A stretch of 64,000 nt of DNA from Archangium sp. GTDB taxonomy: Bacteria; Myxococcota; Myxococcia; Myxococcales; Myxococcaceae. Both the position numbers and the translations under genes were made by a program. The stretch spans positions 1 through 64,000 of the forward strand of contig JAUYRZ010000079.1 of the NCBI GenBank assembly GCA_030695565.1. The letters run 5' to 3'. The notes beneath the pieces were generated by a model that saw only the letters and a list, made by a program, of their open reading frames with translations, was not told where the DNA came from and searched no databases. This document shows, piece after piece, positions 1-64,000 of the stretch (position 1 is its first letter; each line of letters begins with the position of its first letter).

Positions 1-1
1 C

Positions 2-133
2 GAGTACTTCGGTGTTCCGGCTGCTCTGTACACAGACCTGCTCTCAGCTCACTCCAAGGGCACGTTTGTCACCCGCTTTATCCGCGGCCACTTCCCGTTC
101 CGTCGGCTGGGGCAGCCAAGCGATCTGACGTAG
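2..133 (+). CDS. KTSC-domain protein, C-terminal fragment (cut by window edge)
   Basis: The open frame enters from the left edge and gives 43 residues before TAG. The segment EYFGVPAALYTDLL followed by AHSKGTFVTRFIRGHFPF has the pattern of the KTSC domain: a V-P-x-x-x-Y start, then S-K-G, then an I-R-x-x-F/Y-P-x-R strand. KTSC is a small domain found alone or fused to lysyl-tRNA synthetases and nucleic-acid proteins; its biochemical role is poorly defined. Only the end of the protein is visible, so its length and partner domains are unknown. The short inverted repeat just downstream may end the transcript. The identification rests on pattern recognition of about 35 residues. Confidence 0.6.
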   Translation, partial: EYFGVPAALYTDLLSAHSKGTFVTRFIRGHFPFRRLGQPSDLT

Positions 134-147
134 TAGTGCTAATACGT

Positions 148-179
148 CTCCCCTGCGGGGAGAGGGTCAGGGTGAAGGG
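148..179. repeat. GC-rich palindromic repeat (family copy 1)
   Basis: CTCCCC-TGC-GGGGAG forms a perfect 6-bp stem and is followed by agggtcagggtga. Read on the minus strand it is the caccctgaccctctcccc motif found at seven other places in the window. It lies between the convergent KTSC and sigma54-activator genes and could act as a weak bidirectional terminator. Confidence 0.6.
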
Positions 180-182
180 CCA

Positions 183-1553
183 CTAGGTTCGAAAAGACCG
201 AGGGTCGAGCCCGTACCGGTCCATCCACCGCTGAATCTGCATGCGCGCCTTGCCCATCGCCCGAGCCACGGCAGACACATTGCCCGCGTGCTGCGAAAGC
301 AGCGCTACGAGCTCCGCCTTCCGAGCGCCCTCCACCTCGGCCGCAGGCTCCTTCCTTCTCATGGCCGGCTCCCGAAGCTCGGGCGGCAGATGCGAAAGCT
401 CGATCACGCCCGATCCCGAAAGCACCAACGACGTCTCCAGCGCCTTCTCCAGCTCACGAACGTTGAGCGGCCAGTCGTAGGCGAAGATCGCCCGGGCCGC
501 GGCGATGCCCAGCTGCACCGAGAACACCCGCTGCGGGGCGAGCCGCTGCAGCAGCGCCCCGATGAGCAACCCCAGATCCTCCCGGCGCGAGACGAGCGAC
601 GGCAACTCGAGCCGGTAGCCGGTCAGCCGCGCCCGCAAGTCATCGCGAAAGAGCCCCTGCTCACACAGCCGTTCGAGCGTGCGGTGCGTGGCCGAGATCA
701 CCCGCAGATCGACAGGCAAGGGCTTCGAGCCACCCACCGGCATCACCGCGCGTTCCTGCAGCACTCTCAACAACACCGGCTGCGCGTCGAGGGGCAGGTC
801 ACCCACTTCATCGAGCAGCAAGGTGCCGCCATGTGCAGTGCGCAGCAAGCCGGGGCGATCTTCCAGCGCACCGGAGAACGCGCCTTTGCGGTGGCCGAAC
901 AACTCCGACTCCACCAGCTCATCGGGCAACGCCCCGCAGTTCACCGCCACGAACGGCCCTGGCCGCGCGCTGAGCGCGTGCAGCGCGTTCGCCACCACTT
1001 CTTTGCCGCTCCCGGAAGGCCCACAGAGCGCGATGTTCACGCTCGACTTCGCCAGCTTCACCAGCTCGTCGAACTGAACGCTCAAGCTCGGTGACAACGT
1101 GGCCAGCCCAGGCGCCGCCGGCCTCAACGTTTCACTCTCGACGTCGGGCACACACGGCTGATCGAGCCTGAAGACGAAGAACGTCCGGCCCAGTTCGATC
1201 ACGTCGCCGTCGGCGAGCTCAGCCCGCTGCACCTGCTCACCATTGCGGCGCACGCCGTTCTTCGACTTCGTGTCTTCCAGCACCCAGGCCCGCATCACCC
1301 GCGACAGCCGCGCGTGTTGGCCCGACATCCAGCGATCGGCGACGCCCAGCTTGAGGGTGCGTTTGCCTGCTTCCTCGACCCGGCTGGCGGAGCGGTCGTC
1401 GCTCCGGCCGAAGTTCACTTCGTCGACGGCTTCGAGCGAAAATCGGGCGGAGGGCGCGGCGGGGCGATCGGCGTCGAGCACCCGGTACAGGAAGGCTGAC
1501 GTCTTCGCGCCCCTGGGGGCGCCGCTGAAGCCTTCGGTCAGCGTGCTGTGCAC
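183..1553 (-). CDS. FHA-domain sigma54-dependent transcriptional activator
   Basis: Predicted activator of sigma54 promoters. The N-terminal third is an FHA phosphothreonine-binding domain (GR..., then SGQHARL and D-T-K-S-K-N-G). The centre is the AAA+ domain with Walker A GPSGSGKE, the loop GAFSGA (Ser in place of the usual Thr of GAFTGA), Walker B GGTLLLDEVGD and an arginine-finger region FRDDLRARL. The C-terminus is a Fis-type helix-turn-helix. There is no receiver domain, so input is probably phosphopeptide binding. I prefer the GTG start at 1553: GAGGGAG lies 9 nt upstream and the GTG sits 1 nt beyond the TGA of the upstream kinase, suggesting translational coupling. An in-frame ATG at 1586 would overlap the kinase gene and lacks a visible ribosome site. 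FHA-sigma54 activators next to Ser/Thr kinases are typical of myxobacteria. Confidence 0.88.
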   Translation of the reverse strand: MHSTLTEGFSGAPRGAKTSAFLYRVLDADRPAAPSARFSLEAVDEVNFGRSDDRSASRVEEAGKRTLKLGVADRWMSGQHARLSRVMRAWVLEDTKSKNGVRRNGEQVQRAELADGDVIELGRTFFVFRLDQPCVPDVESETLRPAAPGLATLSPSLSVQFDELVKLAKSSVNIALCGPSGSGKEVVANALHALSARPGPFVAVNCGALPDELVESELFGHRKGAFSGALEDRPGLLRTAHGGTLLLDEVGDLPLDAQPVLLRVLQERAVMPVGGSKPLPVDLRVISATHRTLERLCEQGLFRDDLRARLTGYRLELPSLVSRREDLGLLIGALLQRLAPQRVFSVQLGIAAARAIFAYDWPLNVRELEKALETSLVLSGSGVIELSHLPPELREPAMRRKEPAAEVEGARKAELVALLSQHAGNVSAVARAMGKARMQIQRWMDRYGLDPRSFRT

Positions 1554-1554
1554 G

Positions 1555-4176
1555 TCAGCGGACTCCCTCGACGAGGAACAGCTCATCGAGCTGTTGGTTC
1601 ACGGTGTAGACATAGTGCTTCCCGTCGGGGGTGAGCACGCTTTCCTTCAGGTGATGCATGCCCACCGGGTCAGGCGGGTCGAGCGCGCCGATGTGCACCG
1701 TCTTCGCCGTCACCAGATCGTACCGAAGCAGCTCCACGCCCACGCTGGAGCTGTTCGGCTTGGGGCTTCGAATCAGCCACAGTCCCTTGCCATCGGCCGT
1801 CCACTGGAGCGGAAAGTCGCCCATCGCCAGATCACGCAGCGCCTTCTCTTCGCCGCTCTGGGCGTCGATCAACATGCAGCGTTTGTCTTTGCCGCAACCG
1901 ACCAGCCACTTCCCGTCAGGCGAAGGCGGCGCCGCGAGGAAGAGGGGCACTTCGGTCAGCCGCTCCGGTTTGCCGGCGATGCCGGTCTCTTCATCGGCCT
2001 GCACCACCGACTGCAGGTAGAGGTGCGATTGATTGTCGGGGCCGATCGCCGAGAAGGCGATGCGTTGCCCGTCGGCGAAGTAGCGCACCCGGGTGATCGC
2101 CTGAAACTCACCGGCCGGGAGATCCCGCTGTTCGCCGGCGCCGGTGGGAATGACCCGCAAGGTATTGAAGGGCGGGGTGGGGGTGATGATCGCCCAGCGT
2201 TTGTCGGGCGAGAGCGCGCGGCCCCAGCCCAACGCCAGCAACACCGGCGTGTCGTCGGGCGTGTCGAAGCGCCGCAGCCAGGTCTGCACTTCGGAGCCCG
2301 CCGGGCCATAGCCTTCGAGGAACAACATCACCTTGCCGTCGTTCGAGACATCGAGCGGCATCGAGCCGTCGAGCCAGCTGAGCGAGCGTTCTTTCGCCTC
2401 GCCGTTCACCTTGCCGAACATGCGCGAGCGCATGATGCCGTTGGTGGCCAGCAGCCGGCCCTTCGCGTCGATGTCCATCAAGCGCAGGCTGCCGGGTGCG
2501 CTGAAGACCCGGTGCTGACGGGCGTGAATCGACAACGAGTGGATCTGCCGCGAGACGTCGTCGTAGCCCGCGGAGAACCACACCTCGGCGCTGCCAGGCG
2601 CCCAGGCCAGGCCCTCCAGCGTCCACGCAGAGGTCGAGCTGGCGATGGGTTTCCCCACGCGGTCGACGATCTCCACCGTGCCGCGATCGTCGCCTCGCAC
2701 GGGGTGCCGCTCGAAGGCGATGTACTCGAGGTCGGGCGAGAGCCGCGCGTTGGCCACCGGGTGATTGCTGGTGACCACCACGTTGCCCGGCGGGTACTCG
2801 ATGAAGAACCGCGCATCGTGAAAACGAATCAGCACCAACGAGTCGTCGGTGCCGAAGTCGGCGGAGACCACGCCTTCATACAGCGGCCGGGGTGCCCCAC
2901 CGGCGAGAGAGGCGCGCGCGAGCGTGCGCCCGTCCCACGAAGCCGACTCGTCCATCACGCCGGCCAGCGCGAGCTCATCTTTGCCGGAGAGATCGAACAG
3001 GAAGGTGCCGGGCTCACTCACGGGGCGAAGCTGAGCGCCATCGAGCACGCCTGCGTAGACGCGGGTGGGGGTGTTCTCGAACGAGCCGGTGTACGCCAGC
3101 CCGCGGCCATCGGCGGTGAAGCGCGCGTTGTAGATGCTGCCGCTGCGAAAGCTGACCCGCCGGCTGATCGCCGCTTTCGACTCGGGCGCGGGCGTGGCGA
3201 GCGCGACGTTCTCTTTCGGTGAGGGCCGCAGCACGAAGGCCAGGGCCACCAGGGTCATGCTCAACATGCCGAGCGCCGCCAGCCGTGTGGTGGTCGGGTT
3301 CGCCGCGGCGCCCAACGGCGGTTGCCCCGAGCCATCGGTGATCGCCTCGAGGGCGTAGACGAGATCGCGGGCGTGTTGAAAACGCTGCTCCGGGTTCTTG
3401 TCGAGGCAGCGGCGCATCACCCGCGCGAGCGCAGGCGGGGCGACCACCTGCACGGCGTCGAGCTCGTGGGGCTCCGCGTTGAGGATCGCGTAGCCACGTT
3501 CGACCGGGGTCTCGCCCGGAAAGGCCATCTGCCCGGTGAGGCACTCGTAGATGATCGCTCCGAGCGCGAAGAGATCGCTGCGGGCATCAGCCGGGCGGCC
3601 GCGCACCTGCTCCGGGGCCATGTAGCCCGCGGTACCCATCACCGCGCCCGACTGCGTCAGCGGCAACGTTCCCGTGGGCGGCGCCAGGCCTTCGGTGGTG
3701 CGCGCCACGCCGAAGTCGAGGATCTTGAGCTGACCATCGTGGGTGAGGAACAGGTTGTCGGGTTTGAGATCGCGATGAACGATGCCCTTTTCGTGCACCG
3801 CCGCGAGGCCCTGCGCGACGTGCATCGCCAGCTCAATCACCTTGCGAGGCGGCAACCGGCCTTCGTCGATCCGTTCGCGCAGGGTCTGCCCCTCGAGCAG
3901 CTCGGTGACCAGAAACGGCGTGTCGCCTTCGCGGCCCACGTCGAACACCGCGAGCACGTTGGGGTGGTTCAAGGCGGAAGCGGCGCGGGCTTCTTGCTCG
4001 AACCGGTGCAGCCTCGCCGGGTCGGCCAGGCTCGAAGGCGGCAGCGTCTTGATGGCCACGTCACGGCCCAGGCGGGGATCGCGGGCCCGGTACACCACGC
4101 CCATGCCGCCAGACCCGAGCGGGCCGACGATGTCATAGGGGCCGAAGCGCTCACCCGGCGTGGGACTGACGCTCAC
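1555..4176 (-). CDS. Membrane-anchored Ser/Thr protein kinase with beta-propeller sensor
   Basis: 873 residues from a GTG start. The kinase domain spans about residues 12-280: glycine loop GSGGMGVV (21-28), ATP lysine K43, catalytic HRDLKPDN (134-141), DFG (154-156) and MAPE before a P+1 segment. One membrane helix lies at about 298-316. The remaining 550 residues are repeated short beta-strand blocks resembling WD40/TolB-type propellers, presumably periplasmic. This is a one-pass PknB-like receptor kinase of the sort abundant in myxobacteria. The FHA-sigma54 activator gene follows immediately, so the likely pathway is propeller sensing, Thr phosphorylation, then FHA recognition and sigma54 transcription. 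The kinase assignment is firm; the ligand is unknown. Confidence 0.92.
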   Translation of the reverse strand: MSVSPTPGERFGPYDIVGPLGSGGMGVVYRARDPRLGRDVAIKTLPPSSLADPARLHRFEQEARAASALNHPNVLAVFDVGREGDTPFLVTELLEGQTLRERIDEGRLPPRKVIELAMHVAQGLAAVHEKGIVHRDLKPDNLFLTHDGQLKILDFGVARTTEGLAPPTGTLPLTQSGAVMGTAGYMAPEQVRGRPADARSDLFALGAIIYECLTGQMAFPGETPVERGYAILNAEPHELDAVQVVAPPALARVMRRCLDKNPEQRFQHARDLVYALEAITDGSGQPPLGAAANPTTTRLAALGMLSMTLVALAFVLRPSPKENVALATPAPESKAAISRRVSFRSGSIYNARFTADGRGLAYTGSFENTPTRVYAGVLDGAQLRPVSEPGTFLFDLSGKDELALAGVMDESASWDGRTLARASLAGGAPRPLYEGVVSADFGTDDSLVLIRFHDARFFIEYPPGNVVVTSNHPVANARLSPDLEYIAFERHPVRGDDRGTVEIVDRVGKPIASSTSAWTLEGLAWAPGSAEVWFSAGYDDVSRQIHSLSIHARQHRVFSAPGSLRLMDIDAKGRLLATNGIMRSRMFGKVNGEAKERSLSWLDGSMPLDVSNDGKVMLFLEGYGPAGSEVQTWLRRFDTPDDTPVLLALGWGRALSPDKRWAIITPTPPFNTLRVIPTGAGEQRDLPAGEFQAITRVRYFADGQRIAFSAIGPDNQSHLYLQSVVQADEETGIAGKPERLTEVPLFLAAPPSPDGKWLVGCGKDKRCMLIDAQSGEEKALRDLAMGDFPLQWTADGKGLWLIRSPKPNSSSVGVELLRYDLVTAKTVHIGALDPPDPVGMHHLKESVLTPDGKHYVYTVNQQLDELFLVEGVR

Positions 4177-4252
4177 GTTTCACCAGGCTCGAAAAGGGGA
4201 CTTCGGGGCCCGCACAACGCTCAGACCCCATCACCTATTTCCAACAGATTTT

Positions 4253-4834
4253 CTAACGACGCCGGCCGCCCTTACCGGGCTTCGCTTTCGGCGCTTCGTC
4301 AGCCGCCGGGGCTGCGCTGCTGCCGACGGCACTGTCTTGCCCTGCGGCGGCGTCCTGCTCCTGCTGGGCTTCGGGGGGCAGGCCCTTCTCGACCGGCACC
4401 ACACCCGCTTCGTTGGGCTTCTCGTCGAGGGTGACGGGATTTTCTTCGGAGACCCCGCGCTGCACCTCGACTTCTTTGGGGGCGTTGGCGTCGGCCTTTC
4501 GCTTTTCTTCGGCGGCCTTGTCCTTCGCCTCCAGGTCCTTCACGAGTTCTTTGGTCTTCGCGTACTCAGAACGGTCTCGTTTGAGCGAGTCGCGGGCCCA
4601 TTGTTTGGGGTCGACGCCGTTCTTTTCGAGCACCGCCTTGCTGGCGTTGGCGAGGTCCTGGTCCATCGCCTTGCGGTCTTCGCGGCTCAGCTCGGTCGGC
4701 TTCTTGTTGCCGTACTTCGCCGAGACCTCGGCCTGGGCCTTCTGCTCCTGCCGTTCGATCACCGCCGCCTTGTCAGGCGTGGTGGCTTCGTCGGCGACGA
4801 GGGCAAGACAGAGCGTGACGAGAGACAGCGACAT
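4253..4834 (-). CDS. Highly charged secreted or periplasmic protein, unknown function
   Basis: 193 residues. I start at the ATG at 4834 because GGAGG stands 6 nt upstream and the first residues (MSLSLVTLCLALVADE) look like a signal peptide; a longer reading frame extends further but crosses the next gene. The mature part is rich in Lys, Glu, Asp and Ala and probably helical or coiled coil (about 25-115), followed by a Pro/Ala/Glu linker and a basic KPGKGGRRR tail. I recognise no family. It lies downstream of a small Cys lipoprotein in the same direction, separated by 56 nt, so they may be co-transcribed. Confidence 0.65.
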   Translation of the reverse strand: MSLSLVTLCLALVADEATTPDKAAVIERQEQKAQAEVSAKYGNKKPTELSREDRKAMDQDLANASKAVLEKNGVDPKQWARDSLKRDRSEYAKTKELVKDLEAKDKAAEEKRKADANAPKEVEVQRGVSEENPVTLDEKPNEAGVVPVEKGLPPEAQQEQDAAAGQDSAVGSSAAPAADEAPKAKPGKGGRRR

Positions 4835-4890
4835 GACGACCTCCGCGAACACGGCAACGCTAACACCGCGCGGGGCGCTGGCAGCTGCTG

Positions 4891-5211
4891 TTACTTCCGA
4901 CAGGTCGAGCAGCCCTCGTTGAACTTGGCGCACTCTTCCTGGGCCGTGACGCAGCGCTTCTGGTACTCGGCGCGATCGGCGTTGCGGCCGGCGATTTCGC
5001 AGACGGTGTCCGACAGCTTGCAGACCTTCGACTTGAGGTCGCAGGTGTCGCTGCACTCGGTGCTCGTCTTGGTGCGGTACTCCTCGAGCTGCGCCGAGAG
5101 CATGTCCATCTTCTCGTCGTCGGAGCCGCCGAGGTTCGGGCCTCCGGTGTTCTTCGGGCACGCCAGGAGGAACAACGAGGCGGCGAGGGACGCGAGGAGA
5201 AGGCGGTTCAT
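4891..5211 (-). CDS. Small Cys-rich lipoprotein
   Basis: 106 residues with a type II signal peptide ending in the lipobox LLAC (Cys18). The mature part has eight further cysteines, including C-S-D-T-C-D and the terminal C-S-T-C, which would suit disulfide-bonded periplasmic or outer-membrane folding. No domain recognised. It precedes the charged protein gene at 4253-4834 on the same strand. The start ATG is fixed by the signal peptide. Confidence 0.7.
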   Translation of the reverse strand: MNRLLLASLAASLFLLACPKNTGGPNLGGSDDEKMDMLSAQLEEYRTKTSTECSDTCDLKSKVCKLSDTVCEIAGRNADRAEYQKRCVTAQEECAKFNEGCSTCRK

Positions 5212-5271
5212 GAGCGGCGCGTGTAGACGCGTGAGTCGCTGGGAGCAACTTCGTTGTTCGACTTCGCACCG

Positions 5272-5772
5272 TTACGGAGGCGTGACGGGCGCGATCACCG
5301 GCCGCTTCTGGTGGGGCGGTAGCGGCTTGTTGGCCTCGCGCCAGTAGAAGAACGCGGTGAGGGCCAGCACCACCACGATGGCGATGCGGCGATACAGCTC
5401 GTCCCGATCGCGATCGGGCGAGGCGGCGTACTCGGCTGCGCTCTTCGCCAACCGCGCCCGCAGCTCTTCCCGGTGCGCGCTGAGCTGATCCCACAGTCTC
5501 CGGGCGGCGGCGCCTTCTCCGGTGGCCGCGCCTCCTTCGAGCATGGCGGTGACCTCGGCGGGTTCCCGGGCGTCGGGCACGCGCGCCTTCCCTCCGGAGC
5601 TCACGTCGAGCAGCGAGCGGAACACCAGGATCTGCGCGCGGGGCAGGTCGATGCCGTGCAGCGTCGCCAGCGCGGCGAGGTCCATTCCGGCGAGGCTCAC
5701 CCGCTTGACGATCTCCGCCGAGCGGGGCGGGGCATCGGTGAGCAGGCGGAAGAGCGCGTCGACTTCAGACAT
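5272..5772 (-). CDS. Tail-anchored membrane protein, unknown function
   Basis: 166 residues. About 120 N-terminal cytoplasmic residues, mostly helical, contain a segment at about 31-55 that resembles a helix-turn-helix. A single hydrophobic helix follows at about 128-144 and then a short proline-rich tail (PLPPHQKRPVIAPVTPP). This arrangement suggests insertion by the C-terminus with the bulk in the cytoplasm. It is divergent from the SpoIID-like gene with only 62 bp between starts, so the two may share a control region. Family not recognised. Confidence 0.6.
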   Translation of the reverse strand: MSEVDALFRLLTDAPPRSAEIVKRVSLAGMDLAALATLHGIDLPRAQILVFRSLLDVSSGGKARVPDAREPAEVTAMLEGGAATGEGAAARRLWDQLSAHREELRARLAKSAAEYAASPDRDRDELYRRIAIVVVLALTAFFYWREANKPLPPHQKRPVIAPVTPP

Positions 5773-5834
5773 TTGAGGGCCGCAGTCCTGCCAAATTCTT
5801 GAGCCGCTGTCGTGGGTTCGTACGCTGTCGGCCT

Positions 5835-6911
5835 ATGCGGCTCCCCTTGCTCTTGGTCTGGCTCTCGTCGGCCGTCTTCGCCGCCGAGACGATGCGCATC
5901 GCGGTGGGGCCCGAGTCGTCGAAGGTAATGCTCGAGGGCGACGCCCTGCGCGTGGGGGCCGACGCGGACGACGCGGTGTTCGAAGCGTTCGCCACCCGGC
6001 GGGTCTCGTTCGCGCTCGTGGAGGGGAAGTTGATGGTCGAGGGCTCACCTTCGCCGGCGCGCGCGTTGCGGTTCCGCTCGGGTGAAGACGGCAGCGGCGT
6101 CATCGCGGTGAACGGCGTGCGGGTGAAGGGCGACGTGGTGGTGCTCTTCGGGAAGACGCAGCTGGCCGCGGTGAACGTGCTCGGGCTGGAGGACTACCTG
6201 GTCGGCGTCATCGGCAGCGAGATGCCCAAGTCGTTCCCCACCGAGGCGCTCAAGGCCCAGGCGATCGCCGCCCGTACCTACGCGCTCAACAAGAAGCTCG
6301 AGCAGTACAGCCAGCCGTACCACCTGGGCAGCTCGGTCATCAGCCAGGTCTACAAGGGGCTCGACGTCGAAGATCCGCGCACCCGCGACGCGGTGGAGTC
6401 CACCCGCGGCCTGGTGATGACCTGGCAGCTGCAGCCCATCGAGGCGTACTTTCACTCGAGCTGCGGCGGCCGTACCGAGTCGGGTGGTGACGCCCTGGGG
6501 CGCGATCTTCCGTACTTGAAAGCCGTCGATTGCCCGTGTGGCCACCTGCCCACCAGCCACTGGACGCTCAACCTGAAGCAGGCCGATCTGAAGGCGCTGG
6601 GCGGAACGAAGGCGGGCGCGCTCAAGGTGCAGGGCCGCTCGTCGACGGGCCGGGCGCGGCGGGTGGAGGTCGGTGCCCGCAGCCTCGACGCGGTCACCTT
6701 CAGGGAGCGCATCGGGTACATGAAGTTGAAGAGCCTGCACTTCGAGATCGAGAAGTCAGGAGACGGGTGGAAGGTCGAAGGCAGCGGCTTTGGCCACGGC
6801 GCGGGGCTCTGTCAGTGGGGCGCGCGCGTCTACGCCGAGAAGGGCTGGGATTACCGGAAGATCCTCCAGCACTATTATCCAGGCGTCGAGCTGCAGACTT
6901 TGTACGAATGA
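5835..6911 (+). CDS. SpoIID/LytB-like peptidoglycan lytic transglycosylase
   Basis: 358 residues beginning with a cleavable signal peptide (AVFAAE). The SpoIID domain is recognised by LEDYLVGVIGSEMP (118-131), where E129 matches the catalytic glutamate of SpoIID, by the helix EALKAQAIAARTYA, by SSCGGRTES (about 208-216) and by the C-terminal FGHGAGLCQWGA. SpoIID cleaves denuded glycan strands; non-sporulating and myxobacterial members act in wall remodelling or amidase enhancement. I chose the ATG at 5835 over an in-frame start at 5799 because it places the signal sequence at the N-terminus. Its stop overlaps the next gene's start (ATGA), so the two are translationally coupled. Confidence 0.87.
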   Translation: MRLPLLLVWLSSAVFAAETMRIAVGPESSKVMLEGDALRVGADADDAVFEAFATRRVSFALVEGKLMVEGSPSPARALRFRSGEDGSGVIAVNGVRVKGDVVVLFGKTQLAAVNVLGLEDYLVGVIGSEMPKSFPTEALKAQAIAARTYALNKKLEQYSQPYHLGSSVISQVYKGLDVEDPRTRDAVESTRGLVMTWQLQPIEAYFHSSCGGRTESGGDALGRDLPYLKAVDCPCGHLPTSHWTLNLKQADLKALGGTKAGALKVQGRSSTGRARRVEVGARSLDAVTFRERIGYMKLKSLHFEIEKSGDGWKVEGSGFGHGAGLCQWGARVYAEKGWDYRKILQHYYPGVELQTLYE

Positions 6912-7555
6912 ATCTGCACTGGGACCTCGCCTCGCATGAAGGCTTGCCGTACCGGTTTCTGCTGCCGGCTGGCTACGATCCGCATCAGCGGTATCCCCTC
7001 GTCGTCTACCTGCACGGCAGCGGCGAGCGGGGCGACGACACCGTCTCGCACCTGAAGAATGGCGTCGATACGTTGGGCCGCTGGCCGGTGATCGCGGTCG
7101 CGCCGCAGTGTCCTCGCGACGACACCTTCGGGGGCAGCTGGTACGGCGGCGAGTCGCGGACGCAACGCAAAGTGGTCAGCCTGGTGCGCGACCTGGCGGG
7201 CCGGAAATCGGTCGATGCGCAGCGCGTCTCGCTCATCGGGTATTCGATGGGGGCGATCGGTCTGTGGGATCTGATCGAGCGGCACCGCGCGCTCTTCGCC
7301 GCGGCCGTGCCGATCGCCGGCGACTTGAACCCGGAGTCAGCGCGCGCGCTGGTCGACTTTCCCATCTGGGCGTTTCACGGCGAGCTCGATCGCCTGGTGC
7401 GCAACGACGCGATCCGCCGGGTGGCGAGCTTGATGAGGCAGCTCGGTGGTGGCGTCTTCCGGTACTCCGAGTTGCCGGGCACAGGGCACGACTCGTGGCA
7501 AGGCGCGTTCGGAAACGCAGCGCTGCCGCCGTGGCTACTTGCTCAGCGTCGGTGA
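6908..7555 (+). CDS. Alpha/beta hydrolase, predicted esterase
   Basis: 215 residues, complete alpha/beta hydrolase fold: oxyanion region VVYLHGSGERG (about 32-42), nucleophile elbow GYSMG (Ser113), acid Asp161 (HGELDRLV) and His194 (GTGHDSW). The family includes phospholipase/carboxylesterase and feruloyl-esterase-like enzymes. No signal peptide, so it is probably cytoplasmic. The ATG overlaps the SpoIID stop by 4 nt. The 3' end overlaps the convergent DUF962 gene by 21 nt. Substrate unknown. Confidence 0.85.
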   Translation: MNLHWDLASHEGLPYRFLLPAGYDPHQRYPLVVYLHGSGERGDDTVSHLKNGVDTLGRWPVIAVAPQCPRDDTFGGSWYGGESRTQRKVVSLVRDLAGRKSVDAQRVSLIGYSMGAIGLWDLIERHRALFAAAVPIAGDLNPESARALVDFPIWAFHGELDRLVRNDAIRRVASLMRQLGGGVFRYSELPGTGHDSWQGAFGNAALPPWLLAQRR

Positions 7556-8095
7556 ACCGGTCGAACCAATGGTGCGCAGGCGAGTCGGGCCCACGCGGTT
7601 CTCGATCTCCGCTTTCACTTCGGTGCGCAGGCCGAGGTTGAAGCCCACTTCGGCGGTCACGAACAACGGCCCCAGCAGCAGGCCGACCAGGTCGTCCACG
7701 AACGCGGGCTTCTTGCCCTCGTAGTAGTGGCCGATGAACTGAATCACCCAGCCCACGATGAACAGGCCTGCCGAGGCGATGAGCCAGACCATCGTGCTCT
7801 GGGCCGTGATGAACGACGAGATGAAGGCGCACAACACGAGCTGCGCGGTCATCACCAGGCCGTAGCGGAGGTCGAGGCGGAAGTAGAAGGCGGCCGCCGC
7901 GGGGATGACGAACCAGACCGGCGAGAGCATCAGGCCCATCAGCTCGAAGCCCGGCCGCGAGAGGAACGAGGTCACCGCGAGCACGATCATCGGCACGCCG
8001 ATGTAGTGGGTCGAGATGTTGCGCGGATCACGGTGGTACGCCGCGTACTTGCTGAGCTGAGCGATCAAAGCAGTCGGGTTCACAGTGGCGGTCAT
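7535..8095 (-). CDS. Mpo1/DUF962-family membrane protein
   Basis: 186 residues. The N-terminal YHRDPRNISTHYIGVP block and the later GHYYEGKKPAFVDDL block, with their spaced His residues, are the hallmarks of the DUF962/Mpo1 family. In yeast Mpo1 is an iron-dependent dioxygenase that shortens 2-hydroxy fatty acids; bacterial members are poorly studied. About four membrane helices separate the two His blocks. I start at the ATG at 8095, just before the conserved region, rather than further upstream. It is divergent from the Crp-like regulator with about 60 bp between starts. Its tail overlaps the convergent hydrolase gene. Confidence 0.82.
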   Translation of the reverse strand: MTATVNPTALIAQLSKYAAYHRDPRNISTHYIGVPMIVLAVTSFLSRPGFELMGLMLSPVWFVIPAAAAFYFRLDLRYGLVMTAQLVLCAFISSFITAQSTMVWLIASAGLFIVGWVIQFIGHYYEGKKPAFVDDLVGLLLGPLFVTAEVGFNLGLRTEVKAEIENRVGPTRLRTIGSTGSPTLSK

Positions 8096-8156
8096 ATGCG
8101 AGACTCTGCCCTCGTTTCGAGCCGCCACACTGTCAGCCGCCCGACACTTCGCACCC

Positions 8157-8858
8157 ATGCCCAAATCTGGTCGTGAATACAGGGAGTTGCTGTTGGCGGG
8201 GCGGTGGTTCCAGGGGCTGGCTCCCCTGTTTCAGCACCGGCTGCTGGAGGCTGGCGTGATGCGTCACGTGCCGGTGGAGGGGCGGTTGTTCTCGCGCGGT
8301 GACGCTCCGGATGGGCTCTACGCCGCGCTCGCCGGGAGCATTCGCATCGCGGGGCTGTCGGAGGCGGGGAAAGAAGCCGTGCTCGCGGTCGTTGAACCCC
8401 CGCAATGGTTCGGGGAGATCGCGGTGTTCGATCGCCTGGCACGCACGCACGATGCGATCGCCGCGGTCGAGTCGGTGGTGATGCACGTGCCGTCGGTTTC
8501 GCTCGACGCGATGTTGGCGGAGCAGCCGGCGTGGTGGCGCGATCTGGGGTTGTTGGTGACCGCCAAGCTTCGGCTCGCCTTCATGATGATGGAGGACATG
8601 GCGTTGTTGCCGCTGCTCCCTCGCGTGGCCCGGCGTCTGGTGTTGATGGCCGAGGGGTACGGCGAGTGGAGCGATCGTTCGGCGCGGGTGGTGAAAGTGA
8701 GCCAGGAGACGCTGGCGGCGATGGTGTCTTCGTCGAGGCAGTCGACCAACCAGGCGCTCAAGGAGCTCGAGGCGCGGGGGCTCATCAAAGTGGCGTACAG
8801 CGAGATCGAGATCGTCGAGCTGGGCGGGTTGCGTTCGGTCGCTGGCGGGGGGCAGTGA
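8157..8858 (+). CDS. Crp/Fnr-family transcriptional regulator
   Basis: 233 residues. The N-terminal cyclic-nucleotide-binding-like beta roll contains the region FSRGDAPDGLYAALAGSIRI and the helix-preceding WFGEIAVFD. The C-terminus is a winged helix-turn-helix (VSQETLAAMVSSSRQSTNQ) with the recognition helix at about 195-210. There is no Cys cluster at the N-terminus, so it is not an oxygen-sensing Fnr with an iron-sulfur centre. The start at 8157 leaves a usual N-terminus for the family. It could control itself or the divergent DUF962 gene; the ligand is unknown. Confidence 0.85.
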   Translation: MPKSGREYRELLLAGRWFQGLAPLFQHRLLEAGVMRHVPVEGRLFSRGDAPDGLYAALAGSIRIAGLSEAGKEAVLAVVEPPQWFGEIAVFDRLARTHDAIAAVESVVMHVPSVSLDAMLAEQPAWWRDLGLLVTAKLRLAFMMMEDMALLPLLPRVARRLVLMAEGYGEWSDRSARVVKVSQETLAAMVSSSRQSTNQALKELEARGLIKVAYSEIEIVELGGLRSVAGGGQ

Positions 8859-9039
8859 GGATGGAGAAGCAGCCATTCAGGTGAGCAGTAGGGGTGGGTT
8901 TGCATGGTGCTCGCCTCGAACAGGCCCTTCACGCGCGGCTTCGTGTTGCGCCATTGAACGAGCGTCGAGCTGAAGGCGAGTTCTCGTTTCCACCTGAGAG
9001 CAAGACAGCTGCCTCTCGCTGGCGTAGTTCACCGTCGCC

Positions 9040-10140
9040 GTGCACACCGACGACTTCGACTTCCAGCTGCCCCCTGAGCTGATCGCCCAGGCCCCCCTTG
9101 CCGAGCGTGACGCGAGCCGTTTGCTGCACGTGCGAAGGCCCAGTGGGCAGGTGCAACATCGGCAGTTCCGCCACCTGCCGTCGCTGCTGCGCGCAGGCGA
9201 CTTGTTGGTGTTCAACGACTCCCGGGTGATCCCCGCGCGGCTCATCGGCAAGAAGAAGGGCACCGGCGGGCGCGCGGAGCTGCTGCTCGTGCGGCCTTCC
9301 ACCGATGTCGACACCGAAGCGGCGCTCAAGGCCAACGCCGCCGGCTCGGTGTGGACGTGCCTGGGCCAGTCTTCGAAGGGCTTTCGCCCCGGCATGGAGC
9401 TGGAGTTCGACGCGGGCCTGACTGCCACCGTGCTCACGGCGCCGGGAGGAGGCGAGTACTCGGTGCAGTTCACTTCGCCGCTCGCCACGCTCGAGGAGGC
9501 CATCGAGCGGGCGGGGAAGTTGCCGTTGCCGCCGTACATCACGCGTGACGTCGAGCTGGCGGATGCGGAGCGGTATCAGACCGTGTTCGCCCGGAAGGTG
9601 GGGTCGGTCGCGGCTCCGACTGCCGGGCTGCACTTCAACGCGGCGACGTTTGCCGAGCTCGACGCGAAAGGCGTGCAGCGGTGCTTCGTGTCGCTCGAGG
9701 TGGGGCCGGGCACGTTCATGCCGGTGCGGGAGGGGCCGGTGGCGGAGCACAAGATGCACTCCGAGCGGGCTCATGTGAGTGCGGCGACCGCGGCGATGAT
9801 TGCTTCCGCGAAGGATGAGAACAGACGTGTGATCGCGGTGGGGACCACGGTCGTGAGGACTTTGGAGTCGTTCGCGCTGGCCCCTCACCCCGACCCTCTC
9901 CCCGCTTCGCAGGGAGAGGGAGTTTCGTTTTCGACGTCCATCTTCATCACCCCGGGTTTTCGGTTTCAGACCGTCGACGCGATGGTGACCAACTTCCACC
10001 TGCCCAAGTCGACCCTGGTGATGCTGGTCAGCGCGTTCCTCGGCAGGGAAGCCACGCTGGCCGCGTACGCCGAGGCCGTTCGTGAGAAGTACCGCTTCTT
10101 CAGCTACGGCGACGCCATGTTCATCGAGTCCGACTCATGA
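9040..10140 (+). CDS. queA: S-adenosylmethionine:tRNA ribosyltransferase-isomerase
   Basis: Transfers and isomerises the ribosyl group of SAM onto 7-aminomethyl-7-deazaguanine in tRNA, forming epoxyqueuosine. 366 residues from a GTG start; the N-terminus DFDFQLPPELIAQAP and the blocks VFNDSRVIPARL, APTAGLHF, LEVGPGTF and NFHLPKSTLVMLVSA are all diagnostic. The protein is longer than the usual 340-350 because residues 281-295 (HPDPLPASQGEG region) are encoded by a GC-rich palindromic repeat that sits in frame between VRTLES and IFITPG, where other QueA proteins have a short loop. The gene overlaps tgt by 4 nt (ATGA), the usual queA-tgt arrangement. Confidence 0.95.
   Translation: MHTDDFDFQLPPELIAQAPLAERDASRLLHVRRPSGQVQHRQFRHLPSLLRAGDLLVFNDSRVIPARLIGKKKGTGGRAELLLVRPSTDVDTEAALKANAAGSVWTCLGQSSKGFRPGMELEFDAGLTATVLTAPGGGEYSVQFTSPLATLEEAIERAGKLPLPPYITRDVELADAERYQTVFARKVGSVAAPTAGLHFNAATFAELDAKGVQRCFVSLEVGPGTFMPVREGPVAEHKMHSERAHVSAATAAMIASAKDENRRVIAVGTTVVRTLESFALAPHPDPLPASQGEGVSFSTSIFITPGFRFQTVDAMVTNFHLPKSTLVMLVSAFLGREATLAAYAEAVREKYRFFSYGDAMFIESDS
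9881..9920. repeat. GC-rich palindromic repeat inside queA (family copy 2)
   Basis: The unit is caccccgaccctctcccc, then gcttcgca, then gggagaggg; CCCTCTCCC pairs with GGGAGAGGG around an 8-10 nt loop. It is read in frame as part of QueA, adding about 15 residues without a stop. Other copies lie mostly between genes. Confidence 0.75.
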
Positions 10141-11303
10141 CCCTTCCTGTTCCAGAGCTTCGTGGTGACCAACGCGTCGCCCCTTCGCTGGTGAAGTTCG
10201 AGCTGCTCCACGTCTGCGCGCAGACCGGCGCCCGCCGCGGCAAGCTGCACACCCCGCACGGCGTCATCGACACGCCCGTCTTCATGCCCGTGGGGACCGC
10301 CGGCAGCGTGAAGGCCATTGCGCCCGACGACCTCCACACGCTCGGCGCGAAGATCATCCTCGGCAACACCTACCACCTGATGCTCCGCCCCGGAGAGCAG
10401 CTGATCGGCGACCTCGGCGGCCTGCACAAGTTCATCTCGTGGGATCGCGCGATGCTCACCGACTCGGGCGGCTTTCAGGTCTACAGCCTCTCCGAGAAGG
10501 TGAAGATCACCGAAGAAGGCGCTGCCTTCCAAAGCCACCTCGACGGCAGCAAACACATGCTCACGCCCGAGCGGAGCATCGAGATCCAGGAAGTGCTCGG
10601 CGCCGACATCATCATGGCCTTCGACGAGTGCCCGCCCGCCCTGTCGGAGCGCAGCTACATGGAAGCCTCCATGGCGCGCACTACCCGCTGGCTGCACCGC
10701 TGCGCCAGGGCGTGGAACCGGCAACGCTCCTCGCTCTTCGGCATCGTGCAGGGTGGGCTCGACGAAGGTTTGCGCAAGCGGCACGCCGAAGAGGTCTGCG
10801 CCATCGACCTGCCGGGCTACGCGCTGGGTGGTTTCGCGGTCGGGGAAGAGCCGGCGCAGATGCACGCGGGCGTGGCGTACTCCGCGCCGCTGCTGCCCAG
10901 AGACAAACCCCGCTACCTGATGGGCGTGGGCACGCCGCTCGACCTGGTCACCTGCGTGGGCTCAGGCATCGACATGTTCGATTGTGTGCTGCCCACCCGC
11001 AGCGCCCGCAACAGCCTGCTCTTCACCAGCGAAGGCAAGCTGGTGATCAAGAACGCCCGCTATGCCCGCGATGAACGGCCGCTCGACCCGAAGTGCAGCT
11101 GCTACACCTGCCGCAACTTCTCTCGCGCGTACCTGAGGCACCTCTTCGTGAGCCAGGAGCTGGTCGCGATGCGCCTCAACACGCTGCACAACCTGCACTT
11201 CTTCCTCTCCTTGATGGAGCAGGCCCGCGCAGCGATCGAGGTCGACCGCTACGGCGACTTCCTCAAGGAGTTCCACGCCCGCCCGGTCACGCCGGAGGCC
11301 TGA
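10137..11303 (+). CDS. tgt: tRNA-guanine transglycosylase
   Basis: Exchanges guanine-34 of GUN-anticodon tRNAs for preQ1, the step before QueA. 388 residues. Visible active-site features are D109 in LTDSGGFQVYS (general acid), the nucleophile aspartate in MFDCVLPTR, and the zinc site C320-x-C322-x2-C325 with H351. The N-terminus carries about 20 extra residues before FELLHVCAQTGARRG. The ATG overlaps the queA stop. Together with yajC-secD-secF downstream this is the conserved bacterial gene order, here broken by one opposite-strand gene. Confidence 0.96.
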   Translation: MTLPVPELRGDQRVAPSLVKFELLHVCAQTGARRGKLHTPHGVIDTPVFMPVGTAGSVKAIAPDDLHTLGAKIILGNTYHLMLRPGEQLIGDLGGLHKFISWDRAMLTDSGGFQVYSLSEKVKITEEGAAFQSHLDGSKHMLTPERSIEIQEVLGADIIMAFDECPPALSERSYMEASMARTTRWLHRCARAWNRQRSSLFGIVQGGLDEGLRKRHAEEVCAIDLPGYALGGFAVGEEPAQMHAGVAYSAPLLPRDKPRYLMGVGTPLDLVTCVGSGIDMFDCVLPTRSARNSLLFTSEGKLVIKNARYARDERPLDPKCSCYTCRNFSRAYLRHLFVSQELVAMRLNTLHNLHFFLSLMEQARAAIEVDRYGDFLKEFHARPVTPEA

Positions 11304-11307
11304 CGCC

Positions 11308-11643
11308 TTACGGAACCGGCCGGCAGGCGCTCTTCGTGCCCGTCTGGTGGGTGAGCACGCACTCGAAGTTGATCCGGCAATCGGCGGCCACCTCGCAGGG
11401 GTTGCTGCAGAGCAGCTGGTCCGTGCCGAAGTTGGTGCAGATGGTGCCGGTGGGGCAATCGCGGGTCTGGCCGGGCTCGGTGCAACCGCGGGAGCAGAAT
11501 CCACCCGGGGCTTTGAGGCAGTCCTGGCCGGGCTCACACTGGTCGCGGCGCTCGCAGGCAATGCCCACCGCGGTGGTATTGCACGCCGAGAGGGCGAGGG
11601 TCGCGACGCCAACAAGGAGCAGAAGTCGAGCAAGTCGATTCAT
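11308..11643 (-). CDS. Small Cys-rich lipoprotein
   Basis: 111 residues with lipobox LSAC (Cys21) and twelve further cysteines spaced like C-x5-C-x5-C, forming a compact disulfide-rich module. The pattern resembles single modules of the large lipoproteins at 22515-29569. It stands on the opposite strand between tgt and yajC, with only 4 nt to the tgt stop, so it interrupts a normally continuous cluster. Function unknown. It is divergent from yajC, and the short gap must hold both promoters unless yajC is read from tgt. Confidence 0.7.
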   Translation of the reverse strand: MNRLARLLLLVGVATLALSACNTTAVGIACERRDQCEPGQDCLKAPGGFCSRGCTEPGQTRDCPTGTICTNFGTDQLLCSNPCEVAADCRINFECVLTHQTGTKSACRPVP

Positions 11644-11728
11644 GGGCGAGCGCGCCTAGCACAACTCCCGCATGAGTGCGCTTGCCGCGTACCCCCCCGA
11701 GGGCTATACGGCCCGCCTCTTGATCCCC

Positions 11729-12085
11729 ATGACCCTTGCCTCACTCCCGACCGTGCTGGCGCAGGCCGCCTCTGGCAGCGGCAGCATGAACATCCTCTTC
11801 TTTGGGGCGCTGTTCGCGATCATGTACTTCGTGCTCATTCGCCCGCAGCAGAAGCAGGCCAAAGAGCAGCAGACGATGATCGCCGCGCTCAAGAAGGGCG
11901 ACGACGTCATCACTTCGAGCGGCATCCTCGGCAAGGTCTTCGCGGTCGATGAGAAGGTCATCACCGTCGAGATCGCCCGAGACGTGAAGGTGCGGATGCT
12001 GAAGACCTCCGTGCAGGGAAAAGTCACCGTCGAGCCCCGAACCGAGAAGTCCGAAGGTTCAGAAGCCAAGAAAGAGGAGAAGTGA
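11729..12085 (+). CDS. yajC: Preprotein translocase accessory subunit YajC
   Basis: 118 residues from the ATG at 11729; an ATG at 11672 would add 19 residues and cannot be excluded, as neither has a clear ribosome site. One membrane helix (about 18-38) ends in the signature FVLIRPQQKQAKE, followed by the cytoplasmic domain with GDDVITSSGILGKV. YajC forms a complex with SecDF in the inner membrane. The 3' end is Lys/Glu rich. secD starts 3 nt after the stop. Confidence 0.9.
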   Translation: MTLASLPTVLAQAASGSGSMNILFFGALFAIMYFVLIRPQQKQAKEQQTMIAALKKGDDVITSSGILGKVFAVDEKVITVEIARDVKVRMLKTSVQGKVTVEPRTEKSEGSEAKKEEK

Positions 12086-12088
12086 GCG

Positions 12089-13867
12089 ATGGACCGCACC
12101 TGGTACACGCGACTCGGCATCATCATCGCCGTCACCCTGGGCACTTTGTGGATGCTGGTGCCCTCGTATTATTCGTTCTTCCGCCTCGAGCGGGCTGACC
12201 GGAACAACATCGCGAAGCTGCAGGAAGTGCTGCCGCCCTGGGCACCGCCCGCGAAGTACCGGCTCTCGCTCGGCCTCGACCTCCAGGGTGGCATTCACCT
12301 GGTGATGCACGTCGACATGAAGACGGCGCTCACCAAGCGCGCCGAGCGCCGCGCCTCGCAGATGGTCTCGTACGTCACCAGCAAGAAGCTGGGCGAGATC
12401 GAGATGCCCACCGTCGACCCCGAGAACAACCGGGTCACCGTGATGGTGAAAGACCCTGCGACCGCCGAGGCCATTCAGAACGGCCTGCTCGACATGTTCA
12501 AGGACTTCACCTTGAAGGGCCGCGACGGGGCGAAGATCGAGCTCGCGCTCGACGAGAGCTCGCTCGAAGGCATGAGCACCGAGGCCCTCGACATGGCGCT
12601 GCTGCGCATCCGCGAGCGCATCGACAAGTGGGGCGTCTCCGAAGTGCAGATCGCCAAGCTCGGCACCGATCAGATTCAGATCTCGCTGCCCGGTCAGTCT
12701 GACCCGGAGCAGGTCAAGCAGCTCATCGGCACCACCGCGCAGCTCGAGTTCCGCCTGGTGGCGAACGACTCGTCGATCTTTCAGAAGATCTACACCGAGA
12801 CGCCCCCGGCCGACCCGGCGCTCATCCGTCTGGTGGAGCAGGGCACGGCGCCCGACAGCCCCGGCGGCCCGTTCATCGAGAGCGAGAACCGCGCTGAGCT
12901 CATCGCGTACATGGCCAACAAGGTGCCCGCGCCGCAGAAGGTGCTCACCCACTGCGTGCCCGAGGCGGGCCCCAAGCGGAAGTGCCTCAAGTACCAGACG
13001 TACCTGATGGATTCGCAGAACGTGCCCGGTGACCTGCTCAAGACGGCCTGGTTCCCCGGCTCGCCCAACACCCAGGGCCAGTACTACGTCGCGTTCGAGA
13101 TGCAGCCCGAGGGCGCCAAGCAGATGGGCGAGCTGACGGGCAAGAACGTCAACCGCAAGATGGGCATCATCCTCGACGACAACGTGATGTCGGCTCCGAA
13201 CATCCAGTCGGAGATCAGCGACAGCGGCACCATTACCTTCGGCCGCATGGGCCCCGAGGCGAAGGACTACGGCAAGCTGCTGGCCACCACGCTGCAGTCA
13301 GGCGCGCTGCCTGCGCCGGTCACCATCGGCGAGATTCGCCAGGTGGGCGCTTCGTTGGGCGACGAGCTCATCAAGAAGGGCACCCTCGCGGCGCTGCTCG
13401 GCCTCGCGCTCGTGGTGCTGTTCATGGCCTTCTACTACCGGGTCTCCGGCTTGGTGGCCGACGTGGCCCTCATCCTCAACGGCGGCCTCATCCTCGCGGG
13501 CCTGGCGGCGTTCGGCGCCACCCTGACGCTGCCTGGCATCGCCGGCTTCGTGCTCACCCTGGGCATCGCCGTCGACGCGAACGTGCTCATCAATGAGCGC
13601 GTCCGTGAAGAGCTGGCGGCAGGCAAGACGGCTCGTGCGGCCGTCGACGCCGGTTACGACCGCGCCTTCTGGACCATCTTCGACGCGCACGTCACCACGC
13701 TCATCGCAGGCTTCGTGCTGGCGTTCACCGGTACGGGCCCGGTGCGCGGCTTCGCGACGGCCCTCATCATCGGCATCATCGCCTCGCTCTTCACCTCCAT
13801 CGTGGTGACGCGGCTCATCACCACCTACATCGTGCACGGTCGCAACGCGACGACCGTCTCGGTCTGA
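12089..13867 (+). CDS. secD: Protein translocase subunit SecD
   Basis: 592 residues. SecD and SecF use the proton gradient to help pull proteins through SecYEG. Seen here: the first membrane helix (about 8-26), the conserved SLGLDLQGGIHLVMHV motif, the large periplasmic P1 domain, and five more helices from about 430. The loop GIAVDANVLINERVREEL begins at residue 492 and contains the conserved Asp. The gene follows yajC by 3 nt and precedes secF by 12 nt, so it lies within one operon. Confidence 0.97.
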   Translation: MDRTWYTRLGIIIAVTLGTLWMLVPSYYSFFRLERADRNNIAKLQEVLPPWAPPAKYRLSLGLDLQGGIHLVMHVDMKTALTKRAERRASQMVSYVTSKKLGEIEMPTVDPENNRVTVMVKDPATAEAIQNGLLDMFKDFTLKGRDGAKIELALDESSLEGMSTEALDMALLRIRERIDKWGVSEVQIAKLGTDQIQISLPGQSDPEQVKQLIGTTAQLEFRLVANDSSIFQKIYTETPPADPALIRLVEQGTAPDSPGGPFIESENRAELIAYMANKVPAPQKVLTHCVPEAGPKRKCLKYQTYLMDSQNVPGDLLKTAWFPGSPNTQGQYYVAFEMQPEGAKQMGELTGKNVNRKMGIILDDNVMSAPNIQSEISDSGTITFGRMGPEAKDYGKLLATTLQSGALPAPVTIGEIRQVGASLGDELIKKGTLAALLGLALVVLFMAFYYRVSGLVADVALILNGGLILAGLAAFGATLTLPGIAGFVLTLGIAVDANVLINERVREELAAGKTARAAVDAGYDRAFWTIFDAHVTTLIAGFVLAFTGTGPVRGFATALIIGIIASLFTSIVVTRLITTYIVHGRNATTVSV

Positions 13868-13879
13868 CTCGAGATCGCC

Positions 13880-15028
13880 ATGCAAATCATCAAGGGCAAG
13901 ACGAACTTCGACTTCATCGGCAAGCGGAAGATCGCGCTGTTCATCAGCTCGGTCCTCAACATCGGCGTCATCGTGGGCATCGCCATCTTCGGCTTCAACT
14001 TCGGCGTCGACTTCGTCGGCGGCACGCTGGTCGAAGTGAAGTTCGCTGCGGCGACCACGGCCGAGCAGGTGCGTGAGGGTGCCGTCAAAGGCGGCCTCCA
14101 GGAGCCGCAGGTGCAGGGCATCGGCTCGGCGGATGACAACAACTTCATCCTCCGCATGGGTGGTGTCACGCAGCTGACGGCCGAGAACGAGCAGGCGGCC
14201 GAGGCCGCGGTGCGTGGGCTGGGCGAGGTCGTCTCGCTCACCAAGAACCTCGACACCGGCATCATCAACGTTCGTTTCAAGACGCCGATGGACCCCGAGA
14301 GCATCAAGGCGGCGGTCGTGGCGTCGGGTACGGGCGTGACCGAGGTCACCAAGCTGGGCGAGGCCGACTACCAGATCAAGGCCGAGGGCATGGCCGCCAA
14401 GGTCACCTCGGCGCTCAAGACGGGCCTCAACGGGGCTGACTTCGAGGTGCGCCGCACCGACTACGTCGGCCCGCAGGTCGGCAAGCAGCTGCGCAACAAG
14501 GGCATCATGGCGCTGCTCTGGGCGATGCTCTTCATCCTCATCTACGTGGCCTTCCGCTTCGATCTGAAGTTCGGCCCGGGCGCGCTGGTGGGCATGCTCC
14601 ACGACGTGATGATGGTGGCGGGCTACTTCCTCATCACCCGTCGCGAGTTCAACCTCACTTCGATCGCCGTGTTGTTGACGGTGATCGGCTACTCCATCAA
14701 CGACACCATCGTGGTCTACGATCGCATTCGCGAAGAGATGATCAAATACAAGGGCAAGCCGCTGCCTGAGATCATCAACATCGCCGTCAACGACACCCTG
14801 GCGCGCACGATTCTCACCTCAGGCGTGACGGCGCTCTCGCTCATCGGCCTGCTGGTGTACGGCGTGGGCGAGATCTTCGACTTCGCCGCAGCCATGCTCA
14901 TCGGCATCGTCGCGGGGACGTACTCGTCGGTCTACATCGCCAGCCCGATGGTCATCTGGCTCGACGAGCGGGAGCACGAGAAGGAAGCTTCTGGTGGCGG
15001 TACGCCGATGAAGGCCAAGCCGGCCTGA
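13880..15028 (+). CDS. secF: Protein translocase subunit SecF
   Basis: 382 residues, partner of SecD. The first helix is followed by FGVDFVGGTLVEVKF (SecF form of the D1-type motif). The C-terminal half holds five helices and the conserved GYSINDTIVVYDRIREEM segment. The protein ends in a Lys-rich tail. It is the last gene of the queA-tgt-yajC-secDF cluster; a strong stem-loop terminator starts 28 nt after its stop. Confidence 0.97.
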   Translation: MQIIKGKTNFDFIGKRKIALFISSVLNIGVIVGIAIFGFNFGVDFVGGTLVEVKFAAATTAEQVREGAVKGGLQEPQVQGIGSADDNNFILRMGGVTQLTAENEQAAEAAVRGLGEVVSLTKNLDTGIINVRFKTPMDPESIKAAVVASGTGVTEVTKLGEADYQIKAEGMAAKVTSALKTGLNGADFEVRRTDYVGPQVGKQLRNKGIMALLWAMLFILIYVAFRFDLKFGPGALVGMLHDVMMVAGYFLITRREFNLTSIAVLLTVIGYSINDTIVVYDRIREEMIKYKGKPLPEIINIAVNDTLARTILTSGVTALSLIGLLVYGVGEIFDFAAAMLIGIVAGTYSSVYIASPMVIWLDEREHEKEASGGGTPMKAKPA

Positions 15029-15049
15029 GCTGAACCGAAGCTTCGAGCT

Positions 15050-16345
15050 TCAACGGCCGCCGGAGCCTTCGTGCTCCGGCGGCTTTTTCATGGCCACGGG
15101 CCCCTCACCCCGACCCTCTTTGCCCAGGGGCGCGGGGGGCACCAGGTGCAGCGTTCGGGTGGGGAAGGCGATGGAGGTGCCTGCCGCCTCGACGGTCGCC
15201 ATGAAGCCCAGCAGCACCTCCTGGCGGATGCGCTTGAAGACGTCGAAGTCGGAGGTGATGAACCAGGCCGAGACTTCGATGTCGAGGGACGACTCTCCCA
15301 GCTTGGCGAAGTGAACGGTGACGCTGTCGGGCCAGAGCTCGGGGTGCGCCTTGAGGGCCTGGTGAAAGCCTTCGATCACCTCCTTGATTTGCGCGGCCGT
15401 CGTTCCGTACTCGAGACCGACCACCGTGAGCAGTCTCACGCGATCGCGAGCGGCGAAGGTCTCCAGCCGCATGTCGGACAGCTTGCCGTTGGGGATGCTG
15501 ATCAACGTGCGATCGAGCGTGCGGATGCGGGTGCTGCGAAGGCCGATGGTCTCCACCGTGCCCACGAAGTCGTCGATGCGCACGAAGTCGCCTTCGCGGA
15601 TGGGTTGATCGACCGCGAGCGCGAAGGCGCCGAACACGTTCTCGAGCGTCTTCTGCGCGCCGAGGGCGAGCGCGAGGCCTCCGATGCCGAGGCCAGCGAG
15701 CACGCTGGTGACCGAGTAGCCGACCTCGGCCAGCGCCGCGAGGATGGCGAAGCCCACCAGCGCGAAGCGCACCACGCGGGAGAACAAGCTCACCAGCGCG
15801 CGGCTGCCGGGGCGAGCCTGGGCGAAGGCGCTCGAGCCGAAGTTGTCGCTCCAGGCGCTGACCGCCCGCAGCGCGCCCCAGAAGAAGGCGACGACGAGGC
15901 CCACCCGGAAGACGTGTTGCCACGCGGCGTCGGTCTCCTTGGCGAAGCCCAGCAAGGGAAGGGAGAACCGGGCGAGCAGAGAGGCCCACCACAACTTGAG
16001 CGGACCGCCGAGCCGTTCACTGATGCGCTCCGCCGCCGCCTGGTCTTTTCGAACGCGGCGCACCACCGCCTCGGTCAGCTTGAGCAGCAGCCACGTCAGC
16101 AACACGATCGAGGCCGCGAGCACCGGCACCGCGAGCCACTGCCAACGCTGCAGGCCGAACGTCGACGGCGACCGCCACGAGGCGGGGAGCAGCTCGCGCA
16201 AACCGTCGCCCGCCTCGCCCACGGCCGCCTGCGCCTTGGTGACCGCGACGGGATCTTTCACGTCGAACATTCGGCTGACACCGCCGTCTTCATCGGCCTG
16301 CGCGGTCAGGGAACCCGCGATCACCAGCACCCAGAGGAACCTCAT
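15050..16345 (-). CDS. MscS-family mechanosensitive channel
   Basis: 431 residues. A signal-like N-terminus and several helices precede the pore helix GLGIGGLALALGAQKTLEN, equivalent to TM3 of MscS with its Gly/Ala packing pattern. The MscS beta domain (IREGDFVRIDDFVGTVETI) and the alpha/beta C-terminal domain follow. These channels open under membrane tension to release solutes. I chose the ATG at 16345, which starts a signal sequence; longer frames run into non-coding DNA. The C-terminal 28 residues (PAPLGKEGRGEGPV then PPEHEGSGGR) look unrelated to the family: they are encoded by one palindromic repeat and by the reverse strand of the secF terminator. Confidence 0.88.
   Translation of the reverse strand: MRFLWVLVIAGSLTAQADEDGGVSRMFDVKDPVAVTKAQAAVGEAGDGLRELLPASWRSPSTFGLQRWQWLAVPVLAASIVLLTWLLLKLTEAVVRRVRKDQAAAERISERLGGPLKLWWASLLARFSLPLLGFAKETDAAWQHVFRVGLVVAFFWGALRAVSAWSDNFGSSAFAQARPGSRALVSLFSRVVRFALVGFAILAALAEVGYSVTSVLAGLGIGGLALALGAQKTLENVFGAFALAVDQPIREGDFVRIDDFVGTVETIGLRSTRIRTLDRTLISIPNGKLSDMRLETFAARDRVRLLTVVGLEYGTTAAQIKEVIEGFHQALKAHPELWPDSVTVHFAKLGESSLDIEVSAWFITSDFDVFKRIRQEVLLGFMATVEAAGTSIAFPTRTLHLVPPAPLGKEGRGEGPVAMKKPPEHEGSGGR
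15056..15088 (+). terminator. Intrinsic terminator of the yajC-secDF operon
   Basis: A perfect 11-bp stem (GCCGCCGGAGC / GCTCCGGCGGC, 15056-15066 and 15073-15083) with a 6-nt loop cttcgt is followed by TTTTT at 15084-15088. It lies inside the 3' end of the opposite-strand mscS-like gene, whose last residues it encodes. Confidence 0.9.
15101..15131. repeat. GC-rich repeat in the 3' end of the mscS-like gene (family copy 3)
   Basis: cccctcaccccgaccctct, then ttgcccaggggcg: the left arm matches the other copies and the right arm is degenerate. It is read through in frame by the minus-strand MscS-like gene as LGKEGRGEG. Confidence 0.6.
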
Positions 16346-16392
16346 GGCGCGGCAATATGCCTGAAAGCACCCTCTGCGCATGGCTCTCGTAT

Positions 16393-16427
16393 TGAGAGTG
16401 TGACGTTCACTTTGAGTGGCACTCTCA
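16393..16427. promoter_or_regulatory. Nested inverted repeat upstream of yceI-like gene, possible operator
   Basis: TGAGAGTG (16393-16400) and CACTCTCA (16420-16427) form a perfect 8-bp inverted repeat with a 19-nt spacer. Inside the spacer lies a second one, CACT-TTG-AGTG (16408-16418). The site is about 110 bp upstream of the YceI-like start and 48 bp upstream of the mscS-like start, so it could control either. Symmetry suggests a dimeric regulator; none is identified. Confidence 0.4.
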
Positions 16428-16535
16428 CCCTGTTCACTCTGTATTGCGCCGTATTTCCAGAGGGTTATTGAGTGGCCGCTCGCTTGCTGAGTGTAGTCAC
16501 CCGTAGGCTGACAACAACACCACCCAAGGAAACCC

Positions 16536-17153
16536 ATGAACAAGCTGATCTTCTCTGCCGCGCTGACCCTCTCTTCGCTCTCGTTGGCCTCCACCTGGGA
16601 AATCGACACGGGCCACGCGGCCGCGAACTTTTCGATCAAGCACCTCACCATCTCGACCGTCAACGGCACCCTCGGTGACGTGACCGGCAAGGTCGAAGTC
16701 GACGACAAGGACGTGACCAAGTCGAAGATCGAGGCGTCCATCGACGTGAAGGGCATCAACACCAAGCAGAGCAAGCGTGACGATCACCTCCGCAGCCCCG
16801 ACTTCTTCGACGTCGAGAAGTTCCCGGCGATGACCTTCAAGTCGACCAAGATCGAGAAGGGCGAAGGCAGCAAGCTGAAAGTCACCGGCGACCTGACCAT
16901 GCACGGCGTGACCAAGCCGGTGGTGCTCGACGGCGAGCTGACGGCCGAAGTGGCCAACCCCTTCAGCGCGGCGAAGACCCGCGGCTTCTCGGCCACCACC
17001 ACCCTCAACCGCAAGGACTTCGGCCTGGGCTGGAACAAGGCCCTCGAAGCCGGTGGCTTGCTGGTCGGCGAAGAAGTGAAGGTCTCGATCGAGGCCGAAG
17101 TGGTGAAGAAGGACGCGGCGCCGGCGGCCAAGGCGGCCCCGGCGAAGAAGTAA
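16536..17153 (+). CDS. YceI-family periplasmic lipocalin-like protein
   Basis: 205 residues. A signal peptide (AALTLSSLSLAS) precedes the YceI beta barrel, recognised by WEIDTGHAAANFSIKHL, the HLRSPDFFDVEKFPAMTFKS block and LTMHGVTKPVVLD. YceI proteins bind isoprenoid or other amphiphilic ligands and are often stress-induced; E. coli YceI responds to base. A Lys/Ala-rich tail (KKDAAPAAKAAPAKK) follows the domain. It appears monocistronic, with an intrinsic terminator just downstream and a nested inverted repeat upstream. Confidence 0.92.
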   Translation: MNKLIFSAALTLSSLSLASTWEIDTGHAAANFSIKHLTISTVNGTLGDVTGKVEVDDKDVTKSKIEASIDVKGINTKQSKRDDHLRSPDFFDVEKFPAMTFKSTKIEKGEGSKLKVTGDLTMHGVTKPVVLDGELTAEVANPFSAAKTRGFSATTTLNRKDFGLGWNKALEAGGLLVGEEVKVSIEAEVVKKDAAPAAKAAPAKK

Positions 17154-17179
17154 TTCGCTTCCGCTGATCAGCTTCGAAC

Positions 17180-17216
17180 GCCCGCTCCGGTCACTGATCG
17201 GGGCGGGCTTTTCTTT
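17180..17216 (+). terminator. Intrinsic terminator after the yceI-like gene
   Basis: GCCCGCTCCG (17180-17189) pairs with CGGGGCGGGC (17199-17208), ten pairs with one G-U. The loop is 9 nt and the stem is followed by TTTTCTTT. Confidence 0.8.
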
Positions 17217-17223
17217 GTGCTCC

Positions 17224-17250
17224 GTCTCCCCGCTGGCGCAGGGAGAGGTC
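17224..17250. repeat. GC-rich palindromic repeat (family copy 4)
   Basis: gtctccccgctggcgcagg followed by gagaggtc: CTCCC and GGGAG arms around a cgctggcgca loop, close in form to copies 2 and 5. It lies between the convergent yceI-like gene and the polytopic membrane protein gene. Confidence 0.55.
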
Positions 17251-17256
17251 AGGAAC

Positions 17257-19059
17257 TCAGCGGTTCTTCTTCTTCTTCTTCTTCGCGGTGGCCTGCGCCG
17301 CTGGCATCGCGAGCGCCGCAGCGCGACCACCCAGAATGAGCGGCTCAGGCTCTTCCGGCGCGACCGCATCGGAGGCGCTCCTGGTGAACACCCACCACAC
17401 GCCAATGACGGCGAGCAACGCCGCCAGCGACATGGTCACGTACTGCTCGTCGAGCCAGTGCGACATCCACGAGAGCGGGCCCCAGTTCAGGTAGTGCGAG
17501 ACCGCGCAGAGCGAGCAGAGCAACAACCCCACCTCGCGACGTTTCTCGTGCAGCACCGCCAGGCCCATCAAGAAGCAGTAGTAGTAGTTGGTCAGCTCTG
17601 CGCCGATGACGATGAAGCCCGCACCCATCGCCGCGCCCATCCACGGATCGGCTCCGGTGTGCCGCAAGGCAAACCACACCAACACCATCCCCGCGAGGAA
17701 CGAGAGCCACATGAGCGGCTTGGCCTGATCCCAGTTGTCGAGGCGGGTCGACTTCCACAAGTACCAGGAGTCGATCAGCCCGGGCCGCACCGTCTTCTGC
17801 CCGATGGAGTCAGGGCGCCACGAGAGAATCGTGCGCAGGCCCATGTGGTTGGTGAGGGGCGTGCGCGAGTGCTTCACGGTGTTCTGGGCGAACCGTTGCC
17901 AGGTGGTGGGGCCTCCGAAGAACGCGAACGACGCGCCGACCAGCAACGCCGTGGCCACCACGCCGCCGGCCACGTAGCGCAAGAACCGTGGATCCATCTT
18001 CTTGTTCACGCGGAAGTACTCGAACGCGGCGACCGCCACGCCTGCCGCCGCGAGCCCGGGGAACAAGCGCAACAACACCGTGTACGCGAAGGCCGCGCCG
18101 GCGAGGGCAGGGCGGTTCTTCTTCAACAGCGCGATCGACGCGACGAAATAGAAGATCCAGTCGTGCCGGAGGAACGCCCCACCGGTCCAGTAATACCGAT
18201 TGGGGAAATGGCAGCCGAGCACGATGGCGGCGATGGCGAAGGCGCGGGGCCCGAACGCCCACCAGATCATCACCAGGGTGAGCGCCAGATAGATGGGGTC
18301 GATCACGTTGAGGCGCGTGAGCTGCGCCATCGTCACCGGGCCACCCGAGTTGGTCAGCGCGTAACCCGCCAACGTCCACACCGGGGTGGCGTTGTACCCG
18401 TGGTCGAGGTGGATATCGCGCCACCGCGGCTCGCCCACGAAGCTGCGGAAGGCGGCGATGTCTTTCTTGAAGAGGTCCCACCGGGCCGGGCTGAACGATT
18501 CCTTGCAGCGCTCGGGGTGCGCGAGGATCTCGTCGGTCTTGATGATCACGTTGGTGCGCAGATCGGTGATGGTCTGCCGCACCACTTCATCGCGCCGGCC
18601 GTTCTCCACGTTCGCGACCGCCGCGCAGTCGTAGAGCTTCTCGTAGCCGAGCTCGGGGAAATACTTGGCCCCCATCACGTAGTGGTACGTGTCCCAGACG
18701 TGCACGAAGTTGCCGAAGTGCAGCCGCCCGAAGTTGAAGTACGCGAGGAAGCCGCACAAGCCGAGCACCAGCAGCGTGCGATCGCGCAGCAGCTGGCGTT
18801 CTTTGGGTCTTCCGGCCCACTGCAGCTTGAGGCCCCAGCCGATCACGAAGACCGCGCCCAACGAGATGGCGAACTGCACCCACTGCGCTGAGGTGTCGTT
18901 GTCGAGCGCGCTGAAGGGCCTCGACCAGCCCTGAAACGGTTGTTCGCCCACGAAGTAGCGCGCGGCGAGCAGGCACAGCGCCAGCACCCCCAAGGGAATT
19001 TGCCAGTCGAGATCCGTGTCGGGGACCTTCGTCGTTGGGGTCGGGGGAGTCGAAGCCAT
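17257..19059 (-). CDS. Polytopic membrane protein, possibly a GT-C-type glycosyltransferase
   Basis: 600 residues with about eleven hydrophobic helices. A soluble loop after the second or third helix carries VHVWDTYHYVMGAKYFPELG; aspartate and histidine in the first external loop followed by many helices is the plan of GT-C glycosyltransferases such as the DUF2029/GT87 group, but no family signature is certain. A long extracytoplasmic loop (about 120-220) follows. The C-terminus ends in a lysine run (KKKKKKNR). I chose the ATG at 19059, right before the first helix. It is divergent from the VIT/vWA gene with 111 bp between starts. Confidence 0.65.
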   Translation of the reverse strand: MASTPPTPTTKVPDTDLDWQIPLGVLALCLLAARYFVGEQPFQGWSRPFSALDNDTSAQWVQFAISLGAVFVIGWGLKLQWAGRPKERQLLRDRTLLVLGLCGFLAYFNFGRLHFGNFVHVWDTYHYVMGAKYFPELGYEKLYDCAAVANVENGRRDEVVRQTITDLRTNVIIKTDEILAHPERCKESFSPARWDLFKKDIAAFRSFVGEPRWRDIHLDHGYNATPVWTLAGYALTNSGGPVTMAQLTRLNVIDPIYLALTLVMIWWAFGPRAFAIAAIVLGCHFPNRYYWTGGAFLRHDWIFYFVASIALLKKNRPALAGAAFAYTVLLRLFPGLAAAGVAVAAFEYFRVNKKMDPRFLRYVAGGVVATALLVGASFAFFGGPTTWQRFAQNTVKHSRTPLTNHMGLRTILSWRPDSIGQKTVRPGLIDSWYLWKSTRLDNWDQAKPLMWLSFLAGMVLVWFALRHTGADPWMGAAMGAGFIVIGAELTNYYYCFLMGLAVLHEKRREVGLLLCSLCAVSHYLNWGPLSWMSHWLDEQYVTMSLAALLAVIGVWWVFTRSASDAVAPEEPEPLILGGRAAALAMPAAQATAKKKKKKNR

Positions 19060-19170
19060 GAGCGGCGCGCAATGTAGGGAAAATCGACCCCGGCCGCGAG
19101 AACCCCGCGAAATTCCGCCCGGCTGAGAGGAATATGAGATCGTCTCCGCCCCCCGCCCGTTGGAGGCCCG

Positions 19171-21507
19171 ATGACTCGATTGATTGTGCTGGCCGCAGTC
19201 CTTTCCGCGCCGCTCGCCTTCGCCCAGGGCATGTTGATTCCCACCGACGCCTCGATGGGGCCGCTGGGCATCAAGTACCAGCGCGTCTCGGCCGAGATCG
19301 TCGACGGCGCCGCGGTCACGAAGGTCGAGCAGGTCTTCGTCAACAGCAGCGCCCGCCAGCTCGAGGCGCACTACGTCTTCCCGCTCCCCAAAGGCGCCGC
19401 GCTGCAGGAGTTCTACCTGTGGATCAACGGCAAGCGCACCAAGGGCGAGATGCTGGAGAAGAAGAAGGCCACCGACATCTACGAGGGCATCGTGCGCCGC
19501 CTGCAGGATCCCGGGCTGCTGGAGTACGTCGACACCGACGCCTTCCGCGCGCGCGTCTTCCCCGTGCCGGCCAACGGTGAGCAGAAGATCGAGCTGACCT
19601 TCAGCCAGGTGCTCGACTTCAACGCGGGGCTCTTTCAGTACCACTACCCGCTGGGCGCCGGCACGCGGGGGGCCCCGAAGCTGACGGTCAAACAGGACTT
19701 CACGTTCTCCGCGACCATCAAGAGCAAGACGCCGCTGCGCAGCATCTACTCGCCGACCCACAAGCTGGGTGTCTCACGCAAGGGTGAGAACGAAGCGGTC
19801 ACCGGGCTCGAGCTGGGCGCGGGCGCCGACATCTCGAAGGATCTCGATCTCTTCTACACGGTGTCCGACAAGTCGATCGGGCTCACCTTCATGTCGCACC
19901 GCCCAGACAACGAGCAGCCCGGCTTCTTCATGGCGCTCATCTCGCCGAAGACCGACGTGAAGGCCGACGAGGTGATCTCCAAGCGCGTCACCTTCGTCAT
20001 CGACACCTCGGGTTCGATGATGGGCGATCGCATGAAGCTGGCCCGCGACAGCTTGAAATACTGCGTGCAGAAGGTGAACCCGCGCGACGAGTTCAACGTG
20101 GTGCGCTTCTCCACCGACGTCGAGGCGCTGTTCGAGAAGCCGCAGCTGGCCAGTGAAGCGAACATCAAGAAGGCGCTGGAGTTCGTCTCGGGTCTCGAGG
20201 CCATCGGCGGCACGGCGATCGACGAGGCGATGGTGCGCGCGCTCAAAGACGGCGCCAACCGCGGCGATCGGCCGCACATGGTGATGTTCATCACCGACGG
20301 TCACCCCACGGTCGGCGAGACCGATGAAGCGGCCATCGCCAAAGATGCGAAGGCGGCCAACCAGGGCAGCCGGGTGTTCACCTTCGGCGTGGGTGACGAT
20401 CTCAACGCCCGCTTGCTCGACCGCATGGCGGAGGAGGGCAACGGCACCTCTGACTTCGCTCGTGACGGGCGGGACTTCGAGCTGAAGATCGGTGGCTTCT
20501 ACGACAAGGTCGCCAACCCCGTGCTCGCGGATCTCGCGCTCGATCTGTCGGCCTTCGGGGCCTACGACGTGTACCCCAAGCGCCTGGGCGATCTGTTCAA
20601 GGGCGCGCAGCTGGTGGTGATGGGCCGCTACCGCACGCCCAAAGACGGCACCGTGGTGCTGACGGGCTCCTTCAACGGTAAAAAGCAGGTCTTCGAGTAC
20701 CGCGGCGAAGCGACGAAGGAGAGCAAGCAGTTCGACTTCGTTCCCCGGCTCTGGGCGATCCGTAAGGTGGGCTACCTGCTCGAGGAGATCCGCCTGCGCG
20801 GCGAGAAGCCCGAGCTCAAGGAGGAGATCATCGCGCTGGGGAAGAAGTACGGCATCGTGACGCCGTACACCTCGTACCTGGTGGTCGAGGACACTCCGAT
20901 GCCGGTGGCCCAGAACCGCCCGCCGCCTCCTCCGCGCATGGACCCGTGGCAGTTCCGGGGTGGTGGGGCAGAGGAAAAGGCGCTGGCTCCCAAGGGCTCG
21001 GCGAGCGGCTTTGGTGGGCTGGGCGGGCGGGGTGCTCCTTCGTCTCCGGCGGCTGTTGATGCGGCCCCGTCTGCAGAGAGCAGCGCCGACGACTTCAGCA
21101 GCGCGTTCGGCCGCGCAGGGCCGGGGAAGGCGGCGCCGAAGGAAGACGCGATGAAGAAGGCCGAGGGCAAAGACGGCATCGCGATGTCCAGGGCCGTTCG
21201 GAAGATGAAGGAAGAGAGCGAAGGCGAGCGCGTGAATGACCCCGTTCGCAGCGCTTCAGGCCGCACGTTCGTCTATCGGAACGGCGGGTGGATCGACACC
21301 GAGGCCCAGTCGGGGACGAGCAAGAGCCTCAAGGTGAAGTACCTGTCGGATGCGTACTTCGCGCTGCTCAAGGCCCGGCCTGACTTGAAGGCGGCGCTCG
21401 CTTTGTCGGACCGGTTGGTGATCGTGGTCGGCAAGGACAAGAGCGTGATCATCGAGCCGACTGCGGGTGAGACGAAGCCTGAGTCGATTGCCGCGTTCTT
21501 GAAATAG
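19171..21507 (+). CDS. Secreted VIT/von Willebrand A domain protein
   Basis: 778 residues. Signal peptide 1-18, then a VIT domain (about 20-150; VEQVFVNSSARQLEAHYVFP is typical). A vWA domain (about 270-445) follows with the metal site DTSGS at 278-282, the later Thr in GGTAID and Asp in ITDGHP, so the MIDAS motif looks complete. A Pro/Gly/Ala-rich linker (about 590-690) leads to a small C-terminal domain. The VIT-vWA pairing is that of inter-alpha-trypsin inhibitor heavy chains; bacterial ones are thought to bind proteins at the surface. TGGAGG lies 5 nt before the ATG. No membrane anchor is seen, so it is probably periplasmic or released. Confidence 0.88.
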   Translation: MTRLIVLAAVLSAPLAFAQGMLIPTDASMGPLGIKYQRVSAEIVDGAAVTKVEQVFVNSSARQLEAHYVFPLPKGAALQEFYLWINGKRTKGEMLEKKKATDIYEGIVRRLQDPGLLEYVDTDAFRARVFPVPANGEQKIELTFSQVLDFNAGLFQYHYPLGAGTRGAPKLTVKQDFTFSATIKSKTPLRSIYSPTHKLGVSRKGENEAVTGLELGAGADISKDLDLFYTVSDKSIGLTFMSHRPDNEQPGFFMALISPKTDVKADEVISKRVTFVIDTSGSMMGDRMKLARDSLKYCVQKVNPRDEFNVVRFSTDVEALFEKPQLASEANIKKALEFVSGLEAIGGTAIDEAMVRALKDGANRGDRPHMVMFITDGHPTVGETDEAAIAKDAKAANQGSRVFTFGVGDDLNARLLDRMAEEGNGTSDFARDGRDFELKIGGFYDKVANPVLADLALDLSAFGAYDVYPKRLGDLFKGAQLVVMGRYRTPKDGTVVLTGSFNGKKQVFEYRGEATKESKQFDFVPRLWAIRKVGYLLEEIRLRGEKPELKEEIIALGKKYGIVTPYTSYLVVEDTPMPVAQNRPPPPPRMDPWQFRGGGAEEKALAPKGSASGFGGLGGRGAPSSPAAVDAAPSAESSADDFSSAFGRAGPGKAAPKEDAMKKAEGKDGIAMSRAVRKMKEESEGERVNDPVRSASGRTFVYRNGGWIDTEAQSGTSKSLKVKYLSDAYFALLKARPDLKAALALSDRLVIVVGKDKSVIIEPTAGETKPESIAAFLK

Positions 21508-21513
21508 TGCGCT

Positions 21514-21541
21514 CCCGCTCCCCGCTCGCGCAGGGAGCGGG
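21514..21541. repeat. GC-rich stem-loop between convergent genes (family copy 5)
   Basis: CCCGCTCCC (21514-21522) pairs perfectly with GGGAGCGGG (21533-21541) around a 10-nt loop. It sits 7 nt after the VIT/vWA stop and just before the stop of the stress protein gene on the other strand. It lacks a T-run but could block transcription from both sides. Confidence 0.65.
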
Positions 21542-21547
21542 AAAACG

Positions 21548-22417
21548 TCAGGTCTTCATCACCAGCACATCGCAGGCCGCGTGCGTCATCGTCCACTCGG
21601 CGACGCTGCCGAGGATCAACTTCCGCACGCCGCTTCTTCCGTGCGTACCGACGATGATCAGCTCGGCCTTCCGCGCCTTCGCCTCCTCGCTGATCAACAT
21701 GCGAGCGTCGCCGCCAATCACGCGCGGCTGAGCGGCCTTGAGCCCCGTCTTCGTCAGCAGCGCCTTCAACTCCTTCGTCGCGATTTTCAAGGCGTCTTCA
21801 CGGAACTCTTCAGCTCGCTCGCCTGAAACCACCACGTAGTCCTCGTAGGCCACCGACGACGCGTGCAGCACCTCGACCTCACTGGCGTCTTCCAGCCAGG
21901 GCTTGGCGGTCTTGATGAGCCTGGCCGACGAGAGCGTGAGATCCACCGCGACCAGCACGCGCTGGTACGAGCTGGTGGCCGGGCTGCGCACCAGCAGCAC
22001 CGGCACGTCACCCAGCTTCACCACCTTGCGCGAGGTCGAGCCGAGCCGCAGCTCGACGAACGACCGCCGCCCATGCCGGCCCATGCAGATGACGTCGGCC
22101 TCCACGGTATGCGCCCGTTTGATGATCTGCTGCGCGCTCTCGCCCTCCACCACGTCGGCCACGAACTGCCGCGGGGCCAGGCCGCGCGCGAGCGCCAACG
22201 GGTGAACCCGGGCCAGCGCCTTCTCCAGGCTGCGTTCGGCCTCGAGGATGGCGTCTTTGCGCAACGTGCCCGGAATGTCGTCGGGCACCACGTGAAGCAA
22301 GGTCACCTTCGATTTCGGCCCCAACGGAAGCCGGAGCGCCCGGGTGAGCGCCTGCTGCGACCCATCGGAGAAATCTGTCGGCACGACCACGCTGGAGAGC
22401 GGATTTCGTGAAGGCAT
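21548..22417 (-). CDS. Tandem-domain universal stress protein (UspA family)
   Basis: 289 residues with two Usp domains. Domain 1 (about 8-145) starts VVVPTDFSDGS and ends with GRHGRRSFVELRLGS; domain 2 (about 150-289) starts RVLVAVDLT and ends with GTHGRSGVRKLILGS, the G-x2-G-x9-G-S/T nucleotide-binding pattern. Both look able to bind ATP. Such tandem proteins support survival under stress or starvation. Cytoplasmic. It is divergent from the large lipoprotein gene with 97 bp between starts. Confidence 0.9.
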   Translation of the reverse strand: MPSRNPLSSVVVPTDFSDGSQQALTRALRLPLGPKSKVTLLHVVPDDIPGTLRKDAILEAERSLEKALARVHPLALARGLAPRQFVADVVEGESAQQIIKRAHTVEADVICMGRHGRRSFVELRLGSTSRKVVKLGDVPVLLVRSPATSSYQRVLVAVDLTLSSARLIKTAKPWLEDASEVEVLHASSVAYEDYVVVSGERAEEFREDALKIATKELKALLTKTGLKAAQPRVIGGDARMLISEEAKARKAELIIVGTHGRSGVRKLILGSVAEWTMTHAACDVLVMKT

Positions 22418-22514
22418 AAGGGGTCTCGTAGCACTACAAGCGCGCGGGGGTGGTGTGTATGGTCCCCCACCATTGCGGCGCGTTGGCCGACGTCGCCAAA
22501 GGAATCACCTCGTC

Positions 22515-25500
22515 ATGGCAACCCCGAAGTGGCTGGGCCTGGCTGCGCTCTGTGCGCTCTCAGCCTGTTTCAACCCGACACGTGAACCTGATTGCCTGCT
22601 GGCTGGCACCTGCGAGTGCAAGCTCAAGGCAGACTGCCGCCCCGGTTTCGAGTGCGTGGACGGAAAGTGTTTCGAGGTGGTCGACGCCGGCTTGCCCGGT
22701 GAGCTCGGCTGGCCCTGCACCCAGAACAGCGAATGCCTCTTCGGGCCCTGTCTTCCCACCGGCCCCGGCAATGGCCGGGTGTGCAGCGCGGTCTGCGCGG
22801 TCGACGGCGGGGTGGGCTGTGAGAAGGGCTGGGAGTGCAAGCAGGCGCCGGTCGGTCAGCAGGGGTTTCTCTGTGCGCCTCCGATTCGGGTGCAGTGCCT
22901 CGCGTGTGACGCAGACTCCGACTGCAACACCATCGGCGATCGCTGCACGCGCATCGGCGACGGCACCTTCTGCACCACTGACTGTTCCCTGACGGGCCAG
23001 TGCCCTCAGGGCAGCGTGTGCCGTTCGGTGAGCTCGGATGCGGGCTCGTTGCGCCAGTGCATTCCCCAGAGCAACACCTGCGAGTGCAGCGCCGTGTCTG
23101 CCGGCCTGACGCGCGCGTGCAAGCGCACCAACCCGCGCGCGACCTGCTTCGGCGTGGAGACCTGCCAGCCCAACGGCGCCTGGAACGGCTGTGACGCGCT
23201 CGAGGCGTCGGCCGAGATCTGCGACGGCATCGACAACGACTGCGACGGGCTGACCGATCAACCCGATCCCGATCTGATCACCACCGGGCTTCCCGGGTAC
23301 CCGAGCTGCAGCAAGGGCCTGACCTGCAGAGGCCTGTGGAGCTGCCAGGGCCAGGGCGATGGAGGTTTCGCGTTCTCCTGCTCCGCGCCGGATCCGAAAG
23401 CCGAGCTGTGCAACGGCGCCGATGACGACTGCAACGGCCAGGTCGACGACGGGTTGATCGACGGCATGGGCGTGTACTTCAGCCCCCGCGCGTGCGGCAC
23501 CTGCGCGACCGATTGCTTCAAGGTCCTCGAGAACCTCGCTGAAGACGGTGGCGTGGTGATCGACGGCGCGGCCACCTGTGACGTGCGCGGCGGTCAGCGC
23601 GAGTGCGTGCCCCGCATCTGCGCGAAGGGCTCGTACCTCACGCCGCCTGGAGCGCCGCAGGTCTGTGAACGCGCGGTCAGCTCGCAGTGCCGGCCGTGCA
23701 CCACCTCGGGTGATTGCCGCGTGCCGGGTGACGAATGCGTGAACGTCGGCACCGACCCCGACACCTTCTGCGCGCAGAGCTGCGACGTCACCTCGGTGAT
23801 GGAAGGCTGCACCGGCCGGGTGGGCGAGCAGGGCTGCTGCCCCACCGGCAACACCTGCCAGAGCGTCAACGCGAAGAAGTTGTGCGTGCCGAACGGGAAC
23901 AGCTGCCAGTGCAACACCGATCAGGTGGGCTTCACGCGCTCGTGCTTCGTGACCGCGGGCGCGGCGACCTGCATCGGCAACCAGACCTGCAACGCGCAGG
24001 GCACCTACGGCACGTGCGACACCTCGATGACCTCGCTGGAGTTCTGCGACGGCCGCGACAACGACTGCGACACCACCATCGACGAAGGCTTCATCGACAC
24101 GCGCGGCTCGGGCACCTACGACACCGACGCGCACTGCGGCGCCTGCAACAACAACTGCGGCGCGCGTTGGAGCCCCACCATTCAGCACGCCATCGGCGGG
24201 TGCAGCATCACCGCGCCTCCGCCGAAGTGTGTGATCGCCAGCTGCACCACCGAACGCGTGGGCGGCGGCGCGATCTGCCGCACCGACTCCGAATGCACCG
24301 GGGGCGCGGTCTGTCACCCGACGTACCGGCAATGCACGCGGGCCTGCACCACCACCGCGAATTGCCGCGGCGGTGAGCAGTGCACCAACAACTTCTGCAC
24401 GCGCGGCTGCTCTGTGGCCAGCGACTGCACGGCGTCGTTCGGCCCCGACGCGATCTGCAGCAACGGGAGCTGCGGCATCACCTATCAATTCGTCAACGCT
24501 GACCTCGACGAGACCAACGGCTGCGAGTGCGCCTCGAACCCCTCGGTCACCGATGAGCCCGAGCGTTTCGCCACCTACCCGGCCGCGGGCCTGCCGTACG
24601 TCGATCGCAACTGCGATCAGGTCGACGGCGTCGCGGCGCGCTCACTCTTCGTGTGGGCGCAGTCACCCAGCAGCCTCGGTACGCGGGCCGCTCCTTTCCG
24701 CACCATCGCCGAAGCGATCACCGCGTTCCGCCCGGCGATGCACACCTCCATCCTGGTGGCCCAGGGCACCTATGCCGAGCAGGTGGTGCTCACCAACGGC
24801 GTGCAACTGCACGGCGGGTACTCCGCTGACTTCACGCGGCGCGACATCATCCTCTTCCCCACGTTCATCGAAGCGAGCGAACCCACCGGCGCTCAGCCGC
24901 GCGGCACCGTGAACGCAGAAGGGCTCTCGCAGTTGACCGTGCTCTCCGGCTTCACCATTCGCGGCTACGACGTGAACACCCGGCCCACGCCCGGCGTGCC
25001 TGCGAAGAACAGCTACGCGGTCTACGTGCGCGACTCAGCAGGCCTGGTGATTCAGAACAACCACGTGGTCGGTGGGCGCGGTGGTGATGGTTCACCTGCG
25101 CAACCCGGCCAGGCCGGCACGAACGGCGCTGCGGGTCAGAACGGCGTGCCCGCCCGCGAGTGCAACTCACCCGACTGCACCGGTGAGACCCAGACCGGAG
25201 GCGCTGCGGGCGTCAACGCTTCGTGCGCCGCACAGGGGCAACCCGGCGCGGGCACCGACTTGAACCTCGATCCGCAGGCGTACAACGGCGGCGGCTTGAA
25301 CGGCACGGGCGGCTCGAACTCGAGGTACCAGCACTCCGATCCGTCGCAGACGTCGTTCTGCAAGTACGACTGCACCATTCTCGGTGGAGGTTCGGCCGGC
25401 GGCGCTGCGCAGAACGGAACCGACGGCACAGCGCAGGGCATGGGCCAGGGCTGCGCGGTCTCGCGTGGCTCGATCTCAGGCGGCGACTGGGTCACCAGCG

Positions 25501-26111
25501 TGGCGAGCATGGGCGCCAACGGCGCACCGGGACGAGGGGGCGGCGGCGGTGGTGGCGGCGGCTGCGTCAGCAACGGCAACCCCAACACCTGCACCATCGG
25601 GCGCCGCGTGGGCGATCTCGGCGGCACCGGTGGTGGTGGAGGCGCCGGTGGTTGTGGCGGCAGCGCGGGCCTCGCGGCAGCAGGCGGCGGCGCGTCATTC
25701 GGCATCTTCGTGATCGGCACCGCACCGTCGATCGACGGCAACCTGGTCGACTTCGGGTTCGGCGGCTTCGGCGGCAACGGTGGTGCAGGCGGCTACGGCG
25801 GTCTGGGCGGCCAGGGCGGCCGCGGCGGTCCCAACACGTCGGTCGCGTGGTGCGCGGGGCAGGGCGGCCCGGGTGGGCGCGGCGGCAACGGCGGCGCCGG
25901 CAGTGGTGGCGGCGGCGGTTGCGGCGGCAGCGTCTTCGGCATCGCAGGTCAGAGCATCACGGCGCAGGGCTATCCCGCCCGCAACACGTTCCCTCCTCCT
26001 CCGGTGCTCAGCGTGGGCTCGGGCGGCGTGGGCGGTGCGTCTCCGGCAGGCCCCGCTTTCAAAGGCGGCGATGGCGTGCCCGGCATTCTCTTCAGCGTGG
26101 AGAGCTTCTGA
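22515..26111 (+). CDS. Giant Cys-rich lipoprotein with DNDCDG motifs, beta-helix and Gly-rich tail (paralogue A)
   Basis: 1198 residues from the ATG at 22515, lipobox LSAC (Cys18). Residues about 25-690 are a chain of Cys-rich modules. Among them are three copies of the putative metal-binding motif shared with MopE-type proteins: CDGIDNDCDG (from 236), [10 protein letters not shown] (from 299) and CDGRDNDCD (from 511). Residues about 709-792 match a DUF1565/pectate-lyase-like beta-helix (RAAPFRTIAEAI, VAQGTYAEQVVL, LHGGYSADFTRRD). The last 340 residues are Gly/Asn/Ala-rich repeats resembling PGRS sequences, with scattered Cys pairs. It is probably on the outer surface. Its stop overlaps the start of paralogue B by 1 nt (TGATG), so they are co-translated. 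Ligand unknown; calcium or other metal binding is inferred from the motif. Confidence 0.8.
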   Translation: MATPKWLGLAALCALSACFNPTREPDCLLAGTCECKLKADCRPGFECVDGKCFEVVDAGLPGELGWPCTQNSECLFGPCLPTGPGNGRVCSAVCAVDGGVGCEKGWECKQAPVGQQGFLCAPPIRVQCLACDADSDCNTIGDRCTRIGDGTFCTTDCSLTGQCPQGSVCRSVSSDAGSLRQCIPQSNTCECSAVSAGLTRACKRTNPRATCFGVETCQPNGAWNGCDALEASAEICDGIDNDCDGLTDQPDPDLITTGLPGYPSCSKGLTCRGLWSCQGQGDGGFAFSCSAPDPKAELCNGADDDCNGQVDDGLIDGMGVYFSPRACGTCATDCFKVLENLAEDGGVVIDGAATCDVRGGQRECVPRICAKGSYLTPPGAPQVCERAVSSQCRPCTTSGDCRVPGDECVNVGTDPDTFCAQSCDVTSVMEGCTGRVGEQGCCPTGNTCQSVNAKKLCVPNGNSCQCNTDQVGFTRSCFVTAGAATCIGNQTCNAQGTYGTCDTSMTSLEFCDGRDNDCDTTIDEGFIDTRGSGTYDTDAHCGACNNNCGARWSPTIQHAIGGCSITAPPPKCVIASCTTERVGGGAICRTDSECTGGAVCHPTYRQCTRACTTTANCRGGEQCTNNFCTRGCSVASDCTASFGPDAICSNGSCGITYQFVNADLDETNGCECASNPSVTDEPERFATYPAAGLPYVDRNCDQVDGVAARSLFVWAQSPSSLGTRAAPFRTIAEAITAFRPAMHTSILVAQGTYAEQVVLTNGVQLHGGYSADFTRRDIILFPTFIEASEPTGAQPRGTVNAEGLSQLTVLSGFTIRGYDVNTRPTPGVPAKNSYAVYVRDSAGLVIQNNHVVGGRGGDGSPAQPGQAGTNGAAGQNGVPARECNSPDCTGETQTGGAAGVNASCAAQGQPGAGTDLNLDPQAYNGGGLNGTGGSNSRYQHSDPSQTSFCKYDCTILGGGSAGGAAQNGTDGTAQGMGQGCAVSRGSISGGDWVTSVASMGANGAPGRGGGGGGGGGCVSNGNPNTCTIGRRVGDLGGTGGGGGAGGCGGSAGLAAAGGGASFGIFVIGTAPSIDGNLVDFGFGGFGGNGGAGGYGGLGGQGGRGGPNTSVAWCAGQGGPGGRGGNGGAGSGGGGGCGGSVFGIAGQSITAQGYPARNTFPPPPVLSVGSGGVGGASPAGPAFKGGDGVPGILFSVESF

Positions 26112-29100
26112 TGAGCGCCCGACAAGTCGTCTTCACGTTGCTGGCGCTCGCTGCCCTGCTCTCTGCGTGCGGCCGCACCTTGTTCTACCCGCGCTCCGAG
26201 AAGTGCGTGTTCGACGCCGACTGCGAAGCCGGCCTGCGCTGCGTGAACCAGGAGTGCACCACCTTCGAGATTCCCGACGGTGGGTTGCGCAAGAAGCGGT
26301 TCGGTCAGCCGTGCGATGCGGGCGTGGAGTGCAACTCGAACTTCTGCGTACCGGGCCCTGCCGGCGCGTTCTGCACCGAGCCGTGTGGTGCGGGTGACGC
26401 AGGCGTGTGCCCCGATTCGTATGACTGCAAACGCACCGAAGTGCGGAGCGCTCCGGATGCGGGCGCCGTGCTGGCCAATCTCTGCGCGGTGCCACAGCCT
26501 CTGCTTTGCCAGGCCTGCACCGGAGATCTCGATTGCGGCGCGACGGGCGCCGACAAGTGCGTGACCACCGATGGTGGAACGTTCTGCGGCCGCGACTGCA
26601 CCTTCGACGGCTGCCCTTCGCTCTATGCCTGTCAGGCGTTCCCCGACGGCTCGAAGCAATGTGTGCCCGAAGGCCGCACCTGCGATTGTGTGCCCGAGAC
26701 GGTGGGCCTGCAGAAGTCGTGTCGGGGTCAGTCGAACGAGTTCGGCCGCTGCCTGGGCAATCAGATCTGCCAGCTCGATGGTGGCTTCACGCCCTGCATC
26801 GCGCCGCTCGCCCTGCAGGAGACCTGCAACGGCGCTGACGATGACTGCAACGGCTCCATCGACGACTTCACTGCGCCCGAGTGCACCCGCACCGTGGGCA
26901 TGGTGACCTGCCGCGGGCCGCAGGTGTGTTTCGCGTCTGCAGGCCTGGTGTGCACCGCGCGCACGCCTGCCAACGAAGCGTGCAACTACGAAGACGACGA
27001 CTGCGACGGGCAGATCGACGAAGACTTCCGCCTGACGCGCGGCCTCTATTCGACGCCCGCGCATTGCGGCGCCTGCAACAACGACTGCTCGAAGATCATC
27101 GCGCACGCGGTGACCACCAGCTGCGACCTGTCGAACGACTCGCCCACCTGCCGCGTCACGGCCTGTGCGCCCGGGTTCTTCCCCTTCGAAGACAACACCA
27201 TGTGTCTGCAGCTGCCGGACACCTTGTGTTCGCCCTGTCAGCTCGACTCCGACTGCGTGGGGCCAGGCAGCCGCTGCCTCACCGTCGATGGCGCGAAGGT
27301 GTGCGGGCGCGATTGTGGCCCCGGCAGCGCGTACCCTCCGGGGTGCCCGGGTGGCTACACCTGCACGGCCAGCCCCGGTGGCGGCTCTCAGTGCGTGCCT
27401 TCGACGGGCACCTGCAGCTGCACCACCTCGACGATCAACTCGACGCGCGTCTGCTCGATCGTCAACGGCGGCAGCACCTGCTCTGGCTTCTCGACCTGCG
27501 CTGCGGGGGCGGGCGGAGCACGTTGGAGCACCTGCGACGTGAGCACCTTCAACCCGGAGATCTGCGACGCGCGCGACAACAACTGCGACCTGCGCGTGGA
27601 CGAAGGGTTCTTGAACCAGGCCACCGGCCGCTACGAAGCCGCGCAGCACTGCGGCTTCTGCAACAACGACTGCACCAAGACGTTCTCGCCCACCATCCAG
27701 CACACCACCGGCGTGTGCGACCTCGCGCCCATGATGCCTCGGTGCACGATGGGGCCGTGTCTGACTGAGACCGTCGGCGGCACCACCTTCGAGTGGGTCA
27801 ACGTGAACGCGCTGCCCGCCGATGGGTGCGAGTGCCGCCGGGTGCAGGGCAACCTCACCATCGACTTGCCCGACCGCGCTCCGGCCACGGGTGCAGGCGC
27901 GTCGTGGGTCGACGAGAACTGCGACGGCATCGATGGTGTGCTGGGCGACGCGATCTTCGTCTCGGCGAGCGCGAGCCCGGGCGGCAACGGCACCAGGACC
28001 TCGCCGCTGCAGACCATCACCGCGGGCGTGGCGGCGCAGCAGGCTCAGAACCGCCGCTACGTGCTGGTGGCCCAGGGCCTGTACCGGGAGAACGTGCGCT
28101 TGTTCGACGGCGCGCAGGTGTTCGGCGGCTACAGCCAGGACTTCTTGAAGCGCGATCCCCGGCTGTACATCACGACGTGGGTGGGCGTGGCGCCGACCGC
28201 GACGGCGATCGCTCCGGTGCACGGTGAGTCGTTGGGTGCGGCGGGCGCGGTTCGCGAGACGGTGGTGGCGGGCTTCGTCATCAACGGCTGGGACGCGACG
28301 GTGATGGCCGCGGCGAGCGCGAATGGCGAGGCGTCGATCGGCGTATTCCTGCGCGACGTGGGGCCTCGGTTCGTCTTGCAGAGCAACGACGTGATCGCCG
28401 GTCGCGGTGGTGCAGGTGGCCGCGGCGCCACGGGCACGCAGGGCTTCGGGCGGCAGGCCGGCACCACGCTCAACGGCCAGCGCGGCACCAACAGCAACTT
28501 CTTCGCGAACGGCATGTGCGCGGCGGTGAACCACCGGAACGGCGGTGTGGCGGGCACCAACGGGACCTGCACGGGCGCCAACGGAACGCCGGGCGGCAAC
28601 GTGGTGTGTCCCGTGTACACGTTCGCAGGCAACCAGGGCGCGCAGCAGATGTACCAGTCTCCGATGCCCACGAGCCGCGATGGCGCGGGTGGTTTCGATT
28701 GGAGCTTCGACAACCTCTCTTCACCGGGTTGCAACCACGTCACCGAGTCGGGTTTCCCCACCAGCATCCAGCAGCACGATGGCGCTGACGGGAAGCAGGG
28801 GGGTGATGGTTCGGGTGGTGTTGGTGGGCCAGGGGCTGCGACGCGGGCTCGTTTCGGCAGCATCGGCAGTGGCCGCTGGGTGGCTGCGACGATCGCGGCG
28901 GCCGCGGGTCAGGCGGGGCTCACTGCACAAGGTGGCGGTGGTGGTGGTGCAGGTGGTGGCGTGGCGCGCTTCACGCCGGGCGGTTGCCAGGGCTGGGAGA
29001 TCGGCGCGACCGGCGGCGGTGCAGGCGCCGGTGGGTGTGGTGGCACCGGCGGCAGCGCGGGTGGTGCAGGCGGCGCGTCGTTGGCGATCCTGATCACCTC

Positions 29101-29569
29101 GACGACGGCGAGCACGGTGTTGCCGAGCATCTTGAACAACCGCATTCAGCGCGGGGCGGGTGGCACCGGTGGTGATGGTGGTTTCGGCGGCGCGGGCGGG
29201 CTCGGCGGCGCGGGTGGTTTTGGCGGTACCGCGGCGCGCTGGAGCAGCTCGGTCGGCGGCAAGGGCGGAGAAGGCGGCAACGGCGGGCCGGGTGGTGGTG
29301 GTGGTGGTGGCTCGGGTGGGCCGTCGTTCGGGGTGATGACCTTCAACGTGGGGCTGGGCGGGTTCTCGCCGACCAATACGTTCCTCACGCCGACGTTCGT
29401 GGATACCGCGGGGTCGGGTGGGGCGGGTGGCAGCTCTCCGGGTTCGTCGACGAGCACGGGCACGCCGGGGGCGCGAGGTGCATCGGCGAACAGCACCGCG
29501 CTGGAGAGTTGTTCGTCACCGTGCGTGGGTGGCACGTGCGACAGCAACAACGTCTGCATTCCCAACTGA
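26111..29569 (+). CDS. Giant Cys-rich lipoprotein (paralogue B)
   Basis: 1152 residues, lipobox LSAC (Cys20). Same plan as the upstream gene: Cys modules with [10 protein letters not shown] (239), [10 protein letters not shown] (291) and CDARDNNCD (485), then a beta-helix (about 611-694; [41 protein letters not shown]). A Gly-rich tail follows (about 761-1131), and then an extra C-terminal Cys module ([13 protein letters not shown]) that paralogue A lacks. Divergence is large outside the motifs, so the duplication is old. I start at the ATG at 26111, which overlaps the upstream stop and opens a lipoprotein signal; the frame remains open further upstream, but only as a shadow of paralogue A. 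Confidence 0.8.
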
Positions 29570-29643
29570 CGTCGCACCCGCAGAATTTCGATTCAGCGAC
29601 GGCGCTCGAAGGTAGGCTGCGGCTTCCCCGTGCCTGAGGTCGA

Positions 29644-30756
29644 ATGAGAAACCGGCTGCTTGCTCTGTTCGTGTCGTCGTCGTTGTTGGCTGCCTGTTCT
29701 CCGTCGGCGGGGCCGCAGGGTGAGCCCGGACCACAGGGCCCCGCTGGCGTGACCGGACCTGCGGGGGCGACCGGCGCCGCCGGAGAGACCGGCGCTGCAG
29801 GGCCGGCCGGCGCCTCGGGCCTCAGCTGGCGCGGCACGTGGGACACGAACACCGCCTACGTCGCGCTCGACGGCGTCGCGTTCAACCGGTCGAGCTACAT
29901 CGCGGTCATCGCCTCGACGGGTGAAGCACCGGGCACCGGCTCGGCGTGGATGCTGCTTGCAGGAGCGGGCGACGTCGGCCCTGCAGGCGCGATCGGGCCG
30001 GCCGGCCCGCAAGGCGTTGCCGGGCCGCAGGGTGATGCAGGGGTGCAGGGCCCGACGGGTCCGCAAGGGTCGACCGGTCCCGCGGGTCCGATCGGGCCCA
30101 TCGGTCCGACGGGTTCGCCGGGCGTGCAGGGTCCCATCGGTCCGCAGGGTCCCATCGGTCCGAGTGGCATGACCGGCCCCACGGGGTTGACCGGCGCGAC
30201 GGGTCCTCAAGGGGCGATCGGGCCGGTCGGTCCGACGGGTGCGACCGGCGCGACGGGCGCGCAGGGGCCCATCGGTCCGACGGGAGCCACGGGTGCGACG
30301 GGAGCCACGGGCGCAACCGGCGCCGTCGGTCCTGCGGGGGGCGCGAACGTCTACGACGCAGCCAACGTGCTGCTGGGCCGCGCGATCGCCGCCGATGACG
30401 AGAGCGTCACCGTCTTCACCAGCACAGGCCACCTCGTGACGCTGCGCTGGGACGGCACCTTCGAGAACTCGCCCATCCTCTTTTCCGGCGCGGGTTGTAC
30501 CGGCGGCGTGTTCCTCAACTCGCGCGCCGGCGTGGCGCGGCGCACGTTCGTCAGGCGCGTGGTGTTCTCGAAGTTCTCGGGGCTCATCTACGTGCCGACG
30601 GCGACCGCCTCGACGGCGACCACCGGCGCCTCGGCGGACAACGACGGCACCTGCCGGGCCACGACGAGCGCCGCGCAGGCCTGGGCGCTCAGCCCCATCG
30701 CGCGCAGCACCATCAATCTTCCCGCCACCATCGCTGGCCCTCTGACGCTCCAGTGA
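29644..30756 (+). CDS. Collagen-like lipoprotein with an inserted carbohydrate-binding-like module
   Basis: 370 residues, lipobox LAAC (Cys18). Gly-X-Y repeats run from 23 to 59 and again from 112 to about 232, rich in GPQ, GPT, GAT and GPI triplets. Between them, residues 60-108 have Trp and Tyr spaced as in CBM5/12-type modules ([36 protein letters not shown]). A C-terminal globular domain (236-370) has two cysteines. The triplets predict a trimeric triple-helical stalk on the outer membrane. It is the first gene of a same-strand run that includes a tail-collar protein 930 nt downstream. Confidence 0.85.
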
Positions 30757-30758
30757 AG

Positions 30759-31673
30759 ATGCCCCCTCACTTCAGTCGCCGCGCGTTGTTGGCCGGCAGC
30801 ACGGGCCTCGCCGCCGCGCCGTTGCTCGCCTGGGTGGCCCGCGAGCGTCTGCCGCTGCTCACGCACTCTCGAGGCGTGCCGGGCGCGTTCTTGAACTCCC
30901 TCATCGAGCGGCTCGAGGCGCGCTTCGCCGAAGCGGGCCGTCCGGTTCGGGTGGAGCCCCGGGTCGCCACGCAGCACCGGGATCTCGTTCGGCTCGCGCA
31001 GGGCTGCACGGGCGACGCGTTGCTCTTCGCGGGCGCGGGTTGGGCGCAGGCGTGGCGCCAGGCGTTGCCTTCGGCTGCGCGCCCCGTGCAGATGTCGCTG
31101 GGCGCGGAGCTCGACCCCACGCACGTCAGCGCTTCGACGTGGCAGGCGCTCGAGCTCGGCGGCCAGTGGAGCGCCCGTACGCTCGGCCCGCGCGCCGGCG
31201 TGCTCGTCGCGGTCGACCAGGCGGCCAGCGATCTCCCGCTCGCCTTCGAGCATGGCCTGGAGCGCGCAGGTGGCCGGGTCGTGCGTCGGGTCGTCGCGTT
31301 GCCCGGTCGCGCGGCCGATGCCTGGGCAGCGCTCGCTGGCGGGCACCTCGACGTGGTGGCCGTGCTCGCTTCGGGGGAGCAGGCCGCAGCGCTCTGGTCT
31401 CACGCACCCCAAGGCCTCGCCACGCTCACCCACGCCTGGTCCGGCGGAGAAGGCCGCAGCCACGTGGTGCACGAAGCGGGATCGGCGCTCGACACGCTCG
31501 CCACCCGCGTCGTCGCCCAGCTGCAGGGCCGTTCGTTGCCCCCGAGCCTGCTGCACCTCACCACCCCCACCGGTCTGGTCACCTCATTGGGCCCCGCCGA
31601 CAGCGCGACGCTGGCGAACCAGGCGCACCTCTCGCTCCGCAACCGGAGCGCTTTCCCCTTCACCGGCTGCTGA
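30759..31673 (+). CDS. Periplasmic-binding-protein-like protein with Tat-like signal
   Basis: 304 residues, starting 2 nt after the collagen-like gene's stop. The N-terminus SRRALLAGSTGLAAAPLLAW has twin arginines and a hydrophobic core, as in Tat signals. The body alternates Rossmann-like beta-alpha units (PRAGVLVAVDQAASDLPLAF, GRVVRRVVALPG, LDVVAVLASGEQA), suggesting a type I periplasmic binding fold as in branched-chain amino-acid receptors. No transporter genes are adjacent, so it may be a stand-alone sensor or carrier. The family assignment is tentative. Confidence 0.6.
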   Translation: MPPHFSRRALLAGSTGLAAAPLLAWVARERLPLLTHSRGVPGAFLNSLIERLEARFAEAGRPVRVEPRVATQHRDLVRLAQGCTGDALLFAGAGWAQAWRQALPSAARPVQMSLGAELDPTHVSASTWQALELGGQWSARTLGPRAGVLVAVDQAASDLPLAFEHGLERAGGRVVRRVVALPGRAADAWAALAGGHLDVVAVLASGEQAAALWSHAPQGLATLTHAWSGGEGRSHVVHEAGSALDTLATRVVAQLQGRSLPPSLLHLTTPTGLVTSLGPADSATLANQAHLSLRNRSAFPFTGC

Positions 31674-31688
31674 AGCCCCGGAGCACAC

Positions 31689-32216
31689 ATGGACCCGTTC
31701 ATTGGCGAAATCAGGATGTTGGGCTTCAACTTTCCGCCGCGCGGCTGGGCGACGTGTGATGGGCAGTTGTTGTCCATCGCGCAGAACTCGGCGCTCTTCT
31801 CGCTGCTGGGCACCTTCTACGGAGGCAACGGGCAGACCACCTTCGCGCTGCCTGATCTCCGCGGCCGTTTCCCAAATCATCAGGGCGCAGGGCCTGGCCT
31901 CCCCACGCGGACCCTGGGCGAGGTGGGGGGCGCGGCGAGCATGACCATCACCACCCCGCAGATGCCGGCGCACGTGCACCCGGTCACCCCGCTGGCCTCG
32001 AGCGGTCTGGCCACGCAGAGCGCACCGGGTGGAGCGGTGCTCGCGGCCGGGCTGGGCTCGAAGGAAGCGCGTTACGCGAACGAAGCGGGTGACGTCGCGA
32101 TGACGTCGTTCAACTCGGGTCTCGCGGGCGGGGGCCAGCCGGTCTCGATCGTGAACCCGTTCCTCACCATCAGCTTCTGCATCGCGCTCGAAGGCATCTA
32201 CCCATCACGCAACTGA
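31689..32216 (+). CDS. Phage tail-collar domain protein (microcystin-dependent protein/MdpB type)
   Basis: 175 residues. IGEIRMLGFNFPPRGWATCDG, then LPISQ-like LLSIAQNSALFSLLG, FYGGNGQTTFALPDLRGR and the ending NPFLTISFCIALEGIYPSRN are the standard landmarks of the tail-collar family found in many bacterial chromosomes without a prophage. No other phage gene is nearby. These proteins are thought to be secreted or surface structures derived from tail fibres. The stop TGA overlaps the probable CTG start of the acetyltransferase gene. Confidence 0.9.
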   Translation: MDPFIGEIRMLGFNFPPRGWATCDGQLLSIAQNSALFSLLGTFYGGNGQTTFALPDLRGRFPNHQGAGPGLPTRTLGEVGGAASMTITTPQMPAHVHPVTPLASSGLATQSAPGGAVLAAGLGSKEARYANEAGDVAMTSFNSGLAGGGQPVSIVNPFLTISFCIALEGIYPSRN

Positions 32217-32680
32217 CGCTCCGGCGCGCGGTCGAGGCTGATCGCGCGTTTCTCACCGGGTTGTTCTTCGAGCGGAAGCGCGTCGAATTCGCGGGCGCGG
32301 GTTGGCCGGAGCCGGTGCTCACGGCGTTTCTCGAAGGTCAGGCCGCGATGCGCGAGCGAGCTCAGCAGGGCCTGGAGTCGTGGATCGCGCTCGAAGGTGC
32401 CGTACCTCTCGGGCACCTGGTGGTCGGCAGCGCTCCCGGGGTGCTCGAGCTCGTCGAGTTGGTGGTCTCAGCCACCGCGCGAGGGCGGGGCGTGGGCTCG
32501 GCGATGTTGAAGACGCTCCTGGCGCGGGCCGACTTCGAAGGCTGCGCCGTGCGGCTTCACGTCGAGCACGGCAACCCCGTGGTGCGGCTCTATCGGAGGC
32601 ACGGCTTCGTCGACGATGGCCCCGCGGAAGCGCTGGGGCAGCGCCTGGTGCGCGCCGCTCAGGTGAAGACGGCTTCGTAG
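32213..32680 (+). CDS. GNAT-family acetyltransferase with probable CTG start
   Basis: 155 residues if started at CTG 32213. The acetyl-CoA loop is ATARGRGVGSAML, and the C-terminal HVEHGNPVVRLYRRHGFVDDG is a classic GNAT ending. A TTG at 32261 is the first conventional start, but it would remove TLRRAVEADRAFLTGLF, which reads as the normal first strand and helix of the fold. The CTG at 32213 overlaps the upstream TGA as CTGA, exactly like the ATGA couplings elsewhere in the window. Substrate unknown; the tail-collar protein or another product of the cluster is a possible target. Confidence 0.75.
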   Translation: MTLRRAVEADRAFLTGLFFERKRVEFAGAGWPEPVLTAFLEGQAAMRERAQQGLESWIALEGAVPLGHLVVGSAPGVLELVELVVSATARGRGVGSAMLKTLLARADFEGCAVRLHVEHGNPVVRLYRRHGFVDDGPAEALGQRLVRAAQVKTAS

Positions 32681-32940
32681 GTTCGGCCAGTCGAATCTTC
32701 GCTGATGGGTACCAGAAAGAGCAGCAGCTCACCCAGCGCCGGGTGGTTCAGCGCATGGAGCCGCTGTGGAAGGGCCGGTAGACGAGGCCCGACGAAGTGC
32801 AGTGAGAAGCCCGTGCGTGCGCCCGCGCGTGGGCGACCGGGGTGTGCTGCCCCCAGCACCAGACCGACGCCTTCTTCGGCGGTGAAGGTCTGCCCGAGGA
32901 AAGGCGAGAAGTCGGCCAACGTGCAGGTCGCGAGGTCCAT
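32659..32940 (-). CDS. DUF6916-like small protein
   Basis: 93 residues. LADFSPFLGQTFTAEEG, GFSLHFVGPRLPALPQRLHALNHPALGELLLFLVPI with the terminal YEAVF agrees with my memory of DUF6916, a family often beside tail-collar genes. It overlaps the GNAT gene by 22 nt tail to tail. No signal peptide. Function unknown; the constant neighbourhood suggests a role in making or anchoring the tail-collar protein. Confidence 0.65.
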   Translation of the reverse strand: MDLATCTLADFSPFLGQTFTAEEGVGLVLGAAHPGRPRAGARTGFSLHFVGPRLPALPQRLHALNHPALGELLLFLVPISEDSTGRTYEAVFT

Positions 32941-32969
32941 GCGAGCGCAAGGTACCGTACGCTCCTCGC

Positions 32970-33449
32970 GTGTCGAGCCTCGACGTGGCGCAGCGCATCA
33001 CCCGGTTCCTCGTGGAGTTCGGTATTCCGTGCAGCGCGGGCGTGGCGCGCGGGAGCACCTTCCTGCCCGGTGTGTGGATCGAGGCAGGCGGCGTGCGGTG
33101 GGATCCCCAGGTGCTCGCGTGGCCGGGGGATCTGCTCCATGAAGCCGGTCACCTCGCGACGTTGCCCCCCTCGATGCGAAAGGCGCAGTCGGGCACGCTG
33201 GTGGTCACCCCCGCCGACGAGATGGCAGCGATTGCCTGGTCGTGGGCGGCGCGCGCGAGACTGGGCCTCGAGCCGGGCCTTCTGTTTCACAGCGGCGGCT
33301 ACAAAGGCGGCTCGGAATCGTTGCTCGCTTCGTTCGCGACGCGCCAACCGGTCGGCGTGCCGCTCCTCGCCTGGTACGGCATGACCACCGTCGAGCAGTT
33401 TCCGGTGATGACGACGTGGCTGCGCCCACACGAAGCGCCGACGGAGTGA
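32970..33449 (+). CDS. Small protein with HEAGH motif, putative metallohydrolase
   Basis: 159 residues from a GTG start. The segment WPGDLLHEAGHLATLPP places H57-E58-x2-H61 in a helix, the zincin type of zinc site, preceded by a hydrophobic strand. A second helix (TPADEMAAIAWSWAA, about 80-95) carries Asp/Glu that could supply the third ligand. No signal peptide. I do not know a named family; bacterial homologues of this size are usually annotated as hypothetical. It is divergent from the DUF6916 gene with about 30 bp between starts. Confidence 0.6.
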   Translation: MSSLDVAQRITRFLVEFGIPCSAGVARGSTFLPGVWIEAGGVRWDPQVLAWPGDLLHEAGHLATLPPSMRKAQSGTLVVTPADEMAAIAWSWAARARLGLEPGLLFHSGGYKGGSESLLASFATRQPVGVPLLAWYGMTTVEQFPVMTTWLRPHEAPTE

Positions 33450-33465
33450 CGGAGTCGAGGTGCCT

Positions 33466-34500
33466 TCAGTTGATCTCGACCGGCGCACAGGTCGACACGC
33501 CCGCGCCGACGATCGTTCTGCTGGTGTCACCGACCGCGGCAGTCACCGCGCCCGTCGAACCATTCACGCGCCACACCTTCGTCGAGCTGTCCGTCGAGCG
33601 CTCGAGGAACACGAAAAAATCCCCGCCCCAGAACGCGAACGCCCACGCGCGCGGAACGCCGGCCAGTGCCTGCGCCTCGAACACCGACTCGATGGCGCCA
33701 TTCACCTTCGACAACCGCGCGACCTTCGGCGGCGTGACGTTCGGCAAGAACGCCCACAACTTCGCATCACCGGTGCCGGTGAGCTCAGGCGCGCCATTCA
33801 ACGTACCGGTGACGGACACCCTGTACGGAGGCGCCGTCATCAGCGTGCCGAACTTCGTGGTGCTCAGCGACGAGGCCAGATCGCTGCCCGAGATGAACAG
33901 CGTCTCTTCCTTCGAGCCAGGCTCGTTCGCCACGAAGCCCATGCCGAACTTCGCCACGTTCTGCTGCGGCATGAAGCCCGTCTTCACGCAGGTCAGCGGA
34001 ATCGCCTTCACGTCGACGGTGAACAGCTCACCGCTGTCGTAGACGATCCACGCGGTCGCGTTGCGATCGACGGCCATGGAGAACGGTTCCGCGCCCGGCT
34101 CGGACGCGCAGGAGATCTGCCCGAGATCGATGAACGGCCCATTGGGCTGACCGATGAGCCGCGGGTTGAACGACGAGAGGGTGCGATCCTGATCGACCAC
34201 GTAGATGAGCTTCGCTTCCGCGGAGCAATCATCGACGCCGCCATCCGCAGTGATGGTGAAGCCGCCGCCGCCACCCGCACCGCTCATGTCGATGCAGGCG
34301 CCCTGGGCGCAGACTTGTGGGTTCACGCACTGCGCGCAGCTGACGCCTTGCAGCCCGCACGCGTCGGTCTCATTGCCCACCAGACAGATGCCTTCAGCAG
34401 TGCGGCAACCGGTACAGGCGCGCTCGCTGACCCGCGTGGTGCTGGGCGCGCACGAGAGGATCAGCGCGGCGAGAACGGCGAAGTGAGACCGGTAAGGCAC
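33466..34500 (-). CDS. Lipoprotein with Cys-rich head and propeller-like body
   Basis: 344 residues from GTG, lipobox LILSC (Cys17). Residues 25-70 are Cys-rich (ACTGCRTAEGICLVGNE and CAQCVNPQVCAQGAC). A short Gly linker follows and then about 260 residues of repeated beta-strand units containing variants such as LIYVVDQDRTLSSFNP and AWIVYDSGELFTVDV, which suggest a beta-propeller. It is probably an outer-membrane lipoprotein. No enzymatic motif seen. The next gene upstream on the same strand is another lipoprotein 17 nt away. Confidence 0.68.
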   Translation of the reverse strand: MPYRSHFAVLAALILSCAPSTTRVSERACTGCRTAEGICLVGNETDACGLQGVSCAQCVNPQVCAQGACIDMSGAGGGGGFTITADGGVDDCSAEAKLIYVVDQDRTLSSFNPRLIGQPNGPFIDLGQISCASEPGAEPFSMAVDRNATAWIVYDSGELFTVDVKAIPLTCVKTGFMPQQNVAKFGMGFVANEPGSKEETLFISGSDLASSLSTTKFGTLMTAPPYRVSVTGTLNGAPELTGTGDAKLWAFLPNVTPPKVARLSKVNGAIESVFEAQALAGVPRAWAFAFWGGDFFVFLERSTDSSTKVWRVNGSTGAVTAAVGDTSRTIVGAGVSTCAPVEIN

Positions 34501-34517
34501 GCAGCAGACCTAACGCG

Positions 34518-35111
34518 TCAGCCTCGGGGACGGAAGCCCTCGACCCGGTCCCAGCGCTCAACCATCAGGAAGTAGGGCTGAACGCCGGTGCGCTCGAGCT
34601 CCATCAGACGGCGACGGGCGTGGGCCCGCAGGATCGAGTCGGAGCTGACCTCGAGCAACACCTCGACGAAGGCGCGCTGCATCAGCGGCTTCTTGAACAG
34701 CGAGTGCACCGTCATCGAGACGTCGCCGTACTCACAGACCGCGCTGCGGGTTCGCGCATCACGAGGCCAGGAGACCCAACCTGCCTTGTGGAGCTGCTCA
34801 CACCGAATGCGCAGCAACTCGAGCGCGGGGCCCTGACCATAGATGCGCGCGCGCAGCAGCTGCTCGACGCGGCGCTCGTAGACCACGCGTTCGTTGCTCG
34901 ACTTGAAGGCCGCCTGGCCGGAAGTAACCACGCCGTCATCGTCGATCGCGCTGACCTGGTGGAGCTCACCGAGCGCTTCGGCGACCGCCACGTTGGCGAT
35001 CTCGGCGTCGGTCATTACGTCGTAGGGGGTCGCCGCGAGCGCCTGCTCCCGGTCGATGTGGGCGCACCCAAGTGCGGTGATGGACAGGAGCATTTTGAGC
35101 AGGTTCCGCAT
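34518..35111 (-). CDS. Lipoprotein, unknown function
   Basis: 197 residues from the ATG at 35111, which opens the lipobox signal MRNLLKMLLSITALGC. Residues about 30-190 appear helical with charged segments. A region LRAHARRRLMELERTGVQP near the C-terminus is strongly basic. No domain recognised. It probably forms a two-gene unit with the propeller lipoprotein downstream and is divergent from the PHP gene with 68 bp between starts. Confidence 0.62.
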   Translation of the reverse strand: MRNLLKMLLSITALGCAHIDREQALAATPYDVMTDAEIANVAVAEALGELHQVSAIDDDGVVTSGQAAFKSSNERVVYERRVEQLLRARIYGQGPALELLRIRCEQLHKAGWVSWPRDARTRSAVCEYGDVSMTVHSLFKKPLMQRAFVEVLLEVSSDSILRAHARRRLMELERTGVQPYFLMVERWDRVEGFRPRG

Positions 35112-35179
35112 GGCAGGAGAGAGACCCAGCGGGTGCTTCTCGTGTGCAAAGAAAGCCCGCACCGCTCAGACTCAGGCGC

Positions 35180-36658
35180 ATGAGACCGTTGGCAGTGGTG
35201 CTGCTGCTGAGTACGACGACCTGGGCGGTGCCGGTGGTGCTCGAGGGCGACCTGCCCGACGGCGGCCCGGACTTCGTGATGATTCCTTTCGAGGTGCCGG
35301 CGGGTACCGAGGAGATCTCCGTCACGCACCCGAAGCTGCAGCCAGAGAACATCCTCGACTACGGCGTGTTCGACCCGAACGGGTATCGCGGGTGGGGCGG
35401 CGGCAATGATGAGCCCGCGGTGATTGGCAGGCTGGCAGCCTCACGCAGCTACCTCACGGGGCCGATGCCGGCGGGGACCTGGAGTGTGCTCATCGGCAAA
35501 GCGAAGATCGTGGTGGCCCCGGCGCGGTACCGGTTGGAGATCGACGTGCGGCCGGTGGCGACGCTCGCTCCTCAGTTGGTGCGCGCGCCGTATGTGCCGA
35601 GCCGGCTCAGTGAAGAAGCGCGCTGGTACGCGGGCGATCTGCACGTGCACTCGCGGGAGAGTGGTGACGCACAGCCGACGATGGATGCAGTCGCCACGTT
35701 CGCGCGCAGCCGCGGGCTCGATTTCGTGGAGTACTCCGAGCACAACACCGTCTCGCAGCTCGAGTTCTTCAACGACGTGCAGTCACGGCATCCACAGCTG
35801 TTGTTGCTGCCGGGTGTGGAGTTCACCACCTACGCAGGTCACGCCAACGGCATCGGTTCGACGCGGTATGTGGATCATCGACTGGGCTTCGGATCGGTCA
35901 CGCTGGAGACCGCGCTCGCTGAGTTCGCGTCGCAGGACGTGGTGCTGTCGATCAATCACCCGCTGCTCGATCTCGGCATGAGCTGCATCGGGTGTGCGTG
36001 GAAACACAAGATTCCCCGCGAGCAACTCGGCGCGGTGGAGATCGGCACCGGCGGCTTCGACAAGACCGGCCTCCTCTTCGGCAAGCAGACCATCGCGTGG
36101 TGGGAGCGGTTGTCAGTGCAGGGGCTGCACCTCGCGCCGATTGGTGGCAGCGATGATCACTCGGGCGGTACGGGCACCGGCATGTTCGACAGCTCGATCG
36201 GCAGCCCCACCACGATGGTGTTCGCGAACGGGCTCGACGCGGCGTCGATCGTCGAGGGCATTCGGAAGGGGCACACGGTGGTGAAGCTGCAGGGGCCGAT
36301 GGATCCGATGGTGGATCTGCGGATTGGGGACGCGATGGTGGGCGATACGGTGGTCGCGCATTCGCCGGCGATGAAGGTGACGGTCACCGGCGGGGTGGGC
36401 TCGAAGTTGGTGGTGTTCAAGGACGGCGTTGAGCTCAGGTCGGTGGGGGTGACTGAGGATCCGTTCGAGCTGGTGGACCAGGTTTCTGGTGGGCGGTTCA
36501 GGGCGGAGGCGCAGATCGCTGGGCAGCCTCGTACGGTAACCGCGAATCTTTGGGTGGAGTCTCCGACTGCGCCGCCTCCGATCGGGTGCGGGTGCAGTGG
36601 TGGCGGTGAGTTGGTGCTGCTCGGGGTGGTGGGTGTGCTGCGGAGGAGAAGAAGGTAA
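35180..36658 (+). CDS. PHP-domain metallohydrolase with MYXO-CTERM-type sorting signal
   Basis: 492 residues with a signal peptide (1-16). A beta-rich N-terminal domain (about 20-140) is followed by the PHP domain: D153-L-H-V-H157, EYSEHNTVS, LLLPGVEFTT, INHPLLD and IGGSDDHSG supply the metal ligands typical of CehA/McbA-type phosphoesterases. The C-terminus PPPIGCGCSGGGELVLLG plus a short helix and RRRRR is of the MYXO-CTERM type, in which a Cys motif, helix and Arg cluster mark proteins for surface sorting in Myxococcota. I chose the ATG at 35180 to begin the signal peptide. Substrate unknown. Confidence 0.85.
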   Translation: MRPLAVVLLLSTTTWAVPVVLEGDLPDGGPDFVMIPFEVPAGTEEISVTHPKLQPENILDYGVFDPNGYRGWGGGNDEPAVIGRLAASRSYLTGPMPAGTWSVLIGKAKIVVAPARYRLEIDVRPVATLAPQLVRAPYVPSRLSEEARWYAGDLHVHSRESGDAQPTMDAVATFARSRGLDFVEYSEHNTVSQLEFFNDVQSRHPQLLLLPGVEFTTYAGHANGIGSTRYVDHRLGFGSVTLETALAEFASQDVVLSINHPLLDLGMSCIGCAWKHKIPREQLGAVEIGTGGFDKTGLLFGKQTIAWWERLSVQGLHLAPIGGSDDHSGGTGTGMFDSSIGSPTTMVFANGLDAASIVEGIRKGHTVVKLQGPMDPMVDLRIGDAMVGDTVVAHSPAMKVTVTGGVGSKLVVFKDGVELRSVGVTEDPFELVDQVSGGRFRAEAQIAGQPRTVTANLWVESPTAPPPIGCGCSGGGELVLLGVVGVLRRRRR

Positions 36659-36671
36659 GCCCTCTCCCCGA

Positions 36672-36695
36672 CCCTCTCCCCCGCGGGGGAGAGGG
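36672..36695. repeat. 24-bp perfect palindrome between convergent genes (family copy 6)
   Basis: CCCTCTCCCCCG followed by its exact reverse complement CGGGGGAGAGGG. The sequence before it, cctctccccg, is a partial second arm. It lies 14 nt after the PHP stop and 37 nt before the stop of the alpha-2-macroglobulin gene, where it could terminate both transcripts. Confidence 0.7.
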
Positions 36696-36732
36696 AGGCA
36701 CTTTTCGTTTGTCGTCTTGCGTTTGTCGCTCG

Positions 36733-39700
36733 CTACCTTGCGACGACGCCGTCGGGTGCGTCGCGGACTTCGAAGCGCATCTCGTCAGCGGTGGCGGTGA
36801 TCTCCGGCGCGTACATCGCCTCGACTCGTGCAGGCAGTGCAGCGAAGCGGCCGGGCACTTCGGCGCGCAGCTCGTAGCTGAGCTTCGTCACCCCCACCGG
36901 GATCTGCGTGATGAACATCGCCACCCGATCCGTCCTCAGCTCGGCGTGCGCGCAGGCGTAGTTGCACACAGCCGGACCCGACTGCAGCATCACCGCCTCG
37001 AAGCCGGCCGGCTTGAGGTCCTCCACCATCACGAACTCCACCGCCTTGTTCGCGGTCAGCTCGACGTCGACACGCACGCGCACGCCCGACTCGACCGGCA
37101 TGCCGTACTCCGCGCTGGTGGTGCTCGCGCGATCCGTGCTCGGCTTGCCTAAGACCGTGTACGTGCGCTTCACCTTCACGTCGCCGCCGATGCCCTTGAT
37201 GAAGTCGTTCATGTTGAACACGTCAGCGATGGCCCCGAAGTACCCAGTGCCCGCACCGTCGTGCTTCACGGTGATGGTGTTCTTTCCCGACTTGAAGAGC
37301 GCATCGCCCAGCGTCACCGGCGCGGTCAGGTCGAGCCCACCCTTGGTGTACGGCACCCGCTTCACTTCTTTCCCGTTCACCATCACCACGAACACGCCGG
37401 TCTTGTCGGCCGCGCCTTCACGCCGCGCGAGGTCGGCCAGTGCGTAGACCGCGAAGGCGGTGTCACGGGTGTTACGCCAACGGCCACCATTGCGCCGCAG
37501 CACCAGGAAGTCCGTCAGCGGGGCGATCAGCGGCGACTTGAGGTCGTAGCGCGCGTACGCCATCAAGGTGAACGCGGTGGCTTCGATCGCCGCCGACGTG
37601 CTCCAGATGTCGTTCGCTTCACCGACCGCCGCATCAGGCCTCGACTGCGCCGCCTTCACCACGTCATCCAGGTTCTCCACCGCCACGCGGGCCCGCGGAT
37701 CCTTCAGGTGCAGCAACGACAGCGCGAGCTGCGCCCGAGCGCGTGGGGTGAGCGAGGTGCGGCGCGAGTAGACGGTGTCGATCGACGCCTTCGGTACGCC
37801 GCCGGTGCTGGCGAGCGCGTAGACCATGTACGCGTGGGTCTCGGGCGAGTTGAGCCCTTCACCCAGGTGCCCCTTCAAGTACTCGCGGCCGCGCGCGATC
37901 ACCTCGGCGCGCACGTCGAGCCCGGCCGACTTCGCCAGCGACAGTGACGACACCACGTACGAGGTCATCCACAAGTTGGTGGTGTCCGACTGCCACCAGC
38001 CCCAGCCGCCATCGCCGTGCTGGAAGTCGTAGAGCCGCTCGAGGCCCTTCTGCGTCATGTCGTCGAGGTTCGCCGGCACCCGCGTCGAAGGCAGGTTGAG
38101 ATCCTTCACCGCGCGCCGCGCGATGGTGGCGGGCACGAAGCGCGAGAGGGTCTGCTCCACGCAGCCGTAGGGGTACTCGGCCAGGTAGGGCAGGGCGTCG
38201 AACATCACCGCCAGCAGCGTCGGAGAGAGGCTGACTTCGATCTTCGTCAGGCTCGCTTTGCGCTTCTCCGGCAGCTCGAACTCGAACGACTGCGTGTCCT
38301 TCACGCGGCCTGCGAAGAACTGGCGCTGAGCCGAGCCGTGCACGAAGGCGGGCAGCTTCCACTCCATGCCATCCGAGGTGCCGCCGCCCTTCACCGTCGC
38401 GCGAATGAGGCGCTCGCCGAGATCGACTACCTTGAACTTCGCGTCGACGCGCAGTACCTGCTCGGGCTCCACGCGCACCGTCTTCTTGCCCGGCGTGAGC
38501 TCCTTGAAGCCCGGCGCCGAGATGATCACCTCGACGTCGGTCGCCTTCGCGAGGTGACTCTCCACCACCGCCGAGAGCACCACCTCGTCGCCCTCGACGA
38601 AGAAACGCGGCGCCTGCAGACGCACCATCAACGCCTTGGCCGTGCGGATCTGCGTGCTGCCCTGACCGAGGTTGGGCCCCTCGGACACCACCGTGGCCAC
38701 CGCCTTCCACGACGTGAGCGAGTCCTTCAGCTTGAGGTTCTGGCTCAGCGGAGCGCCCGACTTCGAGGCGATCGCCGCGTACCAACCCGCTGAAGTGCTG
38801 AAGTCGCTGCGCACCTTGATGGGCTCTTCCGCGTCGGCGCCGCTTTGCGGCTTTTCCTGCTTGGCCTCGCTCTCGCTGGAGGCTTCTTTCTTCGACTTCT
38901 CGGCGGAGCGGCTGCTCAGCCCTGCCACGGCGTCGTCCATCTCAGGTGCGGCAGCCCCGCGCGGAGCCGCCTCGACCGGGGAAGGGCCATCTTTTCGCTG
39001 CTCCTCATCGCGAGCCAATGACTTCCTGGGCGCATCGGGCGACTTGTCGTTCTGTTGCACCGGCGTCTTGGCCACCACCACCGGCCGCGCGCGGTGGTAG
39101 CGCTGGTTGTACGAGCTGTACGTGGTCACCCGCTGCTGCCGGTTGGTGCGCCCGAAGAACGAGAGGAAGTCCTTCCGCTCGGGAGCGATGGCGAACAACG
39201 ACTCGTCCACCACGGTCAGCGCGGTCTCGAGGGCCAGACCCGCGGTAGCGCCCTTCGTCTTCACCATCGCAGTCACCGCGCTGCCCGGTTCAGCCGACGC
39301 CTTGCCGAAGTCGACCTCGACGCCGATCTCGACCTCGCTGCCCTTCACGCGGAAAGGCAACTGCCGCTGCTGCAGCTGCACGTCTTCGAAACGATACGCG
39401 TGCAGCCAGCCGTTGGGCGACACGTCGGCGGGGAGCTTGAACTCCACGAAACGCGCGCGGCCCTTGAGCTCGACCATCTGCACCGCGGCGATGACGTCGC
39501 TCTCCAGCGTCAGCAGCACGTGGCCACCGGCGCGGTTGCCGGCCACGAGCACGCGCAGGTTGTCGCCCACCTTGAGCGGCGCGCGATCGACGAACAGGTT
39601 GAAGCCGGGCCCCGGCACGATGGGCTTCGCGTCGCTGGTGAGCCAGAGATCGGTCGAGGCGATCACCACCTCGGAGGCAGCAGCACCATCGAGCACCTCG

Positions 39701-42024
39701 ATGCGCACCTGGCCCACGGCGTCGGCGTCGAGCACCGCACGGCCCAGGCCCTTGCTCAACCGCGTGCGCGTCTCGGTGATGCGGGAGCTGCCCGTCGCAG
39801 TCAGCCGCATCAGCCGCAGCACCACGTCGGGATCTGCCGGGCGGCCGTTGGCGTCTTCCGCGCGCAGCCGCACCGCCACCCGCTCACCCGGGCGATACAG
39901 AAAATGATCGGTCTTCAGATCGACGAAGAAGGGCTGCGGGGAGAGCTTGATCGAACCGCCACCCTGAATTTCCCGCCGCGAGCTGTCGGTCACGAAGACC
40001 TGCACCGCGTACTCGAGCGCCTGACCGCCGCCTTCGAACGCGGGCGCTTCCACTTCAGCCGTGCCATCAGAGCCGGTCTTGAACTGCAGCGTGTGCTGCG
40101 CGAACTGGCCGTAATAGTTGTACCCGCGGCCGCGCTTGTACCGGTACCCACCTTCTTCGTCGTCGTAGCCGTAGCCCTGCTGCGCGTCTTGAACGGGATC
40201 ATCAGGCCACGGCCCGAACTGATGCTGCCAGCCCTTCACGGTGACGAGCGCGCGGCCGTTGGCGTTGGTGACCGCTCCACCCGAGTAGTAGGCGGCCTTC
40301 ACCTTGAACTTCACCTTGTCGCCGGGCTTCGGGTTGCCGAGCGCCTCGACGGACACGATGTATTCGGGCGGCTTGTACTCCTCGACGCGGAACTGCATCG
40401 AAGTCTGGGTGAAGTACTGGCCGTCGGTCTCCACGGTGATGTTGCACGCGCCCAGCGTGATCTTCTTGTCGAGCGCCAGGGTGAAGCTCGCGGTGCCGAA
40501 CGCGTTGGTGGTGACGGTCTCGCGCACCAATTGCTTGCCGGTCGGGTCGGTCACGCGCACGTACGCCTTCATTCCGGAGATCGGCGTCGACGGCCCGCCT
40601 TCGCGGCTGCGGAGGAAGAGCTTGAGGCCCACCGTCTCGCCCGGCTTGTAGAGCGGGCGATCGGTCATCACGTACGCGAGGTGTTCGCGGTTGTAGTTCT
40701 GCCAGTACGAGCCGCCCGCGCTCGACCAGGCGATGTTCGAGCCCTTCTTCGTCCACACCACCATCGAGTCGTTGGTGTTCTCGGTCTTGAAGGTGGCGAT
40801 GCCCGAGGCGTTGGTCTTGCCGGTGAGCTTCTGATGACCGCCGCTCCGATAGAGATAGAGCGCCACGTCGGTGTCGGGCTGCGCTTCGCCGGTCTCCACG
40901 TCGAAGGTCGCGACGACGACCTGGGTGCGATCGGTCTTGGCCACCACCACGTGCTGGCTGATGAGCGCCCAGGCCTGGCTGCGTTCACCATCGGCGGCGA
41001 CCTCGATCACGTAGAGCCCGGGCTCGGAGGCCTCGAGCTCGAAGCTGGTGTTGCCCGGCGCGTACTTGCTGGGGGCGGTGAAGGTGGTGCTCCAGCTCTT
41101 CACGACGGGGCCGGTGAAGTTCTGCGGATCGGCCGGCCAGCTGCCGGCGGGGAGGGCGAGCGGGTCGGCGCGCTTGAGGGTCCACTTCGCGTTCTTCACG
41201 TTGCGGAAGTTCACTGAGACTTGCGGGCGCACGCCGGGCAGTTCGTTGTTCGAGACCCCCACAGACACGTTGGGCCGGCGGATGTTGGCGGCGCGGCTCT
41301 CGGCGTTGCTGCGCATGTTGCTGGTGGTGGGGGAGAAACGCTTGACGATCTCCTCGAAGAGCTCGAGCGCCTCGACGTACTTCGCCTCGTTCTCACGCCG
41401 TTCGGCCAACATGTACAAGGCGTCGTCGGCGACCTCGGTCTTCCCGTCGCCCAGGAAACGCAGCTCGGCTTCGGCCTCCTTCAACTTCTGGCTGTTGCTC
41501 ATGCGCGCGCGGGCGCGGCGGAAGCGATAGGCGGCGGTGAGCTCGGCGTTCGAGTCGAGCGAGAGCCCCAGCTCGGTGAGCTTCTCGATGCGCTGCAGGT
41601 TCCAGCTGTTGTTGTCCATCTCGCGAACCAGCGCGCCTTCGAGCATCGCGCGCGCTTCGGTGCCGCGCCGGCCTGCTTCGCCCATCGCCTGCTTGAGCAG
41701 CGGTGCGGTGGCGTCGAAGGTCTGCTCACCCCGCTCGAGCAGGGTGTGCATGGCGACGGCGCGGGCGAAGTCCTTCTCGCCTTCGGTACCCAGCTTGCGC
41801 AGCTCTTCGTACGAGCCCTTGCCGGCGCGCACGCAGGCCGCGGCCTTCTTCGCCGAGGCTTCACGCGCGAGGGGATCAGCAGGGTTTGCTTTGACGAACG
41901 CGGTGAAGGCTTCGCAGGCGCGCGAGTAGGAGCGCTCCTGCAGGTACTTGTTGGCTGCGTCGAAGCTCTGGGCCAACGCGGGAAGTGAAGCGGCCAGCGT
42001 GGCCAAAACGATGAAACGTCGCAT
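36733..42024 (-). CDS. Bacterial alpha-2-macroglobulin with TPR-like N-terminus
   Basis: 1763 residues with a signal peptide (LATLAASLPALAQ). Residues about 20-210 are helical repeats resembling TPR. A chain of MG-type beta domains follows, with GETVGLKLFLRSREGG and YRPGERVAVRLRAEDANGR among them. The thioester motif is YGCVEQT with C1288 and Q1291, followed by an alpha-helical thioester domain (GGWGWWQSDTTNLWMTSYV) and a receptor-like C-terminus. Such proteins trap proteases that attack the envelope. No lipobox is present, so it is probably free in the periplasm. I start at the ATG at 42024; a longer frame lacks a signal peptide. The usual pbpC partner gene is not adjacent. Confidence 0.88.
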   Translation of the reverse strand: MRRFIVLATLAASLPALAQSFDAANKYLQERSYSRACEAFTAFVKANPADPLAREASAKKAAACVRAGKGSYEELRKLGTEGEKDFARAVAMHTLLERGEQTFDATAPLLKQAMGEAGRRGTEARAMLEGALVREMDNNSWNLQRIEKLTELGLSLDSNAELTAAYRFRRARARMSNSQKLKEAEAELRFLGDGKTEVADDALYMLAERRENEAKYVEALELFEEIVKRFSPTTSNMRSNAESRAANIRRPNVSVGVSNNELPGVRPQVSVNFRNVKNAKWTLKRADPLALPAGSWPADPQNFTGPVVKSWSTTFTAPSKYAPGNTSFELEASEPGLYVIEVAADGERSQAWALISQHVVVAKTDRTQVVVATFDVETGEAQPDTDVALYLYRSGGHQKLTGKTNASGIATFKTENTNDSMVVWTKKGSNIAWSSAGGSYWQNYNREHLAYVMTDRPLYKPGETVGLKLFLRSREGGPSTPISGMKAYVRVTDPTGKQLVRETVTTNAFGTASFTLALDKKITLGACNITVETDGQYFTQTSMQFRVEEYKPPEYIVSVEALGNPKPGDKVKFKVKAAYYSGGAVTNANGRALVTVKGWQHQFGPWPDDPVQDAQQGYGYDDEEGGYRYKRGRGYNYYGQFAQHTLQFKTGSDGTAEVEAPAFEGGGQALEYAVQVFVTDSSRREIQGGGSIKLSPQPFFVDLKTDHFLYRPGERVAVRLRAEDANGRPADPDVVLRLMRLTATGSSRITETRTRLSKGLGRAVLDADAVGQVRIEVLDGAAASEVVIASTDLWLTSDAKPIVPGPGFNLFVDRAPLKVGDNLRVLVAGNRAGGHVLLTLESDVIAAVQMVELKGRARFVEFKLPADVSPNGWLHAYRFEDVQLQQRQLPFRVKGSEVEIGVEVDFGKASAEPGSAVTAMVKTKGATAGLALETALTVVDESLFAIAPERKDFLSFFGRTNRQQRVTTYSSYNQRYHRARPVVVAKTPVQQNDKSPDAPRKSLARDEEQRKDGPSPVEAAPRGAAAPEMDDAVAGLSSRSAEKSKKEASSESEAKQEKPQSGADAEEPIKVRSDFSTSAGWYAAIASKSGAPLSQNLKLKDSLTSWKAVATVVSEGPNLGQGSTQIRTAKALMVRLQAPRFFVEGDEVVLSAVVESHLAKATDVEVIISAPGFKELTPGKKTVRVEPEQVLRVDAKFKVVDLGERLIRATVKGGGTSDGMEWKLPAFVHGSAQRQFFAGRVKDTQSFEFELPEKRKASLTKIEVSLSPTLLAVMFDALPYLAEYPYGCVEQTLSRFVPATIARRAVKDLNLPSTRVPANLDDMTQKGLERLYDFQHGDGGWGWWQSDTTNLWMTSYVVSSLSLAKSAGLDVRAEVIARGREYLKGHLGEGLNSPETHAYMVYALASTGGVPKASIDTVYSRRTSLTPRARAQLALSLLHLKDPRARVAVENLDDVVKAAQSRPDAAVGEANDIWSTSAAIEATAFTLMAYARYDLKSPLIAPLTDFLVLRRNGGRWRNTRDTAFAVYALADLARREGAADKTGVFVVMVNGKEVKRVPYTKGGLDLTAPVTLGDALFKSGKNTITVKHDGAGTGYFGAIADVFNMNDFIKGIGGDVKVKRTYTVLGKPSTDRASTTSAEYGMPVESGVRVRVDVELTANKAVEFVMVEDLKPAGFEAVMLQSGPAVCNYACAHAELRTDRVAMFITQIPVGVTKLSYELRAEVPGRFAALPARVEAMYAPEITATADEMRFEVRDAPDGVVAR

Positions 42025-42205
42025 GAAAGATCCCCCTTCAGGAGCAGCGCGCATGACACCACGGAACGCGCGAACCCCCTCGGAGGATCTAAGTGCCGCT
42101 CCGTCAAAATGACTGCACGACGGATCATCCTGATGAAGCGCCGCCGCCAAGCGGCTGGAAGCACTGCTCATGCGTGGTGGATCGGAACTGGCACACCCAC
42201 TCGGC

Positions 42206-42484
42206 ATGAACACACGCAAACTTGGTACTGCGACGCTGCTGGCCGCGCTCACGCTGATGGTGGGCTGTGCGACGACCTCCGAAGAGTCGCAGCGCGCGGC
42301 GATCAACCACCAGTACAAGTCTGACCAGGCTGGTGCGAACGGACGCTTTGGCGTGGCCGCAGACGAGCAGGGCAAGGCCGCTGATGCGCATCACGACGCG
42401 GTCAAGAAGGCGATCGAAGAAGGCAAGGCGATCCCGCCGCAGCCTCAGCCCGGTGCGCCCAACCCTGACGGCGGCACTCCGTAA
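42206..42484 (+). CDS. Small lipoprotein
   Basis: 92 residues from the ATG at 42206. Lipobox LMVGC is followed by a hydrophilic region rich in Ala, Gln, Lys and Asp and a proline-rich tail (PQPQPGAPNPDGGTP). No domain recognised; the polar middle could be helical. Its stop abuts the stop of the convergent M28 peptidase gene with no gap. Confidence 0.6.
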   Translation: MNTRKLGTATLLAALTLMVGCATTSEESQRAAINHQYKSDQAGANGRFGVAADEQGKAADAHHDAVKKAIEEGKAIPPQPQPGAPNPDGGTP

Positions 42485-43465
42485 TCAGTTCGAGAGCGAA
42501 TCGAGCACTGCAACCAATCCCTCTGCAGTGAGCGCCAGCCGCCGGAAGTCGACCGTCGCAGGAACGTCGGTCGCCCGGTGGTAGTGCGGATTTCGAAACG
42601 GAGCCGTGTCGGTCACCATCAAGGCCCGATAGCCCTGCCGCCAGTACGGCCCGTGATCCGACCAGTCAGCCCCTTCGACGAACGCGGGAAGGGCGGCGCC
42701 TTCACTGGGCACCTTGGCCTTCTCGCGAAAGACCCGCACCGCCTCCCGCACCAACTCTCGCGAGTCGGTGTCACCCACGAACGCGATGAAGTTCCCCGTC
42801 GAGGGATAGGCGGCCGAGAACGGCCAGGGGTAGTGCTGCGAATCGGGCGCATCGGTGAAGCAGCCCATGGTCTCCAACGCGAGCATCGCCTTCACGTCAT
42901 CGCCGCGTGCACGGCTCGCTTTCGCGTTGACCTCGCTGCCCATGCCCGCGGTGCGAAAGAACGGCGGCTCTTCATTGGTGAAGAACACGAAGCGCACCGT
43001 GCGCGCGGGCGTGCGCTTCATCGCGTACTCGGCCAACGCCAGGCCCACCGCCACGCCCGAGCCATTGTCGTCAGCGCCGGGTGTGCCGTGCGCGGTGTCG
43101 TAGTGCGCGCCGATCACGATCAACTCGGAGGTGAGCGTGGAGCCTGCTTTCTCCACGATGAGGTTCTTCACCGTGCGCTCACCGACGTCGAAGGCTTCTT
43201 CCTTCACCACGTAGCCCAGTGAAGTCAGGCGCTGCGTCAGCCACACCGCGCTGCGCTCGAGCGCTTCCGGCGCGTTGTACACGTTGCGTTCACCGAAGCC
43301 GGCGGCGAGTTGAGTGACATCTGCGCGCAGTTGCGCCTCGAGTCGGGCATCGGGTGTCGCAGCCGGCCCCTCGTAGGAGTGGCCCGGCATGGAGACCATT
43401 CTGGAGAAGCAGCCGAACAGCAGCCCCGTACTCAGCACCACCAGACCCATCAGCCCGCGTCGCAT
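42485..43465 (-). CDS. M28-family zinc aminopeptidase lipoprotein
   Basis: 326 residues with lipobox LFGC (Cys19) when started at the ATG at 43465. Zinc ligands and catalytic residues of M28 are all visible: GAHYDTAHG, PGADDNGSG, FFTNEEPPF and the late NPHYHRATD. The family removes N-terminal residues from peptides; lipid anchoring suggests action at the outer membrane or in the periplasm, consistent with predatory or scavenging nutrition. It is divergent from the START-like gene with 89 bp between starts. Confidence 0.88.
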   Translation of the reverse strand: MRRGLMGLVVLSTGLLFGCFSRMVSMPGHSYEGPAATPDARLEAQLRADVTQLAAGFGERNVYNAPEALERSAVWLTQRLTSLGYVVKEEAFDVGERTVKNLIVEKAGSTLTSELIVIGAHYDTAHGTPGADDNGSGVAVGLALAEYAMKRTPARTVRFVFFTNEEPPFFRTAGMGSEVNAKASRARGDDVKAMLALETMGCFTDAPDSQHYPWPFSAAYPSTGNFIAFVGDTDSRELVREAVRVFREKAKVPSEGAALPAFVEGADWSDHGPYWRQGYRALMVTDTAPFRNPHYHRATDVPATVDFRRLALTAEGLVAVLDSLSN

Positions 43466-43554
43466 CGCACCGACCCTACACGTTCGAGTGAGCCGGTCGG
43501 CCCCGATGCTGCAAGTCCCCACTCGTGACGCGCGCGAGAATCAGGGAGTGGCTC

Positions 43555-44229
43555 ATGGATTGTCGGCATCGGGTGATGTGGGCAGCTGTCCTGTTGTCGG
43601 GGCTGACGGCGTTCGCTGAGCAGCCGCCTGCACAGGGTCACGCCCCCGCCGAGTTCTTCGCCACGCCCGATGGCATCGGAGGCCCCACGCCGGGCGCCCG
43701 TTTCCTCGCCACCTTGCCGTTCGCCGCGCGCGAGACGTTGCGGAAAGAGGGCCGGGTGGTGCTCGATCACAAGAAGAGCAAAGCCAACGGTTTGGTGCGC
43801 GCGGTGATCCGCTTCGAGCGCCCCCGCGACGAGGTGTACGGCTTGATCACCCAGCCCTCCCAGCAGGCGCGCTACCTCACGCACGTGAAGGCGTCGAAGA
43901 CGGTGGGCGGCCGCACCGCCGAGAGCGAGGTGGTCGACATGGAGGTCGCCGTGCTCTTCGTCAAGATGAACTACCGCATTCAGCACTGGTTCTATCCGGC
44001 GGAGTTCCGCATGGAGTGGGAGCTCGACCCCTCCATCAAGTGTGGGCTCAGTGAGCAGACCGGCTTCTTCCAGCTCTATGCGCTCGACGAAAACACGACG
44101 ATCGCGGAGTACGGCGCGCGGGTGATCGCCAAGGACGGCTTCCTCGACTTCGTGCGCGGCCTGGGCGAACGGGGTGGCATCGCAGAGGCGTTGTCGGCCT
44201 TGCGGATTCACGTGGCGGCGCCGAGGTGA
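43555..44229 (+). CDS. Secreted SRPBCC/START-like protein
   Basis: 224 residues. I chose the ATG at 43555 because AGGGAG stands 6 nt upstream; a GTG at 43525 would add 10 residues. A signal peptide ends near LTAFAEQ. The body has the helix-grip pattern: a strand VRAVIRFERPRDEVYGLI, then LTHVKASKTVGGRTAESEV and a final long helix DFVRGLGERGGIAEAL. SRPBCC proteins bind hydrophobic ligands in a deep cavity. Exported versions are uncommon. No operon partner is apparent. Confidence 0.65.
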   Translation: MDCRHRVMWAAVLLSGLTAFAEQPPAQGHAPAEFFATPDGIGGPTPGARFLATLPFAARETLRKEGRVVLDHKKSKANGLVRAVIRFERPRDEVYGLITQPSQQARYLTHVKASKTVGGRTAESEVVDMEVAVLFVKMNYRIQHWFYPAEFRMEWELDPSIKCGLSEQTGFFQLYALDENTTIAEYGARVIAKDGFLDFVRGLGERGGIAEALSALRIHVAAPR

Positions 44230-44346
44230 GCTGAGCGTGCAACGGCCTGCGCGATCTGTGCAGCCAGATGCACGCCTTGCCGGTCAGACCCGCCACCCTG
44301 GAGGAAAGTGTTGTGGCCCGGGGGGCCGGGTAATTGACTGGCGGCA

Positions 44347-45471
44347 ATGAAGAAGAAAGCAGCCGCTCCGGCGAAGAAGAAGAAGGCCGCTTCCACTCGC
44401 GCGAAGAAGAAGCAGGCCGCCGTGAGCAAGGGGAAGGCGTTCAAGCTCTCCGACCAGGCGCGCCGTGAAGCGATGTTGCGCCGGGTCTCCTGGCGCACCA
44501 GGGCCGAGGGCAAGCTCACCTTCCCCGCCGTGCCGGGCCTGGTCGATCACTACGTCGACGTGCTCAGCACGATGTTCAAGGCGCTGGGCCGGCCGTTCGC
44601 CAAGGGGGGCGTCGAAGGCTGCCGGGCGATCCTGGCCGAGAAGATCGACTGGGCCTTCTCGCGTTCACACAACGCGTGGATCGAAGTGGAGTGGAAGAGC
44701 TCGAGCTACCCGCCGATGAGCGTCTCGTACACGGTGACCGGTTGGCAGAAGTCGATCGAAGACGCGTACGCAGAATGGGTGAAGGTGCGCGAGCCGCCTC
44801 TCTTCGGCAAGAACCCCGACGCGGTGGTGGTGGAGCTCGCGAAGACGCTGGGCCCTCCGGGTGAAGTGACGGTGCTCGACGCCGGTGCGGGTACGGGCCG
44901 CAATGCGCTGCCGCTGGCCCGCGCAGGGTACGTGGTCGACGCGCTCGAGCTGGCGCCCGCCCTGGTGGCTCAGACCGAGAAGGCCGCGCTGGAGACCCAG
45001 ACCGATCTCCGCTCGGTGTGCGGGAGCTACTACGACCGCGCGCTCAAGCTGCCGCGCGAGCGCTACCGCATGGTGGTGCTGGCTGAGCTGTGCTCCCACT
45101 GGCGTGGTCAGAAGGATCTGCGCAACGTGCTCGAGCGCTTGAGCGAGCTGGTCGAGCCCGGCGGCGTGGGCGTCTTCAACATGTTCCTCGCGCTCGACGG
45201 TTACCGGCCCACCGACGCCGAGCGCGAGTTCTCTCAGATCGGTTGGTGCCCGCTATACACGCGCGCCGATCTCGCCCAGGCCTGCGCGGGGCTGCCGCTG
45301 AAGCTGGTCGACGACGTCTCAGGCGCCGAATACGAGAAGGCGCACGGGCCCCAGGGAGACTGGCCGCCGACCGGTTGGTTCGAACGATGGGCCAGCGGGT
45401 CTGAAGTGTTCGACCTGCCGCCAGGTCAGTCGCAGTTCGAGATGCGCTGGCTCACCTTCAAACGAACGTGA
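44347..45471 (+). CDS. SAM-dependent methyltransferase with histone-like N-terminal tail
   Basis: 374 residues. The first 30 residues are almost only Lys and Ala (MKKKAAAPAKKKKAAS and on), like histone H1 tails. A middle domain of about 110 residues has no clear match. The class I methyltransferase fold begins near 173 with VLDAGAGTGRNALPLA as SAM-binding motif I, and later motifs VLAELCSHW and VEPGGVGVFNMFL follow. Substrate unknown; the basic tail suggests contact with nucleic acid or ribosomes. The stop lies 3 nt from the stop of the convergent SMI1/KNR4 gene. Confidence 0.82.
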   Translation: MKKKAAAPAKKKKAASTRAKKKQAAVSKGKAFKLSDQARREAMLRRVSWRTRAEGKLTFPAVPGLVDHYVDVLSTMFKALGRPFAKGGVEGCRAILAEKIDWAFSRSHNAWIEVEWKSSSYPPMSVSYTVTGWQKSIEDAYAEWVKVREPPLFGKNPDAVVVELAKTLGPPGEVTVLDAGAGTGRNALPLARAGYVVDALELAPALVAQTEKAALETQTDLRSVCGSYYDRALKLPRERYRMVVLAELCSHWRGQKDLRNVLERLSELVEPGGVGVFNMFLALDGYRPTDAEREFSQIGWCPLYTRADLAQACAGLPLKLVDDVSGAEYEKAHGPQGDWPPTGWFERWASGSEVFDLPPGQSQFEMRWLTFKRT

Positions 45472-45474
45472 GCT

Positions 45475-46077
45475 TCACTCGGAGCGCGGCTCGAGAAAGG
45501 CGCCGTCGGGGCCGAGCACCAGGGCGTACTCATCGCGCTCCACCGCTTCGACGTAGTTCGCCAACCACTGCGGCACGGAGCCCGCCAGCAGCTTGAGGCA
45601 CGGCGCGCTCTCGCCGCCTGCGAACACGCGCCCAGTGGTGGCGTTGACGATGACGCAGTCCTTGCCGCGTTTGGCGACCGGGAACCACTGGTCTGACTGC
45701 GCCTCGTCTGCGCTGAGCCCCGACTTCTTGAGCTGGTCGGGCTCAGCGCGAAACCGTTTGAGCAAAGCCACGGTCGCGGCCCGTTCGTTGAGCACCCACG
45801 CGATCGGCAGCAGCTGCAGCGTGCCGATGATGGCTTCATCGCCGCGGCGTTGCCCATCGTGCATCAACCACAGCGCCCTCAATCCCTTCGGCACGGTGAA
45901 GCCGAGCTTGTGCTCGAGCTTGGAGAGCTGAATCGGCTTGGCGCCCGGCGAGAGCGATTGCATCAGCACCGCCGCGTCGTGCTCCTTCAACCAGGCCGCG
46001 AGGCGGCGGAACGAGTCGACCAGCGAGACCTGGTCTCCCACGGGGCGCGGCGCTGGCGGCGTCTTGTCGGTCGGCAT
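45475..46077 (-). CDS. SMI1/KNR4-family protein
   Basis: 200 residues. The core IQLSKLEHKLGFTVPKGL then RALWLMHDGQ and a late FPVAKRGKDCVIVNATTG follow the SMI1/KNR4 (SUKH) plan. In bacteria SUKH proteins often serve as immunity proteins of toxin systems, but here no polymorphic toxin gene is adjacent, and many members have other or unknown roles. No signal peptide. It may be a stray immunity gene or a regulatory adaptor. Confidence 0.78.
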   Translation of the reverse strand: MPTDKTPPAPRPVGDQVSLVDSFRRLAAWLKEHDAAVLMQSLSPGAKPIQLSKLEHKLGFTVPKGLRALWLMHDGQRRGDEAIIGTLQLLPIAWVLNERAATVALLKRFRAEPDQLKKSGLSADEAQSDQWFPVAKRGKDCVIVNATTGRVFAGGESAPCLKLLAGSVPQWLANYVEAVERDEYALVLGPDGAFLEPRSE

Positions 46078-46226
46078 GACTGTCGCCTACTTCATTCCGT
46101 CACCGAATCACCACCCAACGCTTCATGCTGTGGGAGCTCGACGGCGCTGGCCTCACCGCGTGCAGCACGCCTGCCGCTGACTGTTGTCCCGGAAGGAAGC
46201 CCGCCGTTGTGCCAAAAGAAGCTTCG

Positions 46227-46919
46227 ATGTCGCAGCCTTCAGACAAGCGGAAGCACGCTCGAATCGAATCGAGCCTCGTGTGCAACATCGCCACGGCGAC
46301 CGGTGTGTTCGACGCGGTGGTGGCCAATCTCTCGAAGGGCGGGGCGGCGATCATCGCGGGCCTGGGCGTGGCGGAGGTGGGAGAGACCGTCACCTTGATG
46401 CTCGAGCGGGAGGAGGGGCTGGTCACCCTGTCGTTGACCGGCAACGTGGTGCGCAAAGAAGAGCAAGATCAACGAGGCCTCTACGGCGTGGAGTTCGAGC
46501 CGCTCCCGCCTGATGAAGAAGCCCAGCTCGGCATGTTGTTGCAGCTGCTGCTCACCGCGACGGGGCAGGGGCGGCGAGCGCATCCCCGCGTGGCCACCCG
46601 GGTCGAAGTCACCTGCCGCACCGAGAGCATCTTTCGGGGCTGGGTCAGCGATCTGTCGAAGGGTGGGCTGGCCATCAAGAGCGTGCGCGACGTGGTGGTG
46701 GGCAGCTCCATCGACGTGTCGTTCGGCGTGCGCGGCTTGAGAAGCCTGGTGGAGGTCTCTGGCCAGGTGGTGAGCAACCAGCAGGTGGAAGGGGGCTACC
46801 GCCTGGGGGTGAACTTCGTGCCGCTCACCGCGATGGAGCAGGCGCAGGTCGCGCGCACGTTGGACCTGCTGCTCGACATCGCCTTGCCTGATGGCGAGGT
46901 CGTCGAAGACGACGAGTGA
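46227..46919 (+). CDS. Tandem PilZ-domain protein, predicted c-di-GMP receptor
   Basis: 230 residues with two PilZ domains. Domain 1 has RKHAR (R-x3-R) and VVANLSKGG; domain 2 has RAHPR and VSDLSKGGL. Both therefore keep the R-x3-R and (D/N)-x-S-x2-G c-di-GMP-binding residues. I start at the ATG at 46227; a GTG at 46209 is an alternative. There is no effector or membrane domain, so it probably relays c-di-GMP to a partner controlling motility or surface polysaccharide. The membrane protein gene follows by 51 nt. Confidence 0.85.
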   Translation: MSQPSDKRKHARIESSLVCNIATATGVFDAVVANLSKGGAAIIAGLGVAEVGETVTLMLEREEGLVTLSLTGNVVRKEEQDQRGLYGVEFEPLPPDEEAQLGMLLQLLLTATGQGRRAHPRVATRVEVTCRTESIFRGWVSDLSKGGLAIKSVRDVVVGSSIDVSFGVRGLRSLVEVSGQVVSNQQVEGGYRLGVNFVPLTAMEQAQVARTLDLLLDIALPDGEVVEDDE

Positions 46920-46970
46920 TCAGCAACCGGTGCACTGACCTGGCGCTCGATCCAAGGTAAGAGGCCGCCG

Positions 46971-47642
46971 ATGGATGGCAGAGCGATCATCGAAGTGCTC
47001 GGCGTGCTGTTGGTGGCGTTCGTCGTCTGTGTCGTGGTTCCGCTCTTCTTGCTCTTTCTGTACATCAAGTACCGCGGCGGCAACGCCGAGATGCACGCGA
47101 CGATCGCGGCGCTGAAGTCGGGAAAAGTCAGCGAGCTGCTTCCGTGGGAGAACACGTCGCTCGGTGAGTTGACCCGCGAGTGGGTCGGCCACGCGACCTA
47201 CACCACGAGCATGTTCGGCCGCAGCGATCAGGCCGCCGGTCACGTGTCTTCGAGTCGCGCGCCTGCGGGCTGGTTGCTCGCCTTCAGCATCGAGACGAAG
47301 AACGACGGTGCAGACGGCAAGGTGCTCGCGATGACTTCGGCACATCGGCTGGAGGTGACGATCACCGGCGGTCTGTGCCACGCCACGCTCAACGGCGCGG
47401 TGCTGGGCACCTTCCGTATGGGTGAAGCCGCTTTTTCTGCGCCTGACGGCACGGCGCTGGGCACCTTCGGAGATCAGCTGGTCGTCCGCGGACGTACGGT
47501 GGCGACGATCGGTGCGCCGCGCGCGGGCACGCCGGCGCTCACGCCGCTCATCACCAACCTGCGCGCCGAGCGGACTCAAGAAGACGAGGCTTGGATGCTG
47601 GTGTTCGCCGTGTTCAAGCTCGCGCAAGCTTCAGTCGAGTAG
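46971..47642 (+). CDS. Single-pass membrane protein, unknown function
   Basis: 223 residues. A strong hydrophobic helix (about 8-33, VLLVAFVVCVVVPLFLLFLY) is followed by a basic KYRGG and about 185 residues of mixed alpha/beta, presumably cytoplasmic. No motif recognised. It is downstream of the PilZ gene and may belong to the same transcript. Confidence 0.6.
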   Translation: MDGRAIIEVLGVLLVAFVVCVVVPLFLLFLYIKYRGGNAEMHATIAALKSGKVSELLPWENTSLGELTREWVGHATYTTSMFGRSDQAAGHVSSSRAPAGWLLAFSIETKNDGADGKVLAMTSAHRLEVTITGGLCHATLNGAVLGTFRMGEAAFSAPDGTALGTFGDQLVVRGRTVATIGAPRAGTPALTPLITNLRAERTQEDEAWMLVFAVFKLAQASVE

Positions 47643-47711
47643 GCGATACCTCGAGCACACGTTGCGCGCTGCGGGGCCGCGGCTGGCGTTCAGGTTGCAA
47701 CGCGCACCTGC

Positions 47712-49991
47712 ATGCTCGAAGAACTGGGTCGAACGGGTTGGAAGCAGGGACGTTGGGTGGGGCTGCTGGTGACGTTCTCCCTCGTCGCGTGCAAGTCCGA
47801 CGCGCCTGCGCACGACATCGCGCACGAAGCGATTCCTCCAGAGGCGCCAGAAGCGGTGTCCTGGGAACCGGGAATGATGCGGTTGCCTCCGCCTCATCAG
47901 CGCGCACCCCGAACGCCACCGCAGCCGCAGCCCATCGAGCGGCGCGCCTTCCCCCTCGCAACGCCTGCGCTCGGCGGCTACTCGCTGGCTCCGGCTTTTG
48001 CGTTCGATGAAGTGATTCTCCCGAGCGCGGTGGACTGGCCTCGGGTGGCAGGCGCGCGACCCTTCGAGCTCGAGCGTTTCGGGCGCATCTATGAGCTCGG
48101 GACCAACGCGGCGCGAGAGGTGCTCGACTTCACCGATCTGGTGGCGATGCGTGGCGAGGCCGGTGCGCTGGGCATGGCGCTCCACCCCGACTTCGGTGAC
48201 GGCACGGGCCCCAGGGCCTTCGTCTACGTCTGGTACAACGCGGCGGGAACACCGAGCCAGCAGCGGCTCGCCCGTTACACGTGGGATCCGGTGAGCCGCA
48301 CGTTTTCGCCCGCCTCCGAGCTCAGGCTGATCGCACAGGTCGAGACGCGCCCGCTGCACAACGCCGGGCGCATGCAGTTCGGCCCCGACGGCTTTCTCTA
48401 TTTTGGCAACGGAGACGACCTCAACACCGCCAACCACCAACGCATCGATCGCGCGCTCTTCGGCGGCATTTTCCGCATCGACGTCGACTCGCGTGGTGGC
48501 GCCATCAGCCATCCACCTCCGCGCCAGCCCACGGGAGCGACCACGCAGGGCTACTTCATCCCCAACGACAATCCCTTCGTCGGCGTGCCCAACGCGATGG
48601 AGGAGTACTTCGCGCTGGGACTGCGAAACCCCTATTCACTGTCGTTCGATCGGCAAACCGGTGCGCTGTGGGCAGGTGACGTGGGGGATACCTGGCGCGA
48701 AGAGGTCAACCTCGTCACCTCGGGCGGCAACTACGAGTGGCCGTATCGCGAGGGTGAGATCGTGCGCGCGATGACCGCCACCACCCTGGGCACCGCGCAG
48801 CCTCCGAAGTTCACCTACTCGCACGCCGAGATGGGTGACCTCACTTCGATCCTGGGCGGCTTCATCTACCGCGGCACCGCGCTGCCGGAGCTGGTGGGCC
48901 AGTACGTCTACACGGACTGGCCGTCGTGCCGCGTCTGGGCGCTCAGCGTCAACGGGGCTTCCGTCACGCGCACCACGCTGTTCGAGAACCACCTGTGCAA
49001 CCCCACGGGGATCACCGAGGGCCCCGACGGCGAGCTGTATCTGATGTTCGTCGGAGGGCTCGCGAAGCTGGTGCGTGATCCTTCGATGAGCAGCGTGCCC
49101 CGCAAGTTGTCCGAGACGGTGCTCTTCGACGACGTGGCGGCGCTGAGTCCTGCGCCGGGGCTGGTGCCGTATGAGATCAACTCGCCGCTCTGGTCCGACG
49201 GCGCGCGCAAGCAGCGGTGGATCTCGGTGCCGCAGGGCCGCGAGGTGACGGTGGGCGATGCAGGCGTGTTGGCGTTCCCCGTGGGGAGCCTGCTGGTCAA
49301 ACAGCTCGATCTCGGTGCGCGCCGGGTGGAGACGCGCGTGCTGGTGGTGGGCTCGGAGGACACCTACGGCGTGACCTACCGATGGAATCAGCAAGGCACT
49401 GATGCCGACCTGGTGCTCGAGCCTGCAGACGCGACCATCACCGCGGGCACCAGCTGGCACTTTCCCGGAGCAGGTCAGTGTTGGTCGTGTCACCGAGCGG
49501 AGAATCGGGTGCTCGGCTTCACGGGCGCGCAGCTTCGGCGCGATGATCAACTGCAGGCGCTCGCCAGCCGCGGCGTGTTCTCTCCAGCGACGGTGGCGAA
49601 CATGCCGCCCGCGCTGCCGCAGCCCTCAGACACCACGGCGACGCTCGAGCAGCGCGCCACGGCGTACCTCGCGGCCAACTGCTCCGGCTGTCATCACGCG
49701 GGGGCGAGCTATCTGGGCGGCGGCGACACCTGGAACGCGAGCTACGGCGTGCCGCTTGAAGATCGGGGCCTGGTCGGCGCGCCACACCACAACGGCCCGA
49801 TGGCGCGCGCGCTCAACCTGGGCTCCGCGCCGCTGATCGCTCCGGGAAACCCCGCGGGCTCACTGTTGCTGGCGCGCATGAAGAGCATCAACCCTGATCT
49901 GCGCATGCCTCCGCTGGCCCGGAACACGGTGGATGCCGAAGGCGTGGCGCTGATCGAAGCGTGGATTGCGTCGATGCCCGCCAGCCCCTGA
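47712..49991 (+). CDS. PQQ-type sugar dehydrogenase fused to a dihaem cytochrome-like module
   Basis: 759 residues, lipobox VAC (Cys27). Residues about 85-460 form a glucose/sorbosone-dehydrogenase propeller, with GALGMALHPDF, HNAGRMQFGPDGFLYFGNGDD, EEYFALGLRNPYSLSFDR and the repeated PPKFTYSH. Residues about 475-759 resemble the SO2930-type c-type cytochrome module: YEINSPLWSDGARKQRWI, FPVGSLLVKQLDLGARRVET, first haem site C590-W-S-C-H594 and second C657-S-G-C-H661. The fusion would pass electrons from sugar oxidation straight to haem at the outer membrane or in the periplasm. The next genes (export lipoprotein and coiled-coil protein) follow by 24 nt and look co-transcribed. Confidence 0.82.
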   Translation: MLEELGRTGWKQGRWVGLLVTFSLVACKSDAPAHDIAHEAIPPEAPEAVSWEPGMMRLPPPHQRAPRTPPQPQPIERRAFPLATPALGGYSLAPAFAFDEVILPSAVDWPRVAGARPFELERFGRIYELGTNAAREVLDFTDLVAMRGEAGALGMALHPDFGDGTGPRAFVYVWYNAAGTPSQQRLARYTWDPVSRTFSPASELRLIAQVETRPLHNAGRMQFGPDGFLYFGNGDDLNTANHQRIDRALFGGIFRIDVDSRGGAISHPPPRQPTGATTQGYFIPNDNPFVGVPNAMEEYFALGLRNPYSLSFDRQTGALWAGDVGDTWREEVNLVTSGGNYEWPYREGEIVRAMTATTLGTAQPPKFTYSHAEMGDLTSILGGFIYRGTALPELVGQYVYTDWPSCRVWALSVNGASVTRTTLFENHLCNPTGITEGPDGELYLMFVGGLAKLVRDPSMSSVPRKLSETVLFDDVAALSPAPGLVPYEINSPLWSDGARKQRWISVPQGREVTVGDAGVLAFPVGSLLVKQLDLGARRVETRVLVVGSEDTYGVTYRWNQQGTDADLVLEPADATITAGTSWHFPGAGQCWSCHRAENRVLGFTGAQLRRDDQLQALASRGVFSPATVANMPPALPQPSDTTATLEQRATAYLAANCSGCHHAGASYLGGGDTWNASYGVPLEDRGLVGAPHHNGPMARALNLGSAPLIAPGNPAGSLLLARMKSINPDLRMPPLARNTVDAEGVALIEAWIASMPASP

Positions 49992-50015
49992 CGAGAGCGT
50001 GGTAGCGAGCGGCGC

Positions 50016-50603
50016 ATGCGTTGGTCTTGGTGCTGCTTCATCCTCCTTTCTTGCGCCCACGCCCCGCGCGGCAGCTGTGAACTCAATGCCGCGCTGGAGT
50101 CGCTCGCTTCACGCCACCCCGTCACCGCGCCGCTTGTCGAGACGGGCGGTGAGCTCGACGTGTCGGTGGCCTCCGAGCCTTCACTCTCCGGTCACTACCG
50201 GGTCGGCCCGGGTGGAAAGATCGAGTTCCCCTTCTGCGGCCCGCTGACGGTGGCGGATCTCGATGCTGCACAGGCCTCTCGCGCCATCGCCGACTGCCTT
50301 CGTGCTGGGTACGTGCGCGACCCGGAGGTGACCGTGCGGATCGGCCGTCACACCGCTCATCGGATCAACGTGATCGGTCAAGTGCGTGCGCCCCGAAGCG
50401 TCGACTATGTCCGAGGCATGACGCTGTCTCAGGCGATCGTCGCCGCGGGCGGGCTGACCTGCAGCGCAAGCGAGTCTGTGGTGATCAAGCGTGAACCTGC
50501 TGATCGCAGCTCGCTGATTCGACTGCGCGCGCTGGCCTCGGGCGAGACGGTCGATGTCCCGCTCAGGCCCTCCGATGTGATCTTCGTCTCGGAGCTTCCA
50601 TGA
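50016..50603 (+). CDS. Wza-like polysaccharide export lipoprotein
   Basis: 195 residues, lipobox LLSC (Cys13). Residues about 45-115 match the Poly_export domain (GGELDVSVASEPSLSGHYRV, GGKIEFPFCGPLTVADLD, DPEVTVRI); 116-190 match an SLBB domain (INVIGQVRAPRSVDYVRGMT). It is shorter than Wza (about 380) and lacks the extra SLBB repeats and the outer-membrane helix. Its ATGA overlaps the next gene. No glycosyltransferases or polymerase are nearby. Confidence 0.85.
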   Translation: MRWSWCCFILLSCAHAPRGSCELNAALESLASRHPVTAPLVETGGELDVSVASEPSLSGHYRVGPGGKIEFPFCGPLTVADLDAAQASRAIADCLRAGYVRDPEVTVRIGRHTAHRINVIGQVRAPRSVDYVRGMTLSQAIVAAGGLTCSASESVVIKREPADRSSLIRLRALASGETVDVPLRPSDVIFVSELP

Positions 50604-52168
50604 GCGCCCTGAGTCTCGTCGGTGTGCTCGTGCTGCTCGCGACGCCGGGCGATATCGATTCGTTGCTGCGTCAGCCGGCCTTGCCCGACGCAGAGCTGGT
50701 GCTTCGCGCCATCGAAGTTCGCCAACGTCTCCGCGCGATCGACGGGGCTCCCGATGCCGATCTCGAGCAACGTCTGCGCGAGCTGGAGGTCTCACTTGCC
50801 GGTGCACCGGTGGAGTTGATGAACGCGCCTCGGCTGAAACATCTGCTCCGCGCCAGGATGATGCAGGCCGAGGTTCAGGTGCTCACGTTGTCTAAAGACC
50901 TCGGTCCTCGTCACCCTGAGCTGCGCAAAGCCCAGGCCCTCGCCACGGAGTACCGGCGCCTGTTCGAGCTGCTGAAGGTCAGCACCGCGCTCGAGCAACT
51001 GCGTGAGTCGCCGGCGCAGCTGCTGGTGCGGCGTGAAGAACTCGAAGCCCGGGAGCGCGTGCAGGCCCGCCTCTACCTCGACAAACACCCGCGCCTCCTC
51101 GCCACGCGCGCAGCGCTCGTTTCGGTCACTCGGCAACTGGGTGAAGGCGTCTCTCGCACCGACTGCGAGCTCGCCGGGCACGCGTTCGATCGGCGCATCG
51201 AGTCGCTCCGTGCTTCCACCCGTGCGGTGGCCGATTCGCATGAAGCCCTCGAGGAAGACGCCGCGCTCGATGCGCTGCTGATTTCCCGAGCGCGTCTGAG
51301 CGTCGACGAGCCTCGCTGCACGCCGCTGCCTGAGGGCCAGCCCATCATCCTCGCTCCCGTGGTCGAGCTCGCGGGTGACGCGTATCTGCGGGCCCGGCTG
51401 TCGAACGGTGCCGTTCTCCAGCTCAATCGCAGCTGCGGAGAATTCGGTGGAGCAGGCGAGGGCGTGTTGACCCTGCGGTCCGGAAAGGTGGTCCGCTTCG
51501 GGGAGGGGCGCGCCGCCGAGCTGCCGGGCCAGGTGTTGATCGAGTCCAACGTGGAGGCGGTCAACGCGCCACCAGGCTCCGTCGTCTCTTCGCGCGGCAC
51601 GGACGCCGCTCTCGCCTTCCGGGTGCTGGTCATCGAGCTGGCGGCCGGCAAGGTGCACGAGGCGCCATGGGACACGTTTGCTCCGGCGACGGCGGGGAAG
51701 AAGCGTTTCATCGGGCTCATCCGGGCGCGCGGGCCGAGGTCACCGATCACGGACCAGATCTGGGACGTACTGGTGTGGGAACTGGCGACGAACAAGACGC
51801 GCAAGGTGGGCTCGGGCAAGGGGCCCTTCACTTGGCGCGTGGCCGGCGACGAAGTGATCGCCCCGACCGATCAGCCCATCGCCATCAATGGTTCGACCGG
51901 CACAGTTCGTCCTGTCGCGAATGTCGAAGGTTCGCGACCCGGCGATGGGCTCACCTGGGTCGAGGCGCGTTCGAACCTCGGCTCCGAGTCGCCGCGTGAA
52001 TGGCGAAGCTGCGACGGGCGGCCCGTGCGCATTCGCTACGCGACCGAAACGCTCAAGCCTGACGTTGCTCAGGGCTGCCCCACGCTCGGCCCGTACTGGG
52101 AATCGGGTCTGCTCTTCACCGATCGCGGCGTGTTCCGCTGGCCGGCAGACCTTCAGCTTTGTCGCTGA
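50600..52168 (+). CDS. Secreted coiled-coil protein, possibly Wzc-periplasmic-like with a propeller tail
   Basis: 522 residues with a short signal-like N-terminus (LSLVGVLVLLATPG). Residues about 20-220 are predicted helical and contain LSKDLGPRHPELRKAQAL and YLDKHPRLLATRAALVSV, close to the HP-x-L/V coiled-coil segments of GumC/Wzc periplasmic domains. There is no tyrosine kinase or membrane helix at the end. Residues about 250-520 are beta-rich and propeller-like. It overlaps the Wza-like gene by 4 nt, so it is likely a dedicated partner of that protein. Precise family unknown. Confidence 0.62.
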   Translation: MSALSLVGVLVLLATPGDIDSLLRQPALPDAELVLRAIEVRQRLRAIDGAPDADLEQRLRELEVSLAGAPVELMNAPRLKHLLRARMMQAEVQVLTLSKDLGPRHPELRKAQALATEYRRLFELLKVSTALEQLRESPAQLLVRREELEARERVQARLYLDKHPRLLATRAALVSVTRQLGEGVSRTDCELAGHAFDRRIESLRASTRAVADSHEALEEDAALDALLISRARLSVDEPRCTPLPEGQPIILAPVVELAGDAYLRARLSNGAVLQLNRSCGEFGGAGEGVLTLRSGKVVRFGEGRAAELPGQVLIESNVEAVNAPPGSVVSSRGTDAALAFRVLVIELAAGKVHEAPWDTFAPATAGKKRFIGLIRARGPRSPITDQIWDVLVWELATNKTRKVGSGKGPFTWRVAGDEVIAPTDQPIAINGSTGTVRPVANVEGSRPGDGLTWVEARSNLGSESPREWRSCDGRPVRIRYATETLKPDVAQGCPTLGPYWESGLLFTDRGVFRWPADLQLCR

Positions 52169-52188
52169 GGTCATGAAGGAGCACCACC

Positions 52189-52475
52189 ATGCCGAAGGTC
52201 ATCGCGCTCATGTCCATGTCCCTCGACGGCTTCGTCGCTGATCGCAACGGCGGCGTGGCCGAAGTGTAGGTCCGTGGGCGTTCACGGTGCGGACACCATT
52301 CAGCAGTTGCTGAACGCGGGCCTGCTCGACGAGCTCAACATCGACGTCGCCGCGGTGCTCAGGCGTTCGGCTGTTCGACCGCCTCGCCGGCACGCCGTCG
52401 GTGCTCGGCAACCCCACGGTGATCGCGAGCGTCGGTATGACGCACGTGCGCTACCCGGTGAATGTGGGAAGCTGA
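52189..52475 (+). pseudogene. Decayed RibD-C/dihydrofolate-reductase-like gene
   Basis: The start MPKVIALMSMSLDGFVADRN is typical of the RibD_C/YwjB DHFR-like family, with a good ribosome site (AAGGAG). After 26 codons a TAG occurs (52267). In the next frame VHGADTIQQLLNAGLLDEL continues the family's C-terminal half, and another frameshift leads to RLFDRLAGTPSVLGNP and THVRYPVN before a TGA at 52473. About 90-100 central residues are missing. The gene is therefore broken by an internal deletion and at least two frameshifts. Confidence 0.8.
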
Positions 52476-52481
52476 ATCGTC

Positions 52482-53270
52482 ATGGGGCACCGAGCCAACT
52501 TCGTCGTCATCGCGAAGCGAACCGCTCGGGTCTTCGTTGATCAGTGGGCCGCGCTGCAATGTTCGCTCGTGCTCCGAGAGGGGCCAGCGGCTTCGCGGAA
52601 GTGGGTGCAGGCGCTCGACGACGGGCTCCTGCACTCGGCCTTCGTCGAAGCGGGCTTCTTGCTCGACTTCGACAACGCGGTCCTGCTCGGATTCGGCGAC
52701 GTCGGTGCCCGCGACGATCTGGATGAAGAAAGGGCGGAGTTGGCCGCGGCGCTGAATCGCAGCCCCGCCGACTTCCTGAAACGCATCGCCCACGTATGGC
52801 CCGGCTGGAAGCTCGTCTGGGACGAACGCGGGCTCTGGGCGTTCGCGAACCACCTCCGCAAACGCGAGATCGCGGGCGTCGACCTCGAGCACGTGGAGGC
52901 CGCCACACCCAACTACGCCGTCACCACCGTTTCGGTGAACGAGACCGGAGAAGTGACCTCGTCGAAGCGGCTGCGCAGCGCCCACCGGAAGCGCATTGAC
53001 GCCGAAGCGAAGGAACCTCTTGCCGAGCCCGACGCCAATGATGACTGGGCCGGTGTGATGTACGCCCTGCCGGACGTCGGGTTCATGCGCCGTTCCGCGC
53101 TCGAACGTCGCCTCGCCAGGGGGCGCCCTCCGTGGGACGTCTCGCGCACGCGCGCGGTCTGCGAGCAGCTCCTCGCCGAAGAGGAACTCCTCGCCAGCGC
53201 CGACGGTCTGTCGCTTGCGCAAAACAACGGCCTGAACCGTGAGTTGCTCGCCAGGCCGGCACCGTCTTGA
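52482..53270 (+). CDS. Hypothetical protein
   Basis: 262 residues from the ATG at 52482. The N-terminal MGHRANFVVI and an acidic, Trp-containing middle (FLKRIAHVWPGWKLVWDERG) are notable. No signal peptide, membrane helix or recognised motif. The coding signal is good: consistent third-position GC and no internal stops. Its neighbours are decayed genes. Function unknown. Confidence 0.6.
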   Translation: MGHRANFVVIAKRTARVFVDQWAALQCSLVLREGPAASRKWVQALDDGLLHSAFVEAGFLLDFDNAVLLGFGDVGARDDLDEERAELAAALNRSPADFLKRIAHVWPGWKLVWDERGLWAFANHLRKREIAGVDLEHVEAATPNYAVTTVSVNETGEVTSSKRLRSAHRKRIDAEAKEPLAEPDANDDWAGVMYALPDVGFMRRSALERRLARGRPPWDVSRTRAVCEQLLAEEELLASADGLSLAQNNGLNRELLARPAPS

Positions 53271-53338
53271 CCCATCAGGCGGGTGGCAGGTGAGGGTGGT
53301 TCGCTCCGTGCTCTTGAACCGGAGAAAGGAGTCACACC

Positions 53339-53467
53339 ATGAACGACAAACTCGAGTTGATGCTTCGCGACCCGGCGGGCCGCGTCGGTGTGCCGATTCT
53401 CCTGTGGTTGGGCGGCGTACCGCTGGGCCTGGTGCTGCTCGCCTGGTTCTTCTTCTTCCGCGGCTGA
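53339..53467 (+). CDS. 42-residue membrane protein
   Basis: A short gene (MNDKLELMLR start, FFFFRG end) preceded by a strong ribosome site, GGAGAAAGGAG ending 8 nt before the ATG. The sequence has a polar N-terminal helix (1-14), then one membrane helix (about 19-40, rich in Leu, Gly, Trp, Phe) and a final Arg-Gly. I recall similar short proteins in other proteobacteria, usually annotated as hypothetical. It may modulate a larger membrane complex; nothing nearby tells which. Confidence 0.6.
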   Translation: MNDKLELMLRDPAGRVGVPILLWLGGVPLGLVLLAWFFFFRG

Positions 53468-53501
53468 GCATTTCTGCCACGGTTCGCGCCTGGGTGAGGC
53501 G

Positions 53502-53600
53502 TCAGCGCTGTGAGCGGAGGTACTCGGCGAACTTGTCGAGTGTCTGGTAGCCCAGCTCAACCGCGCCGAAACCGATTCCCGCATCGCGCTGCGCCTTGAT
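53502..53600 (-). pseudogene. Remnant of a C-terminus, possibly SRPBCC/AHSA1-like
   Basis: A minus-strand frame ends DKFAEYLRSQR then TGA and begins with no usable start. The preceding segment GFGAVELGYQTLDKFAEY resembles the final helix of AHSA1/SRPBCC proteins. Only about 33 codons survive and the upstream sequence shows no matching frame. The identification is weak. Confidence 0.35.
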
Positions 53601-53662
53601 TCCAACCCTTCTCCTCCGATCTGGGCTTGTTCGCCCGCTGCCAACTCGCTGTGCTCTCACGC

Positions 53663-54037
53663 ATGGCGGATCTTCGGATCACCTGGGTGCGCGGCGCGAA
53701 GCAGGTGGGACCTGAGGAGCTCATCGGCGTGCTCGAAGTCCACGCCGACGGCAGCTGCCGCGCGCTCTTTGCGGAGCGAACCGAGGTCGAGGGCCGCAGC
53801 CACATCCGGTTGGCGCGCACGGTGTGGCCCGGGAAGGACTCGCTCGAGACCCGGTGGTGGAGCCTGGTGCTCGACGCCCGATACAAGGTGGACATCGTTC
53901 GCAATGGCTCGTGCGGCGATCCACTCTTGACCGTGGATGTTCCCCGCATCACGCGCGCGCTGTTGGAGCTCGAGCTGATTGGCGCGAGCACCATGATCGC
54001 GGTGGATGACGGCCCGATCCGGCTGCTTCAGCCGTGA
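53663..54037 (+). CDS. Small hypothetical protein
   Basis: 124 residues from the ATG at 53663. Beta-rich, beginning MADLRITWVRGAKQVGPEEL and containing a repeated strand pattern (LEVHADGSCRALFAERTEV, WWSLVLDARYKVDIV). No signal peptide or known motif. It is convergent with the PLP-enzyme gene with 19 nt between stops. Confidence 0.5.
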   Translation: MADLRITWVRGAKQVGPEELIGVLEVHADGSCRALFAERTEVEGRSHIRLARTVWPGKDSLETRWWSLVLDARYKVDIVRNGSCGDPLLTVDVPRITRALLELELIGASTMIAVDDGPIRLLQP

Positions 54038-54056
54038 CCGCCACGCACGATGCTCA

Positions 54057-55979
54057 CTACGCCTGGCGCTGAGGCCGGTACTTGCGCTCGAAGAAGGGCT
54101 CCATCGCGGCCAGCAGGCCATCGACGTCGGCCAGCTCGGGCACCGAGACCCGGCAGATCTGAACGTTGTCCCGTTTTTGCGCCGCCTTCACCTCGGCCGT
54201 CAACGCGCCCTGCGTCGATTCCTGAGGGTTGATGACGTAGAAGACGTCGGGCTTCCCGTCGCCGGTCGACTGGCCATAGCTGACGCGGTTCTTCACCAGG
54301 GCCGGCGCCTGCTTCAGCAGCGAGTCGACGAACTCATCGACCAGGTCGGGGAAGGTCGTGGGCGCGGCGGGGAGGTAGAAAGACAAGAGCCCGCTCGCCA
54401 TGCCCTCGGTCACCTGCTCCGGGGTGATCGCGTAGAGCGTGATCTCGTGACCCCGCCGGCGGAGCGCCGCGCGAAGGCCCTCGGCCAGCTTCATGGTGTG
54501 CTCGCTGATGGTGGCGAGCCGGGGTCGCAGATCACCGAGGGCCTCCAGCAAGTGCACCAGCTGCGCGGGCTTCGCGAAGGAGTCGGCGTCGCGACCCAGC
54601 ACCCGCGCCCGGGCGACGATCTGCTGGGCCAGGGGCTCGTCTGCACAGGCCACCACCCCGAGCGTCGCTTTGCCCTTGGTGAAGTACTTGGAGCCGCTCT
54701 TCACCAGCAGGAAGGGCCAGTCGTGCGCCCACGCGCGGCTGAAGATCGCAAAGAGGGGCGCCAGCGTGGTGTCGACGATGACGGGAACGCGGCGCTTCGT
54801 CGTCTGCTCGTGGGAGCGCAGCGCCCGCATCAGCGCCTCGAAGTCGTGCGCCTGCAGCTCAGGGTTGGTCGGCGTCTCGAGGAAGACACAGGCAGGCGAC
54901 GTACCGAGGCCTGCGAGGCCGGCGATCACGCGGTCGATTAACGTCACGGGCCTGCCGTCGACGCCTTGCCCCAGCACGGCCAGCGGCGCCGGCTTCACGC
55001 GCGTTCGCTTGAGCAAGTCGGTGATGAGCTGACCCGTGCCGCCGTAGCCGTTCTGCGCATAGAAGATCGTGACCGGCTCAGGACCGAGCACGTCGCCCAG
55101 CGCCTCGAACACCGCCGCTTCCGCCGCGAGGCCGGTGCAGAAGGTGAGGCTGTCGCGCATCTGGGGAAACAGCGCCTGCAGTCGCGCGTGGCAAGCCTCG
55201 TGGGTGGCCTCGGCGAAACGGGTCGGGGTCACGCCAGCGGCCAGCTCGAGCTCCGTGCGCGCATCCGACGCGATGAGCGCCGAGACGGTGCGCTTGCGAA
55301 CGAGCTGAATGCCGGCGGACACGATGCGCGACGGGTCTCGCAGCAGCAGCACCCCACCGTGCATGACGGGAAAGCAGACGGCATCAGCGCCCAGACTCGA
55401 CACGTCGCCGGTGAAGCGCTTCGCGGTGACGAAGACCGTCAGGACGTCAGCCGACGCGGCCGGCAGCGAGCCTTCCCAGCGCTCGTGGAGCTCGACGCCG
55501 TCGCCCCGCAGCGCCTTCTTCTTCTCGTCGGACACGGGGAGCACGTGATCTGCGTAGACCCTGACCTTCAAGGTTCGGAGCGGCGACTCGATGACGGCGA
55601 GCCACGGCTTGGTCACCGAGGCGAAAGAGAAGCAGCGCGCGGCGTTGGTGTGCGACTGCACCCAGAGTTCGAAGAGCGTGGAGAGTGGCTGCCCGAGGCG
55701 CGCGTAGTCGAACGGCAGACCGACGGTGATGAGGGCCTCACGGATCTGAGCGGGCGATGGCGCCGGCTCGACGACGAGTCGCGAGAGCACGGCGGCGAAG
55801 CGCGCAGCGAAGCCCTCATCGGAATCGAAGCGGGTCAGATCGTAGGTGGTGGCGCGAGGGTCCCAGTCGTCGGGCAGCGCGCCCGGCGCGAGCAGGCGCG
55901 GCAAGGCGAGCTCGAGCTGTTTCTTGAACTCGACACCGAGCACGATGCGGCCATCTGAACCGGGGGAAGTCGTCGCCAT
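54057..55979 (-). CDS. PLP-dependent Cys/Met-metabolism-like enzyme with long N-terminal domain
   Basis: 640 residues. The last 400 are a fold-type I PLP enzyme of the cystathionine gamma-synthase type: NGYGGTGQLITDLL (phosphate contacts), FLETPTNPELQAHDF, VIVDTTLAPLF (the Asp that contacts the pyridine N) and VKSGSKYFTKGKAT with the Schiff-base lysine K431. The first 230 residues are an extra domain containing VYADHVLPVSDEKKKALRG and no recognised motif. Normal family members have about 390 residues, so this is a fusion or a distinct subfamily. Probably cytoplasmic; substrate unknown. The ATG at 55979 is the first start in frame. Confidence 0.78.
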   Translation of the reverse strand: MATTSPGSDGRIVLGVEFKKQLELALPRLLAPGALPDDWDPRATTYDLTRFDSDEGFAARFAAVLSRLVVEPAPSPAQIREALITVGLPFDYARLGQPLSTLFELWVQSHTNAARCFSFASVTKPWLAVIESPLRTLKVRVYADHVLPVSDEKKKALRGDGVELHERWEGSLPAASADVLTVFVTAKRFTGDVSSLGADAVCFPVMHGGVLLLRDPSRIVSAGIQLVRKRTVSALIASDARTELELAAGVTPTRFAEATHEACHARLQALFPQMRDSLTFCTGLAAEAAVFEALGDVLGPEPVTIFYAQNGYGGTGQLITDLLKRTRVKPAPLAVLGQGVDGRPVTLIDRVIAGLAGLGTSPACVFLETPTNPELQAHDFEALMRALRSHEQTTKRRVPVIVDTTLAPLFAIFSRAWAHDWPFLLVKSGSKYFTKGKATLGVVACADEPLAQQIVARARVLGRDADSFAKPAQLVHLLEALGDLRPRLATISEHTMKLAEGLRAALRRRGHEITLYAITPEQVTEGMASGLLSFYLPAAPTTFPDLVDEFVDSLLKQAPALVKNRVSYGQSTGDGKPDVFYVINPQESTQGALTAEVKAAQKRDNVQICRVSVPELADVDGLLAAMEPFFERKYRPQRQA

Positions 55980-56015
55980 GCCTCGGATTGTGCCGGTGGA
56001 GGGTGGAGGGCGCCA

Positions 56016-56675
56016 CTACTCCTCGGGCGTCTCCCACTCGCCGCCGAGCGGCGCGCCCCCATCGGGCTGGGAAGCGAACGAGAACTGAAGCGTCTTGCCG
56101 CGCGTCAGCTCACCGGCGTTCTTGCCCGTGCAGCGGATGAAGGCCTCCTGCCGGCAGGGGTCGACCATCAGGAGCGTGCAGTGGAGCTTCACCCGCTCGG
56201 CCTTCTGCCGCGCGGCGGCCTCCCGGATGCACTCGTTGTGCAGTCGCGCCGACTCCTTCTTGAACTCGCGCAGCTCTCGCACCTTCTGCGCCTCCGTCAG
56301 GCCGGGACCCAAGGCCATGTTGAGATCGTGCGAGCACTCACACTCGGGACAGTCGTCGCCTGATTCCTCCTCGAGAACGAGCATGGGGAGCGGCTGCTCC
56401 TCGAGCTCCTCTTTGCTCGGGGCATGCAGCTGAAAGGTCACGCCTGCCTGCTCCGAGTAACTGCCAGTGCACATCGCGCTCGCCCAGGAGCGCGGGCACA
56501 CCCAGACCGGCGCCTCGCAACCGAGCGCCGCAGGAGCCGTCACCTTCAGACACTCGTCCCCTTTCAGGGCGAGCTTCATCGGGTGCCGCTCAGCGAAGCG
56601 CTTTCGCTGCGCGAGGGTCGGCGAGAGCGGCACGCCCGCGATCAGCACCAGCCCGGTCAGCAGCCAACGTGTCAT
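56016..56675 (-). CDS. Secreted Cys-containing protein, unknown function
   Basis: 219 residues from the ATG at 56675, which opens the signal peptide (MTRWLLTGLVLIAGVPLSP). A longer frame would run into a palindromic repeat and is rejected. The mature part has about ten cysteines, including CPECECSH, and a helical middle (LTEAQKVRELREFKKESA) that looks like a coiled coil. No family recognised. It lies 36 nt upstream of the PLP-enzyme gene on the same strand and may be co-transcribed. Confidence 0.62.
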   Translation of the reverse strand: MTRWLLTGLVLIAGVPLSPTLAQRKRFAERHPMKLALKGDECLKVTAPAALGCEAPVWVCPRSWASAMCTGSYSEQAGVTFQLHAPSKEELEEQPLPMLVLEEESGDDCPECECSHDLNMALGPGLTEAQKVRELREFKKESARLHNECIREAAARQKAERVKLHCTLLMVDPCRQEAFIRCTGKNAGELTRGKTLQFSFASQPDGGAPLGGEWETPEE

Positions 56676-56722
56676 TCCCGTTGGTCGTCCGACGCCCGAA
56701 TTTGGGGTAGCGCCTCGCTTGG

Positions 56723-56765
56723 CTCCCTCGCCCTGCGGAGCGGGGAGAGGGTCGGGGAGAGGGGC
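56723..56765. repeat. GC-rich palindromic repeat (family copy 7)
   Basis: ctccctcgccctgcggagcg followed by gggagagggtcggggagagg. The arms CTCCCTCGCCC / GGGAGAGGG are imperfect and the orientation matches copy 1. It lies between the secreted-protein start and the HlyD-like stop. Confidence 0.6.
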
Positions 56766-56803
56766 CATCTGTGCACCCGAAGGCCCCCTGTCTGTGCGCC
56801 GTA

Positions 56804-57709
56804 CTAGCGCCAGACCAGCGCGCGCTCAGTGGCCTCGATGTCGGCGTCGCCCTGGACACCGGCGGCGAGCCCACCCCGGGCGTTGTTGAGCTGGGCCTCA
56901 GCGACGTCGCCCCTGGCGTCGGCCCCGAAGACAGTCCGCTGGGTTCCGCCGGTGGGGAGCGTGAGCACCACGCCCATGCCTTTGAGCACCGCTTCTCCGG
57001 AGGGGACCCTCACGAGCGCCTTCAGCCTTCCGGTGTCCTCCACGGTGGCGATCTTCGCGTCCCTGGCGACGGGCTTGCCCTTCTCGAGAGCGGTGAGGGT
57101 GATCACGCCTGATGCGGGCGCGATGATGTCGGCCGACGCGATGAAGGACCTGGCGGAGGCGATGGCCTCTTTGGTTTCGGCGATCTTCTTCTCCAGCTCG
57201 CGTTGGGTGAGGCCGGTGCCGAGGGGCGGGGTGGCCCTCACCACCGCGGAGGCAGCCGTCTTCTGCTGCTTCTCGGCAGCGGTCAGCGCGGGCGTCTTCG
57301 TCCCGTTGGCGGCCTTGCGGGCCCTCTCGAGGGCGGCGTCGGCGGACTTGAGGGCCCTCAGCCATTGGACGAGCGCGGCCCTCGCCTTCCAGTCGGGCTT
57401 GCCTGGCTGCCGCTTCTCGAGCGTGGCGAGTTGTTGTTCGAGCACGGGGAGTTTTTCTTCGAGCGCCGCGACGTCGTACCTGGCGATGATCGCACCTCTG
57501 GTGACGAGCGCACCGCTCTGCGCGCTGACCTCTCCGATGACGCCGTCGTGCTGGGCGAGGAGGGTGAAGGTGCCCGCGGGCGTGAGCACGTAGGAACTCT
57601 TCACGGTATGAGGCAGGGGCACCGCGAGGAGCGCGCTCATGACGAGGATGAGGGCGAAGAGCGTGATGACGAGAGGACGCTTCGAGCGCTGAGTCTCACC
57701 GGTGGGCAT
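56804..57709 (-). CDS. HlyD-family periplasmic adaptor-like protein
   Basis: 301 residues. An N-terminal membrane helix (about 12-33) is followed by the first lipoyl half (FTLLAQHDGVIGEVSAQSGALVTRGAIIARYD). A coiled-coil hairpin (about 80-185), the second lipoyl half (ASADIIAPASGVITLTALEKGKPV) and a beta barrel follow. This is the plan of membrane-fusion proteins. No transporter or outer-membrane partner gene is adjacent, so it is an orphan or works with a distant pump. Confidence 0.83.
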   Translation of the reverse strand: MPTGETQRSKRPLVITLFALILVMSALLAVPLPHTVKSSYVLTPAGTFTLLAQHDGVIGEVSAQSGALVTRGAIIARYDVAALEEKLPVLEQQLATLEKRQPGKPDWKARAALVQWLRALKSADAALERARKAANGTKTPALTAAEKQQKTAASAVVRATPPLGTGLTQRELEKKIAETKEAIASARSFIASADIIAPASGVITLTALEKGKPVARDAKIATVEDTGRLKALVRVPSGEAVLKGMGVVLTLPTGGTQRTVFGADARGDVAEAQLNNARGGLAAGVQGDADIEATERALVWR

Positions 57710-57773
57710 CCGCCTTCAGTAAAAGGAGCGTCGAGTGATGAACCACCCGGTAGTGGTTGGATCAGTTGAAATC

Positions 57774-57793
57774 AGTGGGCCCACCAGGTTCGA
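57774..57793. repeat. tRNA 3'-end copy, possible attachment-site remnant (distal)
   Basis: AGTGGGCCCACCAGG (57774-57788) is identical to 60206-60220, the 3' end of the tRNA(CAU) gene and its flank. The match then continues as TTCGA with one base missing, giving 20 of 21 positions. It lies 2.43 kb from the tRNA and is oriented as expected for the far end of a tRNA-targeted insertion. Confidence 0.65.
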
Positions 57794-57816
57794 TTTCTAG
57801 CCGCGAGGGAACTCGT

Positions 57817-58149
57817 ATGAGCCAGCGTGACCAAGTCCTTCGTCGTATCGAGAAGCTGAAGGCATCGATGCCGAGGGAACCACCGATGCGTGACAGCGTC
57901 GTCTCACAGTCGGGGAAGGAGCGAGCCGAGATCGCTTACCTCTACTTGAGCATCGGCGACGAGGAGTCGGCCGCCGGCATGTACGTCGAGGGCCCTCGTT
58001 GGTCCCATGCTTGCGGTGACGTCATGGGGGCGGTCGTGCTCGTGAAACAGTCGCTCAGGCTGCGACCGCGAAACGAACAGGCGCTGGAGCTGTATCGAAC
58101 ACTGTGGGCTCTCGCCGGCCTCGGCGACACCCCGGATCCGGTCCAATGA
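57817..58149 (+). CDS. Small TPR-like protein
   Basis: 110 residues from the ATG at 57817 (GAGGGA 7 nt upstream). Two or three short helices form a repeat-like array (ERAEIAYLYLSIGDEESAAG, VLVKQSLRLRPRNEQALELY), the second close to a TPR consensus. The N-terminus (QRDQVLRRIEKLKASM) is a basic helix. Its stop overlaps the HEAT-repeat gene's ATG. It is the first gene inside the candidate tRNA islet. Confidence 0.65.
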   Translation: MSQRDQVLRRIEKLKASMPREPPMRDSVVSQSGKERAEIAYLYLSIGDEESAAGMYVEGPRWSHACGDVMGAVVLVKQSLRLRPRNEQALELYRTLWALAGLGDTPDPVQ

Positions 58150-59003
58150 CGACGCCGCCAGACGAACGAACCATCCCTGAACTCGTCGCAGTTGCATTGG
58201 CCGGCGACGAAGACGACCAAGACGCTTGGGACGCCATCCGGTCGCTTCACCTGCGAGGGGACGCGCCCACCTTCGACGCCGCGGCGGAGTTGATGCGCTC
58301 TCCGTCCGAGAAAAGGAGAGGCCGAGCCGTAGACATCTTGGCGCAACTGGGAACCCCAACGCCGAGCCCTGAACTTCGAGCGAAGTGTGCAGAGGCGATC
58401 ATCGGCCTCCTGCTTGGTGAGCAGTCGCCTGCGGTTCTGAATTCCATTGGCGTTGCCTTGGGCCACCTCGGAGACCCCCGAGCTGTCAGCGCACTCCTTT
58501 CCCTCAAGGATCACCCTGATTCTGGGGTGCGCTTTGGAGTCGTGCGGGGCTTGTCATCGCACAGCGAGCCCTCAGCGATCGAGGGCCTCATCCAGTTGTC
58601 GAACGACTTTGACGACGACGTTCGGAACTGGGCGACCTTCGGTCTGGGAAGCATGACGGATGTTGATACGCCGGCCGTTCGACAAGCCTTGGTTGCCCGT
58701 CTTGGTGACAGCAATGACGAGATTCGAGGCGAAGCACTCGAAGGGCTCGCTCAGCGCAAGGACCAAAGGGTGTTGGATCCACTCCGGCGCGAACTGACCG
58801 GCCGGCCTGTGGGCGTTCTAGCGGTGGATGCCGCTGGTTCACTTGGAGATCCTTCGCTGCTGCCGCTTCTGCTGGAACTTCGACTCGCTGCCTCGCACGA
58901 AAACGCGGACGAGTACTTCAAGAGCGTCCTCAATGAGGCCATCGGCGCTCTCGAAAACGTGAGGGCAAGTCGGCCTGTCGCTGAAGCAGGCAAGACGACC
59001 TAG
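58146..59003 (+). CDS. HEAT-repeat protein
   Basis: 285 residues. At least six helix pairs of HEAT/PBS-lyase type: SPAVLNSIGVALGHLGD then DPRAVSALLSLKDHPDSG, VRFGVVRGLSSHSEPSAIEG, VRNWATFGLGSMTDVDTP and RGEALEGLAQRKDQRVLDPL. Such scaffolds bind other proteins. Codons look less GC-rich than elsewhere: two 60-base lines counted by hand give 62% and 60% GC against 73% for one line of the TetR gene at 60.4 kb. Overlaps the preceding gene by 4 nt, so the two are a unit, perhaps a scaffold pair. No enzymatic motif. Confidence 0.8.
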   Translation: MTTPPDERTIPELVAVALAGDEDDQDAWDAIRSLHLRGDAPTFDAAAELMRSPSEKRRGRAVDILAQLGTPTPSPELRAKCAEAIIGLLLGEQSPAVLNSIGVALGHLGDPRAVSALLSLKDHPDSGVRFGVVRGLSSHSEPSAIEGLIQLSNDFDDDVRNWATFGLGSMTDVDTPAVRQALVARLGDSNDEIRGEALEGLAQRKDQRVLDPLRRELTGRPVGVLAVDAAGSLGDPSLLPLLLELRLAASHENADEYFKSVLNEAIGALENVRASRPVAEAGKTT

Positions 59004-59114
59004 CGGCCCTAACCGCACAGGCTTCAGCTTGGGACTCGGAGAGCGCCAGCGCGGTCGCGCGAGAACTCCTGGGCCGACTGATCCCGCCAATCACTCATCG
59101 TTGGCTTTGCCCTA

Positions 59115-59882
59115 CTACGTGCTGGGACTCGTCCTCGACGACGCCGTGGCGCTGCCTCTTCGGCTTGACCTCCTCGAGGACGCTGGCTCGGAGAGGATCT
59201 CGAGCATCCGCTTTGCCAGGACCATGGCCGAGCCGGGGTTCTGCCCGGTGACCAGATTTCGGTCTTCGACCATGTACGGCTTCCACATCTCGACGGAGCT
59301 GAAGTCGACGCCGATCTTCTCCTTGAGCTCGGTCTCGAGCAGCCACGGCGCGCTGGAGGCGAGACCGACGGCCTCCTCCTCCTTGTTGGTGAAGGCCGTG
59401 ACCCGGTACCCCTTGAAGGGGGACACGCCGTGGATCCGGGTGGCCAGCAGAGCGGCCGGGGCGTGACACACGATGAAGAGAGGGTTTCCCGAGGTGAGCT
59501 GTGCGGTGAGCAGTCGTCCCACGTCGGCGTCGAACGCAAGGTCCGACATCGGCCCGTGACCGCCCGGCATGTACACGGCGTCGTAGTCCTCGAGCCGGAC
59601 GTTCGAGAGCGCGAGTGGGCGCCGCATCACCTCTGCGGACCGGATGATGGCCTCGAGCTCGAGTGCAGCCTTCTCCCCGCCCACCATCGAAGGACGCAAG
59701 CTCATCATGTCGACGTTCGGGGTCACGGCGTTGGGCGTCGCAACCACGACCTCGTGCCCCGCATCCGTGAGGATCTTGTATGGGTTCGCAAACTCCTCGG
59801 CCCAGTAGCCGGTCGCGTACCTCGTACCGTCCTTCAGCACCCAGTACGTGGCTCCGCTCACGATGAAAAGTACCTTTGCCAT
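59115..59882 (-). CDS. DJ-1/PfpI-family protein (Hsp31-like)
   Basis: 255 residues; GAGGAGG stands 6 nt before the ATG at 59882. Key features are the glutamate-containing strand region VYMPGGHGPMSDL and the nucleophile elbow FIVCHAPAALLA with C139. Members act as glyoxalases, deglycases or chaperones. The C-terminus after LEILSEPAS is an unusual Ser/Arg-rich run of about 20 residues (RRSSRRGSATASS) not typical of the family, possibly a frameshifted tail or a read-through. It lies inside the candidate islet on the opposite strand to the HEAT gene. Confidence 0.82.
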   Translation of the reverse strand: MAKVLFIVSGATYWVLKDGTRYATGYWAEEFANPYKILTDAGHEVVVATPNAVTPNVDMMSLRPSMVGGEKAALELEAIIRSAEVMRRPLALSNVRLEDYDAVYMPGGHGPMSDLAFDADVGRLLTAQLTSGNPLFIVCHAPAALLATRIHGVSPFKGYRVTAFTNKEEEAVGLASSAPWLLETELKEKIGVDFSSVEMWKPYMVEDRNLVTGQNPGSAMVLAKRMLEILSEPASSRRSSRRGSATASSRTSPST

Positions 59883-60207
59883 GGCGACCTCCTCTGCCCT
59901 CGGAGGTTGTGTAACCACGTCTCCGATCGTTGCCATCCGTGGGTCGGCCCGTGCCCGGATGTCGCGCAGCAGGTTGCGCCGATGCTCGAAATGCAGAGCG
60001 GGCAAGACGAACAGGCGGGACGTTTTGAGTCGACAAGAGCACGCTGGCGACGCCGACGACCGTGGCCGCGACGATCGAGCTGACCGTCTCGTCAGAGGCG
60101 GAAGGCGCGCGCCATGGTCTGCCGGTGGTCCCACCGACGTCGCAACCCTCATCACGCGCAAAGTCCTACCGCGAGAATCATGAGCGCTGGCGCGCGGCTG
60201 AACTGAG
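59883..60207. other. Non-coding stretch without recognised features
   Basis: 325 bases between the DJ-1-like start and the tRNA. I find no gene, terminator or RNA structure that I can support. Frames here are short and lack a codon bias. As part of the candidate islet it may be the remains of a lost integrase or other gene. Confidence 0.5.
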
Positions 60208-60220
60208 TGGGCCCACCAGG
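60206..60220. repeat. tRNA 3'-end segment matching the distal copy (possible attachment site)
   Basis: AGTGGGCCCACCAGG, comprising two flanking bases, the discriminator base, the 3' acceptor strand and T-stem bases of the tRNA(CAU) gene, is repeated exactly at 57774-57788. Confidence 0.65.
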
Positions 60221-60279
60221 ATTCGAACCTGGAACCAAGCGGTTATGAGCCGCCAGCTCTACCGTTGAGCTATGAGCCC
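60208..60279 (-). tRNA. tRNA with CAU anticodon (Met elongator, or Ile2 after modification)
   Basis: 72 nt, reading GGGCTCA at the 5' end and TGGGCCC-A at the 3' end (7-bp acceptor stem with one G-U), D arm GCTC-AACGGTA-GAGC, anticodon stem GGCGG/CCGCT with loop CTCATAA, variable region TGGTT and T arm CCAGG-TTCGAAT-CCTGG. The CCA end is not encoded. The anticodon is CAU; whether it is elongator methionine or the lysidine-modified isoleucine tRNA cannot be told from this reading. It is not the initiator, as acceptor pair 1-72 is formed. Confidence 0.9.
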
Positions 60280-60328
60280 GTTCGCTTCCGGCTGACGAAC
60301 GCGGGGCACCCTACCAGACGGACGCCGC

Positions 60329-60946
60329 GTGCCTACCAGAGCCCGAAAGAAGCGTGAGACGTATCACCACGGAGACCTCTCCAACGCGCTCGTGGCCGCC
60401 GCCCTCGAGGTGATCGCCAAGGAAGAGCAGCTCACGCTGCGCGAGGTGAGCCGCCGGGTGGGCGTCAACCACCGCGCCGTCTACCGCCACTTCGCAGACC
60501 TCACCTCGCTGCTCGCCGCGGTGGCCGAGCAGGGCTACCGCCAGCTGCTCATCGTGCTCCAGGAAGCGCTCGACTCGGCCAAACGCTCCGCCCCCGAGAA
60601 GCGCATGGAGGCGCTCGCCTGCGCCTACGTCGCCTTCGCGATCGATCACTCTGCGCACTACCGGATCATGTTCGGCCGCCGGCTCAACGAAGACGGCCAG
60701 TTCCCCATTCTCGAAGAACTCGTGCTCAAGGCCTTCGAGCTCATCGACGCCGAAGTGCTCGCCGGCATCGAGTCAGGCCGCTTCGTCGCGCGCCCCCGCC
60801 GTGAGCTGGTCTTCGCCTTCTGGAGCCTGGCCCACGGCTTCGCCAGCCTCGCCCTGGTGCGCCGCATCAAGGTGAAACGGGTGCTGGTCGACCCCTACGT
60901 GAAGCAGATCGTCGCGCCTTTCATCGCCGGCCTGCACGCGCTCTGA
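60329..60946 (+). CDS. TetR-family transcriptional regulator
   Basis: 205 residues from GTG. The N-terminal helix-turn-helix is plain: HHGDLSNALVAAALEVIAKE, then LTLREVSRRVGVNHRAVYRHF with the recognition helix at about 43-53. The C-terminal helical ligand-binding domain contains VAFAIDHSAHYRIMFG. It probably represses itself or the hydrolase gene 99 nt downstream on the same strand. Effector unknown. Confidence 0.88.
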   Translation: MPTRARKKRETYHHGDLSNALVAAALEVIAKEEQLTLREVSRRVGVNHRAVYRHFADLTSLLAAVAEQGYRQLLIVLQEALDSAKRSAPEKRMEALACAYVAFAIDHSAHYRIMFGRRLNEDGQFPILEELVLKAFELIDAEVLAGIESGRFVARPRRELVFAFWSLAHGFASLALVRRIKVKRVLVDPYVKQIVAPFIAGLHAL

Positions 60947-61045
60947 CCTCGAGCTCCCCGCCCATCCTGCTGGCCGCATGAATGTCCCCGGGCTGGCTTG
61001 AAAAGGGGAACAGGGCTCCTTAATGTCTCCGCTGGAGACTTACCC

Positions 61046-61933
61046 ATGAAAGACGCGATTCGCCTCACCGCCACCGATGGGTACTGCCTTTCCGGTTACG
61101 TGACGGGCACGATGAAACGGGGCCCGGTCATCCTGGTCAACGGCGCCACCGGCGTGCGCCAGCAGTACTACGCGAAGTTCGCGACCTGGGCGGCAGAGCA
61201 GGGTGCCACGGTGCTCACCTGGGATTACCGCGGCATCGGCGAATCACGGCCGCACCGCCTTCGCGGTTTTCCCGGCACCATGCGCGATTGGGGTCATCAC
61301 GATCTCGAAGGCGTCATCCGCTTCGCTGCCAAGGAGTGGAGCGGCCGCCCCCTGGTCGCCGTCGGCCACAGCGTCGGAGGCCAGCTGCTGGGCCAACCCG
61401 CGAGCAACGCGTTGTTCTCCCGCGCGGTCACCGTGGGCAGCCAGTTCGGCTCGTGGCAGCTGTGGCCGGGCCCGCGGAAGTGGGCGATGGCGGGGCTCTG
61501 GTACGGCCTGATGCCCACCGTCACGCACGCGCTGGGCTATTTCCCCGGCTCGTTGGGCATCGGCGCGGATCTCCCCAAGGAGGTCGCGCTCGAGTGGGCC
61601 CGCTGGTGCCGCAGCCGCGACTTCTTCCTCGCTCACGGCGTGGCGCGTGAGGGCTACTCGCGCCTGAAGATCCCCGTGCTCGCCTACAGCTTCACCGACG
61701 ACACCTACGCGCCGAAAGCCGCGGTCGACGCGCTGCACTCGCTCTACGTGAACGCGCAGGTCGAACGCCGTCACCTCGCGCCGCGCGACCTTGGCGTGAA
61801 GCAGATCGGTCACTTCGGGTTCTTCAAAGACACCTACCGGGCGACGTTGTGGGAGCGTCTGGGCGAGTTCGTGTTCGGGGCGCAGCCGCTCCCGGTGCAC
61901 GCGCAGGAACGTCAGGAAGCCGCTGCCAGTTGA
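61046..61933 (+). CDS. Alpha/beta hydrolase
   Basis: 295 residues from the ATG at 61046 (CTGGAGA upstream). VILVNGATGVRQQYY provides the oxyanion loop, VLTWDYRGIGES the following strand, and VGHSVGGQLLG the nucleophile elbow (Ser109); the His is probably in QIGHFGFF near the C-terminus. The family includes YheT-like and serine-aminopeptidase-type hydrolases. Cytoplasmic. It follows the TetR gene closely and may be its target. Substrate unknown. Confidence 0.85.
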   Translation: MKDAIRLTATDGYCLSGYVTGTMKRGPVILVNGATGVRQQYYAKFATWAAEQGATVLTWDYRGIGESRPHRLRGFPGTMRDWGHHDLEGVIRFAAKEWSGRPLVAVGHSVGGQLLGQPASNALFSRAVTVGSQFGSWQLWPGPRKWAMAGLWYGLMPTVTHALGYFPGSLGIGADLPKEVALEWARWCRSRDFFLAHGVAREGYSRLKIPVLAYSFTDDTYAPKAAVDALHSLYVNAQVERRHLAPRDLGVKQIGHFGFFKDTYRATLWERLGEFVFGAQPLPVHAQERQEAAAS

Positions 61934-61975
61934 GCCGGGGCGTTGGCCCACTCGACGGCAGCGCTGTGCCCCACC

Positions 61976-62290
61976 TCAGCGAGGTGGGATGAGCGCTCGT
62001 GAAACGCGAACCCTGCCGCTCATCGATCGCACCAGCTTCACGCCTTCTTTGGCCAGGTGCCGCGCCTGCTCAGCCGCCACTTGAGGCGCGAGCGAGCCGT
62101 CACTGCGCAGCACCCGCCACCAGGGAATCCCCCCCAACTTGTGCAGCGCCTGCACCACCGCGCGGGCCGCGCCCGGTTTGCCCGACATCAACGCGACGCG
62201 CGCGTAGCTCGCCGTCTGCCCTTTCGGAATGCCCCGCACCGCGCGATCGACTGCGGTCAACCAAGGAGAGAGCGTCGTCGTCTTCTTCAT
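61976..62290 (-). CDS. Alkyltransferase-like protein (ATL) lacking the methyl-acceptor cysteine
   Basis: 104 residues with the C-terminal DNA-binding domain of O6-alkylguanine transferases: VDRAVRGIPKGQTASYARVA (Tyr and Arg that flip the base) and GKPGAARAVVQALHKL. The active-site PCHRV is replaced by P56-W-W-R-V60, with Trp57 in the position of the acceptor Cys. ATL proteins bind alkylated guanines without repairing them and hand the lesion to nucleotide excision repair. I start at the ATG at 62290, right before the domain. Confidence 0.85.
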   Translation of the reverse strand: MKKTTTLSPWLTAVDRAVRGIPKGQTASYARVALMSGKPGAARAVVQALHKLGGIPWWRVLRSDGSLAPQVAAEQARHLAKEGVKLVRSMSGRVRVSRALIPPR

Positions 62291-62361
62291 GAAGGAACCG
62301 TGAAGGTGTCGTGAACCCGCCGTGGAGCCGCGAGGCGGAGAGGCATCGCATTGTTCCTCCC

Positions 62362-63129
62362 ATGAACAAAGCGCTCCTGACCCTCCTCGCCGTCCTCTCC
62401 GCTGGCTGCGCGATGTCCCGGGCGGCCACGCCCACGCTGCAGCCGTACGCGCTCTCTGCACCCGCCCAGGTGCTCGAAGAGAATCACTTCAGCCGCGATC
62501 GCATGGGCGTGGGCGAAGCCGAGCTGCGGCAGATCCTCGCCGCGCCCATCTTCCTCGAGGAGCACGCGCGCATCGGCGTGTTGCCCGTGAGCACCGGCTA
62601 CGCACCTGACGGCGCCGTTCCCGTCGAGACCGCCCCGGCCACGCTCACCGCGGCGCTCGAAGGCAGTGGCCTGTTCGATCTCGCCTCTGAGATCAGCGCC
62701 GACTGGCCGAGCACCTCAGGTACCGCCGGCCTGCGTGAGCTCGCCGCGCGCTACCGCACCGAATACGTGCTGCTCTACCGCCACCGCTTCGAAGACGCGA
62801 CGCGCCCCAACGGCTTCGCGGCCGGCTTCATCACGCTCATCGGCGCGTTCGTCTTGCCCGGCACCACCATCGAGTCGGAAGGCGTGCTCGAGGCCACGCT
62901 CTTCGACGTCAAGACCGGCACCATTCTCTTCACGGTCAACGAGCGCGTGCGGCAGGAGAAGCTGTCGCTGCCGACCAACGTGCCTTCGAACCTCGCCGAC
63001 ATGCACCGCGCGATGATCTCCGACGCGGCCAGGAAGCTCTCAGACCAGGTACTTTTGCGCTGCCAGAGGCTGGTGGCCACCCGTCCCGCAAATGCTGCGC
63101 CGGTCGCCGAGCTCATCCCCAGCACTTGA
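62362..63129 (+). CDS. Lipoprotein, unknown function
   Basis: 255 residues, lipobox LSAGC (Cys16). The body (about 60-230) has an alpha/beta pattern with FLEEHARIGVLPVST, LRELAARYRTEYVLLYRHRF and LEATLFDVKTGTILFTVNE, resembling the fold of small periplasmic assembly proteins such as CsgG-like or TolB N-domain proteins, but without a firm match. A short hydrophobic segment (GFITLIGAFVLPGT, about 155-168) is odd for a soluble protein. I start at the ATG at 62362. Confidence 0.68.
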   Translation: MNKALLTLLAVLSAGCAMSRAATPTLQPYALSAPAQVLEENHFSRDRMGVGEAELRQILAAPIFLEEHARIGVLPVSTGYAPDGAVPVETAPATLTAALEGSGLFDLASEISADWPSTSGTAGLRELAARYRTEYVLLYRHRFEDATRPNGFAAGFITLIGAFVLPGTTIESEGVLEATLFDVKTGTILFTVNERVRQEKLSLPTNVPSNLADMHRAMISDAARKLSDQVLLRCQRLVATRPANAAPVAELIPST

Positions 63130-63146
63130 GGGAGGTTGCACGGGGC

Positions 63147-63611
63147 ATGTGGGATGCATTTCTTTCGCGCATGCGAACCTCTCTTCTTCTGGTCGCTGCT
63201 CTTGCACTCCCCGCGTTTGCCCAAGGCAGCATCTTCCCCGATCCCAACACCAAGAAGGCCTCCAAGCAGCTCGAGTGGGCCAACGTCTCTGAAGAGTCGA
63301 AGGCGTTCCTCAAGTCGAAGATGAAGCACCACGGCAAGGAGATGAAAGACCTCTCGCTCGCCGTGGCCACCGTGCGGTTGGCCGAGGTGCAGCGGCTGGC
63401 GCAAGACGTCGCCAACCAGCCGCGGCTCGACGCCACCTCGGGGCCGGCCATGAAGCTGCCGCCGATGTTCTTCGAGCTGCAGGACGACCTGCGGAAGAAC
63501 GCTCAGGCGCTCTCGGATGCGGCGAAGGCGAAGGAGACCGACGTCCTTCACGCGCGGTTTTCAGCCGTGATGGAGAACTGCATGACGTGCCACGTGGCCT
63601 TCAAGAAGTAA
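63147..63611 (+). CDS. Cytochrome c'-like monohaem protein
   Basis: 154 residues from the ATG at 63147 (GGAGG upstream); an ATG at 63171 would shorten the signal peptide by 8. After the signal (LLLVAALALPAFAQ) the mature protein is all helical, and the haem motif C145-M-T-C-H149 is only five residues from the end, the position seen in cytochrome c' and c-556. Soluble periplasmic electron carrier or gas sensor. The sixth ligand is not obvious. Neighbouring genes give no partner. Confidence 0.82.
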   Translation: MWDAFLSRMRTSLLLVAALALPAFAQGSIFPDPNTKKASKQLEWANVSEESKAFLKSKMKHHGKEMKDLSLAVATVRLAEVQRLAQDVANQPRLDATSGPAMKLPPMFFELQDDLRKNAQALSDAAKAKETDVLHARFSAVMENCMTCHVAFKK

Positions 63612-63647
63612 CAAGGCCGCCCCTCGTGACTGAGTGGCGGCCTCGAA

Positions 63648-63694
63648 CTCCCTCACCCTGACCCTCTCCCGAAAGGCCCGAAAGGAGAGGGAAA
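63648..63694. repeat. GC-rich palindromic repeat (family copy 8)
   Basis: ctccctcaccctgaccctct then cccgaaaggcccgaaagg and agagggaaagag. CCCTCTCCC pairs with the degenerate GGAGAGGG arm around a longer, duplicated loop (ccgaaagg twice). It lies between the cytochrome and rpoD genes, convergent. Confidence 0.65.
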
Positions 63695-63702
63695 GAGTTG
63701 GT

Positions 63703-63999
63703 TTACTGGCCTTCGACGAAGCTGCGCAGGCGCTTGCTGCGCGACGGGTGGCGCAGCTTGCGCAGCGCCTTCGCTTCGATCTGCCGAATGCGCTCGCGCG
63801 TCACCTCGAAGTCCTGACCCACTTCTTCCAACGTGTGGTCCGACTTCTCGCCGATGCCGAAGCGCATGCGGAGCACCTTCTCTTCACGCGGCGTGAGCGT
63901 GGCGAGCACCTTGCGGGTCTGCTCGGCCAGGTTCATGTTGATGACCGCCTCGTCGGGCTTCACGTGCGCCTTGTCTTCGATGAAGTCGCCCAGGTGAGA
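63703..63999 (-). CDS. rpoD: RNA polymerase sigma factor RpoD, C-terminal part (cut by window edge)
   Basis: The visible 98 residues begin [13 protein letters not shown] and carry region 4: [20 protein letters not shown] (4.1) and [20 protein letters not shown] (4.2 helix-turn-helix), ending [17 protein letters not shown]. This is the housekeeping sigma-70 (RpoD/SigA) and not an alternative sigma, as region 4 is of full group 1 type. The gene continues to the right of the window. Confidence 0.93.
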
Positions 64000-64000
64000 G

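Follow-up and report, generated by a model that had tools for sequence, protein, structure and literature searches.

Introduction

The original papers on RPEs, the palindromic elements of Rickettsia, are reportedly those of Ogata et al. In a review (PMC10969869), RPEs are described as rickettsial and about 150 bp long; there, and in PMC3733652, which cites the Rickettsia RPEs, they are reported in frame within conserved protein genes as well as between genes, with no apparent functional loss. PMC3733652 also describes REPs tagged by GTAG/CGTC, hairpins of 20-40 bp located mostly between unidirectional and convergent genes. It reports REPs within genes in several species; DNA repair genes account for many of these and tRNA-modification genes for some, and the tagged in-gene copies are mostly dimers or groups.

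The insertion of palindromes into genes is already known from other bacteria, and the queA case presented here is ordinary for the kind. It was found in a stretch of 64,000 nt (the window) of an 8.5 Mb myxobacterial genome (G000) assembled in 134 contigs.

The repeat unit and its host gene

The ORF carrying the repeat was identified as QueA by a match to the Pfam domain Queuosine_synth (E 3.8e-126) that extends over the whole protein (residues 4-362, profile positions 2-322 of 322). The ORF behind it, which from its sequence we take to be tgt, begins within the stop codon of queA, so that events in queA could affect it. A single queA-tgt-sec operon, as proposed in the first-pass annotation, is doubtful because a predicted minus-strand ORF (11308-11643, 111 aa) separates tgt from the plus-strand genes that follow. 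This ORF has a lipoprotein-like start (LSAC, by eye) and was not picked by the codon-usage gene model.

The repeat unit has a length of 44 nt (window 9879-9922, plus strand) and the structure GGCC-CCTCACCCCGACCCTCTCCCCGCTTCGCAGGGAGAGGG-AG, with the core at 9883-9920 (+). These bounds follow from 112 aligned copies, in which conservation drops to the left of GGCC and to the right of AG, the ends of the consensus being GGCC... and ...GGGAG. The palindrome initially placed at 9881-9920 is indeed present, but the unit is slightly longer than that, and QueA residues 281-294 are encoded wholly within it. No stop codon interrupts the reading frame within the insert, and the conserved blocks VVRTLES and IFITPG stand on either side, in agreement with the earlier reading of a 366-residue protein without frameshift. 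As 44 is not divisible by 3, the insertion into queA must have come with one or more further base changes.

In the whole genome, 104 matches to a strict pattern were found against none for the reversed control, and 231 matches to a 20-nt half pattern, again with none for its control. The repeat family is therefore not a product of chance, and the presence of a palindromic repeat in frame inside queA was confirmed. When up to three mismatches were allowed, 99 copies of the 44-nt unit could be counted, 18 of them identical (the queA copy included) and 81 near-identical. In the window alone, a search with up to three mismatches gave six matches, where 0.49 were expected. That the same palindrome also occurs between genes proved correct, since five other copies or remnants are located in the window (Table 1), three of them clear of predicted genes, one just behind a stop codon and the fifth in the C-terminal tail of a further ORF. 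The last is a partial copy that stands in frame in its ORF, read as ...APLGKEGRGEGP..., and is the second coding copy of the window. Long glycine-rich direct repeats are also present in ORFs at 25494-29319 of the window, with 12 copies of a 65-nt family.

Table 1. Position of queA, tgt, parts of the repeat unit and further repeat copies in the window
Feature	Position	Strand	Remark
Diverged copy	157..182	-	outside predicted genes
queA	9040..10140	+	366 aa, GTG start; ORF list, Pfam
Conserved 5' half, four C-tracts	9881..9903	+	pattern match; kept in 98/99 near copies
Hairpin 5' arm	9894..9902	+	
Hairpin 3' arm	9912..9920	+	more variable arm among copies
tgt	10137..11303	+	start overlaps queA stop codon
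Partial copy	15101..15125	+	antisense in C-terminal tail of ORF 15050-16345 (-)
Copy directly behind stop codon	about 36660..36697	+	stop codon of ORF 35195-36658
Intergenic copy	56723..56766	-	3 mismatches
Intergenic copy, longer-loop variant	63650..63691	+	

The QueA loop in orthologs and in the predicted structure

A QueA match was present in 56 of 60 genomes, and one sequence per genome, including the one studied here, was aligned. The insert occupies a loop directly behind an almost invariant helix, in which R273, L275 and E276 are invariant. As anticipated, this loop between conserved blocks varies in length: it measures 9-18 residues in 54 of the 56 orthologs (9, 11, 12 and 13 in four congeners), against 23 in the window. 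The remaining ortholog, from another family of the order (G041, L369), has a loop of 35 residues with an insert that differs from the 44-nt element. The extra segment was expected to be absent or variable in relatives, and none of the 55 other orthologs has it, apart from a probable remnant in one congener (G004). There the loop DNA at the same site, on a contig that ends within queA, reads CCCCTCACCCCGAGAGG, which corresponds to the two ends of the element but lacks the hairpin. This loop probably goes back to a shared insertion that was later trimmed in frame, while an origin independent of the insertion in the window is possible. The 56 orthologs gave no sign of the insert being conserved in both position and sequence among distant myxobacteria. 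In a scan of a genome collection, the element seed was detected in none of 69 QueA loops parsed from 80 loci among the matches listed, which were mostly non-myxobacterial; 11 of the 80 loops could not be parsed, and two of the 69 (6 and 8 residues) were probably clipped by the pattern.

An AlphaFold model of QueA (36 sequences) had a mean pLDDT of 92.8, and its best matches were the three solved QueA structures 1yy3, 1vky and 1wdi (Z 26.8-29.4, rmsd 7.1-8.7 over 274-290 residues). The only stretch with a pLDDT below 50, residues 284-291, lies between a helix (269-280) and a strand (295-299), which supports the short loop expected at the site of the insert.

Genomic placement and other genes with the unit

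A codon-usage gene model was applied to place 113 distinct full copies, from stretches that represent part of the genome, relative to genes. The predicted coding share of the sequence is about 86-89%, yet 91 of the 113 copies are located outside predicted genes; 12 lie inside genes, five at gene edges, and five overlap gene ends. Of the copies that are not inside genes, 86 have a gene on either side, and 37 of these lie between convergent genes; in contig C79, 8 of the 91 gaps are of this type. Over its whole length this contig carries nine copies, one inside a gene (queA) and one overlapping a gene end.

The 12 in-gene copies are distributed over eight genes: queA, tsaB, an acyltransferase-like ORF, a TonB-dependent receptor gene and an IMS-family polymerase gene with one each, recG and the gene of an adenosine-deaminase/Nudix protein with two each, and a ketoacyl-synthase/FabA-type synthase gene with three. 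The copy in the acyltransferase-like ORF (L027, residue 32 of 326, in the N-terminal part) may count as in-gene through a wrong start. Of the eight genes, ortholog comparison covered queA, recG, tsaB and the Nudix gene; in all four the unit is an in-frame insertion in a conserved gene with relatives that do without it, as described for RPEs. The copies in tsaB, recG and the Nudix gene are situated in variable linkers, where eroded copies in orthologs were read by eye. Among ten TsaB orthologs, the unit or a variant of it occupies one common site, in frame, in G000 and two congeners (G003 and G004); in G022, from another genus, a related sequence runs in the opposite direction, and G002, G005, G007, G009, G012, G013 and G018 have no element. 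In the linker behind the N-terminal part of RecG (six orthologs), G000 has two copies, G004 an eroded one and G012 one in the opposite orientation. For the Nudix gene (three genomes compared), the G000 copy lies between two strands, G003 has an eroded copy, and G005 and G007 have no copy.

A second palindrome family (CGACTCCGCTCGG...CCGAGCGGAGTCGAGGG) was observed in frame in recG of G004 (L239) and in the Nudix gene of G003 (L251), where it splits the eroded copy of the first family. Its seed occurs six times in 48 G003 loci and was absent from the G000 loci and the window.

All seven sense copies inside genes of G000 share one reading frame, PHP[DN]PLP...GEG. The same frame was found in one of two sense copies in G003 (71 copies examined, seven inside genes) and in the single one of G004 (28 examined, one inside). 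Pooled over the three genomes this amounts to 9 of 10, with p 3.6e-4 under equal likelihood of the frames, a value to be read with the reservation that copies shared by descent are not independent. A rule of insert length was also considered, a length of 2 modulo 3 being found in 10 of 12 in-gene copies and 53 of 101 others, and was rejected as too weak (one-sided p 0.038).

Conservation within the unit

The 5' half fits the i-motif consensus on the given strand and the quadruplex consensus on the complementary strand, and its four C-tracts are kept almost throughout the 99 near copies, with three mismatches in total at the 15 C-tract positions. An initial alignment of 16 copies gave no covarying pairs; because its pattern had fixed both arms and one row was mis-cut, the set of 99 copies with up to three mismatches was used instead. 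Here the 5' arm of the hairpin has two mismatches and the 3' arm 39, and of 41 broken stem pairs none is compensated. Base pairing as such is therefore not what is conserved among the copies; the 5' half is conserved instead. Recurrent 3' variants point to subfamilies. A recognition site for a mobilising enzyme and a quadruplex would explain the conservation of the 5' half equally well.

As RNA, the 44-nt unit folds to -20.8 kcal/mol. Compared with 200 dinucleotide shuffles, of which 18 reached as good a fold, the 75-nt surroundings do not stand out (z -1.22), and an unusual RNA fold was rejected as an explanation. An Rfam search of window positions 8800-11400 with E up to 1 returned two matches, both below gathering.

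Distribution among relatives and mobilisation

The half pattern has a patchy distribution and was found in 12 of the 60 genomes, the one studied here included. Within the genus, G002, G003, G004 and G005 have 89, 116, 103 and 14 matches besides the 231 of G000; in other genera of the family, 113, 75 and 85 were counted in G012, G013 and G032. G008 has 20, and three further genomes have 1-2 each. In an even draw of 146 genomes from the phylum, 11, again including G000, contained the half pattern.

The RAYT-type Y1 tyrosine transposase (PF01797) gave neither a match nor a candidate in the 134 contigs of G000, so that this genome shows no sign of the usual mobilising enzyme. The domain is present in 18 of 40 genomes searched, and G003:C48:229-552 (L065) is the only one found in the genus. 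As to target duplication, none of the queA, tsaB and Nudix orthologs compared offered a clean empty site, the closest of them differing around the insertion; nor, with regard to a MITE, was a partner transposon identified.

Origin and meaning of the insert

Very probably, a small non-autonomous selfish palindrome of the REP/RPE-like kind was inserted in queA and has been tolerated in a variable, dispensable loop. It would have arrived by transposition, in an event that kept the frame and fell between the conserved helix and strand, in a loop already variable in length and sequence. The enzyme presumably tolerates the about 14 extra residues (APHPDPLPASQGEG) as a predicted disordered surface loop, and persistence of such an insert would need neither a function nor a benefit to QueA.

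An action of the inserted hairpin, or of a template-strand quadruplex, on the queA-tgt transcript through pausing, mRNA stability or the coupling of queA and tgt is distinctly unlikely. The folding energy of the unit, the start of tgt in the queA stop codon and the quadruplex consensus in 98 of the 99 copies would be in line with such an action, but the local fold is ordinary for its composition, the broken stem pairs are uncompensated, Rfam gave no match at gathering level and the other QueA orthologs do without the insert. No evidence was found for the effect on translation or mRNA stability suggested in the first-pass annotation. That the protein has taken over the insert as a functional peptide loop appears highly unlikely. 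The shared frame of the sense copies in three genomes looks as if one peptide were preferred, and tsaB bears the element at one site in three congeners. Against this, antisense copies in other frames are equally tolerated (they make up 5 of 12 in-gene copies in G000 and 5 of 7 in G003), and the seven sense copies at gene edges fall into all three frames (2, 1 and 4) without preference; the queA insert itself is limited to the genome of the window and the probable shortened remnant, in a loop predicted to be disordered.

An assembly or sequencing artefact that placed a copy in queA could be suspected from the abundance of the repeat and the number of contigs, and is extremely improbable given the open frame between conserved blocks, the remnant at the same site in G004 and the element in TsaB of two other genomes at the site used in G000.

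Beyond insertion and tolerance of a selfish palindrome, it may be proposed, tentatively and as something that is rather unlikely to hold, that this is a RAYT-less myxobacterial family of which the selected part is the 5' half with four C-tracts (a possible quadruplex or i-motif) and not the palindrome, and which repeatedly enters the same flexible loops (TsaB, RecG, Nudix) across lineages, mostly in one sense frame, and then decays in frame. If true, such a RAYT-less half-element family would keep supplying new protein loops in bacteria other than Rickettsia. The features that merit further study are the repeated occurrence in the same loops and the one-sidedness of the conservation. Since several congeners differ at the same sites, with the copy present, absent or trimmed, the fate of protein inserts could be followed directly.

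Comparison with known systems

With REPs in the broad sense, imperfect palindromes of 20-40 bp in high copy number, the present unit shares its size, a stem of 9 bp, its copy number and its placement mostly between genes and downstream of them. Like the REPs and REPINs mobilised by RAYT/TnpA-REP, it is a single, short hairpin whose 5' flank is conserved, in around 100-230 copies per genome; it differs from them in that G000 has no PF01797 match. A GTAG or CGTC tag, which marks one unit end in the two REP super-families named after these tags, is absent by eye, and the 5' flank CCCCTCACCCC stands in its place. Copies in recG, the IMS-domain polymerase gene, queA and tsaB resemble the repair and tRNA-modification hosts named in PMC3733652, whereas single units prevail here and dimers or groups there. 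No paper with the peptide PHPNPLP, or with the core ACCCTCTCCCC together with a palindrome, was found in the open-licence papers searched.

The likeness to RPEs is that the unit is palindromic as well and lies both in frame in conserved genes and between genes; compared by description only, RPEs are rickettsial elements of about 150 bp, whereas this one is GC-rich, myxobacterial and 44 nt long. The present case departs from the known kind in that its ends are untagged, its host belongs to another group and no RAYT gene was found in G000, and it extends protein-coding palindromes, known from Rickettsia and from tagged REPs, to a myxobacterial family in housekeeping and repair genes.

What the first reader, a model, noticed from the sequence alone, without database searches (positions are those of the whole stretch)
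57774..60220. Candidate integrated islet at a tRNA(CAU) gene, with no integrase
The 15-base end of the tRNA gene (60206-60220) recurs exactly at 57774-57788, followed by a near match (TTCGA with one base missing). The copy is oriented as expected for the far end of an insertion that used the tRNA 3' end. The 2.4 kb between holds a TPR-like protein, an overlapping HEAT-repeat protein, a DJ-1-like protein with an odd tail and 325 bases of non-coding DNA. Hand-counted lines in the HEAT and DJ-1 genes give 60-63% GC versus 73% in one line of the flanking TetR gene. An integrase is absent, so it would be a remnant or a passively mobilised islet carrying two scaffold proteins of unknown use.
Basis: partly seen in the sequence, partly recalled or inferred. 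Interest (0 to 1): 0.66.

Follow-up and report, generated by a model that had tools for sequence, protein, structure and literature searches.

The report
Decayed integration scar at a tRNA
A 2.4-kb stretch beside a tRNA gene of a myxobacterium is the worn-down remains of a mobile element that inserted there, and the same spot in its relatives is hit again and again by elements that often carry toxin genes aimed at neighbouring cells.

Summary
The 15-base tRNA 3' end recurs exactly at 57774-57788, and nowhere else in 8.5 Mb. The reading as an integrated islet is largely right, but 'no integrase' is not. The supposed non-coding 324 bp next to the tRNA encode the last ~50 codons of a tyrosine integrase that runs antisense into the tRNA gene. 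That tail is the best match among 127,804 six-frame 33-mers of the window, at the exact expected place. Across the family the same tRNA is an integration hotspot: 14 of 96 genomes (7 genera) carry a displaced tRNA 3' half 2.3-28.8 kb downstream on the same contig, and G040 has an empty site. Several elements hold an intact integrase, and five hold a SitA5-type toxin gene. In three, joining the ends in silico gives one frame: integrase, att core, excisionase-like HTH. Integration would cut that frame in two; Mx9 Int has the same layout. The window islet has lost most of the integrase, the HTH half and the arm DNA, so it is a fixed remnant holding a small helical protein, a YibA-like HEAT protein and a DJ-1 protein. 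The region new to this clade extends beyond the repeat (about 42.4-60.2 kb).

The parts
60207..60279 (-). tRNA(CAU) gene, called tRNA-Met; target of integration, intact
   Evidence: ARAGORN, Rfam RF00005 68.7 bits
60206..60220 (-). 15-base 3' end of the tRNA; tRNA-side att core
57774..57793 (-). displaced copy of the tRNA 3' end, one base missing; far att site, worn
   Evidence: exact 15-mer unique in genome; best second copy in window
57816..57823 (+). TATGAGCC, matches the other end of the canonical att core; holds the ATG of the small ORF; suggestive only
   Evidence: only copy in the window outside the tRNA; cores of relatives end at ATGAGCC; free alignment not significant
60062..60268 (+). 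remnant of a tyrosine integrase C-terminus, in frame into the antisense strand of the tRNA; 33 conserved residues at 60110-60208
   Evidence: tblastn to G009 Int; anchored score 34.6, rank 1 of 127,804 six-frame 33-mers; 0 of 20000 shuffles
59118..59882 (-). DJ-1/PfpI family protein, 255 aa; cargo
   Evidence: PF01965 56 bits; best relative 77% identical in another family of the order
58146..59003 (+). HEAT-repeat protein, YibA-like; cargo, start overlaps the stop of the ORF before it
   Evidence: PF13646 108.6 bits; PRK09687 187 bits, below the 275 cut-off; PDB 1oyz YibA
   Evidence: no Pfam or NCBIfam match; AlphaFold2 five helices, pLDDT 71; sporadic in relatives
42376..57773 (.). wider clade-variable zone between the ancestral neighbour gene and the repeat; 42.5-47.6 kb shared with G003, about 47.7-57.7 kb not found there
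36733..42375 (-). ancestral downstream neighbour gene, 1.5-2.9 kb from the tRNA in G022, G107, G111 and G005
60329..60946 (+). TetR-family gene, conserved upstream flank of the tRNA in the genus

Best explanation
The 2.4 kb between 57774 and 60206 is a decayed integrated element at a recurrent integration site. An element with an Mx9-like tyrosine integrase recombined its att core, a copy of the tRNA 3' half, with the tRNA(CAU) gene. That restored the tRNA, displaced the old tRNA 3' end to the far side, and gave the integrase a new C-terminus read from the antisense strand of the tRNA. Deletions then removed all but the last ~50 codons of the integrase, the far-side HTH/excisionase half and the arm DNA, and most of the far att core. 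What remains are three cargo genes. Shown: the two att copies, the integrase tail in frame, the same architecture with intact integrase in relatives, and an empty site in a relative. Inferred: that the cargo came with this element, that the loss was by deletion, and that the islet cannot move. My guess for cargo use (about 0.3) is that the HEAT protein, with its overlapping partner, is an orphan immunity-type gene, as YibA is for RhsA.
For: The repeat is unique in the genome. The integrase tail sits in the same frame and at the same distance from the tRNA as in relatives: score 34.6, next best in window 21.8, 17 loci without integrase -9 to -41. G009 carries a 514-aa integrase (PF00589) reading into the tRNA, nearest phage protein Mx9 Int at 37%. 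Fourteen genomes of 7 genera have the displaced 3' half downstream on the same contig. In genus g8 the same flank gene lies 45 bp from the tRNA in G040 (no fragment) and 19-29 bp after the far copy in G012, G042 and G044. None of the window's HEAT, small-ORF or DJ-1 genes was found at this site in the relatives read.
Against: The far copy is 15-20 bp, against 45-47 bp in most relatives, and its middle is not recognisable. The arm DNA conserved at far ends elsewhere is absent. No relative shows HlyD joined to the tRNA, so the exact empty site of this insertion is not seen. Searched without the anchor, the tail is weak (E 0.001-0.13; integrase HMM not significant). The DJ-1 gene has host-like codon usage.
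Confidence: 0.85

Rival explanations
1. The insertion is larger, about 18 kb (42.4-60.2 kb), and the 57774 copy is only an inner boundary: several elements piled up at the tRNA one after another, the newest nearest the tRNA. This is compatible with the best explanation for the innermost 2.4 kb.
For: The ancestral neighbour gene is 1.5-2.9 kb from the tRNA in G005, G022, G107 and G111 but 18 kb away in the window; G003 is also expanded and has two displaced tRNA copies on one contig.
Against: No second displaced copy was found near 42-48 kb; 42.5-47.6 kb is shared with G003 and could be native.
Confidence: 0.5
2. The repeat is chance and the three genes arrived by ordinary recombination.
For: Only 15-20 bp; the free alignment of the rest of the core is not significant.
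Against: Unique in 8.5 Mb, correct orientation, integrase tail at the other end, hotspot in relatives.
Confidence: 0.07
3. A passively mobilised islet that still moves with the help of a related integrase in trans.
For: Both att copies are partly present; related elements exist at the same site in relatives.
Against: The far core is degenerate and the conserved far-arm DNA is missing.
Confidence: 0.08

Closest known systems
tRNA-borne genomic islands as defined by Islander (PMC4383910)
   Same: intact tRNA plus displaced 3' fragment in the right orientation, over 2 kb
   Different: no integrase gene, only a tail; would be rejected by Islander's integrase filter
Myxophages Mx8 and Mx9, attP inside int (PMC6070905)
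   Same: integrase gene crosses the att core and gets a new 3' end on integration; Mx9 Int also ends in HTH_17 with a 19-bp tRNA-like segment before it
   Different: different target tRNA; the window keeps only the tail; no phage structural gene recognised among the element genes scanned
SitA toxin cassettes on mobile elements (PMC5562445)
   Same: relatives' elements at this tRNA carry SitA5-type toxin genes, with Imm11 beside one
   Different: no toxin gene in the window islet
YibA, the HEAT protein downstream of RhsA (PMC3150448)
   Same: HEAT-repeat protein, best NCBIfam match PRK09687; PDB 1oyz
   Different: below the family cut-off; no Rhs toxin beside it

Membership tests
tRNA-borne genomic island (Islander) | intact tRNA gene with a displaced 3' fragment in the expected orientation | tested here: met
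tRNA-borne genomic island (Islander) | integrase gene inside | tested here: not met
   only the C-terminal tail at 60062-60268
tRNA-borne genomic island (Islander) | absence of the insert at the same tRNA in relatives | tested here: met
   G040 empty; G005, G022, G107 lack these genes there
Mx8/Mx9-type attP-in-int element | integrase frame continues through the att core | tested here: met
   window tail in frame into the tRNA; relatives
Mx8/Mx9-type attP-in-int element | HTH_17 half of the gene beyond the att core | tested here: not met
   present in G006 and G012 and read in frame in G043, G062, G063; in the window the small helical ORF lies there
SitA toxin cassette | SitA escort domain with toxin domain | tested here: not met
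   no match in the window islet
YibA/PRK09687 immunity protein | NCBIfam equivalog cut-off 275 bits | tested here: not met
   187 bits
YibA/PRK09687 immunity protein | neutralises a toxin | not testable with these tools
   needs an assay

The most novel reading that the evidence does not exclude
The window islet is a fossil of a widespread myxobacterial element family that inserts at tRNA(CAU). Its single gene encodes integrase plus an excisionase-like HTH with the att core between them, so integration cuts the gene in two, locks the element in, and spreads SitA-type toxins and immunity genes among kin.
Probability: 0.45. Interest if true: 0.6.

Novelty: new member of a known kind. Interest (0 to 1): 0.42.

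Why it matters
The scar itself is ordinary. What it points to is a reusable integration hotspot in this myxobacterial family, where elements bring toxin and orphan genes that may set kin recognition. It also points to a simple, testable switch: an integrase-HTH gene severed by its own integration. It further shows that 'no integrase' islets can hold a short integrase tail that gene callers skip.

Tried and rejected
Extension of the far copy through the anticodon arm by free alignment: not significant. A second displaced copy nearer the ancestral gene: none. The DJ-1 gene as foreign by codon usage: it is ordinary. Plasmid relatives of the HEAT gene next to toxins: no clear toxin neighbours, though one small Klebsiella plasmid pairs it with yhhH. 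The integrase HMM without the tRNA anchor is too weak on the short tail. Two original Mx8 and Mx9 integrase papers are not held.

Full report
Observation. The tRNA(CAU) gene lies at 60207-60279 minus. Its last 15 bases recur exactly at 57774-57788 in direct orientation, as stated. The exact 15-mer occurs only at these two places in the 8.5-Mb genome, while one-mismatch matches are at chance level. By local alignment the copy reaches 57793 with one base missing and is by far the best second match in the window, 33 against 23. The DNA between has 63.7% GC against 67.0%; the HEAT gene is strongly atypical in codon usage and the small ORF mildly so, but DJ-1 is not.

Integrase tail. In G009, a family member, a 514-aa protein with a Phage_integrase domain reads toward the tRNA and through its 3' half on the antisense strand. 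Its nearest phage protein is Mx9 Int, 37%. Fragments of such genes abut the tRNA in G003, G006, G012, G015 and others. The window has the same tail: RHGLPVVPPTSQPSSRAKSYRENHERWRAAELS immediately before the tRNA, without a gap against the relatives' tails. Against a profile of eight relatives it scores 34.6, first of 127,804 six-frame 33-mers in the window (next 21.8). Seventeen loci without integrase score -9 to -41, and none of 20,000 shuffles reached the observed score in an earlier version of the test. Without the positional anchor the similarity is weak, so the claim rests on position, frame and profile together.

Hotspot. A search of 96 family genomes found 14 genomes of 7 genera with a tRNA 3' half (nt 27/29-73) on the same strand and contig, 2.3 to 28.8 kb downstream of the tRNA. 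In genus g8 the site is empty in G040, with flank gene c8 45 bp from the tRNA. In G012, G042 and G044 the far copy lies 19-29 bp from that same gene, and G041 keeps an integrase tail with no far copy. Integrase is near full length in G009, G043, G062 and G063, long in G042, and a remnant in several others. SitA5-type toxin genes lie inside the delimited intervals of G012, G019, G044, G062 and G064. G012 and G019 pass the NCBIfam cut-off, as does G020, whose gene lies just beyond its copy. In G019 the toxin ends in an AHH nuclease domain and is followed by an Imm11 gene. SitA genes on mobile elements are known (PMC5562445).

Mechanism in the intact relatives. At the far copy of G006 and G012 lies an ORF with an HTH_17 domain; in G012 it starts in the att core. 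Joining the two ends in silico gives one open frame in G043, G062 and G063: 452-488 codons of integrase, the core, a linker and the HTH. G012, G020, G046 and G066 keep this frame from shortened integrases; G006, G019, G042, G044, G064, G074 and G083 do not reach an HTH in frame. Mx9 Int has HTH_17 at 489-537 and a 19-bp tRNA-like segment between the catalytic part and the HTH. In Mx8, and by a similar principle in Mx9, attP lies within int and integration gives int a new 3' end (PMC6070905). I infer, without a test, that integration severs the HTH and so controls excision.

The window element. It keeps the tRNA, the integrase tail, three genes and a worn far copy. It lacks the HTH half and the arm DNA conserved at other far ends. 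The small ORF begins where the HTH ORF begins elsewhere, at an ATGAGCC that may be the end of the att core; this is suggestive only. The HEAT protein is YibA-like (PDB 1oyz); YibA neutralised RhsA (PMC3150448) and Imm-HEAT is a listed immunity type (PMC3482391). That is a lead for function, not a test. The 110-aa protein has no family match, and its low-confidence model is five helices, so 'TPR' is not established.

Wider zone. The ancestral neighbour gene (36733-42375) is 1.5-2.9 kb from the tRNA in G022, G107, G111 and G005 but 18 kb away here. The block 42.5-47.6 kb is shared in order with G003; about 47.7-57.7 kb was not found there. The islet is thus the tRNA-proximal part of a longer variable zone, and no second displaced copy marks its outer edge.

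Verdict. A real but ordinary integration scar in an interesting hotspot.

Noticed in passing
L208 (G043), L212 (G062), L213 (G063), both ends: Joined in silico, the element ends give one frame of integrase, att core and HTH_17, which integration would cut in two; Mx9 Int has the same layout.
   Followed up: partly
L080, L079, L210, L212, L207: SitA5-type toxin genes inside elements at the same tRNA in G012, G019, G044, G062 and G064.
   Followed up: partly
window 45478-46077 (-): SUKH-1 (SMI1/KNR4) protein, a common immunity type, in the variable zone beside the tRNA.
   Followed up: no
window 17215-18891 (+): 558-aa gene with the most atypical codon usage of the window (GC3 0.59) and no Pfam match.
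   Followed up: no
L121 3469-3513 and 5442-5480 (G003 C63): Two displaced tRNA 3' copies 2 kb apart in the closest relative, consistent with tandem insertions.
   Followed up: partly
window 63703-63963 (-): 86-aa open frame, 95-100% identical in many relatives near the tRNA, looks like the end of a sigma-70 family gene; a fixed anchor for this locus.
   Followed up: no
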